Below, one piece after another: positions 1 to 64,000 of a DNA stretch of 64,000 bases (its first letter is position 1; every line of letters starts with the position of its first letter). The stretch comes from Asterias amurensis. Its lineage: Eukaryota; Echinodermata; Asteroidea; Forcipulatida; Asteriidae. The position numbers and the translations under genes were made by a program. The notes below the pieces were generated by a model, which saw only the letters and a program-made list of their open reading frames with translations, was not told where the DNA came from and searched no databases. The DNA is taken from positions 11,450,512 to 11,514,511 of the forward strand of contig NC_092665.1 in NCBI RefSeq assembly GCF_032118995.1, read 5' to 3'.

Positions 1-392
1 ACCTTGATTGAGCACATGTTGTTGTTTGTTTAAAACTGAGATCGTCAAAATATTTCTTGAAAGATTTTCAGAAGCAAATTGATTAGGTTGGTACACTATT
101 TCAACATCCCATAATAATGGTGGTCCACTGGCTAAATGCTAGTTTTAAAAAGCAGTCAAAAGAATTCACTATATAAGTGGTCTGGTTACCTAGTTCAGTG
201 CTGAAAAGCATCCCTATTTAACATTAAAAGATGGTTGAGTGAAAAAGCTGTGGGACTAGTGTAATTAAAAGCTAACTGGTCCTGCTGGCTACATGTAGTC
301 ACTGAAAACATTACGGACAAACCCAGTGTTTGGTAACTGGAGCATTCTTCAAACAGTACTCAAGAAACATCCTGACAACACTTTCTGGATTT

Positions 393-685
393 CAGGCCTA
401 ATAACTGCTCCTCTCTTGGCCATTGCCTTGGTGCCCCTTGAAAAGTTCAAGTGTAATTAAGTTTTCTGCACTTATAGAGGTGCCCTTAACTTAGGGCATG
501 TTCAGTCAAAAAGGCTGTACACACAGAAAAAAAAAACATTATTTTTACTGTCAAGCCTAAAATATCATCTTTGGGAGGGCAAGGCAATTTTCATTTTGCA
601 AAGGGCAGTTCTATCAGGACAATCTTAAGGTCAATGTGAAACTATTGAGGGGCACCAATGCCAAGACAAGGGCAACAGAGGCGAC
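393..685. repeat. Degenerate copy of the GGCAAC/GCCTTGG repeat (family F)
   Basis: Contains CAGGCCT at its left end, CCATTGCCTTGGTGCCCCTT, and at its right end GGGCAACAGAGGCGACCAGG. Better preserved members are at 41030-41195, 62390-62568 and 63165-63318. This copy carries extra internal sequence. Confidence 0.5.
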
Positions 686-1465
686 CAGGCCATGGACTCC
701 ATGTTTCTGATGCACTGTGTCTGATGGTAATATTTCTCTGAATGTAGCAAGACAACCTTTTAAGTACTGACATTGCATACTGGAAGACTTTCTTGTCGAT
801 CAACTCCAACGACAGTTCCCCTTTAATGGACGGAATGACTCAATTATAAGAAAAGCTTGGGGTCACCCGATATTCAGGAGTATGAATAGCCCGTCCCCAT
901 GGTGCGTACTGCGTATCTAACGGTAACACTCTCTGACTCACTGCATTGCCAATCAAGGATGAGTTCCCATGGAAACACGATATTATCATAATCTTTTGTA
1001 AAATAAACAGCGTACACATAATATGACAACATTGTATTTTAATGCTTTTTTCGCTTGTAATTTTAAACTAGGTTCCAAACTGGTCAAATCCTGCTCTAGT
1101 CAATTTTTCTTTGTTTATCAACCCCAAATCACATGTAAAAATTTACCTACACTGTACATAGTCAGTTTCCCTTTTGGCTTATTACTTGATATTTTTAAAT
1201 ACTATCCAGTAAATGATATCACACAGCTGTTGTTTTGCATCATTGCGTAAGACTGATTAAAAGTCATGTGTTTTACATGTAAATATTGAAACAAATTATA
1301 GTTATAAATCTTGAGCAATGATCTCTCTTAATGTATGAAGATTTTAAGTACTGACATTTCAAATAATAATTCTCATGATATTAATCAGGAAGTGGCTGGA
1401 ATAAGTATCGTCGAGTACATAGTACACAATGTAGTTACTGAATCATAATTGATATTAAGTGTAAA

Positions 1466-1708
1466 AAAACGGGAAAACCCACTCTTGTTTCCGCGCGTTT
1501 CGTCGTGTCATGACATGTGTTTAAAATAAATCTGTAATTCTCGTTAACGAGAATTTATATTGTTTTACCGTTTTCTCAAAAAGTAAAGCATTTCATGGAC
1601 TAATATTTCAAGAGAAGTCTTTCACCATTACCTTCTGTAAACCCTGTAAATTATTTGTAAATCTGTGAACTTGTTTTGTTTTTTCTGTACCGAAAGGGTC
1701 CAATGGCT
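1466..1708 (-). mobile_element. Truncated TTAA MITE, family B
   Basis: Right end reads CGAAAGGGTCCAATGGCTTT followed by TTAA-type flank, matching the complete copies at 35132-35494, 20092-20438 and 49037-49403 in reverse orientation. The other terminus is missing beyond about 1466. It contains the family's internal near-palindrome TAATTCTCGTTAACGAGAATT. Confidence 0.7.
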
Positions 1709-3736
1709 TTAAAAGGTATCGTGAATGGTACGTATCTGGAAATCGTTTATTGTTAACAAACACATTTTACCTTATTTTGTGTATCGTGAAGCGTGCATCT
1801 GTAAACATGTTTTTAACAGACAGATTCGCACAATGTAGGATGATACATTCTTTCAAGACGTGTTTCTAGTTTTTTTTGTCTTTCTATGCAATGATGAAAC
1901 GAGGCAAGGTATTTGCTAAGAGTTTGGCCTACTTGTAACATGTTCACTACACGAAGAGTACCTCCGGCATGTTTGTTCTACATGCACTAGTGTGAAATGA
2001 AACAGGGAAATATCCAGCCGGCTGCGAAGTATTTGAACATGTTCCTCTAAAAAGCTCTCTATTTCTCGTCAGTGTGTCGCAATTACTGGCCTGGCTACGT
2101 CCACCTGTCAGCGTCTCAAGATTGCAATCACCAGCTAGAGAAGCTAAGGAGCAGCTGAGAGCATCTCCAACCATCGCATCATCGCATTGTGGCCCCATCT
2201 TCATTGTATCCCTGGGTGACAGCCCTAATTAAATCTCCAATCTCCCATTAGAGTTCATCAAAACTACACCTTCAGTCTCGGGCTGAAAGCTCAGTCACAA
2301 ATTATATGATCCCTTCCGCAGACTGACTCCTACTTCCAGGCCTGATACTTTGTTCTTGTAAGGATAGAATAGTTTTCTAGAATAGTAGAAAGAGCGACTC
2401 GTGACTGAAATAAAAGCTTGTACTGGAACACCTCAACCCAAACTAAGGGCACTGAGACAATGATTTGAAGAAAGCAAAAATTGACTTTTCAGAAATAACT
2501 ATAAGTTACCAAGACACAACTCCTTTCTTAAACACTGTGTCTGGTAATGGTATACATGTAGCACTACATGTAGCACAATAAGGACAGCTACATGTAAATG
2601 AGTTCACACTAGTGTTAATTGTGAAAATTGGAAGCAATTTAAACAACTCAACATAATATCCATCCCAAGACTGGTTTACAGATAGTAATTCTCCTGTGTA
2701 GATCAACAATGTCCACTGTTGACTCCAATTCATCTAATCCCATAGCCTAAATTTCATTATCAATCGAACAAACAAGCCAGCTCACATTCACAATCCCTAA
2801 GTGGAGCCCAGGTGTGCCAACAAGAATCCAAACCTGCTTGAAACCACCTGTAATCGACCCCTCATCTATTGTTCAAAGACAAAAAGGATGGGTCTCTTTT
2901 TTGTCTCCTGTGATGTGGGTACAGACCACCCTGGTCTTCGATCCATGAAGATCCATATGAGAAGGCAAGGAGATTGTGTCCTTTTCATCATAGGCTCACG
3001 GGAGCCGGATGTTTAACCCCGATGAATGAATAGAGGGTGAGTCACACGAATCGATTGCCCAACATTCATAAGTCATTCATTCTCTCATGCAATGAATTAA
3101 ATGCAGTGACGAGCCCTGACTGGTGTGATCTCCCTTGTGTTGTACATGAAGATGAAACAGCCATGCCTCATTGGCTGAGATTAGGGCTTTAAATTCAAGA
3201 AAATAGCTTCTTTTTTTTATTACCAATATATACGTGTACCTGCTTATTTGTGTTGTGTTGTGTTGTCATTTAGTCTTCAACAAAGACTCTGCAAGGGTCG
3301 AAATGTCAGGCCACTAACTAAATGTTGCCTTTTGTTTGGTGAAGCAGTTTGCAACATCCACTACTTCTTTTTTTAAACATGTTACTGCAGAACATTTTAC
3401 AAGCCAAGACCCGAATTGAGAGAGAAAATTCACAAAACCACATGGCTTAAAAATCAGGAGGTGTTATCTTGACCAGAATTGCAAAAAAAAATCCATATGA
3501 ACAAAAAATTAGGTATCTACATTTGAATATTTTTGCACGACTCCGCTTGCACTTTGCCACACGTATCGACCCATTACACTACATTAGAAATTGTAGCCTG
3601 TGCGTGGGAAGGACCCTGACATAGAACAATGATTTTGATTAGCTGTAAGCATCTATTTACAATTCATTTATTCCTGCATCTATTATTCCATTGATATTTG
3701 AAGAATTATAAAGTACATGAATAGGCCTGTATGATT

Positions 3737-3872
3737 CGTTTTTGAAAGAGCAAGGGCACAAAGGCACCCTCGATGCGGAAATTGTAAATTTCTACTGGAA
3801 CATTTCAAGGGCACACAAGCAAGGACCACCTCGGGGGCATGGAGGCAATAGCCTCATTGCCTCCAGAGAGTA
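3737..3872. repeat. Family F repeat copy
   Basis: Shows the family core: AGGGCACAAAGGCACC, then a stretch with ATTTCTACTGGAACATTTCA and GGGGGCATGGAGGCAAT. Orientation is opposite to the copy at 62390-62568. Confidence 0.5.
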
Positions 3873-3909
3873 TCCATCAGAGAGTATCCTGCATGTAGTA
3901 CATTGTAAT

Positions 3910-4288
3910 TAAGCTTGGGCGATATCGATTTATTTTATTCACGATATATCGCCGACAATATATCGCGATATTCGATATAATCGCGATTAATCAAATTTGA
4001 CATCATCAGTCTTAAAACTCCAAGTGAAAGTTGTAGAAGAGACAGTCCTAGCAAAAGAGAGGTGTTCTAATGACCTATTCTTCTGGTTTTACTCCAAACC
4101 TATGGGGTGCAAGATGTCTCAGCTAGTAAGTACATCGCGATATTTAATTGATATATCGATATATCGCGATTATCGCGTTATATCGCGATATATCGATATT
4201 TCGATTAAAACCAAATCCATCCGATATCGAAATCGTGTCCAAATTAATATCGTGATATTCGATAATATCGTGATATCGCCCAAGCTTA
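3910..4288. mobile_element. Non-autonomous hAT-like element with 8-bp TSD
   Basis: Terminal inverted repeats TAAGCTTGGGCGATATC and GATATCGCCCAAGCTTA bound 379 bp. The element is flanked on both sides by ATTGTAAT (3902-3909 and 4289-4296), an 8-bp target-site duplication as made by hAT transposases. The interior is dominated by ATCG/ATATCGCGAT near-palindromes. No transposase is present. Confidence 0.85.
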
Positions 4289-4684
4289 ATTGTAATTCTG
4301 AAACTCTAAGAGATTAACACTAGATTTAGAAGTTTTAGCATGATTAATCAAAAATTAAGTTTGATGTATTTTAAAACATTCTCCGCTCAAAATGTCATTG
4401 TGACAGATTGTAACTTAAGTACTGTATGAGACTTGCATAGTTTTTTTTTTTTTAAACAACAAGGAAGAAATTACTTCACTCTTCCCAATTTAGTTCAGAA
4501 TGTGAAACTGAGATTGACGCATTTCCCATGACGTTCCGACAAAAGCGGGGAATGCCCAAAGAATCAACTATGATACTTCCCGTCTTAACAAAATCCAAGT
4601 GTGAACAAGAGACACAAAAATAGAAGATTGATGGGCTCAGTTTGTAGTGTAGCATTCACAGTATTTGAATTACAGAATCATTAA

Positions 4685-5057
4685 AGGCAGTGGACACTAT
4701 TGGTAATTACTCTAACAAATTATTAGCATAAAACCTTACTTGGTTACGAGTTATGGGGAGAGGTCAGTAGTATAAAACATTGTGAGAAACGGCTCCCTTT
4801 GAAGTGGAGTAGTTTTCGAGAAAGAAGTAATTTTCCACGAATTTGATTTCGAGACCTCAGGTTTAGAATTTGAGGTCTCGAAATCAAGCATCTGAAAGCA
4901 CACAACTTCGTGTGACAAGGGTGTTTTTTCTTTCATTATTATCTCGCAACTTTGATGACCGATTGAGCTCAAATTTTCATAGGTTTGTTATTGTATGTTA
5001 AGATACACCAAGTGAGAAGACCGATCTTTGACAACTACCAATCGTGTCCAGTGTCTT
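4685..5057 (+). mobile_element. TTAA MITE, family A
   Basis: Starts AGGCAGTGGACACTATTGGT directly after TTAA and ends with the inverted complement directly before TTAA. TTAA target sites are typical of piggyBac-type transposition; no coding sequence is inside. An internal hairpin is formed by TTTCGAGACCTCA and TGAGGTCTCGAAA. Other copies lie at 5612-5937, 30354-30723, 34070-34325, 47297-47672, 53975-54355 and 60709-61036. Confidence 0.85.
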
Positions 5058-5117
5058 TTAAAAGGATTAATTCCATGAGAACACATTCAAGTCAACTGTA
5101 CCAATAGCAGCACGTCG

Positions 5118-5306
5118 CCGGACCCAATTTCGTCTGCTTAATTTTAAAACAATTTCTGCTTAGCAAAAGTAAGCTGAATTCCAGTCACAGATTGATGTGA
5201 CATGGTGATTTGGCTGATAACTTGATTCTAGTAAAGCTTAATTTGGTTGATGTGCTATAGCTACTTTTTGTGCTTTTTAAGTACATTACTCTCTGAATTA
5301 GGCCCT
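5118..5306. repeat. GGCCCAATTTC MITE (family G), diverged copy
   Basis: Begins GGACCCAATTTCGTCTGCTTA and ends CTGAATTAGGCCC, a degraded version of the inverted-repeat element at 22858-23050 and 52858-53090. The interior shares the GGTGATTTGGCTGATAAC motif with the copy near 10982-11168. Confidence 0.6.
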
Positions 5307-5611
5307 AATACTTGAATCTTGAATGATTCTCTGCATCATTTAGAGGCCACCTTATCCATTTTTTCAAACCAACACTACAAAGTGATTTGTAATTACAACA
5401 CATTTTGAAAGTTCCTTATATATGTAAATAATATCTATCAAGTCAGAGAAATGTTACACATTTTATTGTAAACTACAGACTACAATCCTACATGTTGGAG
5501 TACAATGTACAGGGAAATAATTATTTGTTGCTCCTTCAAGAACCAAGTTAACATTGTACTTTGTTGTACATTTAAAAGTTGTCTCATTGTGGAAGGCTGT
5601 ACAGCACTTAA

Positions 5612-5937
5612 AGCCAGTGGACACTATTGGTAATTACTCAAAATAATTATTAGCATAAAACCTTACTTGGTAACAAGTAATGGGGAGTTGTTGATGGAAG
5701 AAGTAATTTTCCACGAATTTGATTTTGAGACCTCAGAATTAGATTTTGAGGTCTCGTAATCAAGCATCTGAAAGCACACAACTTTGTGTGACAAGGGTGT
5801 TTTTTCTTTCATTATCTTGCAACTTCGACGACCAATTGAGCTGAAATTTTCACAGGTTTGTTATTTTATGCATATATGTTGAGATACAGCAAGTGAGAAG
5901 ATTGGTCTTTGAGAAATACCAATAGTGTCCACTGCCT
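5612..5937 (+). mobile_element. TTAA MITE, family A, internally deleted
   Basis: Flanked by TTAA (5608-5611 and 5938-5941) with the AG(G/C)CAGTGGACACTATTGG termini. It lacks part of the segment between the ATGGGGAG and GAAGTAATTTTCC motifs seen in full copies. Confidence 0.85.
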
Positions 5938-6231
5938 TTAACAATATTGTTGTACAACCTTGCTTCCATTTGACATTTACTCAGCCCCTCTTGACTCTAA
6001 AAACCGAATAGAAATTGCATTTGATGAATAAAAGATTTAAAAACACAGTAGCAATGCACTTAAAATACCGGCACTATAATTTCCTGGCAACAGATACAGA
6101 ATAGATAGAGCAGAGAGATCATCAGCCCATCGCAGTAACTTATCAGCCGTTCACTCATCACATCAATAATTTAAAGGTTTGGAACCTAGATCCCTTCGCA
6201 TGTAGAAAATTATAATAAGCAAAAGAAATCG

Positions 6232-6460
6232 TTGCGAGGGAATATACTTCTAACCCTATTGACCCCTTGCACGCGCGTCACACGCGGCGACTGGTGCCAC
6301 GCTCACCATGTTGGTGGGCAAGTTAGGTTTACGTGTATTAATGCTGCGTCGCCTAAAATGCGCACTTCACTGCATAACGCACAGCATACTCTATGCATAG
6401 AGTTATATCTGAAAACGCACAGTGAAATTTCCCACCAGTATGGCGCATTCAAGATTTTTC
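6232..6460. repeat. Partial copy of repeat family H
   Basis: Shares GCCACGCTCACCATGTTGGT, TTAGGTTTACGTGTA and AATGCGCACTTCACT with the complete inverted-repeat element at 17057-17279. The clear terminal repeats are absent here, so this is a fragment. Confidence 0.6.
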
Positions 6461-7240
6461 TGATGATGACGTCAGGTGAAATGGGGCAATTGCCAACTAT
6501 TTCTTTTTTAATGCTAGTCACTTGAATGAGGTGTGTTTTCTGTGAATGCATCATTACAAAAAGAATAAAAGTAGACATTGCAGTTTGAAACCAGACCTTC
6601 AGACATAGTGTCAGCTCGCTTTAATAAAGGTATAAATGTACTCAGTATAATACAGGCTGCTTTTCTGTGAAATATTTCTCTCTGAAATGAAGTCATATTT
6701 GTGAAAACTGTACCTGAAAAACTAAAATAAACGCAATGATTTCTGTTGTATTGTACATGTACATGTATGTACAACCCAAATTGAAGACAATGTGCTTTTA
6801 CTGAAAATTGTGGTAATATTTCACAATTTTCACCTGACCCACACAGCAGAGTAAGACCATGGTAAGACCATGTCCAGGTGTTTATTATTTCATATTATAA
6901 ATGATCACATAAACACACTGTCCATGATTATTCTGTCAGCTCTACCAATCCAGTATAATACCTTTAATTTGTCTCTGCTTTGCAATTTCTGTGCTCAGTA
7001 AACTGTACCTACATGTATAATGGACGTACATATTGTACATGTTCGACATAAACATATAAGAAGTGTTTGATCTGCCGCCTGAGTTAATTTTTAAGAAGAT
7101 AAAGAAGCACTTAGGTAATTACTAATAGTTGACATTATCTGAGGGTAGGGCTTGATATGATAATGCATTGAGAAGCAGCTGGCAGTGTAGTCTTCAAACA
7201 CTGATCACTGAATAGCACATAAATTTACATGTATATTTAA

Positions 7241-7621
7241 AGGAACACGTTGCCTTGGATCGGTCGAGTTGGTCTTTGAAAAACGTTTGTAACCGTTTTT
7301 TATTAAATGCATTGAGTAAAAAGATGTTGTAAAAGTAGAATACAATGATCCACACAAACATGCCTCGAAATTGCACGGTTTTCCTTTTACTTCGTCGACT
7401 AACACCGTCGGCCATTTATGGGAGTCAAATTTTTGACTCCCATAAATGGCCGACCGTGTTAGTTTTTACAGTAAAAGGAAAACCACGCAATTTCGAGGCA
7501 AACTTGTGTGGATCATTATATTTTACTTTTAAAACATCTTTCAAACCAATTGCATTTTATAAAAAAGGGTTACAAACGCTGTTTATAGACCAACTCTACC
7601 GATTCAAGGCAACGTGTTCCT
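7241..7621. mobile_element. Near-perfect 381-bp palindromic TTAA MITE (family D)
   Basis: The whole element is an inverted repeat centred near 7431 on GGGAGTCAAATTTTTGACTCCC. Ends are AGGAACACGTTGCCTTG and CAAGGCAACGTGTTCCT, bounded by TTAA at 7237-7240 and 7622-7625. Arms are about 190 bp with scattered mismatches. Open reading frames across it are by-products of the palindrome. Confidence 0.85.
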
Positions 7622-10600
7622 TTAAATTGAGAGTAGAGACAAACAATCTTGTCAGGCTTGGATTACAACACAGGTCACTGCATCAATCATTGCTCTGGGT
7701 TTGGGGTCTTGGTTCCTCTGAACATAAACACATGATACATGTACACCTAGTAGTGAACTACATATAACATTATTAGTACAATTTTGGGCAAGGCAATCTA
7801 GTACGCAAATTTCTAAAACAGTTTAGGCTAAGGCGTCGTTCAAATGTCCCAGTTCTCGTAATCTACTCCGGACTCTTCATGATTTCCTCAAGGATCCTAT
7901 CTCATTATACAGTTTCCATCTTCCTGCATGACTCAGAAATTAATGCAAAATTATAATTCATTTGACAATAATAAAGGGAAAATAAATTAATTCCCATCCT
8001 GTAGTTGTTGATAATCACTATATATGTACATCCAACCCGTAAGGATTTTATTCAATTTTATGAAATTTATTGTGATTTGTCAAATTTTACGAGATTTCAT
8101 AAAATTCTTTGATATTACTTCAAATGGTATGGTTATCTTTGAGTAAAAACAGCCAAAAAAAACCACTTTATGTTTTTGTTACGAATTTATATTGATTTGT
8201 TTTCTAATTTAAATTCTATGTTTAGATTACTTGATGTAAAAAACTACGAGACTGCTTACATAGACACATGTACAGTGTAATTAACTAGAGTGCCCATAGC
8301 GCGCAAATTTAGTTCCGGTACAAATATATACAATTTTATAATGAAACAGGAAATGATGCGTGATGGACAAAGCACACAATTTGAAAGTATCAGTTAAAAT
8401 TTATGGATACAATTTTTGTGACAGTTCCTATACAGTGCAATTCAAGAGCTGTTACGCTTAACAGTTTTTATATGAATGCTGCTCAAACAAACTTTTAAAA
8501 GTACTCAGTCTGAGAGAGACAAGCCTTTTTGCAATTGTTGATTTCTACCCATGTGCAACATGTTTAATAGCGTGGACAATGAGAGAAATGAATGGGTCTA
8601 ACGGATTGTAAAGACGTAAATCCTGCTGTGACTGTGATTGAAGGAACGTGTCTTGGTATGACAGTCCACTGCTCGTGGGAACTGAAACTTGTGTGATTAT
8701 TGTTAGGCAGTGGTTAATATCGAAACATGGACGCTCTGATTCAAATGACACTTTCTGTACTACATGTAGGCCATTAGGCCTGGGCGACTAGTAAAATTCC
8801 CTTTTTTCTACACGACTGTGACACTAGTAAACTTCAACACTACATGTACATTACAGTAGGCTGAAATGTGAAAGTACAATGTATGTCACTTGTCAGCTAT
8901 GGCTTTGTGGCTCTTTTGTAAACAAGTGATGTCACAGGTTACAATGTGGCCCTCCTACAATCCTTGCCTTTTTTAAACAAGTTGATACACCATATGAAAC
9001 CAATGGTTTCCATTTAAGTAAATGGTTTTGAATGGTATGCTAACTGTGCACACAATTGGTTCCCCAAATGGTGTTGAATTGCGCCATGGTGCCACAAAGC
9101 GATATTCATTTTTTTTGTTTACAAACAATTCAATTGCATTGTATTCATGCAGATGAGATCATTTGCATTCAATACAAAAATACTATTGTGCACTTAGACC
9201 AACTCTACAACATCGAACTCTGTACTCTGAACATGACTTTGAAAAGTACATGTCCTACTTGTTCACGGTCGCCATCTATTGTGTTCATATGTGACAACGA
9301 ATGCTGCAATACACTATTCAGCGTGTGTGCAAATCTTGCTTTTCATACTGACAAGGTTTTTAAACACAACAATAAAATACACCTGTGTGTTTGGCAGCCT
9401 TGGATGGGGTTGTTAGAATAAACAGCTCATCCAAGGCTGGATTGCGTATGCATTGGCAAATCGTTTTCAGTCTGGAGGCTGAAGCTGTATTTTGTTCATC
9501 CTTAAACCATGAAGAATCTGCAGCAGTAAAGGAGGCAGGGGCTAACCACCCTCAGAAAATTTTGTCCAGGAACCCTTCTCAGGTTACCGATTTGAAGCAT
9601 AAAACCCAAACTGTTGGCATCTAAAAACCGAGGCTACGTAGGCAAGGGAGCCACGAAACATGGGTGGTTATATCATGGAGGTAGAATTAGATAATTCATC
9701 AAACCTGTTATGATCAAACTACAGAAGAAGCAGGGAAATGCAAGGCTCAAAATAACCCATGGCATCCAAAGCAAATTGCGTAGTGCCCTGTACTTTAGCT
9801 ATGAGGTGCCCTCTGCAGGATTCAAAAACAAACTTACATTTTCCCAAAACAGTGTACTTTTTTAAAGGTTAAGTACCAGCAAGTTTTTTTTCGGAAAGAT
9901 ACATTTTTATTTGGTTGAGTTAGTTTTAAGTTGCATCAGTTTAATGCGTGACAATATGCATGCTAATGATAAGCGCATAGATCCCTATACTAAACATGTA
10001 AAACTACATTACTGATGCTGCTACATCACAAAATCACTTTTGTTTATTGATAAACAAAGCTTTTTAAAAATGTAAGTCTGAATTGATATTTCCACAAAAC
10101 AAAATTCCAACATTTTAAAAAATGGCTAGCTACATGTACATGTACAGGATCTCTTTTAATCTAAACTTCAATTGGACGTCTTCATTCCCATTATGCGTGA
10201 AAGCAAAAAGGACTTTCTTACCCTAAATATATACTTTATGTATCCATGTTCTTTTACATCACATGTAAACTCATTACAATATATGCCCAACCAGTAAAGG
10301 GGTACCTTCTGTTGCCACTGTCACATTATCAGATAGCCCCCTTCTCATATTGATCTGTTTGTATAAGTTGACCTACTTCTTATACTAGGTTTAGCCTTTC
10401 AGCTGAGCCATTTTGTCCCGTGGTGCCTGATCAGCTTCCATCAAGATATGCCCACTGTTTCTGGTCGTATCATCACTGCTGCTATTAGGCCCGTCTCCAT
10501 TAGGGTGCATGTTTTATGTACGTGTACGTAAGGTATACAAACTGTACACCGCACTCCATCAAGTGACTTCGAGATGGTTTTTAAGGGAAATTTTGACTTC

Positions 10601-10981
10601 AAGATGTCAACTTTACAATAATTGCTTTGGTGATCAGAGTTGCCTGAGTAAACAACAAATCAATCAATTTAACATAATTTGAACTTGCATTTTTCAAGGG
10701 TCCATATGAAATCTTCTGATGTAGCACTTTGATAATCAATGTCAGTATTTATTTATAGTAAGCACTTTAAATCATGACTTACTGCATGCTTGCCTCTACC
10801 TACATACGTTCGTATGTACATGAAGTCACAGACTTTTACACTAATTAGTTTATACTGAGACCAACAGAATCAAACAAACATTCAGTTGTTGCTTATTGAT
10901 TGATGTTGGGTTGGTAAGAATTTTTGTAAGTTTTTGACTCGTAAAATTATGGATTTCTGAAGGGGCAAGGCTTTATCCATC

Positions 10982-11168
10982 ATGGCCCAATTTCCTAGAG
11001 CTGCTCAGATGTATTTGTAGCAAAAATTTCTTAGCAAAAAAAAAGGGCAGGAAATCATTCCGAGATGATGTAACATGGTATTTTGGCTGGTAACTTTATT
11101 CTGGTAAGCATAATTTTGTTGTACTTTGATACTTTTTGAGCTCATCAGCAACTCTGAAATTGGACCCA
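10982..11168. repeat. GGCCCAATTTC MITE (family G), diverged copy
   Basis: Ends GGCCCAATTTCCTAGAGCTG and CTGAAATTGGACCC are the family inverted termini; the interior TTTGGCTGGTAACTTTATTC matches the copy at 5118-5306. Confidence 0.6.
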
Positions 11169-11765
11169 GGAAACAGGCACGTATCTGTGAACTATCCTGC
11201 CTTTGCTTTGTTTTTAAATTTCCAGTACAGTAATAATTTAGCACAATTAACATCCTCTGTAGTTTGCATTAACACACATCCTTTGACTAAAAACATTTTT
11301 AAGGCGTCACCGATCGCCATCCGTATCTCATAGCCGTAAGTAATGCCCGATGAGGCACTCATGACCACCAACACCAAGCCTCATGTAAAAAACATTTGGC
11401 TCCTAATTTCAGAATAATTACTTTTCACACAAGGTGAATTCCAATTATATGTTAATCCAAGCAAAAGGATCCGACTGCTGATTGGTAATCCAATCTTCAT
11501 AACATGGATGTTTGTGAGAATACAGACCCTTGCACTTCTCGTCATAACATCCATCTTAAAGTAAACATGTATGGCCTACTGTACTCCACATAATACCATT
11601 TCCATAACAATAACATGTAATTAAATGTTGCAATAAAGTTCCATAAAAAGTTTTTTTGACTAGCCTCCATACTGTCTGGCCAGTCAATAGACCCCAGGCC
11701 TGATTGTAAGGACACTTTGACGAATTTACAATAAGACTCTGTCTATTTGTACAGTATCAATGATT

Positions 11766-11895
11766 GCCAGCCCTGAAATCTTTGTTTTGAACGGGCAAGG
11801 CGTTTCCTCCTTGGTAAAGGGCACCTCTGAGAAAATTGAAAACTTTGATTGGTACATTTCAAAGGGGGGCACCAAGGAAATTACTAGGGGCAACA
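11766..11895. repeat. Family F repeat copy
   Basis: Contains GGGCAAGGCGTTTCCTCC, TTGGTAAAGGGCACC and GGGGGCACCAAGGAAATT, the shared core of family F. Confidence 0.5.
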
Positions 11896-13462
11896 GATTT
11901 TCCTTTGTCAAGTACACAGTAGCATGCTGTGCCTTCATATTCTACTTTACTTTCTCTTTTGAAAACAAAATCTTTCTCTCTAGTTCCCTTGCCAAACCAA
12001 CGCTTGAATCACTTCCCAGAAGATTCATGTGTAACTGTATTACACTGGGAAATCAAATTTCATTCAAATATATGCATTTCGCAACAAATTTCATCCACTA
12101 GTGTGAGCATGGGGATAGTTACTGCAAGCTAATGAGAACTTGTACATTGGCAGTTTGCCAAAATGGTAGAGTATTGTACCCACACTCCGACAGTGTTTAA
12201 CAATTGGTCCTGTACGCAGTTGAGGTTTTAGTCGAGATCTGCATACAATGAGAATTTCCTTGAAGTTGAATGACAACTGAGCTCGAGTTTTGACAGTTTA
12301 AGGTTGTCACAGAAACAGGTGGTAAAATTTCAGAAAAACACTTAAGACTTGTTGTTTTTAAGTTCTAGAAATCTTCATATGAACTTTTTTATACAAATCC
12401 TGATTTAAATAGTTGTTTCTGTAAAAACTTATGGTATAAAACACAGCTGAAGTTTCCAGTGTGGTAGGCCCAAGATAAAACAAAACATTTCAATAATTTA
12501 ATATTGCATCGCGAACTTGTTCAGCAAATTATTAGGGTACATTTGATTGAGCATGGATCTTCAAGTTGAACATGCCTAAAGACTAAAGTAAGTTTTACAC
12601 TACTTAGTTTCTAGAACATAAATAGTTTTACACCATCAAGTTTGAGTTGAGTCTCATTCAACAAAATCTCTTTAGTTTATAAATGAGACCAAAAATGCAT
12701 TCTCAATTAACTGCTTATTATTAATACTGGATTCATATGGGGCCCGCCATTTTACCATGCTGATTACTACTTCAAACAAGCACCATTCCAGCACCAATCA
12801 TTACTATTTAATTAGTTATTTGTTGCTTGCATGGTACTTGAAGTTGTAGTTTATAGTAGGCTAGCATTTGTACATGCCTCTAGCAACCACTACCAGCATT
12901 TTTTTCTTTTCTTTTTCAATTAGGCCTATATCTCATTCGAAACTGCAGATGTTTTACTGCATTGTAACACAATAATTGATTTTCAGACGAAATAGTACAT
13001 TGCGAAATTATCAAACATTAATTATATAAGTATAACATGCCAATAACGGCAAGGCCAAGGGGAATGTTAACATTTATATATTTTCCCTGTTTGCCATTTT
13101 ATTCATGAACATAAAGCGATGTCAGAACGGAGTTTCCCCAAGACTCCGCCATTTTCAATGTTTATGATTTTGAGGGATCCATTTTTTGAGACGCCACAAA
13201 AAGACAGATTTCACTACACAAGAAATGGTAAAACAACCACCACATATTTTTCTGTGTTGATAAGTAAAGGGTGTTGTTAATGCTACTGTAGTGTGAGATT
13301 CTGTCGAAATTCCGACAGTGAGTCGCATAGAACTAGTGACTGTCTGCAGTGACACACCACTGACATTCTCATGCAGCAGACAACATCTTCAGTTCAACAT
13401 CTCACTCTCACTACTCAGTGTGTGAACACACGGTCACACTTGACAAGAAATCTCATTCTTAC

Positions 13463-13538
13463 CTTGACAAATAACCCCACTCACGGCAAGCAGAGTAACC
13501 AAAAGGGCCTCACATGCCCACCTTCTCCTTAGTAACAT
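13463..13538 (-). CDS. Candidate first coding exon encoding a signal peptide
   Basis: Minus-strand ATG at 13538 reads MLLRRRWACEALLVTLLAVS then GVICQ, and ends on a strong donor (G|GTAAGAATG) in phase 1. The segment has a basic n-region, a hydrophobic core and a small-residue cleavage region, so it looks like a secretory signal peptide. An in-frame TAA upstream with no intervening ATG supports this start. A phase-1 intron directly after a signal peptide is common in extracellular modular proteins. The rest of the gene should lie to the left or outside the window, but I could not identify a second exon, so product and gene are unknown. It may be chance. Confidence 0.35.
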
Positions 13539-13799
13539 CTCAGTATTTTCCCTCCACTTGTTTGACGGTGTTGTTTTCGCGAATTATTCACCAAGTAATT
13601 AAAAATCCGAACAGGTAAATTCCTTCGTTCTCCTCTACAAAAATGGCCGTGCGGTATAAATCCTTCTTGTCGACAAGCTTCGCAATCGTTCGGTCGCGAT
13701 CGGTCGGTTTCAGGAAAGTCTTTCCCAAAATAGCACAAATCCAAAGGTGACGTTATGGACGAATTCATTTACCCTTGTAGGTGTGTAAGTAATGGGAGG

Positions 13800-16700
13800 G
13801 GAATAAAATTGTGTTTGTTTCCCTATTTTAATATTCATACATGTATTTCTAGCAGATACAGATACATTTAAAGTATTTGTTAAATTGTTATTAATAATTA
13901 TATATATTTAAATTTTGAGATACAAACGATTAGTTATAACTAATTATAGTGTTATTTGAACATAGTTACCCATCAATGTTCGGTTACATATTTATTATCC
14001 CCTTTCCATTTAGCTTGGACAGTTGACCTTTGTTATTGATTGGTTTTTCCGTGTTGTCATTTCCTCTATTACTTAGTGGAAACTTGACGTGGGCTCAGTT
14101 TCGCCCCTTTCATTGTCAATCCTGTTTTCATACAAAAACAAAAACCATCAGCCTAGCAACCCTTTCCCCTAAATAAAGGAAGTTGGTAATTTTAGCTCTG
14201 GTATGAAAGTGACAACCAATTTATATGCTTTGACTATTAAACACTACGGGGAGTAATGTCAAAAGACGGAACAGCCAAAATGGTGGATGTATACAAAACA
14301 AGAACACCTGACTGCCTTGGTTGTCACGCCGCGGCGTATCGGCACTTTCCTTCAAAGAGATTTTATAAAAAATGAAATTGTTTTCGGTCGGTGTCGTAGT
14401 TAATTTGTAATTTCGATAAAATAATTTTCATGCATTATTTACGCACTTTTTTTTTGACAAAATATAATATGTCAAATTTGTCTTCACCTGTCGTCACCAA
14501 GGTGACGTTTCTGCTAGCCGATTTAACAAAAAGCAAGGTTTCCGGAATATAAATATAAGAATGAAACATTTAAACCTGCGGATATATACCACATCCCTTG
14601 ATTTCGTTTCTAAGTCGTCAATTGGCTTCGCTTTAAATGATTATGTTTTTTAAAACTTAATTGTTCGCGTCTATTTTTTTTTATATAAATCAAAATAACA
14701 TTATTAATGTTTTTCAAAGTGTCTGTAATTACCAATATTTTTGTAGTGTTCTTTAATGCTTTGTTAAGTTTATATAACCATTATTACTTATTGTAAGTTT
14801 TTTTTTTTAATGATTGTTCAAGTTTAAAAACATGTTTTTGTTTTGTATGGTTTGGGGGTTTTTTTTCTCAATGTATTTTAATGGCTTTTTTTCGAGTTGT
14901 TATAGTTCTAATGACAATGTTTTCAAGTGTCCCTTTTTAAAGAGTGGTTTTGGGTGTTACCCGTGCCGTGATTTAAACTTATTTACACATTAAGTTATTA
15001 TCTATTGTGACGATTCCGGAGGCCGACTCAACGAACCGTTGTTCAATTGCCCGGCAACCTTGAACTGTGTAATACGCGCTAATGAGGCACCCCAAATGCA
15101 ACCAAGCGTGTGACTGCTACACACAATTGGGTTGTCAACTCAATCTATTCGGAATTATGTTAATGGGTGTAATTTACATCTTTCATAACATATCCAGCGG
15201 TATTTTGAATGAACAACTTTAAGGCAATTTATACATTTGGAGTTTGGAACCGTTTTAATCCTATATAAATGAAGATGTCACATAGTTTCAAAAGGTGGTC
15301 GAGTTTTTTAGATATTGCCAAAAAACCGGCCGGAGCGATGTCCATGCAGGAAGAAATAATCCTTTATAATAGGAAAACACAATCTGTGAAATTCAAACTT
15401 TTGGATGGAGCATAAAAAACTTTTATCCTTTCACAGAACCACGCAGCTTCGAAGTTAAATGTTTCTCACAATCCTCCATAAACGCTTTATGTAGGCTTTT
15501 CACCAACCCAAAGGTTGTTTCAAACGTATACCTCTCGACAATTTTTTTCTGTTTAAGTTTATTGTTTTTCATTTGCGTAAAATTAAGAATGTTGTAGTTT
15601 GCCTTTTCCATTCATAAAATGAAAAATAACTTACGATACAACGATACCGTTCCCAAATAACACTACTTTTTTGATGACATTTTTCGCAGTTCAGGTTTAA
15701 GAAAGCGTCTTTATTTATCGGTAATATTTGGATGAATGAATACTTTCCACTTATGATTATTATTAAAATCCTAGAGGCTTCAAGAGGCTTTCTGTTCAAT
15801 TAGTCCTTGAATTGAGAAATAATTAAAAGATACAAGTTTCATTCGACACAAACAGGCGAGCCGCGGTCTTTTTGCTTCTTCTTACAAAAAAGGCACAACA
15901 GAATGTGTTTACGTTTTCCAGGTAGAGATCTTTATACACACCAACCACCAACAAGAACTGACATCTCAAAACATTCACGTGTGGTCTTAGGCGGCAACCG
16001 ATAGAATTTAGCAACCAATGTTTGTCTGAACGGCCAGCAGCTTGCCAGCAAAAAGGAAAATTGCCACAAATTGAACATTTTGAAGTTAATTTTACGTTAA
16101 AACACAATCAAAGAAGTTTGAGTTAATTGGGTTCGGGAAAGGCGCATATCCCAGGGGGATTTTTGCAAACAACTGATGTTGATTGCTTCGTGATTTGAAA
16201 AAACAAGACGCATGGTTTGCTACGACGTGACGCAGTGTGGAAAGATTGGGAGTAATGCCGACAGAGGGCGCTATCAGTGTTAGACTTGATCATCTCAAAT
16301 CGCCACTATTGATTGGCTTAAACTTTCACACAAAGTATACATGAGACAGACCGTGACGTCACATCTTTACAAAACAGCGCTCTTTTCCCACGGCGCATGA
16401 ACTTTCCGCAGACACGATTTACACACATTTAACTATTTTATGGAGATTACTTAGTCTTTTGTTTTCCTTTTTTCGTTCAGCTGTTTATTTTCACATTAAA
16501 TTCTCAATTTAAATGTAACTTATTTAAATGAAACTTTTTCAACAGACAAAACAAGTTGTAACTGTTTCCATATGTATTTCAATGGGATAGAGGAAACAGA
16601 AAAGTTTTGACAAGCCAATGTATGAACACATTACTGCCAATAAGAGTCTAATAGGTTTGTTTCTTAAGGAAATGGCCAGAACATAGCCACTAAAATTAAA

Positions 16701-17056
16701 CCTTTCCTAATGACAGCAACCACAAGTATTTTTTTAGCAACCTCTAAATATACAATACACTCAAGTATTTAAAAGTTTACAAGTTAATTTTCCTATAAAA
16801 AATATTATATTATTATCTTTTAACAATCAGCAAACAACTAGTTTGCCACACTGATGATTTTAATCCGTATAACATTTCTGAGTTTAATTTAGTAATTAAT
16901 TAATCAGGAAATTATGAAAAGAAAAGGGATTCCAAAAATCCTTTTTATTCTTGTACCAGAAATTTGTAAATAACCCCAAAGAATTAAATAGATAGAGAAT
17001 GCTAGCCCCATTTTTGTCTTCAGTCTGCCAAGCACGCCCTCTATGTCAACAGCTAT
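13800..17056. other. No gene recognised; very AT-rich
   Basis: Contains poly-T runs near 14440, 14680 and 14800. The segment 15220-15400 (GGAGTTTGGAACCGTTTTAA) is distantly repeated at 55425-55620. Three short minus-strand open stretches at 15423-16107 have no recognisable similarity and no consistent splice sites, and I do not call them. Confidence 0.5.
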
Positions 17057-17279
17057 AAGCCTTTTTGAGGTATGGCGGACGTGATACGCGCGGGTCACAC
17101 GCCGTGACTGATGCCACGCTCACCATGTTGGTGGTCATTAGGTTTACGTGTAAACGCAGCGTCGCATAAATGCGCACTTCACTAAATAACATACGTTCTA
17201 TTTTTATGGTCAATACGCACAAATTTACCACAACTTTACAGTGTTGTAGCATTGTGTCCGCCATATCTCAAAAAGGCTT
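17057..17279. mobile_element. Inverted-repeat element, family H
   Basis: Termini AAGCCTTTTTGAGGTATGGC and GCCATATCTCAAAAAGGCTT are inverted repeats. A partial copy is at 6232-6460. The CCATATCTCAAAAAGGC terminus also recurs in degenerate form in the array at 18905-19245. Confidence 0.7.
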
Positions 17280-17418
17280 CATTATGAAGGGCAATATTTA
17301 CCAGATCAACCAATGACTCAAATTTGCCTCATAACTTTTTGAGATATGGTAAACAACAACATACTAAATTTTGGTACATTTGTTCTGTTTACACCCAAAC
17401 CAATGAGCGCACTGTTAA

Positions 17419-17595
17419 TAGACCTTTATCACAGTGTGGCCATCTTGGTTTTACTCCATTCCAACTCACTGTAACCAAACTGAGGCTGGACGAAATAATA
17501 GTCTGGTGCCATGTTTGCCGATGAATGTTAGCATTAGATTACTGTTATGGAAACAAGGTACATGACCAAGATGGTGACAGCGTGATAAAGGTCTA
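17419..17595 (+). mobile_element. Short MITE, TA-flanked, GACCTTTATC termini
   Basis: TAGACCTTTATCAC at the left and GTGATAAAGGTCTA at the right; taking TA as target duplication gives GACCTTTATC inverted repeats, consistent with Tc1/mariner-type mobilisation. A second copy in reverse orientation is at 28935-29108, of almost the same length. Confidence 0.75.
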
Positions 17596-17738
17596 TAGTA
17601 TCCACACTAGACATAGTCCCCTGGCTTTATTCGCAATGATAAAGACAGGCACTGCCGGACTCAAAAGAAGTGTGGACCTGAGAACAAGTCAACATAAATA
17701 GGGACTTGAAACACTGTGTGGGCTTACACATGTCTACA

Positions 17739-18045
17739 GTGTTGGACACTTTCGGTAAACAGTAATGTCCAAGGCCCACACTTCGTGTATCACAATTATA
17801 TAAAATAACAAACCTGTGAAAATTTAGGCTCAATCAGTCATCGGAGTCGGGAGAAAATAACAGGAAAACCCACCCTTGTTTCCGCGCATTTCGCCGTGTC
17901 ATGACATGTGTTTAAAATAAATCCTTAATTCTGGATATCGAGAATTGATATTGTTTGAATGTTTTCTCAAAAAGTAAAGCATTTCATGGAATAATATTTC
18001 AAGAGAAGTCTTCTTTTTTTTTTGTACCGAAAGTGTCCAATGGCT
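17739..18045 (-). mobile_element. TTAA MITE, family B, left-truncated
   Basis: Reverse copy: right end AAGTGTCCAATGGCTTTAA with TTAA at 18046-18049. The left end starts within the terminus (GTTGGACACTTTCGGTAAAC) and lacks TTAA. It carries the TGTCATGACA palindrome diagnostic of the family. Confidence 0.75.
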
Positions 18046-18283
18046 TTAAAGAATAGAATTTTAAAGGAATGTCCACACAGTGAACTGCAATCCAGAGTTG
18101 TGTGTGCGTGTACACCTTTGTGTGTTTACTCTGAATTTCCGTCCGTGTGATTTCGGATGCAACGTCAAACATACATCTGGCCGGCGGGCAAGGCTGCTAT
18201 CTGACTTAGGTGTGACGACCAATGTTCACCAAATCTCAAAAAGTGTAACGTCAGCAAAGATTGCCTCAAAGCTATGCATAGAC

Positions 18284-18577
18284 CATAGAGTTATATATAA
18301 AAACTAGAGGGCGCACTAGCCTATCTACGCGCTCTGGCATGCGCGCAGGCGGCCATTTTCTAAGTTGACAAAACTGGCATCTCACAGCGTGTGTTTGTGC
18401 GGCCATTTTGTAAGTTGACAAACAGCATCGCGTGAGCGTTCAATAAAAAAAAAACTCAAACGTGTATTTCATATTCAACGCGCGTGCAGAATGGCGCGCT
18501 TGTCATCTTGCGGTCCCGTGGCGTTTGTACACGAAGCATCACTCGTGCGCCCTCTAGTTCTTATATACAACTCTATG
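18284..18577. mobile_element. 294-bp inverted-terminal element with 8-bp TSD
   Basis: Ends CATAGAGTTATATATAAAAA and the matching AACTCTATG, flanked by GCATAGAC at 18276-18283 and 18578-18585. Sub-terminal CTAGAGGGCGCAC / GTGCGCCCTCTAG extend the inverted repeats. Inside, GCGGCCATTTTNTAAGTTGA occurs twice about 60 bp apart. No coding sequence. The 8-bp duplication fits hAT-like mobilisation, but the family is not known to me. Confidence 0.75.
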
Positions 18578-18904
18578 GCATAGACTTACTACAAACATAG
18601 TTCTCTATTTCTATGGGACAAAAATAAAGCACCGGAATGACTGTAAAACAAGCACCAAAATCTACATAAAGCAAACAATGTCAGTACTGTAATGAATTAC
18701 ACACAAAAAGTTGTATCCCTTCCACTTAAATTATTGCAAACACACAAAAAATAATACTTCAAAAATTAAACGTTAGTTTTTTTCTTAGAAATTTCTTTTA
18801 GTAAAGCCATGGATGTCCCAAAGTCATGTGAAAAAAAAACATTAATCCATTGCACACATTTTTTTTCAATGGAAAAGTCCATGTTGAGAGATACTACGGA
18901 CTAG

Positions 18905-19245
18905 GGCAATATTTGGTTTGGGTAATTTTGTCTGTATACACCCAAAATAAAACAGTGTGCTCCTAAGGTGTTCGCCATATCTAAAAAGGCCAACTACAAC
19001 ATTCCTGAAGTTGACACATTACTATGGCACTGCATGTAGTTGGTTTTGGTAAATTTGTCTGTATACACACAAAATAAAACAGTGCACCATATCTCACAAT
19101 GGCTAATAAGAACATTCCTAAAGTTGACACATTACAAGGGCACTATTTGGTAATTTTGTCTGTGTATAAACCCCCAAAACCCCCAATAAGACAGTGCACT
19201 CCTATGGTGTTTACCATAAAATCTCAAAAGGGCCAATTAAAACAC
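18905..19245. repeat. Three-unit tandem repeat
   Basis: Three units of roughly 115 bp, each with GGCA(C)TATTTGG, GGTAATTTTGTCTGT, ACCCAAAATAAAACAGTG and CATATCT(A/C)AAAAGGCCAA. Related single sequence occurs at 17290-17420. Confidence 0.7.
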
Positions 19246-19489
19246 TCTTATTAAAGTTCTGACTTTTCAGACGCTCTGTTATTTAAAGCTAATTATTGTT
19301 AGTTTCTTTGAGGAGATGAAGCTTCAATGGCTCCATCCAGGCAAGAGAAAGAATGAGAAAGAGGGAAAAAAAAGAGAAATGAATGAAACAGAAAACCTTA
19401 CTTGAATCATCTTTGCATCAATCAAACCTAGACACCTAATACTGGTTTGCTGGATTTAAAAGAGGCCAAGAATCATACAAATCATTCAA

Positions 19490-19597
19490 GTTTAATTTTG
19501 GGTTGAATAAAGATTTGTTTAACTAGAGCGGGACTTAAACCCGTAATCTCCAGATTATTGTGCCGTGATCTACCAACTGAGCTACCTAGCCCTGATG
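19490..19597 (-). repeat. tRNA-derived SINE head (family SB)
   Basis: The minus strand reads GGCTAGGTAGCTCAGTTGGT (box A region) and GGGTTTAAGTCCCGCTCTAG (box B region), followed by a tail with TTATTCAACCCAAAATTAAA. The same head and tail occur at 61981-62100. Tail sequence and mutated stems argue for a SINE rather than a functional tRNA gene. Confidence 0.65.
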
Positions 19598-19880
19598 TTT
19601 CATTTGTGCTATTTTTTTTGTATCAGAGTTTTCAAAACTTTTCAGTAAAGGCAGTGATAAATAAAGAGAAAGATAGCCACTGAAGGTAGCGAGTTAAAAG
19701 GGCAAGGCAAACATCGCGGCCATAATACAGCAGCCATTTTCTAAACTGACTTCATTTCGAGGCTCAGGTCCAAAACAGTCAGGTTGCCATAATAAGTTAG
19801 CAGTAGTCCAGGCAGGATGTTGGCCGTATTCTCCTTGGTGCCAGACGATGGTGGTGGTTAAAGCTTAGAGGACCACTTAA

Positions 19881-26406
<6,526 letters not shown>

Positions 26407-26521
26407 TCACAAACGCCTTGTAGGCCTAGTAGAAACTAAAGTCCTCACTTTTAAAGATCTGCAACAAAAGTCACCCAAAACATTTCACCTTACTTGGGTA
26501 AAAACAAAAATACAGCACAGC

Positions 26522-26580
26522 TGTTTTCACCACAAACCATATATAATACAGCTGTATATATATGGTTTGTGGTGAAAACA
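26522..26580. repeat. Perfect short palindrome
   Basis: TGTTTTCACCACAAACCATA at the left is mirrored by TATGGTTTGTGGTGAAAACA at the right around a short TACAGCTGTA centre. It is 134 bp upstream of the LZIC start codon. Confidence 0.9.
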
Positions 26581-26654
26581 TTGTCTTAGTAAACATGTAG
26601 TTAATTGAGGGTTACGACACGTTGTTGATTGCAACTACTGCCCTGGATTTCACA

Positions 26655-26740
26655 AAGAGTAATGACTAGCCATACGTTTTTAATATCTCCTAGGACTAGT
26701 CCTAAGTTAGGACTAGTCTTAACTCTTTGTGAAATCGACC
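26655..26740. repeat. Hairpin repeat with CACAAAGAG termini
   Basis: GATTTCACAAAGAGTAATGAC and GTCTTAACTCTTTGTGAAATC form arms, enclosing CTAGGACTAGTCCTAAG. The same unit occurs twice, more diverged, at 34603-34838. Confidence 0.75.
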
Positions 26741-26910
26741 CCCTGAACTAGTCATTGCCCAATGTCAGTAACCCAGTACATGGAATATGGAATCATAGGA
26801 TAGGAAAACAGGTTTTTTTCCCCATGGGATTCTTCCTCTATCTATAGAAACTGTTTGGTTTTATGTGGTATCCCATCGATGAAGTGTTAACTATAATGTC
26901 AATGAAAATA

Positions 26911-26999
26911 ATAGTTGCGATAACGTAACCCTCCTCCCGAAGGCTCCGTTGTCGGGAAGAGGGTTTCTGTTGGGAGGAGGGTTACGTTATCGCAACTAT
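26911..26999. repeat. Inverted repeat, 28-bp arms
   Basis: ATAGTTGCGATAACGTAACC / GGTTACGTTATCGCAACTAT arms continue into CCTCC; the loop contains a second copy of the CCCTC...GAGGG pairing. GC-rich island in AT-rich DNA. Confidence 0.85.
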
Positions 27000-27189
27000 G
27001 AAAATTACTGCCATGACTGGGTTTGTTTTGTCAGCAAACTCCCACAGGACAGGGGAATATAAACGCCAAGCTGGCAATCTCTCTCATACATACAAACATT
27101 GGTGTATCGTCAATGATTATGAGTTGCACAAATCAAGAACGTGTGATTCAGGAACTAGTCGACAATTTAAATTCTAGTCATTGTGAAAT

Positions 27190-27258
27190 CAGTGGTTAAC
27201 TGGGGGATTCGAACCCACAACCTTGTGATTGCAAGTCCCGCAGTCGCTGGACCACAGT
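27190..27258 (-). repeat. tRNA-like sequence
   Basis: The minus strand reads CTGTGGTCCAGCGACTGCGG and GGTTGTGGGTTCGAATCCCC: a good B box and a recognisable A box. Stem pairing is incomplete and I see no matching acceptor stem, so it is more likely a SINE head than a tRNA gene. Confidence 0.5.
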
Positions 27259-27602
27259 TTGTAAGATTGGCAACTCATCTCAATCACTGAGCCTTGAATA
27301 TTTAATTATAGTTCTAGAACTTAGATTTACTCATTATGCCACAAACATCTCCACATTTTTATTACCACTAAAAACAGATCATGAACAGATTGGCAGATTT
27401 TACTGTGTTTTGTTTTGTTTTGACAAAGCTACATCGATTTCACTCTTTGTAAGTTTGTTTCTGTGAAGTGTTTGAATGCATTTCCACCAAAAAAGAAGGA
27501 AGCACCTGACACAGTTAATGGAGGAAGGAAACTGCTTGCTCTATGATTTATTTAATAACGCAACTGGCACAGTGCCACAGTGCATGGAGTATTCACCGAG
27601 GA

Positions 27603-27729
27603 TAACTTTCCGTATGGCGATCAACACCACCTTTTCACTCTTTTTTTACAAAAAGGGATATCTCATTGAGGTAAATTAGATACTATATTATTTCATATCG
27701 AATGAAAAAGTGGTGGCGCCATACGGAAA
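27603..27729. mobile_element. Short MITE, TTTCCGTATGGCG termini
   Basis: AACTTTCCGTATGGCG at the left and CGCCATACGGAAA at the right, with CCACTTTTTCA continuing the arms. A second copy is at 37492-37616. Confidence 0.75.
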
Positions 27730-28934
27730 CGTTTTCCTTCACTGACACTGACAGGTAGTCCCAATTCAGTGACCGAGTGCTGATGATGAGTCACGGTGCG
27801 TGAGATGGTCAGCTGGGTAGTGAGGCAACAGACATCAGAAAAGTATAGGACTCAGTCATCAGAGTCAGAGCTAGGGACTCAGAAAGTAGAAAATGCTAAG
27901 GCCGGTCAGAGGCCCGTGTGAAATTAGTTAACAGTGTGTTTACTACAATATGCAGCAAATATACCTCACCTTTATTCTACAGCTAGAAGTTCAGTCTCAG
28001 TCGCGGAATTTCTGTCATAAATCGCGTACTATTCGCCCTATTTTAATACAAGGAAGGACAGCATGAAATGTCAATCGCAGACGACTTCTTGCGAAAGTGG
28101 TAGGCTGTTAGGGCGCCCTCTTGAGTTTGAGAAAGATGACATTAAACTGGTGATTTTTCTGACTTGTCAATAATTATTTAAAAACTATCAATGAACATGC
28201 GGTTTTGTGGTGTTTTTGTATGCTCTACATAAAATTTCTTTCCAGTTAGCTGCTTAACTGTTAAATTTAATACATACAATTTTTTCCTTTGTATGGTAAA
28301 AAGATGGTGGAACCGAAAGTTGTGGAAAGCTTTCCTTGAAAATGTGTTGCTTGAAATTCTAGTTGTGAAATTAGTTTTGATCTCACCAGTCACAAACCTT
28401 ATGTTTGAATTGTGAAAACCTATCTTTTTTCTCTCCCTTTCTTTTGATGTTTTACTCACTATTTTTTTAGTGACTCAAATGACCAATTAAGCAAGTTTAT
28501 GTATATAACAGATACTGGCCATTCATGCACATGTGTAAGGTGGTTATTTTGAATCAGAAATGATTAACTCTTTCATAAATTAATTCTGTTGTAAAATTTC
28601 CATGGTTTATTTTCCATTATTTATTTTACTACAGAGTACTGTTACAATAAATAACGCATTATTTTAGGTACCCAACCAAGCAGTAGTAATTAAAAAAATA
28701 TTATTTAACAGTCCATTATAGAGCATTTATTTATACAGTACTTTGAAAAACAAAATGCTGAAGTTTTATTTCATGAAGCAAAATGACAACACTGGACAAA
28801 TAACAACATGTGAAAAATCGACCTTTTCTTGATTCATGAAAAAGTAATTAAAAATTGAACGAATGAGAATACATGTTTGATAATGTTTGAACAAGGCTCT
28901 TAGGAGTGCCATTCAACCATGTCATACAAGGCAA

Positions 28935-29108
28935 TAGACCTTTATCTCGCCGTCACCATCTTGGTCATGTTCCCTGTTCCCAATAACAGTAATGAATGCT
29001 TACATTCATTGCGCATGGCACCAATCTATTATTTTATTTACTCTCAGTTTGGTTACAATGAGTTGGAATGGAGTAAAATCAAGATGACTGCACCGTGATA
29101 AAGGTCTA
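28935..29108 (-). mobile_element. Short MITE, TA-flanked, GACCTTTATC termini
   Basis: Reverse-oriented copy of the element at 17419-17595: TAGACCTTTATC at the left and GATAAAGGTCTA at the right, with CACCATCTTGGTCATGTTCC and GTTTGGTTACAATGAGTTGG inside. Confidence 0.8.
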
Positions 29109-29287
29109 TTTGCAGGCAACCAGTTCCAGGCAATCTCACAGAGGAGAATAGCCCATTTTACATTTTAATGTTCTCATAAATTCTTGGGGATCATAAAACA
29201 TTGTTTGAAAAATTACTCATGTGGCACCCAAAGTGTTCCTTTGCATGTACTGCAGTTGGTCGACTCCAAGTTGCCCGTAAAAGTTGC

Positions 29288-29470
29288 CTCGTGTGACAAG
29301 GCCCTCATACTTCACAGAGACTACGAAGGTGATTTCCTCCACGCCCCCCTCCATGCATTTTCTCCTTGGTAAAGGGCACCATTGGAAATTTCCGATGGCA
29401 TATTTCAAGGAGCACTAAGAAAATGACCAGAGGCAACCAGCCTCTGTTGCCCTGAGAAGCATCAGGCCTG
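29288..29470. repeat. Family F repeat copy
   Basis: TTCTCCTTGGTAAAGGGCAC, GGCATATTTCAAGGAGCACT and GGCAACCAGCCTCTGTTGCC define the family core; ends near CAGGCCTG at 29465. Confidence 0.55.
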
Positions 29471-30353
29471 CTTGCCAATGTAACAAACCACACGTCGGAA
29501 AACAACATAGAAACTTTCTAATTGTTAAAACATTACATGAATTAAAATGTGTACTGAATACTTTTAGATTACTAAGTTTTTTCCACAAGTACATACAAAA
29601 AATGATGACTTGATTTATCAAGCTTTCTCCAAGAAAAGTAAGGAAACCAGCTAACTTTTCAGCCACTTTTTCCGTACATGATATTTTTTAAAGACATGGG
29701 CTTATATGTGTCAACACATCAAACTTTCATATCATATTTTTTTTGTACCAAATTGCTCATAATTATTTGACACACACCTTAAAAACTGTCGGTTGCTTTG
29801 TAGCAGTGACTGTACGAGTCTTGTTTTAGAGCAAAATGAAATTTCACAAAGCTAAAAGGAAGCGGTGTACCAGTCATTTTTTGTGTACAACTTGGCTGGT
29901 ATTCTGTTTTTGTTTGATTTTTTTTGCGTACTGAATCAATGCATAAAAACTGTTCACCAAGTCAACAATAGCCATGAAGTTAGTCATGGCTCAATTCTTT
30001 TTTCATTCAATTCTTGGTTAGTTTTGAAACCAACCCCAAGCTGTAAGCTAAAGGTTTCTATCTTTAGTAAGGCACATCATAACACGATTACTGAACTATA
30101 CATGAAATCCTCTTTAAAACCAACTTATTAAAATCTGAGTTAAATTTGATCAAATCAACATTTACGTGCAGGTATCAATCATGAAAAGCCATATCCGAAT
30201 CGGCGGCTACAGCTACGACTGTTGCTAAGGGTGTTACTAAGGATACCCTATACTTAAATGCATGATGACGCGTCGATCTTGCAATAGCCGTAGCCAGTAG
30301 CCACCTATTCAAACGCAACCTAATACTACATTGCTCGGTGGTCTAGTGGTTAA

Positions 30354-30723
30354 AGAGAGTGGACACTGTTGGTAATTGTCAAATACCAGTCTTCTCACTT
30401 GCTGTATCTGAACATTATTAAAATAACACACCTGTGAAAATACGGTCGTCGGAGTTGCGAGATAACTATGAAGAATAGAAAAAAAACCTTGTCAGACGAA
30501 TTGTGTGCTTTCAGATGCTTGATTTCGAGACCCCAAATTCTAAATCTCAAGAGGTCTTGAGATCAAATTTGTGGAAAATTACCTCTTTCTCGAAAACAAG
30601 GTTACTTCAGAGGGAGCTGTTTCTCACAATGTTTTATACTTTCAACCTCTCCCATTACTTGTTACCAAGTGAGGTTTTATGATAATAACTATTTTGAGTA
30701 ATTACCAATAGTGTCCACTCCCT
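30354..30723 (-). mobile_element. TTAA MITE, family A, inside a tRNA-like sequence
   Basis: TTAA at 30350-30353 and 30724-30727 bound AGAGAGTGGACACTGTTGG and its complement. The flanks rejoin into a tRNA-like sequence (see findings). Orientation is opposite to the copy at 4685. Confidence 0.85.
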
Positions 30724-32405
30724 TTAAGATTATCTGCTCTAGATTGTGCAGGGAGGAGGGGGAAGTCTTTAAGTTTCCCCAGGAGGACTTGGAAAGCACT
30801 GAAGTCTATGTTTGCCAAATAAGTAAAACAGCATTGCTTGCTTTTTCTGCAGCATTTTCATGATTTGGCTTACATTGTATATGCTTATCAAAAAACAGCA
30901 TGGTAACAGAAAATGCTTAGCGTATATCATCGGTTAGTTAAGAAACACTTGCATTTGCAACTACATGTACTCTTACTAACTAAGAATTCTTTGCTTACTT
31001 TTAAACATAAATTGGTGCTAAGCAGAACATGGTAACCACACAACCTTGATACTACGGCAGACTCCAAACCACAAACATAAACAACAAATAATTCATAATT
31101 TTAAACAAAAAAGTGTGTGGCTTTCCCTAAAAATAAAACAAAATAAGTTTCAAAAAAATTTGTGGACATAAACTCAAAATAATTGTGTAAAAAACTATTG
31201 TATCATTACATGTACATAGCGCTATCTACAATGCAGAGTATTTACAGAGACTTTCCGACAGCTATTTCAAAATGTACAGCATATAGTATGAAAACCAGCT
31301 TTTGCTTAGTGCACAACAGCCTAAAATATCTTCATTAATTCAGACTTTAAAGAAGTTCAATGGATACCAATCACAATTACTGTCCAAAAAGAAAAGGAAA
31401 CATCTAATTAATTACTCAAAACTGAATCTATGAAAACATTGCTGGAACGAAAAAACAGGATTATAGAATTTTTTGAGAAATATATGTTTCTGAAACCTGT
31501 TTTTCACCATCTTTTTAAAAATATCTTCAACTGAATTTTGTTCACTCCCATAAGAAACCTCTTGCTACTTAAGCTTCCTGTTGAATTTGAAATGTTAAGC
31601 AAAGGAAACATAAAGGATTGTCCATTTTTGTTCACTAAAAAAGACTAAAATTCACACTTTGTCATATTCTTCCTCCCAAAAAAGTTATAAAACAAAGAAA
31701 ACAAGTAGTAAAATGGAACAAAGACAACCATTTCTAATCCCTTCATCATTTTGTAAACATTTTAAAAAATTAAGACATTCTAAAAAATACACAAGTTTTT
31801 CTCAAAACCCTGAATACAAAATAAATAACCCAGAATTAAAACCTAGGTACAAAACAAACACTGAATGAGTGGCTATGACTCTGACTGATGTTAAGAATTC
31901 ATTTGTAAACTAAATATTTTAGATAAAACAAAAAGAACACAAGAAGGAGTGTCATGCAAGCTCTTATCAACAATCGTTACTAGTAAAAATGAAAGAGAAT
32001 TTCACAAACTACTTAAAACAATAAAAGCAAGTACTGTTATTTCTTATGTATAAAGGGTACCCTGATTAACATAGTTCAGGAACAATTTACCAAAAAGTCT
32101 GAAAAGCTTAGAATGTTCACTTCACTAGTTTGGTATTTTTTTTAATATTCAGGGCTGCCCTTATTGTTTTTAGTGATTGGCCCGCAGGACCAGTTTACCT
32201 GTCATTTCATTAGTCCTTCACCTTTTTCAATAGTCAATTTTATTGCTAATGAAATAGGGATGCCTTTCAATACTTAACTAGCCAGCAGGACTATTTGGAG
32301 TGAATTCTGACTGGTCCTTGTGTGTTTTTAAGAATTCACATTTGGTCAGTGGACCACTGTTAAAGGAGAACGCTCATAGCCACCTTCAACAAAGCAACAT
32401 TTTAA

Positions 32406-32759
32406 AGGATTTGGGTACCTTTTCAAAATGTCCATAGATTTACATTAAACTTACAGGGTTTGAAGATAATGATAGTGGAAAGCTTCCCTTCAAATATTAC
32501 TTACTGAGGTGATGTAGTTTTTGAGAAATGAGTAAAACAATGTCATGAAAATACGTTTGTAAATGATTAAAATAATTTTCGTCTCATGAGACGAAAATTA
32601 TTTTCATGACATTGTTTTACTCATTTCCCCAAAACTACAGCACCTCAGCATGTAATATTTTCAGGGAAGCTTTCTACTATCATTACCTTCAAACTGTGTA
32701 AGTTTAGTGTAAATCTGTGGACATCGTGTTTTTTGTCCTACAAAAGTTACATAGACCCT
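32406..32759. mobile_element. Palindromic TTAA MITE, family C
   Basis: TTAA at 32402-32405 and 32760-32763. The two halves are inverted copies around ATTTTCGTCTCATGAGACGAAAAT, with GAGAAATGAGTAAAACAATG in one arm and CATTGTTTTACTCATTTC in the other. Other, less complete copies: about 49780-50084 and 60240-60425. Confidence 0.8.
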
Positions 32760-33104
32760 TTAAAGTGAAGCTGCTCATCTTTGGCTTAAAGCTTTCTTTA
32801 AACATGCATCAGGAAGTATCCATTCTAAACTGAAAACAACACACCACTATTAATTCTCTATTTATAGAAATCATGCATCGAAAATCACAATTTTGTTCAT
32901 TTTATTTTGGCTTGTATAAGGTTAAAAAGGAAGTGAAACTGAAATGTAATTGTAGGTGATGTTTTCTTTCGTTGAGGTGTGTCCTTGATCTTAATAATGC
33001 ATTGTTGCATTAAAACAAGACCTCTATAGTGTGTATATCATTCCTTAAACCATCATTCCTTAAACCATCTCAGCTCCCCTTAAGCTAATCAATCACAAGA
33101 ACCA

Positions 33105-33272
33105 TCTCTGCCCTCGCAGGTACCCATTTACCCCTGATTGGAGAGAAGCTTATGGTCAAGTGTCTTGCTCAAGCACAAAAAATTCATGACGGGGACTCCC
33201 ACCCACACTCTGCTAAACAGAAACACCAGAGCTTGAGTTTGGTGCTCTTATCCGCTCGGCCACGACACCCCA
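33105..33272 (-). repeat. SINE SA-like head with a different body
   Basis: Minus strand: GTGTCGTGGCCGAGCGGATA, CAGAGTGTGGGTGGGAGTCC (mutated B box), then GCAAGACACTTGACCATAAG. The end reads into TACCTGCGAGGGCAGAG, unlike other SA copies. Confidence 0.6.
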
Positions 33273-33520
33273 ATTATCACATCTAGTGCGCCGAGAACAA
33301 ATCACTGTACAAATTCCAAAATGAGCACCCAGAAAAACTGTGGAAAGGGTGTAAAGAGAGTGCACATCATAAAAGCATTATCTGCTGAGCTTTTCATAAA
33401 CTCTTGGCAAGTTCGGGAAATTCACAAAATAAACAGCAATTATGATAAAACCATTCTATCAAAAACAAAACAGTAACGGAACTCTTCTAATGCTATTGGC
33501 TGTAAAATCTCCTTGCAAAG

Positions 33521-33678
33521 TAAAGCCTGGTTCATACTTCCTGCAAATGCAAAGTGAATTCTGAAGTCACATGGCCGTTTTTGCAGGGAATATTTCGCAG
33601 AGCTGTTGCAAATTTTTCGTTGCGAATTTGTGACGCCAAAATTTGTATCGCATTCCCAGGAAGTATGAACCAGGCTTA
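33521..33678. mobile_element. MITE with GCCTGGTTCATACTTCCTG termini
   Basis: AAGCCTGGTTCATACTTCCTG and its exact complement at the right end. The interior includes TTGCGAATTTGTGACG and CATGGCCGTTTTTGCAGGG. A degraded copy is at 22219-22396. Confidence 0.85.
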
Positions 33679-33788
33679 AACCACAACACTTGTTTAAAAA
33701 CTATTGGCATGAAACTGTTAGTGCAGAGTTTTAAAAAAAATACATGAAAATATTTGGGGTTATACTTTCACCGCTGTACTTTGTCATT

Positions 33789-36700
33789 TCACTGGTAGTA
33801 CGTCTTCTCGCTGTAATAAATCTCTTGTCTGTCGGGCGCAAAGAGCAGGAGTATTCCGGCCGCTACCTGGAGGAGGAAGGCTCCCCAGCCGAGGCCGTAG
33901 CCCCAGGCAAGGAGCCAGTTCTCTCTGCCTATGACCACAGGCTCTTTGATCGACATGGCTGGGAAAACGGCAAGAGACACCAACATGAAGACCGCTGGGA
34001 ATGAGGGAAGAGAACAAAAAGGGAGATTGAAGAGATTAGGTGAAATAACATATTAAAAATAATATTTACAGGCACTGGACACTATAGGTAATTACTCAAA
34101 ATAATTGTCAGTACAAAAACTTACTTGGTAACAAGCAATGACGAGCTGTTGATAGTATTAAACATTGTGAGAAACAGCTCCCTCTGAAGTAATGTAGTTT
34201 TTGGGAAAGCAGTAATTTATCATCAAAATAATAAAAGACTTCAAGCCTAGAGCTTTTTATTATGCATCTGAAAGCACACAAAGTTGCGTTTCTTTCATTA
34301 TTCTCTTGCAAATTCGACGACCAAAGGCCTGAAACCAGTGCTTTTATCGTTGGGCCAGTTCAATCACAATAGGAAAAGCCCGGTGGTATCGTGTTGTTCA
34401 CTTTGACGAATAATAGTACTACTGGCAATGTAACAAATAACTCTGTGGATACATATTGGAAATGAATCCTAGATGTTAATTCTGTTTAGTATCGAAGTAG
34501 CATGATAAATGAGATTGATCTTTTTTTAGTGCTTGTTCATGTTCCTTTGAATCTGGTCTCGTAAAAATAAATGTTGGTCCTGTGAAAATGTTGAGCTAAA
34601 TGTTTGATTTCACAAAGAGTTAAGACTAGTCTGATCTCGAGTTAGGACAAGTTACCCCTTCTAACTTAGGACTAGCCTTAAGCTTTTAAAATAACTCCAA
34701 AAGAGTCATAAGTTAGGGCTATCTTTGTGAAATCGACCCCTTGAGTTGATTTCACCCAAGGAGATCCTAAGTTAGGACGAGTCACTCATCCTAACTTGAG
34801 TTAAGACTAGTCTGAACTCTTTGTGAAATCAACCCCTGCAAGTCTTGTGGATTTTCCCTCCAAATTCGAGCCCTGCCCCAAGGCATGCAAGCCAGTGTAA
34901 ATTTCAAGTCCTGCTGGGCACTTAAAAGTTTCCTTGGAATCCAAACTCTCCTTCTTACCTGCCAGAAACAGCAGGATTCCACCAAGTTTGTAGAAGTTGG
35001 CGTAGAGTTTCCCCTTGCAGAGTGCGACGACAGCCAAGACAAAACTGACGATGGTAAGGAGCAGTGCCAGAATGACCATGGCTTGGCACGCAGCAATCCA
35101 AGCTGTAAGAAATGATATTGAAGGGTTTTAAAGCCATTGGACACTTTCGGTACAGAAAAAAAAAAAGTTCACAGATTTACAAATAACTTATAGGGTTTAC
35201 AGAAGGTAACGGTGAAAGACTTCTCTTGAAATATTATTCCATGAAATGCTTTACTTTTTGAGAAAACATTAAAACAATACCAATTATCGATAGCGAGAAT
35301 TACGTATTTATTTTAAACACATGTCATGACACGGCGAAACGTGCGGAAACAAAGGTGGGTTTTCCCGTTATTTTCTCCCTTCTCCGAAAACAGATTGAGC
35401 CTAAATTTTCACAGGTTTGTTATTTTATATATAAGTTGTCCTACACGAAGTGTGGATCTTGGACAATACTGTTTACCGAAAGTGTTCAATGGCTTTAAAG
35501 GGTCTGTATACGTTTGGTCAAGACTCTGAAAATCAATTGCAATGAAAACTTACTCTGTAAGGATAAGTACATACAGCAACTTTGGATAGTATAATGCATT
35601 TTGAGAAACTTCTGAAGTACTGCAGTTATGAAAAAGCCGCCACTTTGTATCCCCTAATAGTTGAATCTGAGAAGCATTACTGCAGTAACCCTTTTTAAGA
35701 AAGTATATTCCCATGGGAGACTTTTAGGACGCTTTGTGGTAGCAGACTTACCAGGTAAAATTAATTGTTCTTGGTGACTTGCGCGCGCTCAGAACTACGT
35801 AAACAATGGAAATTTACCTGGTACGTCTGCTGCCACCTAGCGTCCCAAAGTCTCCCAAAGCAGATTATTTTTCCTGCGAGGACAAAACAGCTCAAGATTT
35901 TGGGTAATATCTCAATGTTCAGGATAATTTTGGTGGTGATTTCGACAACATAGGATTTATTGTCGAAGTCGCGACTATTTGAGGCAGGCCTAGTCGAGAA
36001 GTAAATTTCACTAGTCGCCTAGGCTTATTACCAAGTATCCTTACCTGATGAAGGTGATGGATGGCAGACAATCTTAGAGGGTGATTGAGTTGCGGCAACA
36101 ACTGCTGGAGCGGCTGTAGATGCAAGAACACGGCTCCCATTGTAACATTCCTGCCACAGACCTTGATAAAATCCTGTTGCGGTGATCCATGTCTAGGCAA
36201 ATGAAAACACACAAAATCAAAAATCTACACAAATATTGTTTGATTTCTCTTTGTAATAAAATAACTGTTTAACTAGACCCAGTAACTGGGGCGCTGTACT
36301 CCTTTTCAACAATTTTTGACTTTATCTGTCGTACTAGCGCCCCAGGGAATGGCACAGAATTTTAACGAATACCCAGTTTTTCGCGACACCCAGCCACAAA
36401 AAATGCCTCAAAATGACAAAAAGACCAAACAAACTAGCTCAAAAATCGCCTACTCTATTCTCGATACGTCTAGGATGTAACATCAGGCATTTAATTGTAC
36501 TCACGATCATTTTTTAAACTCCAAATCGATGATTTTTAACTCCGCATCGTGGAGCGATTGACAAGTCTGCGATTTTCGGATGTGTATGGTAACGAAACAT
36601 GGCGTCGCGTTGTGGGTGGATGTCCATCAACGGCTGTTTAATGCTACACTTGTTACAGGCGTTGCAGCGAATGCTATACATTGTACACGGGGATGGGTAC

Positions 36701-38077
36701 AGGCGCTGCAGCTAGCGAGTGCCCACGTGCGTTCAATCATGGTCAACGTAACTTACACGGTGCCGGGTTGTTGGAAAATTATCAGAAAGGGGGTGAAAAG
36801 TTCTCAGAAAGGGAATATTGTCTGAAAGAGGGGATTTTTCTGGTCATCGCCCCCCCCCCCCCAAAAAAAAGGGGGAAAAATATGATAAATAAATAAAAAC
36901 CGCTGTACTTCATCTAGGCCTACGATTTTTGTGCATGGTTAAATTGCTTCTTATAATGTTTAGTGCTGCCAGTGTCACTGTAGAATTTTTATTTATTTAT
37001 TTATCATCTTTTTTCCCCCTTTTTTTTTTTCCCTTTTTTTTTTTTTGGGGGGGGGGGGGCGATGACCAGAAAAATCCAGACCAGCAGACTTCATCCAGAA
37101 CCATCCAGCTTCATCCAGCAGACTTCAGACCAGAAAAATCCCCTCTTTCAGACAATATTCCCTTTCTGAGAACTTTTGAGCTAGTTTGTTTGGTCTTTTT
37201 GTCATTTTGAGGCATTTTTTGTGGCTGGGTGTCGCGAAAAACTGGGTATTCGTTAAAATTCTGTGCCATTCCCTGGGGCGCTAGTACGACAGATAAAGTC
37301 AAAAATTGTTGAAAAGGAGTACAGCGCCCCAGTTACTGGGTCTACTGTTTAACAGGTCAAGAATTTCAACAACCCACTTGAGGGAAGCTGGAAGATATGA
37401 AACTAACATATTTTTGCTGGTTGAAAACGCCTTAGGGATTACATAGCTTTCTTCTATCTGAAAATAAGTAGGCCTATTACTTTTCTGGGAAAAGTTTCCG
37501 TATGGCGCCACCACTTTTTCATTCGATATGAAATAATATAGTATCTTAATTTACCTGACTGATTTATCCCTTTTTGTAAAAATGAGTGAAAAAGTGGTGG
37601 CGCCATACGGAAAGTTATCCCTTTTCTGCCTGAAATTTAAAGCAAATATTATTTCATTGATTACCCCAAAACAAGCCATTGGCTTTTGCTTTTATTTTTA
37701 CTTTTTAAGTTCCTAAATTCTAAAACCTTACGATTACCCGAAAACACACCCTTGGCTTTTGCTTTTATTTTTACTTTTTAAGTTCCTAAATTCAACATTC
37801 ACATTGTTAAAACTTGAATTTGCTAAATCTATTTCTTCTTAAAATTAAGTTCTATTCTCTCCCAAAAGATGACAATAGGCTATAGCAGATTTTCTGTTAT
37901 GACTCAACTTTGTTCATGATGGTACAAATATTGTGGTTACAATAGCACAATACTTACCGAGTTCCCTAAAACCAAAATCATGACCACAATGCATATTGCA
38001 ATGAGAACAATTGCGATGACTTTGAACGGGCGAACCACTCGAGTTGTAGACGTGACGGTAGTCTCGTCCGAATTCAT
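33789..38077 (-). CDS. TMEM47-like four-TM claudin-fold protein
   Basis: Four phase-consistent GT-AG exons: 38077-37958, 36192-36045, 35102-34959, 33994-33789; 618 nt, 205 aa. An in-frame TAA precedes the ATG. TM1 is in exon 1 (KVIAIVLIAICIVVMILVLG, residues 19-38). Exon 2 gives the first extracellular loop with the claudin-superfamily signature W-GLW-C-C (TWITATGFYQGLWQEC, second Cys after about 27 residues) and an NGS sequon. TM2 is MVILALLLTIVSFVLAVVAL, TM3 spans the exon 3/4 junction, and TM4 follows WLLAWGYGLGWGAFLLQVAA, which matches the WGYGLAWGA motif of vertebrate TMEM47. The cytoplasmic tail ends in tyrosine-rich EIYYSEKTYYQ. TMEM47 and nematode VAB-9 act at cell-cell junctions and influence actin organisation; a plasma-membrane junction role is inferred. 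Orthology versus another claudin-like paralogue is not proven. Confidence 0.87.
34070..34325 (+). mobile_element. TTAA MITE, family A, 3'-truncated
   Basis: AGGCACTGGACACTATAGGT start, the TCTGAAGTAATGTAGTTTTT segment and GCATCTGAAAGCACACAAAG are present; it stops near GACGACCAAAGGCC. In intron 3 of the TMEM47-like gene. Confidence 0.7.
34603..34838. repeat. Two tandem CACAAAGAG hairpin units
   Basis: TGATTTCACAAAGAGTTAAG, TTTGTGAAATCGACCCC and AACTCTTTGTGAAATCAACC mark the arms; CCTAACTTGAGTTAAGACTAG between. Same family as 26655-26740. Confidence 0.65.
35132..35494 (+). mobile_element. TTAA MITE, family B, complete
   Basis: TTAA at 35128-35131 and 35495-35498; termini AGCCATTGGACACTTTCGGT and CCGAAAGTGTTCAATGGCT. 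It sits 30 bp upstream of the acceptor of TMEM47-like exon 3 (minus strand), so its end lies where the branch point is expected. Confidence 0.88.
35715..35858. repeat. Intact inverted-repeat element
   Basis: GGGAGACTTTTAGGACGC and GCGTCCCAAAGTCTCCC are the ends; GGTAGCAGACTTACCAGGTA and TTACCTGGTACGTCTGCTGCC continue the arms. The interrupted copy is at 22795-23100. Confidence 0.7.
36274..37344. mobile_element. MULE-like non-autonomous element, 9-bp TSD
   Basis: 1071 bp. Long terminal inverted repeats of about 170 bp begin TAGACCCAGTAACTGGGGCG and end with the exact complement. CTGTTTAAC flanks both sides (36265-36273 and 37345-37353). Long TIRs plus a 9-bp duplication are the Mutator-like signature. 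The arms resume internally: GAGGGGATTTTTCTGGTCAT at 36828 pairs with its complement near 37060 and 37130. Only the left arm carries about 340 bp (36450-36790) of GC-richer unique sequence. No transposase is present. Located in intron 1 of the TMEM47-like gene. Confidence 0.88.
37492..37616. mobile_element. Short MITE, TTTCCGTATGGCG termini
   Basis: AAGTTTCCGTATGGCGCCAC and GTGGCGCCATACGGAAA inverted repeats; the sequence ATTCGATATGAAATAATATA is shared (inverted) with the copy at 27603-27729. Confidence 0.8.
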
Positions 38078-38830
38078 TTTGGCGTTTTATTTCAGACGAA
38101 TTCTTTCCAGACAAGATGGCCAAAGTTATCTCAGTTGAAAATTCGACCCTTCTACGGCATACCAGGCGGATGTCAGGAGTTGACAAACGGTTATTCTGGC
38201 AGACTAAAATACAGCGACCAGTGTCTGAAATTCCTTAGAAGAGCGTCATGCTAAGTTTACTTTCAGAATAATTTTTTTTCATAGCCAAACATGTCAATAT
38301 AATCCGCGTGTGTATGTCTGCACTGGTTCCACATCCTGAGATTCAGATGCAGATACACCAGGCCGAGTACCAGCTAATATTGGGAGTGGTGGTTTTTATA
38401 GAGGGCGCTTTTAAAGGTAAACATCGGTGGAGGGGGCGGGGATAAGTGGGAGAGGTTCATATTTTAAGGGTGGGAACTACCCACCAATTAAATCCCTTTT
38501 ATGACGATCCCATCCCCCAAAGGAAATGTTTTGATCTTAGTTTCGAAACGGCACACTTTCCAAGCCTGAAAACTTGTGTTCTGCAAAGATCCTTTAATTT
38601 ATTCCAAAGGAAAACCCACATTTTCGTGCAAATTGCCAAACTCCAGTATTTTATTTCTAAAAACAACATTTTTGTTTCGGGCACACTGTATCATGGAGGT
38701 AGAATTATAATATTGTCATTCCCACACGAAGGAATCCCCCCCCCCCCCATCCTGCCCCCCCCCCCCCCTCCTTCCGTACGCCCCTCCCCCACAGGTTTTC
38801 TTTAGAAAACGACAGAGGGCGCCATGCCAC
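38078..38830. promoter_or_regulatory. Divergent intergenic segment, TMEM47-like / SMG8
   Basis: Only 753 bp separate the two start codons, which face away from each other. It should contain both 5' UTRs and promoters. Visible: AAGATGGCC (38112-38120), matching a YY1-like core near the minus-strand gene; a C-rich tract at 38739-38769; GAGGGCG(C) motifs at 38401 and 38815. No TATA box is evident at a fitting distance. Shared promoter is an inference. Confidence 0.5.
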
Positions 38831-41800
38831 ATGTCAAGCACAACACAAATTGTGGAGAAAGCAAGAGAAACTGAAGCATTTGTGAGTTGTCTTGAAGAAG
38901 AAATGACGGAAGATAGCAGGACATGCTGGTTTCAGTATGCTTTTCTGTCGAACCATGTGTGAGTATGCTGTATATTTCCAAGATTACAAAGAAAGGGAAA
39001 ATATTTCGTTTTGAAATAAAAATATTTTACGTTCTGCAACTTCTGGCCAATTCATTTCTTAAAATGCTGATTTCTTTTCTAAGCAAAAATTTAGTGGGGC
39101 ACCAGTCAAAACTATTAGTCAAAACAATGTAATCTTCATTTTATTTGGCTGGTAAACCTATTTCTGTTATGCAATACTTTCTGTGCTTATCAATTGTTTT
39201 GTGCTATACGACGACACTTCGATCACAATGGATAGGTGAATCAACTGCTGCTTGGATTGAGGCATGGCTGTCCGACAGACAACAGAGGGTGGTGGTGAAC
39301 GGGGCCCAATCGGAGTAGTCAGGAGTTAAAAGCGGTGTCCTTCAAGGTTCTGTTCTGGGCCCGATGTTGTTCATCATATACATCAACGATATTGATGAGG
39401 GTATCTTGAGTTCGTTCCTGAAGTTTGCTGACGACACAAAGGTCTTCAGAAAAGTGACAACCCCGGCAGATGCTCCAGTCTTCTTTTGGATGGCATACTC
39501 CTATCCCCTTCTTGAAGATGGGCGAGATAATTGGGACACGCCAGTCAGTCAGTTGGTAAAGTGCCTGTGACCAAGTGTTTTTTAAAGATGTTGGTCAGTA
39601 TTGGTGTAACCTCGATTGCAAATTCTCTCAATACACGAGCGGGTAGCGAAGTCAGGTCCAGTTGCCTTCCTTAACATCTAAGGACTGTAGTAGTTTGAGA
39701 ACCTCGGCATTGGTGACTTTGATTGGGACTATAGGTGGAAAGCCAGACTCCCCAAGGACGGTGTGGTATGTTGGAAGATTTTTCACGGGTGAAGACTGAC
39801 CGAAATTGTTCATTAAAAGCACCTTTGCTGTCGAAAATGATCTTGTCATCCAACTTGAAGGAAGCTGCATTACTATTTCCTGCTTTTTTGAATTTATGAA
39901 TTTCCAAAAGGACTTATTTGATTTGTTGGTATTATCTGAGAACAAGCTATTTTGGAAGGACCAGTTAGTTTTTCCTGCATTTGTTGTGCAATTGCAATTG
40001 AGAGAGAAACATGCACGGCCGACCTGCTTGAGCGCCGAACAAGTATTGGTGAGCTAAATGTTGATGTATATGTGCCTATTGCGTGCCTACTAACTTTGTT
40101 TGCTTCAGCAGCTCTATGAAATTGGGCCCAGATCTTCATGTGGGAGTGTCGTGGCTGAGCGGTTAAGAGCACCGAATTCAAACTCTGGTGTTTCTCAACA
40201 GCAGAGTGTGGGTTCGAATCCCCAGCCGCGACACTTGTGTCCTTAAGAAAGACACATAACCATTGCTTCGTTCTTCGGATGGGACGTTAATCCGTTGGTC
40301 CCTTGTGTTGTGTAAACGCATGTAAAAGAACCCAGTACACTTATCGAAAAGAGAAGGGGTTCGCCCTGGTGTTCCTGGCTGGATTGGCAGCATATTGCGC
40401 CACAGCACCTTGTAAACCATTACATGGTGCTTACGGATTAGGTCTAATATCTCAAAATCCACCCCACTCCTTGCAGTAATAATACCTGGCACTTTGTATC
40501 CTTTGGCAAAAGGCGTGTTACAAATACGGTTATTATTGTTATTTGTAGGTTGAAATGGAACTGGGCGCTGAGTGACAGTGACGTCCATGCTCTTGTAGTT
40601 AATTTTGTTATAAAGCCGAAAGTTACAATAACTTTCTGCCTATTGTGACTGTCTTTGGTGTAATTCTACCGTGCGCTCCCACATGGACTTGTATTCCACA
40701 ATGGTTGCATAGCGTTTCACAGCGTGGTTGCGGTAGGTTTACAGTGCAGAGCTGTTCCCATTAAACTTTTAGCTGCCCTGTTAAGTTACCGTGGCTGCGC
40801 GGAAGTCTTCCTCAACCTCTTTCGGCCTGTTAGTTTTACATCACGTCGCGGTAAAATGACAAGGAGGGCAGATTACCTTGCGTCTCCATTGGATTTTGTT
40901 TAAACATTACCAAGCAATTTGTTTATACATGTTCATTAAATTTTGGAGTAGTTACCAAAGGTATACTCCCAGAACTATGAGGTTCGTTCCGTTATGACAA
41001 ACCTCATAGTTCTAGAAGGAGTAGGAGTCAGGACTGAGGCAACGGAGGCGATTGTCTCCGTTTCCTCTTGCCATTGCCTTGGTGCCCTTGAGATGCTCCA
41101 GTAGAAATTTACAAGTTCCTCATAGGGTGCCCTTTACCAAAGAGAAAATGCCTTGGTGCCCTTGCCCTTTCGAAAAAGAGGCATACAGGCCTGAGGAGTA
41201 CCAAAGATATACCCTCCCTTTTGTTAATTTTCATGAATTTAAATTTTGATGGGAATTGTAATCTCGATTGTTTTTGCGTACTTGTTACAGGAAAGCTGAG
41301 TATGATGATAATATCTGTGTCGTTGGTGTTTTTGGAAAGAGCCACCGCTCCAAGGGTTTGATGTTAAATGATGTCATCAACACCAATAAGTTCCAGCACA
41401 TTAAGGTACTAGTCTAGGCTTGGCTCAGCTCAGTAGCTTCCTCCCTACCATTCACCTATGTCGACCCTGGTTCGATTTCTGCTCTGAAGCCTTGCATGTA
41501 GATCGGGTTTTCATACTATAGACCTTAAGCACATGACGTCATTTCAGTACAGCGCCCCCGCATTGAGGTCAAAAGGAGATTGTTCATTGGTCAATCTTTG
41601 TGTGTTTTGATTGTTTCGTCACCGTTTGACCTCAAAGATGGCGGCTGGATGCACCAATGCATAAGGTCTATAGACGATGTAACCTCTGACGTCACTCGAA
41701 AACCATAACACGATTCGCGCGCACCGCCGGGCAAAAGCGTTGTGTTTTGGCAGCCAGCTAGAAAGTGTATGCGATCTTACCATGACTACGTGTCTTTTTG

Positions 41801-44800
41801 CCTGCGAAACATGACGTATACAGTGTTTTGTCAACAGAGGGTGGTTTGAATGTAAACATAGGTCACAACGTCTATAAGACTCTACGTGGGCCAAACATTT
41901 TGTAACGATACATTTTCAATTTTCACTTTTTTCACGCATTTTCAACACTGGTCCTATCCCCCACACTCGTTATGGAAAATGCGCTTTCTAAATTGCCACA
42001 CCCACTCTCTGGAACAACCTTCCTGTCCACATCCGTGCCTCAACTAGACTGGAGTCATTTAAGACTGCTCTCAAAACCCACTTATTTAAATCCATCTAAG
42101 CTTGTTACAGTTTCAGCTGTTTCATCTCACTTAAAATTCTTTAATTTTTTGTTATTGCACACTTACTTTGTTAATGTCATTTTAAACAATCACTTTTTTG
42201 TTGCAGTGCTTAGAAACCCTTTTGGTTATGCGCTATATAAATGCATGTCATTATTATTGATTTATATTGTGTTTGTTGTGTAAAGTTTTGCAAGAATTGT
42301 GAAGGATTTCCTTATTTTAAAAACTTTTTAAAAAAATTTTCAAAACAAATTTGTGTTTGCTTTTGATAGGATCAGAGAGGTATCAGCCAAAAGGACACAG
42401 ATGTTGAAAATGTGAGTACGATAAAAACATGGGTGTGATCCCTGGCTGCACAGCAGCTAACAGTTGTATGGTTTCCGACTGACTGGAAGCCCTAAATATT
42501 GACTAAATCGAGAGACCATCAACAGGATTGGATAGCTCAGTTGGTAGAGTACCGGCACGTTATTAAACCAGAGGTCGTTGGTTCAAATCCTGTTCAGTAA
42601 GAACAAATTTTCAACCCCCAGTTGTTTCTGACTGGCAGCCCAAACAAAGGTATTGACACCATCGGGAGACAGTCAGCATAGAGCTAGATAGCTCAGTTGG
42701 TTGAGTTAAACCGGAGGTTAGTCTTTCAAACAGTGGGCACACTATAATAATAAAAATATAATAACAATAATTTGGGAGGCTAATCATCAGCTAAGAGCTG
42801 AATTGCGAAGGACGCAGCTACAATGTGTTCGAGAAGCAGGCATGCAAGGGCGCCTTTGGCAGCCAGCCACATCAACCCGTTATGACCACGTTTACAGCCA
42901 GAGATCAAAAGTGTTTTATTTTTCCCGAGGGAGGTTAGTCTTTCGAGCAGTGGACACACTATAATAAGAATAATATTATAACATTAGTTTAATTAATCAT
43001 CCTTACTCGCAGCTATTGCGAAGGACGCAGCTACAATGTTTTTGAGAAGCAGGCATGCAAGGGCGCCTTTGGCAGCCAGTCACATCAACCCGTTGTGACC
43101 ATGTGGAGCACAGCCAGAGATGAAAAGTGTTTAATTTTTTTTATTAAACCAGGAAGAGTTCTGAGGAAAAAAATTCATGTTATATTATAAAAGTGTGTTT
43201 TGTCATATCTTTTGTACTAGTGTAATATTGAGTGTCACTACGATGCAGAACATAAAGTCCTCTATCTGCATCTTGTGTCTTTTTACGACACCCCCATCCT
43301 ATCACGTCTCTGCAGACAAATGCAACACAACCTGTCCGATGCAGTAAGTATTACACAACCTCGCACATATTCACTTCTGTGTATCATCTATTTGCTCTCC
43401 CCTGATTCCAATAATAATATTGAAGTCTTTTATGGCGTACCAAACAAGGTACGCAAGGCGCTGAGCATATACAAACTTTCAGAAAGATAGGTTATTGCAG
43501 TGATGAATTCTGAGACCCAATTATTTTAGCCCTTTGTTAGGGTTTACATGGTGCTATAGTGCATACAGCAGCCACAGCCAGGAACACTGGGGCAAACCCC
43601 TTCTCTTTTTGATAAGTGCACTGGGTTCTTTTACATGCGTTACGTGATGGTTAAGTGTCTTGCTTAATAAGGACACAAGTGTCGCGGCTGGGGATTCGAA
43701 CCCACACTCTGCTGATCAGAAACAGCAGAGTTTGAATTCGGTGCTCTTAACCGCTCGGCCACGACACTTCCACAGTTATGTTTTGCGTCGAATGGTCGAG
43801 CGGTCAAGCGTACTGGACTCGGCAGATTGTGGGTTCGAGTCCCAGTCTTGACATTTTCCGTTGGTCCAATGTGTTGTGTAACGCATTTTAAAAACCCAAT
43901 TACACTTTGGCAGTGGCTGCTGAAGCTTGACCTTGTAAAACCCTTACATGGTGTCACACAAATGGGTCTTAAAATTCACAATTTAAAAAAAATCTGTGTG
44001 GAAGTTTAAGCTTCGTTGTTCATTTCATTTCATTTCAAAATGGTTTATTAAAACGCTGAATGGTTGGTTTGTGAACATGTGTTGTTGCAGGTAACACGGT
44101 TCAAATGACCGCAAAATAAGTAGCTCGAAAATTTAAGGCAATTTTAAGAAATTCTCCGTCATAATTTTTGTTCCATTTACAGGATTGTCATGCGTACTGG
44201 AAGGACCACAGTACAAGCCATGCCAGGGCCCTACTCTTCATGTTTTCAGTTTGTCATATCATGATGGTAAGAAAGTCAACAAAGAATTTAAGGAATATTT
44301 TAACAATAGTGGGATGCTTATGTGGCGAGTCATGGCCGAGCGGTCAAGCACACTGGTTTCAAGCGCTGGTGTTTCCGAATCCGAGTTTATTATCAACTGT
44401 GGCGTGTCGTGGCCAAGCGATCAAGCGCACTGGAGTCAAGCTCTTGTGTTTCCGGTCAGAGTTTATTAATAACTGTGGCGTGTCGTGGCCAAACTGTCAA
44501 GAGCTGCTGGACTCAAGCTTCGGTGTTTCTGAATCACAGTTTATTACCAACTGTGGCGTGTCGTGGCCAAGCGATCAAGCACACTGTAGTCAAGCTCTTG
44601 TGTTTCCGGTCAGAGTTTATTATCAACTGTGGCGTGTCGTGGCCTAGCGATCAAGCGCACTGGAGTCAAGCTCTTGTGTTTTTGGTTAGAGTTTATTATC
44701 AACAGTTGCGTGTCGTGGCCAAACTGTCGAGAGCGCTGGACTCAAGCTTCGGTGTATCTAATCAGAGTTTATTATCAACTGTGGCGTGTGGTGGCCGAGC

Positions 44801-47800
44801 GGTCAAGCGCACTGGACTCGAGCTCTGGTGTTTCCGATCGCAAAAAGGGGTTATTCAATAATGGTCTTTCTGATCTAAAGAATGTGGTGTTGAGTCCTTG
44901 TCTTGACACTTACTTGTGTTCTTTATGAAGAAACTGAAACATTGTTGCTTTGTTCATCAGGGACGTAAAGCCGTAGGTCCCGTGTGCTGTGTAACGTATT
45001 TAAAAGAACCCTGTTACACTCATTGCTAATAGAAGGGGTTTGCCCATGTGTTTCTGGCAGTGGCTACTGAATGCATCGCAACAACTTGTAAACTCTTAAA
45101 AGTTGGTACATAAATTGGTCTCATAATTCAAAAAACTTCAAAAACCTGTCTGAACAATATTATAATAATAAGCTGTTTAAGACACCTGTAGAGAAAGTGC
45201 CAGAAAAAAAATATATATTTTTGATCTTGATGATGAAAAGGAGAAAAAGTGACTGACTTTATTTTTTGATTGATTTTCCAGGTTGTTCACCCGAAGAACA
45301 CTTTTGACATCAGTTACCTGCAGCTATTTAGAGCTCTGGAGAGTTTGAGGTAAGCTGTCTGTTTGATTATCAAATCAAATTGTTATTAATACTCTGAACA
45401 TTGGGTGGTCAGTTTGGTGTAGTGGTTACTTTCTTTGCATCCCACCTCTAGGAATCTGGTTCGAACTCCACTGGGGCACTATGTGGATTGGGTTTTACCT
45501 GGCTGTGGGGAGTCTTTCCTTGATAATTCTCTTGGGTTTTCACCCACATCTAAAACTGAAACTTCCTTCCGTGTCTTCTATCAATGGGGGTTCCTGGTTA
45601 GTTCAAAGATTAAGTTAAATTTTTCTGAGATTCTTTCGCTTCACCATAACTAAATGAAATGAACTTAAATGAAATGAAGGGAAATGAAATGAAACAAAGT
45701 TGCAGGTGCATCAGACTGGGTCAGTGGTTTCTTTCCCTGCATTTTAACCTCTGTGGACCCAGGTTCGAATCCCACCCTTAGACCAGAACCTCCCTTGAGT
45801 TTTTAGTCCCTCCCTGATTCCATAGGTTTTCCACAGTTTGGGGGTTCCCTGTTTTTACAATGATTGTCTTACCGCCCTCTTGTGTTGCTTACTAGGCAGT
45901 TGCCAATATTGAATATAGACTGGGCCCCTGTCTTTATCCATAAGGATAAAGACAGACCTGCTACTCAGATCCAGTGATACCAATGGATACCATGATATCA
46001 TTGGATACACTTGGACATGAGCTTTTCATAGATGCCCAAACAGGACAATCCAATCACGTCTGCCATAGAACTTGACTGCGTATCTCTATGTGTAATGAAT
46101 GAAGGTCAAAGGTGCATGTAGGCCGTTCTCTGGCGTTATTCACGAGCCTCGAAGTGACGTCAGATGTTTAGGCTAAATTGAAGTGTGCTTTCAAACTGAT
46201 AGCTTTGATGACGACTGATGACTACAGACAACTAGAAGTGTTTTATCACCATAAACTAAAAATAACACTTTAAAATTTAAATCTGACATATAAAGATATT
46301 TTTTATTTTTAGGGAGAAGTTAATTCCCACAGTCACAAACCTCCTGAAGGAGACTCAAGTGAGTAAGGAGCTTAAAAATAATGGCCGTCTCTGCACGCCG
46401 AGGTTGCTCTTCATTTGCCAACAGGTAAGAACCACCACTTTGGGAGAAAGCTGTTTATTTGCCAAGGGGTAAACAACAACCTTTGTCATAGATAAGGTTT
46501 TAGGTGAAAATCAAGAGTGCGAAGGAAACAATATGAAGATGTTGACATTTATATTAGGAATGTTTACAACAATTATTTATGTTTATTCATCCTCAGACTG
46601 ACATGGCAGAAGATGAGTTGAACTCAAATACTTCTGTCTCTTTCTTAAAGTCCAAATACAAGGTAAGAAGCAGCTCTTTACAGTCCTACCTTGACTCTCG
46701 CTGTTGTTTGGAACTTTGGACTTGATTTGGACTTGACTATTGATGCTTGAAATACTTGATTTTTCACCTGAGACTGGACCTCAAAGCCTAGAGACTTTTT
46801 TCTTGAGACTCAACTTCAAAAGACTTGAGATAACACTTAAGATTCGACCGCAAAGACTCGATCAAATGACGTAAGACTTCGAGTGAGACTTGACCTCAAA
46901 ACACTAAAAATTTCACATGAGACTCGACCTCAAAAGAATTTAGATTTCACTTACACTCGCATACGTTCAATTTTTGTATAATTTATTACCTTTTTCCAGA
47001 GATGGTCACCACGTAAGCTTCTACAGCATTCACTTGAAGATCAGATTTATAGATTGCTTCGCAAAAGTCGTATCTTGACCAATAATTTGTAAGTAATTAA
47101 TAAACTCTTTCTACATTCATTCCTCAAATGGGTTTGAGTCCCACCCGAGTAATATGCCTGTGATTTTGTTCACAGAGCTCGGGAAAGTATTGAGTATGCT
47201 GTGGTAACACACGTCGGTGTTTATGGGTAAAACCCCAAATAATATTCTTTGTCCTTGATGCAAATTTCAACCTATTACATTCATTCTGTTTGTTAAAGGC
47301 AGTGGACACTATTGGTAATTACTCAAAATAATTATTAGCATAAAACCTTACTTTGTAACGAGTAATGGAGAGGTTGGTGGTACAAAACATTGTGAGAAAC
47401 AACTCCCTCTGAAGTGGAGTAGTTTTCGAGAAAGAAGCAATTTTCCATGAATTTGATTTTGAGACTTCAAGTTTAGAATTTGAGGTCTCGAAATCAAGCA
47501 TCTGAAAGCACACAACTTCGCTTGACAAGGGTGATTTTTTCTTTCATAGTTATCTCGCAACTCCGACGACCAATCAAGCTCAAATTTTCACAGGTTTGTT
47601 ATTTTATGCATATGTTGAGATACAGCAAGTAAGAAGACTGGTCTTTGACAATTACCAATAGTGCCACTGGCTTTAAATATACATTTTTCATTTTCGGCAT
47701 GAATGAAGACAAAATTAATAGACTAGAGGGGATATGAATCTTCTACAAACTATCAAGCTATCTAGAGATGGCGGACTCCCTATTTTGTCACTTTCTTTGT

Positions 47801-50800
47801 TTGGGGATGCCAGTCAGAAGTCATACAAATGTATACTGCCTGTAGCCAGGGATCACGCAAAGTTTACGATACAACCTAGGAAGCAATTGGTGTTTTGATC
47901 ACGTATTATTCAGCTGTGATCTTTGCTTGACTTTTCAGATCTCACTGTCTCTTTACTGTACCTGGGAACCAGGCTTTTGTGTATTTTTTGGACCAGCAAA
48001 GTCAGGCCACAGACCCGTTGGAGCTGTTAATATCAGAACTAAACAAGAATTTCCCGGCCTTTCGGAAAGGTATGTCTTTATATATGTGCTGATTTTATTT
48101 TGTTTAATTCATTACATTCTGTTGATTAATCTATCATTGAAAACCACAGTGGGTAATATTGAGTGGTGAGATAGTAGGAGGGTTGACTGTATACTGTGTA
48201 GATGCTTTCACCACATGATACCATAATGTAAGCTGGCACGGTTTATCATTCAAAAATATCATTCAATGATATTCAGTGGTCAAACAATAGGAGGGTTGAC
48301 TTTGTAGATGCATTCACCATATTGTAAGCTGGCACAGTTTATCATTCAAAAATATCATTGGATGGTATTGAGTGGTCAAACAGTAGGAGGGTTAAATATT
48401 ATGTACCATGAATGCATGTCTGTTTCTTCAGATTCCAAGACGCAGCAGGGATCATCCTTTCCATCACCAACATCAACACCATCCACTCAGTTCCAGATCT
48501 TTACCGACTCTCTACCGTCTTTAGAGGAGACTAGCAGCTCGAGTGACCTCAGGTCGTTTCTATGGGATCACACTAGTATGGTGCTTGATGGGAAGGGATT
48601 CGATGAAGGGTTGGGACGAGGGTCATCTACGTCACAACTTGAGGTGAGTTTTTAAACAAATCTATAAAATTTGAACCAGTGGAATCAATTATTCTGTAGA
48701 TCTTAAAGGAACATTACAGTATTAGTAAGCGGTCTAATGATGATGATAGTAGAAAACATCCCTTGAAATATTTCTGTCTGAAATGTCGTATTTGATGAAA
48801 AATATATAAAACTAATTTCCCGTTTGGAGTTTATAGCTCAATGTGCGTTTTATTCATTTTTTCATGAAAAACAAAATGTGTTGTCAGTTTTCACTATATT
48901 TGCGTGCCCAGATGGCTGATTGATCTCAAACTTCTACAGGTTTGTCAGTTGATGTATATGGTGGATTACATAAAGTGCTTACACTGCCAGCAACTGTTTT
49001 TTGTTAGCAAAAACCAATTCTGTAATGTTCTTTTAAAGCCATTATACACTTTCCGTACAATAATAAAAAAAAAAAGTTCACAGATTTACAAATAACTTAC
49101 AGGGTTTACAGAAGGTAGTGGTGAAAGACTTCTCTTGAAATATTATTCCATGAAATGCTTTACTTTTTGAGAAAACATTGAAACAATATCAATTCTCGAT
49201 AGTGAGAATTAGGAATTTATTTTGAACACATGTCATGACACGAGGAATTGTGCGGAAACTAGAGTGGGTTTTCCCGTTATTTTCTTCCGACTCTGATGAC
49301 CGATTGAGCCTAAATTTTCACAGGTTTGTTATTTTATTTAGAAGTTGTGATACACGAAGTGTGGGCCTTGGACAATACTGTTTACCGAAAGTGTCCAATG
49401 GCTTTAACATCTGTTAACAACAAGAGTGACCTTGTACATACCATGGCATTTCTGGCAGGCAAGATACTACACCGGTCAGATGGGAAATTTGACACTGTGT
49501 GTCAAAGATTCCGAATAGTTTCAAGAGTTATAGAAGAAACTGCTGAACAGGTTTTGAGATTTTCCTGCTTTTTTCAGATGAAAGTCGGGTGGTGCAATAC
49601 TCTCCTGCTTTACCCATGTTTTTTTAAGCTTGTGAACATTCGCAGGCAACCTCCTCTAGGCCATTTGCCAAATTTCGCAAGCATTGCAAACGCATTCCAT
49701 GCCCAATGTGGTCCACTTAGAAAACTTTTGCGTAAGTTGGCATTGTTTGCCAGAGTTGAACGCACCCCTAGTAAATCCATTGTTCTTTGGGATTACATTA
49801 AACTTACAATGTTTCAAGATAATGATAGTAGAAAGCTTCCTAAAATAATTACTAGCTGAGGTGAAGTAGTTTTTGAGAAATGAGTAAAACATGCTAAAAT
49901 AATTTTCGTCTTAAGAGATGAAAATTATTTTTGTGACTTTTTTTTCTCTTTTCTTAAAAACTACAGCACCTCAGCAAGTAAAATTTTAAGGGAAGCTTTC
50001 TACTATCATTATCTTCAAAGTGTGTGAGTTCAACGTAATCTGTAGACATTGTGTTTTGTGTCTTGCAAAAATTACCCAGACCCTTTAAATCTAACGCCAC
50101 CTTGCAACCCAAGTTCTCACATTGGACAGGTACAGATTGGATTTTTTCCTCAAATAGTTTTTAATTATTGCTGTACTTTGGTAGCCCCTGAGCTTCAACA
50201 AATGGCACGATGTGTCAGGTAAACTCTACGACTTCTTCATGTCGGATTCCACCGAACCAAAGGTCATAGGTCACTTCAATGCCATGACCTCTGCCCTCGA
50301 CCTGGACATGCGTTTCTCAGAGGCGTAAGTATTATTGTTCTGTTTTGTTTTACTCATTTACCGTTCAGTCCAAACAAATGTGTATTCATAAATACCTCAG
50401 ACAGTTTCGCTATTCCTAATGGTGGAGAGCGCGTCACGTGGGTGTGTATAAACCTTTGTTTATGACCGGTAAAAAGTGTTAATTCATGGGCGTGACACGT
50501 GACCTTGCACCTGTTCTTTTAAGACAGTTTCTTCATTCCTATCGGTCGAGAGCAACGGCTGAAACAGTTGTGCCACATCACGCGATACGCGCGACGCGCA
50601 CAGCATTCCCTTATAAGGAGTTGTTTACCCGAGGGCGGCGGAGGGCTTTACCATTTCATAGCTGGAGGGGTGTTGTGTTGGAAGAAATCATTTAACAATT
50701 ATAATTTGTGCACTTTTTTAACTTTTTGATGAAAAAGCGATGATGCTTTTGACCGAAAAGGTATTTACATGAATGGGAATCAAAGTGTGTTGAATCGGTT

Positions 50801-53800
50801 TTCAACTAGTGGTTTAAACCCACCGAGGCCTGGTTCTTTATAGTTTACCTCGACTTCGTCTCGGTAAAATTATCAAGAACCAGGCCTCGTTGGGATTAAA
50901 CCACTAGTTGAAAACCTCTTCACCACACACTTTGATTCCCTTATTTTCACAGGCCTTGCCCTTCACTCTTGAAGGGGCACAGCAATTTTCCTCTTGTGAG
51001 GGGCACTTCTATGTGGAATATTTAAGTTGTATTTGAACCTTGCAGAGGGCAACACAGCAAATTCCTGGGACATCGCGGCAATTGCTGGGTGCTGCGGATT
51101 ATTTTGAGGCCTGTTTTCAACAACTTGGGCATAATTAGCCACAGAGCTATATATATTACTCTTTATTCCACATGCAAATAAAGTTTTGTTGAAGTCTTTC
51201 AGTTGCGGACATGTTTGAGGTTTGTATTGTGAGAAACAAATGTATTTTCCCTAGAACTTAAAACTCAAAAACTATGAAGTACCGTGGCCGAGCGATTAAG
51301 AGCACCAAATTCAAACTCTGGTGTTTCTGATCAGCAGAGTGTGGGTTCGAAACCCCAGCCATGACACTTGTGTCCTTAAGCAAGACACTTAACCATATCT
51401 TTGTCCTTCGCATGGGACGTTAAGAAGTTGGTCCTGTGTGTTGTGTAACGCATGTAAAAGAACCCAGTGCACTTATCGAAAAGAGAAAGGGGTTGCCCCA
51501 GTCCCACATACCTTGCAGGAAATACTGTATGTTTCAGAGCTTTGAGACGCCCGTCGATGTATAAAGCGCTATTCGGGTGTATGAAGCGCTATACAAATAT
51601 CGGCTATTATTATTTTTTATTATCACAGCTAGTAATACTCCTGCATTTATTTGTTGTTCTTGACGACAGACGATGTAACAAAGTGCTCCCCATAGCAACC
51701 AGGACGTATCAAGAGGGTGCTCCATCTCATTATACCAGTACAGTCCATGGTAGCAGGGTAAGTATACTTGCCTAGCAGATAAGAGCACTGGACACAAGCT
51801 CTGGTGTTTTTGATCGGCAGAGTGTGGGTTTGAAACCCTGGTTGTGACACTCGAGTCCTTAAAAGCGAGACACTTAACCATGATGATTCATCCTTCAGAT
51901 GGGACGTAAAGCCGTAGATCCCGTGTGTTGTGAATGCACGTAAAAAAAAAACAGCACACTATCGCTAAGAGAAGGGGTTTGCCTTGGTGTTCCTGGTTTG
52001 ATTGGCTGCATATTGAGCCACAGCACCTTGTAAACCATCACATGGTGCTATGTAAATGAATAGGTCTCATACTTTTCTAGAACGAATGGCTTTAAAATTT
52101 TTACAAATTTAAAATATGCGTTATATTCTTACAGTTAGCACAAGCCATGAAGGTTTTCTCCCAGCACGCTCGTGGACCGGCGTTTGAGAAGTACGCTAAC
52201 CAGCTACAGGCCGAGTGCCAGCTCTTCTGGCAGAGTGGACGTCAACTCTGTGAAGTGGTCAGTTTCACCGGTCATCATTGCATTCATAAGGTACGCTCAC
52301 AGACGTCCAGAATCGTGAATATTATTTAAGTAGTATTTAAATACACAGTGGATGATACTGAATGGTCAGGCAGTAGGAGGGTTGACTGTGTACCACATAG
52401 ATGCATTCACCCAGGCCAGCATACGTGTAGTTTATTCATCGTTCAAAACCACATTGGATAATATTAAATGATGGAGGGTTAATGCTGTTTGTTAGAAAGT
52501 CCTGGGTTCTATGACTATAAAGGAAGTGTATATTTTTTGGATAAGCCATTTGGGAGTTAGTACCACATAGATGCATTCACCCAATGATATCATATTGCAG
52601 GCTGGCAAAGTTTATCCATCATTCAAAACCAGAGTGGAAGATATTAAATGGTCAGACAGTAGGAGGGTTAATACTGTTTGTTAGAAAGTCTTGGGTTCTA
52701 TGACTAGACAGGAAGTGTACACTTTTTCAATAAGCCATTTGGGAGTTAGATTTGAATACTGTCTGGTACAATGACTTGCTTAGTCACAGTGTACCGCTTA
52801 CATTTGAAATCCTTAGACTATAGAGACATTTGCATAGCCTTTGCATAGCAACCACCAGGGCCCAATTTCATAGCACAAAAATTTGCTTAGCATGAAGTTT
52901 TTGCCTTGATAAAAACAGGATTACCAACCAAATTTCTCTGTGATTTTCATGATAAGCAAACAACAACTGAATACCAGTAACAAGCAATATGCAACAAATG
53001 GAAATTTGGAAGGTAATCCTGTTTTTGTCAAGAGAGAAATTTCATGCTAAGCAAATTTTCGTGCTTAGCAGCTCTATGAAATTGGGCCCAGATGAGCAAA
53101 CTCCATTGTGGTACCATTGTGTCATGCACAACCATTCAGAATTGTGTATGGGTATTCACCGTCTCTTATGTAACTACGAAAAAAAGCTTGCCCCTAATCA
53201 TGTGGCATAGCAACTGTCTCAATAGTCTTAGGATTGGACCCTTCCCATGAAACATGCTAATCACATTCACGCATGCGTACAGACCCTGTTGGTTGGCAAA
53301 CGCCGTAGAGTTGTGCACTAAGCAGACGCGCAATCGCGTCTGCGTCACGCACCCATTAGCCGTGTACAAAACAGCGCGATGTTCCCTCATTTTGCCAACC
53401 AAAACATTAGTGCGTACGCGCTATGTGCAATTTACATATTTTATGGGAAGGGTCTATTCACCCGAACAATATTCAAATCTAACGCACAAACGGCTAATTG
53501 ACCCCTGACCATTGACCCTTTGCTTTTCCCAGCTTCATCTCTTACCGGAGAGTGTGAGCGACCCTGAGCGAGAGGCCATCATACCCAGAATGCCTCACAC
53601 CAATAATAACCGCACCCCATGCGCTTGTAACTGTGGGAAGACGGTGACGCAACGAGACGACCCATTCACCCTCAAGGTAACCAAGTACGCATTCTATATC
53701 TGATACTCCATAACTAAGAATGTTTGAGCAGGAAACCAGACTTTCTGCTTCTTCTCACCCATTCACTCTGTCTTTGGTGAGATTTAGAACAAAGAGCGAT

Positions 53801-56800
53801 TCCAACAGCTTTATTCCTTGTACGGCATCTCTTTGGAACTCATCGCCTAGTGCATGTTTCCCTCAATCCTACAATCGAGACTGTTCTACAATCTAAAAAA
53901 TCTCTGCAGAAAAATGTACAGACTTTATTGTTGAAATGTGAGGCCATTGAATGATTGCATTTGAAAGGTATTAAAGGCAGTGTACACTATTGGTAATTAC
54001 CCAAAATAATTTTAAGCATAAAACCTTTCTTGGTAATGAGTAATGGGGGGGAGGTTGATGGTATAAAACATTGTGAGAAACGACTCCCTCTGAAGTGCCA
54101 TAGTTTTCAAGAAAGAAGTAATTTTCCACGAATTTGATTTCGAGACCTAAGATTTAGAACTTGAGGTCTCGAAATCAACCATCTAAACCCACACAATTTT
54201 GTGTGACAAGGGTGTTTTTTTCTTTCATTATTATCTCGCAACTTCGATGACCGATTGAGCTCAAATTTTCATAGGTTAGTTATTTTATGAATATTGTTGA
54301 GATACACCAACTGTGAAGGCTAGTCTTTGACAACTACCAATAGTGTCCACTGCCTTTAAACACAGTGTCTTTTTACAATGTTTTAACCCAAGTATTTTGT
54401 TACATATAACTTGTAACTGCCTTGTAGCCAGTGATAACACCCAAGTATACGGTACAATCTAGGACGCAACAGTCAGTTTCCCTCGTGGTTAAAAATATAT
54501 AAAATATAAAATGAGGAATGACGCTCTATTCCACAGCTTGCCAACTACGACTTCTTCCACGGAATGGAAGATCGATGCTGCAGCAAGCTGAGACATCACA
54601 AGTTCCTGCTGTACGAACCGATACGCCGTGATTCCAAGATACTGCTGGCCATGGCAACCCAAGAGCAGTCCAAGGGTTGGGAGAAGGAGGGGGCCGTCAA
54701 ACCTGAGAACAAGGAGGATGGACAGAGCAAGATGACGGCGGAGAAGTTAAAGAATGGTGAGTTTGAGCATGTTCGCTGTAAACTGACAAACCTGTAGAAG
54801 TTTGAGATCAGTCGACCATCTTGGTCAAGAGAGAATAGTGAAAAACCAATTACAACTTTTGCATTTAATCGATGCCAAAACAAAAATGAATAAACCGCTT
54901 ACTGAGCGATAAACTCCAAATGCGAAATTAGACTATTTGTTTCTCATCAAATATGGCGTTTCAGACAGAAATATTGCAAGGGATGTTTTCTACTACCATC
55001 ATCATTAGACCGTTTAAGATTTATGTAAATCTGTGATCTTCAAGATTTTTGTTTCTAACCAAGTCTTATTTTTTGACATTATTTGACGTTTTAGATTCCG
55101 CTGCGAGTGTTCCTAACACCTTCAGCCCAGCTCTAAGTCTCGGCCAGTCAGGTGACATGCTATCACATGATGCACACAGTGGGTTGCCAGGCAACAGCTG
55201 CACTGCTAGTCTACTCAGCATGGGTGACGGAGCACAGGAAACCAGTAGAGGTAACTGCTTAAAAAAGTTTATCGCAAATAGCAAAATATCAAGAGAGGGC
55301 GCTGTTGAACCCACACAAAGATATGGGCCATGCGAGCGCACTCCGTGCATGACAACATACATCGCTGTAGCAAATGCCCCCTCTGCCTACCCATAACGCA
55401 TTGCGGTTCTGAGTTGCAACAAACCTTATGGAAAAGTACACCTTTGGGTTTTTGGAACCGTTTGATTGTTTTAATCCATACTAATTAAGATGTAGATTTA
55501 TACAATCAAACTAACATGTGAAAAGTTTCATTTTAAAAGGTTGTGTTTTTGAGATGTTAATGTAAATCTGGAGCAGTTATGTCCATGCTGGAAAAATAAA
55601 CCCCAATAGGAATACACATAACTCTAAGAAGCATTATTGGTAACCCTGGCTCAAATCCCGCTGTCTGTGGACAATTTTTCTTTGTTTAGCCAAAAATGTC
55701 ATCTGGAAACTGTATAACAAAACTTGATACTCGTTGTCGCCACGTTGGGCGGTGCTGTGCAGCCCTGCCTAGGACTCACAATTTTTGCCCAGCATTCTGA
55801 GCAAAAAACATTGTGCTGCCCAGCACAGATTTCAAAGTATTGTCCACTGTGCATTGATCTGAGACACAGCTAATTATAAGGAGTATCAAATGTCAAGAGA
55901 AAGAACACAGTTAAAAGGCCATTCAACTTATTGCATGGCCCCATAACACGAACAGTTGCCCCACTTTAGCAATTTTTGCCCCCATAATCCAACATGAATA
56001 ATTTTGTCGATCCGCTCGCCCTTGGTGGATTTCGGAAACGTTGGATTTATCGCCCACCACTTAAATTGGTCTAGTTTCTGGTGTAGACTGTATCCAAACT
56101 CTGACATAAAGTTCAGCTAAGCTTGCCTACCAGGAAATGCTTGCGCGTAAAACATCCCTCTTTATAAAAATAAGTACGTCCTTCCAGTCGATGGCACAGA
56201 AATTTGATGCACACTTAGATGTTAATTATTTAATAAAAAGTAATCTTTTGTGTGCAAAATGACTGAAAATAAAGCACTCAGAAAATATACTTTCAGGGTC
56301 TATTTTTATGTCATAATAAAATGTACACTGGAAATTTATTATTTAACAAATGAATTATGTTTTTTAGAGTCTGCTTAACGGATACTAAGGTAATAAAAAG
56401 AATGGACAACCGTATTGGGGATTAGTTGATGTGTATCTATTTTTATTTTATTTTAGGATTAGATAATCCAGTAATCTCAAAGGATTAAAGGATTTATTAA
56501 AGTGGTGATGATAAAAATAATGTTGACGTTGTTTAAGTTTTGTTTGAACACTAAACAAACACAATAGTTGACTCTTGTCGCTGACAAGATCGCTGGGACT
56601 GGCCAACTTGCCTCTTTATAACAGGAATGTTTTTGTAAGAGGACAGTAAGACAAAGAAGCAAAAAGCAGAAATAAGATTCGCAACTTCAGAGTATACTCT
56701 TTATTTAACAGTGCTCTTTGTTTATACGCCTGTTTCAGTTATTACTTGTTCATCTTTTGTCCTAAATATTTTGTCTTCTTTTTCAATAGAGATACATTCA

Positions 56801-59410
56801 GTAATCTTAAAGCGAAAGAAGTCATGTTCATGCCCGGTGCTTAAATCTGTTAGCTTCTTCATCCTTTCATCTTAATTTTCTTCTTTCTCAGTAGGGAACA
56901 TTTTTACTTGATGTACAAAACTCACCCCAGTGTTATGTGAAAGTTATATTTTCGCCTAGACTTAAAACTGTTACCATAACTTGTTCATCTCTTGTCCTAT
57001 TTTGTTCTTCTTCTTAACAGAGAAATGTCATTACTTGACATACAATCTCATCCCAGTTTTACAAGAAAGTTATCATTATGCCTGGGCTTAAATCTGTTAC
57101 TGTTACTTGTTCATCTTTCGTCTTAATTTGTCTTCTTTCTCAACAGAGAAATGTCATTACTTGATGTACAATCTCAACATGGTTTTACAAGGATACTATC
57201 TTTATGCCTGGGGCTTTTAATAGACTATTTACTTGTTCATCTTTCATTCTATTTTGTCTTCTTTCTCAATAGAGAAATGTCATTACTTGATGTACAATCT
57301 CAACCCAGTTTTACAAGAAAGTTCATTTTTATGCCTGGGTCTTAAGATTGTTTACTTGTTCATCTTTCATCCTATTTTGTCTTCTTTCTCAACAGTGAAA
57401 CATCATAATCTTACCCAGTTTTACAAGAAAGCCAACTTTATGCTCGGGCTTAAAAAACTCTATCATGTTATTTTGTCTTCTTTCTAAATAGAGAAACGCC
57501 AGTACTTGAGAGAGACGTCAACGGCGGAGTATCTTCAAGGCATGATGTGCTCAACCTCCCCAAGAAGCTTACTGCCTCTCTTCTCATCCTGGTCTTTATT
57601 ATGTCTCGGGAAAGCTTCCTCGTACAACCCCAGCAAAGGTGAGAAGCAGCAGCATTTTGTACCCTTAAATTTTCTTTTCATTATAATGTTTTCCCTCTCA
57701 GACAATAGTGCAGGGTTGTTTATTATGTCTCGGGAAAGCTTCCTCGTACAACCCCAGCAAAGGTGAGAAGCAGCAGCATTTTGTACCCTTAAATTTTCTT
57801 TTCATTATAATGTTTTCCCTCTCAGACAATAGTGCAGGGTTGTGATCTGCCGAGATCTTATTTTTCCCTGGTAACATGAAAAGTAATGTATAACGTTATA
57901 CATCACCTCGATCATTCCCACCGTTGCTTGTTTCCAGCGCCCAGTTGGATATTATGAATAGGCCTGGGTATGAGCAGAGCATGGGTATGAGGTTGTAATT
58001 ACGCTGGTACTAGGTAAACTGATAAACATTCCGCTACGTTGTGCCGTCAGGAACAGTGAAGCAACATTTTGTTTTTCTTTTTAAAAGCAATGCCATTGTT
58101 GTTTACGTTTGCAAGTGTTATCGGTTGCTCATAATTCAATTGTGTGTTGTTTGTTTCCTCCTGCAATATTATTTCTGTGGCACAAAAATCAATTGTTGCA
58201 CACTGTGACCGGGTCCATGATGAACCATTTCACCTGACATCATATTTTCTTGTAACGGATTGCTGCTTTTTAATTTTTATTGTTTTATGTTTTGTGTTGT
58301 GCATAGAGGCTCCTGCATATGCGCTATATAAATTATGTATCGTATTATTCATTATTATTAATATTTATTTATCTACTTATTCGTAACCATGTTGTTCTTG
58401 TCATTGGCTTAAAGTTTGATATAAAGATAAATTTGTTTATTTCAGCAATTTTAATATTCTTTAATAATTTAAACGCATATTTTGATCGTATAATAGTTTT
58501 TTATGTCTCCTTATGTGACTGGATCAACAGGCTTCCCAGCTACGGTGTCTAAGTTTGCTTTTGTAGAACTAGGGTTGTTTTGTAAACTCTAGTGCCTGGA
58601 TTGTTTCTTTTGGTTTTATTTGTTATTTATTCATTCACATCAGTCTTATTGTTTAAGAAGGATAATAAGTATGTAATTTCCAACTTTTAATAACTAAATT
58701 AAAAAGAAAATGATTTAGTTTTTAGCAAACTTTTGTCATTGTTAGTACTTTTTCCTTGATCTATTGTTATATAATTCTGAATGGATCACCTTTGTTGAAT
58801 ATGGTTGTTAATCAGAAAATAACCATTAATTGCTTCCATGCGTATAGGAGCAAAAATTATGAATAATAAGTGATTCCCATGCATTTGTACTAAAAGGTGG
58901 GTGGACTTCCTGATATTTGTTTATTTTGTTTGGTTCACTGAGTATAGGACTTGACCAGCCAGGTTTCCTGAGGGATTCAAATTTCCTGCTTCCATGGGAT
59001 ATTCCCATTAACCAAGAATTTGAATAATAAGAACCATGAATGGCTACCCTTCATATAGGAGTAAATTTGATCAGTAATAAGTGACTCTTGGGCTTTGTAC
59101 TGGTGCGATCAGTGAGCAGATTTCCTGAATTTTGCTTTTATTTTTTGTTTCGGTCACTGATTTCAGGACTTGACCAGCCAGGTTTCTTGAGGGATTCCAA
59201 CTTCCTACTTCCATGGGATATTCCCATTCCCAAAGGAAGTGCACTGGATCCATCGTGGCCTGTACCAAGTGAGTCTGCCAGCGGGGGTGGCCGGAAAGGT
59301 GGCAAACACCGCGACAAGAGGGGACACAAAGGTATGAGAACAACTAATCTACAAAGTAATAAGGATGAGAAACTTTAGACTGAGACTGGTTTTTTTCTTT
59401 GGATATATTA

Positions 59411-59444
<34 letters not shown>

Positions 59445-61479
59445 ACATTTAGGTACGCTATTCATGGTAAAACCATATCACAGCATTTACAAAGAGAAAT
59501 ATATTAAACATACAAACGAACAACAATAGAAAAACATGAAAATAAATGCTGAGGATTGTGTTTCCCAGAGTTACTTCAAATCTATAACTCCAAGAGTGAT
59601 TACCAGACGTGCACCTTCCCTTTGAATATGGATCCGAGTTCCAGATCTTTTTGACAGCAACTTCTCTTGAAAGAAATCCTTTTTGTTATGCTGACAGTAT
59701 CCCGATAATCGTGTGACTAATTTTGAGCTTTTATTATGTCACGTTTTGTTTGTAGATGCTAATAGTGATCCCAGCATACGTGCTTACATCGGTAACGAGT
59801 ACGAATGCCCAAGAGGGCACAGATTCATCTGCTCCGGCCCGGATAAGATCGTGAAGGCAACCAGTAGCGGCATTGTGAAGGATACCGGTACAAAGCTTGT
59901 AACCTCTGACATGCCGCTGTATCATCCGTGCCCGTGTAGGTAAGTACCTGCAGTGTGTCTCTCATGTCAAAATAGGACTTACAATTCTAAAATGAATTTA
60001 ATTTCTATTTTGCATTTTTTTTCATTTAGTGAACAAATTAAAATGAGCCATTTCTTGGCAGCGTGTATACAGAATGAATAGCTCTCAAAAGAGTTAAAGG
60101 GTTTCGATACATTTTGTAGATCAAGTTTTGGGTCATGACATGAATCCCTACTCACTGTGAATGAAGATGTATTTAATACCATGGAGGATTCTACCTACAC
60201 GGTTATACAATTTACCTCAGGTGGGTCCCGTAAATGCGTTGTACATGCTAGAATAGTTTTCTTTTTTGTGACAATGTTTTATTCATTTCTCAAAACTACA
60301 TGTACAGCCCCTAGGCAAGTGGTACTTTAATTGAAGCTTTCTACCATCATTATCTTTAAACCGTGTAAGTTTAATATAAATCTGTGGACGTTGTGTTTTG
60401 TTTTCTACAAAAAGTACCCAGACCCTTAAATCAAATAAAAAAGTACAATTTATGTCTGTGCTTACCAGGTCCACCAAGCCGCCCCTTGGCCAGCTGATGC
60501 GGGCCTTTGTAGTCACCCCAGATGTACCCCTCTACATCAAGCTAAACCCACGTCTGAGGCCCGGCCCCCACCCCTGCCCTATCTTCCATCCGGGTGTCTC
60601 AGAAGATGGAATTACGCTCTCTGGTAACAGCTTATGGGTCCTGAGGTTTCCGTATCCTTTGAACTCCTGGTTACTTCTAATAACTCTTTGTACTTGAAAC
60701 AAAATTAAAGGTACTGGACTTTATTGGTAATTACTCAAAATAATTGTGAGCAAAAAAATGTACTTGGTAACTAGCAATGGAGAGCTGTTGATATTATAAA
60801 ACATTGTGAGAGACTTCTCCCTCTGAAGTGACATGGTCTTTGAGAAAGAGGTAATTTCTCACTCAAATAATAAAAGACTTCAGGCTTGAAGCTGTTTTTA
60901 AGCTTCCGAAAGCCCCCAAATTTGTTCAACAAGGATGTTTTTTCTCCAAATTTTCACAGGTTTGTTATTTTGTGCATATGTTGGGATACACCAAGTGATA
61001 CTGGTCTATGACATTTACCAATAGTGTCCAGTGTCTATAAGAGATCATCAAAAGTTTTCAACATGCTTAACCCTTTTATACACCAGTTATTTTGGTGATA
61101 AATTGACTATATTATGAACACATTTATTGTTAATCATAGTTTGGCAAATGGCAGCTGCCCCAAACAGGTCAAAGTAGCACCCTCGATGCTTGTTCCGATT
61201 CTGAAAACTGTGTGGTCGTGCAATCATTCAAAAGCACACTGGATAATATTGAATGGTCAAACAGTAGGAGGGTTAACATAGCATCCAAAGCGTACAAGTT
61301 CACCCATTGGGAAGAGTTTCTTCAAAATTTTAAATTTCCCTTAACGTCGTTTATCCAGTTATGTTTACGTTGACGAAAATGGCCCCATCCTGCCCCCAAC
61401 GGACAACCAGCCCCCTCCCTCGGCCAAACTCCTACGGGGTATGTATCTGACATCAGCCCAGAAGCCCCCCGACCCCTGA
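38831..61479 (+). CDS. SMG8: SMG8, NMD SMG1-complex subunit, 22 coding exons
   Basis: Exons: 38831-38958, 41291-41405, 42370-42411, 43221-43343, 44183-44266, 45282-45349, 46313-46424, 46597-46662, 47000-47088, 47939-48069, 48432-48643, 50185-50324, 51670-51757, 52135-52290, 53533-53676, 54537-54756, 55095-55250, 57492-57638, 59167-59331, 59756-59939, 60469-60651, 61359-61479. All junctions are GT-AG and keep phase: 2874 nt, 957 aa (human about 990). The N-terminal G-fold starts at [11 protein letters not shown], a degenerate P-loop. Conserved blocks follow: [56 protein letters not shown] [104 protein letters not shown]8 pairs with SMG9 and restrains SMG1 kinase, which phosphorylates UPF1. Exon 1 is the least certain: no similarity seen, but its GTGAGT donor is strong and the phase fits exon 2. 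Duplicated splice sites flank exons 18 and 19. Confidence 0.95.
39241..40030. mobile_element. Rearranged LINE (non-LTR retrotransposon) fragment
   Basis: Plus strand 39241-39477 encodes the middle of a reverse transcriptase: [20 protein letters not shown], a stop, [19 protein letters not shown] and the catalytic FADD of KFADDTKVF. Minus strand from about 40030 to 39478 encodes the segment just upstream in such proteins ([36 protein letters not shown]) with frameshifts. The two halves meet head-on at about 39477, so one part has been inverted. CR1/Jockey-type similarity is judged by eye. Dead copy in SMG8 intron 1. Confidence 0.82.
40146..40615 (+). mobile_element. SINE, family SA, full length
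   Basis: GTGTCGTGGCTGAGCGGTTA head, GGGTTCGAATCCC B box, body to TTGTAAACCATTACATGGTG, ATT-rich part, and the terminal GTGACGTCCATGC...TTATAAAGCC, which parallels the end of the copy at 20619-21035. A fragment of family G (GCAGCTCTATGAAATTGGGC) lies just upstream. Confidence 0.85.
41030..41195 (+). repeat. Family F repeat, good copy
   Basis: GGCAACGGAGGCGATTG, TTGCCTTGGTGCCCTTGAG, ATGCTCCAGTAGAAATTTAC, ATAGGGTGCCCTTTACCAA and GAGGCATACAGGCCTG in order. It ends about 95 bp before SMG8 exon 2. The preceding 40965-41017 is a separate small hairpin (AGAACTATGAGGTT / AACCTCATAGTTCT). Confidence 0.65.
41517..41672. mobile_element. Short MITE, TATAGACCTTA termini
   Basis: TATAGACCTTA at the left and TAAGGTCTATA at the right. 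Its last four bases are the first four of the next element. In SMG8 intron 2. Confidence 0.7.
41669..41876 (+). mobile_element. MITE with TATAGACGATGT termini
   Basis: TATAGACGATGTAACCT and AGGTCACAACGTCTATA termini; copy of the element at 26041-26251 in the other orientation. It abuts the MITE at 41517-41672. Confidence 0.78.
41955..42265 (+). mobile_element. LINE 3' end (C-terminus of RT ORF and 3' tail)
   Basis: From about 41998 the frame reads [20 protein letters not shown] then [11 protein letters not shown] and stop at 42097-42099, the usual C-terminal ending of LINE ORF2 proteins. The tail ends TATGCGCTATATAAATGCAT plus ATT repeats. The same tail type (GCGCTATATAAAT) occurs at 58318-58340. 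5'-truncated copy in SMG8 intron 2. Confidence 0.75.
42529..42600 (+). repeat. tRNA-like SINE head, family SB
   Basis: GGATAGCTCAGTTGGTAGAG and GTCGTTGGTTCAAATCCTG; followed by TTTTCAACCCCCAGTTG as in the SB tail. A second partial head (GCTAGATAGCTCAGTTGGTT) is at 42681. Confidence 0.65.
42713..43150 (-). repeat. Tandemly duplicated SINE SC pieces
   Basis: Two units with a 217-bp offset, each GGAGGTTAGTCTTTC, ACACTATAATAA, then a reverse SC body (GCGAAGGACGCAGCTACAAT, AGGCATGCAAGGGCGCCTTT, CACATCAACCCGTT). SMG8 intron 3, ending about 70 bp before exon 4. Confidence 0.75.
43530..43771 (-). mobile_element. SINE, family SA
   Basis: Reverse copy: its 5' head is at 43771 (AAGTGTCGTGGCCGAGCGGT on the minus strand), B box GGGTTCGAATCCCC, body to AGAAGGGGTTTGCCCC. 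SMG8 intron 4. Confidence 0.82.
43786..43985 (+). mobile_element. SINE, SA-related subfamily
   Basis: Head GTCGAATGGTCGAGCGGTCA, B box GGGTTCGAGTCCC, then a shortened body (GTTGGTCCAATGTGTTGTGT, CAGTGGCTGCTGAAG, CCCTTACATGGTG). It lies head-to-head with the reverse SA copy, 15 bp apart. Confidence 0.7.
44322..44845 (+). repeat. Seven-unit tandem array of SINE tRNA-like heads
   Basis: Unit starts at 44322, 44399, 44475, 44553, 44629, 44705 and 44781 (76-78 bp). Each has GTGGCGTGTCGTGGCC, AGCG(A/G)TCAAGCGCACTGG or a variant, and ends AGAGTTTATTATCAACT instead of a B box. Units 2-3 and 5-6 are alike, a 230-bp higher-order repeat. The rest of an SA-type SINE follows at 44846-45130. SMG8 intron 5, 56 bp after exon 5. 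Long open frames here are repeat artefacts. Confidence 0.9.
45410..45850 (+). mobile_element. Two SINE copies, family SD
   Basis: First copy about 45410-45690: GTGGTCAGTTTGGTGTAGTG, CTGGTTCGAACTCC, body with GGTTTTCACCCACATCTAAA, then an AAATGA-repeat tail. Second, partial copy about 45704-45850: GACTGGGTCAGTGGTTTCTT, CCCAGGTTCGAATCCCACCC, CATAGGTTTTCCAC. tRNA-derived by the A/B boxes. Confidence 0.65.
45918..46175 (+). repeat. Dispersed repeat I
   Basis: Second copy of the 23121-23370 sequence, with an extra GATAAAGACAGACCTGCTAC insertion that partly inverts the adjoining TGTCTTTATC. SMG8 intron 6. Confidence 0.75.
47297..47672 (+). mobile_element. TTAA MITE, family A, complete
   Basis: TTAA at 47293-47296 and 47673-47676; AGGCAGTGGACACTATTGGT at the left, CAATAGTGCCACTGGCT at the right. 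SMG8 intron 9. Confidence 0.88.
48140..48400 (+). repeat. Tandem repeat J (SMG8 intron 10)
   Basis: Three units of about 115 bp: GTGG(T)GA/CAAACA then TAGTAGGAGGGTTGACT, TAGATGC(A/T)TTCACC, TGTAAGCTGGCAC, GTTTATCATTCAAAAATATC. The array runs to about 30 bp before exon 11. Related units occur only in SMG8 introns 14 and 21. Confidence 0.75.
48704..48850 (+). repeat. Repeat related to 54890-55045
   Basis: AGCGGTCTAATGATGATGAT, CATCCCTTGAAATATTTCTG and TTTGGAGTTTATAGCTC match, in reverse, TAAACTCCAAATGCG...CATCATCATTAGACCG at 54890-55045. TTAA-type ends are suggested but not clear. Confidence 0.55.
49037..49403 (+). mobile_element. TTAA MITE, family B, complete
   Basis: TTAA at 49033-49036 and 49404-49407; termini AGCCATTATACACTTTCCGT and CCGAAAGTGTCCAATGGCT. 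SMG8 intron 11. Confidence 0.87.
49780..50084. mobile_element. TTAA MITE, family C, left end degraded
   Basis: Centre ATTTTCGTCTTAAGAGATGAAAAT with arms TAGTTTTTGAGAAATGAGTA / CTTAAAAACTACAGCACCTC; right end CCAGACCCT before TTAA (50085-50088). SMG8 intron 11. Confidence 0.7.
50775..50941. repeat. Long imperfect hairpin
   Basis: GGGAATCAAAGTGTGTTGAA ... CCACACACTTTGATTCCC, with inner arms TTTTCAACTAGTGGTTTAAA, CGAGGCCTGGTTCTT and their complements, around CTCGACTTCGTCTCGGT. SMG8 intron 12. Confidence 0.8.
50945..51115. repeat. Family F repeat copy
   Basis: AGGCCTTGCCCTTCACTCTT at the left, AGGGGCACTTCTATGTGGAA, ATTTTGAGGCCTG at the right; interior partly diverged. Confidence 0.5.
51279..51635 (+). 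mobile_element. SINE, family SA
   Basis: GTACCGTGGCCGAGCGATTA head, B box GGGTTCGAAACCCC, AAAGAACCCAGTGCACTTAT, then a different 3' end GCGCTATACAAATATCGGCT plus ATT tail, like the LINE tail at 42240. That is what SINE/LINE 3'-end sharing predicts. Ends about 35 bp before SMG8 exon 13. Confidence 0.8.
51771..52070 (+). mobile_element. SINE, family SA, 5'-degraded
   Basis: Starts 14 bp after the exon 13 donor: CCTAGCAGATAAGAGCACTG, mutated B box GTGGGTTTGAAACCC, body to CCATCACATGGTGCTATGTA. SA copies therefore flank exon 13 on both sides in the same orientation. Confidence 0.78.
52391..52750 (+). repeat. Tandem repeat J (SMG8 intron 14)
   Basis: Two units starting TACCACATAGATGCATTCAC at 52391 and 52561, each ending GATAAGCCATTTGGGAGTTA-like sequence; both contain GTTAAT(G/A)CTGTTTGTTAGAA and TGGGTTCTATGACTA. 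A partial unit precedes at 52345. Confidence 0.85.
52858..53090. mobile_element. Family G MITE
   Basis: GGGCCCAATTTCATAGC at the left and GCAGCTCTATGAAATTGGGC at the right, with TTGCTTAGCATGAA / TTCATGCTAAGCAA sub-terminal arms. SMG8 intron 14. Confidence 0.8.
53238..53454. mobile_element. GC-rich inverted-repeat MITE
   Basis: GACCCTTCCCATGAAA and TTTTATGGGAAGGGTC termini; inside, TGGTTGGCAAACGCC and TTTTGCCAACCA pair, and GACGCGCAATCGCGTC is a small hairpin. SMG8 intron 14. Confidence 0.7.
53975..54355 (+). mobile_element. TTAA MITE, family A, complete
   Basis: TTAA at 53971-53974 and 54356-54359; AGGCAGTGTACACTATTGGT left, CAATAGTGTCCACTGCCT right. SMG8 intron 15. Confidence 0.88.
54890..55045. 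repeat. Repeat related to 48704-48850
   Basis: AACCGCTTACTGAGCGATAA, TTTCAGACAGAAATATTGCA, CATCATCATTAGACCGTTTA. It ends about 50 bp before SMG8 exon 17. Confidence 0.55.
55251..56755 (+). other. SMG8 intron 17, unique part
   Basis: Apart from the diverged repeat at 55390-55620 I recognise nothing. The short open stretch after exon 17 (to about 55396) is exon 17 read through into the intron. CTGCCCAGCAC-type motifs at 55745-55830 may be another old repeat. Confidence 0.4.
55390..55620. repeat. Diverged dispersed repeat
   Basis: TTTTTGGAACCGTTTGATTG, TAATTAAGATGTAGATTTAT and GTTATGTCCATGCTGGAAAA correspond loosely to 15235-15400. SMG8 intron 17. Confidence 0.4.
56760..57489 (+). repeat. Minisatellite carrying copies of the exon 18 acceptor
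   Basis: Six degenerate units, modal period 126 bp. Each has a pyrimidine-rich TTTTGTCTTCTTTCTCAACAG-like acceptor followed by AGAAATGTCATTACTTGATG, resembling the real exon 18 start AGAAACGCCAGTACTTGAGA. Acceptor AGs end at 56789, 56894, 57020, 57146, 57272 and 57395; the true one ends at 57491. Exons begun at the decoys would meet a stop soon after. Confidence 0.88.
57595..57842 (+). repeat. Perfect 2 x 124-bp duplication of exon 18 donor
   Basis: Units 57595-57718 and 57719-57842 appear identical. Each contains the last 44 nt of exon 18, the GTGAGAAGC donor and about 80 nt of intron with TTTTCCCTCTCAG, an acceptor-like motif. Using the second donor adds 124 nt and shifts the frame. Confidence 0.95.
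57843..58820 (+). other. SMG8 intron 18, AT-rich part
   Basis: Contains a LINE-type 3' tail (TATGCGCTATATAAATTATG with ATT repeats at 58316-58380) similar to that at 42230-42265, preceded by AT-rich DNA. Nothing else recognised. Confidence 0.45.
58820..59030 (+). pseudogene. Duplicated SMG8 exon 19 start with flanking intron
   Basis: 58948-59010 matches the first 63 nt of exon 19 (59167-59229) with four differences, all synonymous; both encode [20 protein letters not shown]. After that the copy reads NQEFE and TAA TAA, and no donor is near. The upstream intron (TATAGGAG, AATAATAAGTGA, TTTATTTTG landmarks) is duplicated with more divergence, offset 211-219 bp. The copy acceptor GAGTATAG is weaker than the true GATTTCAG. 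It could be a dead duplicate or an alternative terminal or poison exon. Confidence 0.85.
59409..59443. repeat. (ATT)n microsatellite
   Basis: About 11 ATT units in SMG8 intron 19. Confidence 0.95.
60240..60425. mobile_element. TTAA MITE, family C, half copy
   Basis: GTGACAATGTTTTATTCATT, AAACTACATGTACAGCCCCT, GAAGCTTTCTACCATCATTA and CCAGACCC before TTAA; only one arm is present. It ends 43 bp before SMG8 exon 21. Confidence 0.65.
60709..61036 (+). mobile_element. TTAA MITE, family A
   Basis: TTAA at 60705-60708; AGGTACTGGACTTTATTGG left end; the right end CAATAGTGTCCAGTGTC is followed by TATAA, so that TTAA is lost. SMG8 intron 21. Confidence 0.75.
61230..61320 (+). repeat. Tandem repeat J, single unit
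   Basis: CATTCAAAAGCACACTGGAT, AATATTGAATGGTCAAACAG and TAGGAGGGTTAAC match the arrays in introns 10 and 14. Confidence 0.7.
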
Positions 61480-61945
61480 AAGAAGACAAACAGGAACTCT
61501 TGAAGAAATCTGCTTCTTCTGAGTTGTTGAGTCGGTCCCACACAGTCAACAAAACACCTGACGAATTTGCCTTTGTTTTCTCTCTCAACCCTTGTGAGGG
61601 TTTCGTGTCCATCGACTGCAATGTGAACAGCAGTGAAACACTGATGAAGAGAGAGAGAAGTCTGGGTTTCTCCGCTCAAGCCGACAAAGTTTTGGGATTG
61701 GTCTCATGGCATGTGGAGAAGTCTTCCCCAACCAGTGTTCCCCCATGCTTATTCAAACATGAGCCATCTAGCATCGCTACTTTCAATAAGCACTGCACGC
61801 ATTTTTTTGCCAGTGTCACCATCTCGCTGTGAAGGTTCGCATTGAAGGAAATACTAATAAGAAACAAATATTTGTCATTTTGTGTCATCAACGAGATATT
61901 TCCTTGACATCTACATATTATAAATAAAAACAGCCACCCCCCGAA
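61480..61945 (+). other. SMG8 3' UTR with AATAAA at 61923-61928
   Basis: Follows the TGA at 61477-61479. The plus-strand open stretch 61500-61832 lies here and has no recognisable similarity. AATAAA at 61923-61928 is the first good polyadenylation signal, giving a 3' UTR of roughly 460 nt. The actual end is inferred. Confidence 0.6.
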
Positions 61946-61980
61946 CAAAGATATTGACAAATTTGGGAGACCACCAACAT

Positions 61981-62100
61981 AGGGCTAGATAGTTCAGTTG
62001 GTAGAGCGCCGGCACGCTAAACCGGAGGTCGTTGGTTCAAATCCCGCTCTAGTCAATTTTTCTTTGTTCAACCCAAAATCATTTATAAATAAAAACAAAA
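61981..62100 (+). mobile_element. SINE, family SB
   Basis: GGGCTAGATAGTTCAGTTGG, GTTGGTTCAAATCCCGCTCT and tail TTTGTTCAACCCAAAATCAT. GGCTAGA and TCTAGTC can form a seven-pair acceptor-like stem, so the tRNA ancestry is still visible. A tail fragment is also at 1086-1130. Confidence 0.7.
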
Positions 62101-62105
62101 TGTTT

Positions 62106-62270
62106 ACCGAGCGATCTAGTTCACCGGACCCAAGCCCTGGTGTTGTTAGCAGCAGAGTGTGGGTTTGAATCCCCTTCATGACAATTGTGACCTTCAGCAA
62201 GGCACTGAACCATAATTGCTTCATGAACAGTTGGGAAGGGAGTGCATTCGCCATACCAACCAGGCTCCTA
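62106..62270 (+). repeat. SA-like SINE fragment
   Basis: ACCGAGCGATCTAGTTCACC, CAGAGTGTGGGTTTGAATCC, CTTCAGCAAGGCACTGAACC; the head lacks its first bases and the body ends at CAACCAGGCTCCTAG. Confidence 0.6.
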
Positions 62271-62389
62271 GTTGATGATAGCTATAAGCCTTTTTTCCTG
62301 ACAGACCATGGTTCAGCCCTAGGAGTAGATGACATCGTGCCCCTGGTGGCAGTTGACTAGGGTTGGTAGCCCAATTGATTTAAATATAG

Positions 62390-62568
62390 CCAGGTCTGAT
62401 ACTTCACGGAGGCAACAAAGGTGATTGCCTTTGTGCCCCAAGGTAATTGCCTTGGTGCCCTTGAAATGCTCCAGTCGAATTTTCAATTTCATCATAGGAT
62501 GCCCTTTACCAAGAAGAAAATGCCTTGGTGCCCTTGCCCTTTCAAAAACGAAGCATACAGGCCTGTAC
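62390..62568 (+). repeat. Family F repeat, good copy
   Basis: AGGTCTGATACTTCACGGAG, AATTGCCTTGGTGCCCTTGA, ATAGGATGCCCTTTACCAAG, GAAGCATACAGGCCTG. Ends fit CAGGCCTG-type inverted termini. Confidence 0.65.
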
Positions 62569-62569
62569 A

Positions 62570-64000
62570 GCCCTCACCTTGAAGTGGATGTCAGGCCTTG
62601 TGATGTTAGGCAATCTTTCATAAATTGTTTTTATTTTGTTTTTATTTGTTTATGGGATCCTCCAAATCAATGCGTATACCGCAATCCTGCAGTTCGCTGA
62701 CTAAATTTGTTTTGCTGCATTCGTGTCAGTTTGCCCGCTGCTTAAAATAGGCTGCATTCGTGTCGGTTTGCCGGCTGCGTAAATTTGGCTTCACTCAACA
62801 ATTTGTAATTGTCACCCCCTTGCTCGATCCATCAGCCAGAGGAAATACCGCAGTAAAGCTGTAAACTGGTAAGACGAGAATGATGCGTCAGTCTCTTATG
62901 TTCCATCGGGGAGAAGGAAAGATTAAAAAAAGCTTGGGTCAGTCCCAGTTTGTAAAACTAGGAGAGTGGAATGCCGTCTCGACCCTGGTTTTGAAATTGA
63001 GGCCTCGCTGTGCGGCTGAAATTCCAGAACAATGTCGCTGGAAAGGAATTACTCTAATGGATGATAAATAGTTGTCATTAAAATGTCTGACTGCAGTAAA
63101 TCAGTTGATCTACTGTAGCTGTCTTGAATTTAAAGAAGAACACTATTTTCTTAAAGGGTACACACAGGCCTGATACTTCACGGAGGCAACAGAGGGGATT
63201 GCCTTGATGCCCTTGAAATGCTCCTCAAGAAATTTACAATTTCCTCATAGGGTACCCTGTAAGGAGAAAATGTCTTGGTTCCCTTGCCCTTTCAAAAACG
63301 AAGCAAACGGGCCTGGGTACAAACCAAATCTTAGTTATGTGTAATTTATTAATTTTGACGGCTTTCAAATGCTCTGATTGTCTGAAGTTGAAACATCTAA
63401 CAGTCAATGAAAGAAATTTATTTGGGTTGAACAGCAACAATCATAGGTACATTTATATATATATTTTGAGTAATTAACAGTGCCTTTAAGGATAGAATCT
63501 GCTACTTATGTAGTGGAACTTCCACGCATGTGGAGTGTAATAAGTAGGTTACCGGTTACCCTAAACTCAGTCATCACGTAGATGTCAATTGGCACCTGTT
63601 CTTACTAGTCATTCACTTATGGGCCCATCAAGCGTGCATAAATTTAAGACGCTGATGATAATAGTTTGTTTCACTGAAGAAGAAATTGTTAGAAGGCTTT
63701 GGAATCGACACTGGGAGGGGGGGGGGGGAAGGGATCCACTCAATCAATTTTACATTTTATATCAATGTTTTTGAATATTTATACTGAGTTCTAGCACACC
63801 GTATTGATTTGTACTCGCTCGTTGCGATGCTGTTTTATTTCTTGCTGACGTTATGGATAAATGTTGTCATTAATCCAGGTCGATGAATGGAAGAATTAAT
63901 TGATCAGATGCCTCTTCAAGAATCTGTAATATTCAAGATTGTTCATCTGCATTTTAAGAACGTATTGTGATTATTCTTGCCAGGTGTTCCAGAGACTAGT
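62570..64000. other. No gene recognised
   Basis: Contains another family F copy and a poly-G tract (63717-63727). ATTCGTGTC(A/G)GTTTGCC(C/G)GCTGC occurs twice at 62720-62780. A polypyrimidine-AG at 63974-63983 near the window end could be an acceptor but cannot be judged. Confidence 0.45.
63165..63318 (+). repeat. Family F repeat, good copy
   Basis: CAGGCCTGATACTTCACGGA, GGCAACAGAGGGGATTGCC, CTCATAGGGTACCCTG, GAAGCAAACGGGCCTG. It shares its start almost exactly with 62390. Confidence 0.65.

What the first reader, a model, noticed from the sequence alone, without database searches (positions are those of the whole stretch)
58820..59331. Second copy of SMG8 exon 19 differs only by synonymous changes
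58948-59010 repeats the first 63 nt of exon 19. I count four differences (TTCCTG/TTCTTG, TCA/TCC, AAT/AAC, CTG/CTA); all keep the amino acid, while the duplicated intron around it has diverged strongly with indels. This suggests protein-level constraint on the copy or gene conversion. After the shared part it reads NQEFE and two TAA codons, so its use gives a truncated SMG8 or an NMD target. That would be an autoregulatory poison or alternative last exon in an NMD factor. Alternative: the constrained true exon took all the changes and the copy is a slow-decaying relic.
Basis: partly seen in the sequence, partly recalled or inferred. Interest (0 to 1): 0.75.

Follow-up and report, generated by a model that had tools for sequence, protein, structure and literature searches.

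The report
Partial exon copy in starfish SMG8
A stretch of a starfish gene was copied head to tail into the neighbouring intron, and the exon part of the copy still spells the same 21 amino acids, but its splice signal looks weak and nothing shows that it is used, so it is most likely an oddly well preserved relic rather than a regulatory switch.

Summary
The window is Asterias amurensis; the gene is SMG8 (22 coding exons). In detail: 58948-59009 repeats the first 62 nt of exon 19 (59167-59331) with 4 differences, all synonymous, inside a tandem repeat whose intron part differs at 33 of 129 aligned positions. If copy and intron share one age and the copy is free to decay, zero amino-acid changes has P about 0.0015. 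Synonymous divergence (4 of about 16.5 sites) equals intron divergence. This is an outlier, but one picked for being striking. Against use: the copy's acceptor scores below 20 of 21 real SMG8 acceptors, and a better-scoring extra AG 5 nt upstream gives an immediate stop; no donor was copied; two intron-derived TAA codons follow; no truncated A. amurensis form is named among 120 listed proteins. A 22-nt piece of intron repeat after the copy shows more than one rearrangement, so intron and exon parts need not share one age. Best reading: a non-functional tandem-duplication relic in a repeat-prone gene. Not excluded: a truncated SMG8 lacking most of the region that restrains SMG1. RNA reads and other starfish genomes would decide; neither could be reached.

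The parts
58818..59009 (+). First unit of the tandem repeat: intron 18 part (58818-58947) plus the copied 62 nt of exon 19
   Evidence: Self-alignment 58818-59016 / 59029-59235, 76%; unit alignment
58948..59009 (+). Copy of the first 62 nt of SMG8 exon 19; 4 synonymous differences
   Evidence: Codon comparison; tblastn of A. amurensis SMG8 P0001
58946..58947 (+). AG of the copy's acceptor (exon start 58948): weak, PWM 1.31 against 7.16 for the true exon 19 site
   Evidence: PWM from the 20 other SMG8 acceptors
58941..58942 (+). Extra AG (exon start 58943), absent at the same place before the true exon; PWM 5.45; use gives a stop after one codon
59010..59031 (+). 22-nt remnant after the copy, like the intron part of the unit; supplies NQEFE and the two TAA codons
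   Evidence: 19 nt of it (59013-59031) match 58851-58870; none of 2000 shuffles scored as high; the exon 19 continuation does not match (P 0.17)
59029..59228 (+). Second unit: intron part (59029-59166) plus start of the true exon 19
59167..59331 (+). True SMG8 exon 19 (165 nt, phase 1 at both ends)
   Evidence: Only exon chain found that reproduces P0001 exactly, phases
57492..57638 (+). SMG8 exon 18 (147 nt)
56741..57500 (+). Tandem array, period about 126 nt, carrying copies of the exon 18 acceptor and, in the best-kept units, the start of exon 18
57595..57842 (+). Exact 124-nt tandem duplication spanning the end of exon 18 and its donor; second donor after 57762
   Evidence: splice outcome

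Best explanation
A local tandem duplication of about 190-210 nt, later rearranged at least once more, copied the end of intron 18 and the first 62 nt of exon 19 of Asterias amurensis SMG8 into intron 18. The copy is a relic without a function in the mRNA: its splice acceptor has weakened, it has no donor, and it runs into intron-derived stop codons. The real exon at 59167 is the one used. That the exon part kept its 21 amino acids while the intron part diverged by about a quarter is, on this reading, a chance outlier, helped by the exon part possibly being younger than the intron part (multi-step repeat turnover) and by the real exon being barred from amino-acid changes. Shown: the copy, its divergence, the stops, the low acceptor score, the extra rearrangement. 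Inferred: absence of use, and the order of events.
For: Acceptor at 58948 scores 1.31, below 20 of 21 real SMG8 acceptors (leave-one-out) and matched or beaten by 21.5% of 3654 AGs in the window; it ranks 28th of 77 AGs between 57660 and 59300; a competing AG at 58943 scores 5.45 and leads to an immediate stop. No donor was copied; the best GT inside the copy-to-exon stretch scores 4.31, below 19 of 21 real donors, and lies after the stops. Frame: NQEFE then TAA TAA, from intron-like sequence. The 22-nt remnant 59010-59031 matches another part of the intron unit, so more than one event shaped the array. The region is repeat-prone: 12 clusters of nearby repeats in 64 kb, two of them lying over exons 18 and 19. 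Among the 120 proteins listed of 171 found, A. amurensis is named once, for the 933-aa full-length protein (names are cut short there, many rows have none, and the entries are 90% clusters, so a truncated member could be hidden).
Against: Zero amino-acid differences is unlikely for a free copy of the same age as the intron: P 0.0015 integrating over the intron distance; 0.034, 0.007, 0.0007 and 0.00005 at distances 0.15, 0.22, 0.33 and 0.45, the interval from the intron being 0.22-0.45; 0.003 and 0.0012 with the last 50 or 60 intron columns. Even if the exon part is younger, four out of four synonymous has P about 0.014-0.023. Synonymous divergence equals intron divergence, which speaks for equal age. 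The intron distance comes from a gapped alignment that minimises mismatches, so it is rather too low than too high. The splice-site matrix is crude: 4 of 77 AGs in and around intron 18 outscore the true exon 19 acceptor, and one real acceptor (exon 22, -0.4) scores below the copy's.
Confidence: 0.7

Rival explanations
1. The copy is translated: splicing 57638 to 58948 gives a 742-aa SMG8 ending ...PWDIPINQEFE, without the last 196 residues (counterpart of human 803-991), and this protein is under selection. Because the C-terminal part of SMG8 restrains SMG1, such a form could raise UPF1 phosphorylation; if its mRNA is itself an NMD target it would accumulate only when NMD is weak, closing a feedback loop.
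For: No amino-acid change with synonymous divergence equal to intron divergence; simulation: a constrained copy gives exactly this outcome with P 0.20 against 0.0003 for a free copy. C-terminal truncation of SMG8 is reported to hyper-activate SMG1 (introduction of PMC8592573, citing earlier work), and SMG8 728-991 binds the SMG1 insertion domain (same paper; passages). The copy ends where the predicted model turns disordered (residues 737-777 below pLDDT 50).
Against: Low-scoring acceptor with a better AG just upstream; no truncated A. amurensis form named in the list; the stop lies upstream of further introns, so NMD is expected; strands 702-708 and 731-735 would lose the later strands of the C-terminal region (mean pLDDT only 58.3).
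Confidence: 0.07
2. Gene conversion or later re-duplication refreshed the exon part from the true exon, so that it is younger than the intron part; all changes since then happen to be synonymous, some of them on the true exon.
For: Patchy identity; extra rearrangement in the array; exon mismatch 4 of 62 against 33 of 129.
Against: Synonymous sites are as diverged as the intron; joint probability of the outcome at most 0.004 at the four ages tried.
Confidence: 0.14
3. The copy is kept at the nucleotide level, for example as a decoy acceptor and enhancer stretch that tunes splicing of intron 18, and the four changes fell on the true exon, where only synonymous ones survive.
For: Would give few changes, all synonymous, without translation of the copy. 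The real exon 18 acceptor is likewise preceded by acceptor copies, six of which score higher than it, so competing acceptors are a theme of this gene.
Against: The acceptor, the very element a decoy needs, is a part that has changed for the worse; no polarisation of the four changes was possible because no outgroup DNA could be reached.
Confidence: 0.06
4. Autoregulatory poison exon: use of 58948 brings in a stop and sends SMG8 mRNA to NMD, with no role for the protein.
For: Stops in frame; SMG8 mRNA rises after NBAS depletion in human cells (PMC3783168, passages), so SMG8 can be part of NMD feedback.
Against: Predicts conservation of splice signals and no care for amino acids; the opposite is seen. 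The NMD-inducing features that passage names for many NMD-factor mRNAs are long 3' UTRs and uORFs.
Confidence: 0.03

Closest known systems
Intronic tandem duplication relics and partial exon duplications (general genome feature, from general knowledge)
   Same: Head-to-tail copy of an intron-exon boundary, incomplete exon, in-frame stops, weak splice site
   Different: The exon part has only synonymous differences, unusual for a relic
Autoregulatory poison exons (Smndc1, PMC11357089, and RBM39, PMC10477243; title and start of abstract seen in the listing)
   Same: Stop-bearing alternative sequence in the gene of an RNA-processing factor
   Different: Smndc1's is titled conserved across kingdoms and RBM39's inclusion is reported; here no donor, a low-scoring acceptor, no evidence of use or conservation
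NMD factor feedback loop (PMC3783168, passages)
   Same: SMG8 mRNA is among those that rise when NBAS is depleted
   Different: That passage names long 3' UTRs and uORFs as NMD-inducing features of many NMD-factor mRNAs
Tandemly duplicated, mutually exclusive exons (general knowledge)
   Same: Neighbouring copies of one exon
   Different: The copy lacks 103 of 165 nt of the exon and its donor, so it cannot replace exon 19

Membership tests
Poison exon | In-frame premature stop upstream of a later exon junction | tested here: met
   NQEFE, TAA TAA, with true exons 19-22 downstream
Poison exon | Functional acceptor (and donor, if a cassette) | tested here: inconclusive
   Acceptor PWM 1.31, below 20 of 21 real sites but above one; better AG 5 nt upstream; no copied donor. 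A cassette is not met; use as an extended exon 19 cannot be excluded by a score
Poison exon | Isoform seen in RNA, raised on NMD inhibition | not testable with these tools
   No RNA reads at hand
Poison exon | Conservation across species | not testable with these tools
   Only proteins, no DNA, of other starfish were reached
Tandem-duplication relic | Head-to-tail homologous unit that includes flanking intron | tested here: met
   58818-59016 against 59029-59235
Tandem-duplication relic | Unconstrained decay of the coding part | tested here: inconclusive
   0 amino-acid changes: P 0.0015 if same age as the intron, about 0.02 if the exon part is younger; chosen after the fact, so it counts against but does not exclude
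SMG8 (Smg8_Smg9, PF10220) | Whole-protein match of the gene | tested here: met
   P0001, encoded exactly by 22 exons of this window, matches PF10220 at E 2.9e-255; human SMG8 in PDB 6l54_B matches exons 18-22
Mutually exclusive duplicated exon | Copy with both splice sites and full exon | tested here: not met
   62 of 165 nt, no donor

The most novel reading that the evidence does not exclude
The starfish gene makes a second, C-terminally truncated SMG8 through the copied exon start. Lacking the counterpart of human residues 803-991, most of the region that restrains the SMG1 kinase, it would act as an NMD booster; because its mRNA carries an early stop, it would accumulate only when NMD is weak. 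That would be a self-correcting loop in which an NMD target encodes the protein that switches NMD back on.
Probability: 0.04. Interest if true: 0.85.

Novelty: new member of a known kind. Interest (0 to 1): 0.22.

Why it matters
If the copy is a relic, it is an ordinary product of tandem repeat turnover in an echinoderm gene and a caution that 'all changes synonymous' over 21 codons is weak evidence by itself. If it were used, SMG8 would gain an isoform without most of its inhibitory part, and NMD would have a feedback loop acting through a truncated protein, which could be tested directly.

Tried and rejected
Considered and set aside. (1) Exon homology running on past 59009 (AACCAAG against CCCAAAG), which would bring amino-acid changes: the tail matches intron unit sequence far better, so the end at 59009 is kept; it is still partly a choice made after seeing the data. 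(2) A retrocopy or paralogue as donor: the 512-nt DNA query found one place in the whole genome, itself; the protein search for paralogues did not complete. (3) Recent gene conversion as the whole answer: synonymous sites are too diverged. (4) An alternative last exon: from 58941 on, ATTAAA first occurs at 59440 and AATAAA at 59541, both beyond the true exon 19. (5) In-frame use of exon 18 array acceptors: the four spliced in silico (57021, 57147, 57273, 57396) all meet a TAG just before the true exon. In one search the two printed scores for the proximal and distal exon 18 donors (-7.25) are wrong because I gave a coordinate two bases off; the valid score for that donor is the leave-one-out 9.7. 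The statistics use few sites (62 exon, 129 intron), assume a uniform neutral rate, and were run on a finding chosen for looking striking; no correction for that choice was possible. The structure model is low in confidence (mean pLDDT 58.3) and is used only for where order ends. No fold search was run.

Full report
What the window is. The window lies at C18:11450512-11514511 of a 491,506,623-base genome in 23 contigs. Contig lengths C1 38,009,675 and C9 23,750,475 equal the maximum scaffold and scaffold N50 of the Asterias amurensis assembly in PMC10625585 (passages; its total of 491,537,102 in 22 scaffolds differs by about 30 kb), and C18 (17,110,720) equals the contig length given for P0001, 'nonsense-mediated mRNA decay factor SMG8-like [Asterias amurensis]'. 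A search over splice sites near the tblastn ends gives one chain of 22 exons, 38903 to 61479, that reproduces P0001 (933 aa) exactly. P0001 matches Pfam Smg8_Smg9 at 2.9e-255, and exons 18-22 match human SMG8 (PDB 6l54_B, E 1.5e-65).

The observation. The copy 58948-59009 and exon 19 59167-59228 share 58 of 62 nt. With the leading G from exon 18 both read GLDQPGFLRDSNFLLPWDIPI; the four differing codons are CTG/TTG, TCA/TCC, AAT/AAC and CTG/CTA. The intron parts 58818-58947 and 59029-59166 align with 33 mismatches in 129 columns and 10 gap columns. In 200 shuffled controls of the intron alignment the identity had a mean of 63% and a maximum of 78%, because gaps are free to move, so the 74% identity of the intron part is not strong on its own; the homology is secured by co-linearity with the exon part (self-BLAST of the whole unit, E 7e-35).

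Is it more than chance? Exon against intron mismatch: Fisher P 0.0015. No 62-column window in the intron part has fewer than 13 mismatches. The true exon is constrained, which explains part of this. I simulated two branches, the true exon barred from amino-acid changes and the copy either free or barred, with the distance drawn from the intron data. Free copy: mean 3.1 synonymous and 7.8 other differences, P(no amino-acid difference) 0.0015, P(no amino-acid difference and 4 synonymous) 0.0003, P(4 or fewer differences in all) 0.022. Barred copy: P(no amino-acid difference and 4 synonymous) 0.20. If the exon part is younger (conversion), P(all synonymous given 4) is 0.014-0.023 and the joint probability at most 0.004 at the four ages tried. 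With the near-exon intron rate (11 of 50 columns, or 15 of 60) P is 0.003 or 0.0012; a distance of 0.15, below the interval 0.22-0.45, would give 0.034. Of 68 nearby repeat pairs in 264 kb (window plus 20 random stretches), 19 have at least 150 alignment columns and at most 92% identity; several of these rows share an array. This pair is the most uneven of the 19, permutation P 0.0135, next 0.055. So it is an outlier, but the smallest of 19 and chosen for being striking.

Anatomy that speaks against use. A PWM from the other SMG8 acceptors scores the true exon 19 site 7.16, the copy's site 1.31 and the AG 5 nt upstream 5.45; 20 of 21 real sites score above 1.31 in leave-one-out, one (exon 22, -0.4) below. 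The matrix is crude: 4 of 77 AGs between 57660 and 59300 outscore the true acceptor; the copy's ranks 28th. In silico splicing to 58948 gives a 742-aa product ending PWDIPINQEFE; splicing to 58943 gives a stop after one new codon. The copy ends after 62 of 165 nt and has no donor; the best GT between the copy and the true exon scores 4.31 where 19 of 21 real donors score higher. The tail 59010-59031, which carries the stops, matches 58851-58870 in the intron unit (0 of 2000 shuffles as good) and not the continuation of exon 19 (P 0.17). This means that more than one event shaped the array, and the intron and exon parts of the two units need not have the same age, which is the weak point of the constraint argument.

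The same gene shows how such copies arise. Upstream of exon 18 lies an array of about 126-nt units (56741-57500) with acceptor copies; the three best-kept copies of the exon 18 start match 15 of the first 19 nt and read EKCHYL where the exon reads EKRQYL, so they have amino-acid changes. These are an internal example of free decay, though a short one. Over the end of exon 18 lies an exact 124-nt duplication (57595-57718, 57719-57842). In the window there are 12 clusters of repeats at less than 800 nt spacing, covering 6.4 of 64 kb; three reach an exon by the overlap count (13, 18, 19), of which exon 13 lies in the span between two repeat arms rather than in a repeat.

Age. I aligned P0001 with 17 others of the 120 listed SMG8 proteins; none of the 17 has the same 21 residues; Acanthaster and Patiria differ at 3 and 6 of 21 in the shared columns. 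The copy matches the A. amurensis form exactly, so the exon part was probably copied (or refreshed) after the split from those lineages.

What use would mean. In human SMG8 the copy corresponds to residues 782-802; a product cut there lacks 803-991. The SMG8 728-991 fragment binds the SMG1 insertion domain, and C-terminal truncation of SMG8 is reported, in that paper's introduction from earlier work, to hyper-activate SMG1 (PMC8592573, passages). SMG8 mRNA rises on NBAS depletion in human cells (PMC3783168, passages). So a truncated form could matter, and it is the only functional reading in which amino-acid constraint on the copy makes sense. A poison exon would not be selected for its amino acids. 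In a predicted model of low confidence the ordered part ends at 736 and resumes at 778; strands 702-708 and 731-735 precede the gap.

Literature searched. One search for SMG8 with autoregulation and feedback (27 papers, 12 listed), one for exon duplication with NMD terms (7 papers) and one for poison exons with autoregulation (79 papers, 8 listed) showed no listed title on an SMG8 exon copy; I did not read beyond the passages named, so this is no proof that none is in print.

Verdict. I hold a relic of multi-step tandem duplication most likely (0.7), conversion or a younger exon part next (0.14), a translated truncated isoform at 0.07, a nucleotide-level splicing element at 0.06, a plain poison exon at 0.03. 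These are judgements, not computed values.

Noticed in passing
window 56741-57500: Array of about 126-nt units upstream of exon 18 with acceptor copies; six of them (56790, 56895, 57021, 57147, 57273, 57396) score 8.6-12.0, above the real exon 18 acceptor (7.16). The four spliced in silico (57021, 57147, 57273, 57396) all meet a TAG just before exon 18, so their use would give a stop. A better candidate for competing splicing than the exon 19 copy.
   Followed up: partly
window 57595-57842: Exact 124-nt tandem duplication of the end of exon 18 with its donor; use of the second donor shifts the frame, with a stop at codon 760. Recent, possibly polymorphic.
   Followed up: partly
window 44321-44839: Intron 5 array, about 7 units of 76 nt (also fits 154 and 230), whose unit resembles a tRNA A-box region by eye (recalled motif); neither ARAGORN nor Rfam at gathering score called it.
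   Followed up: no
window 61983-62055: tRNA-Ser(GCT) gene about 500 nt downstream of the SMG8 stop, same strand.
   Followed up: no
window 39319-39567: Open frame in intron 1 with a weak reverse transcriptase match (RVT_1, E 1.5e-05, 25.2 bits, below the curated cut-off 29.6): probably a retroelement fragment.
   Followed up: no
window 51277-51497 and 51760-51983: Repeat pair (76%) on either side of exon 13, the second arm starting 3 nt after its end at 51757.
   Followed up: no
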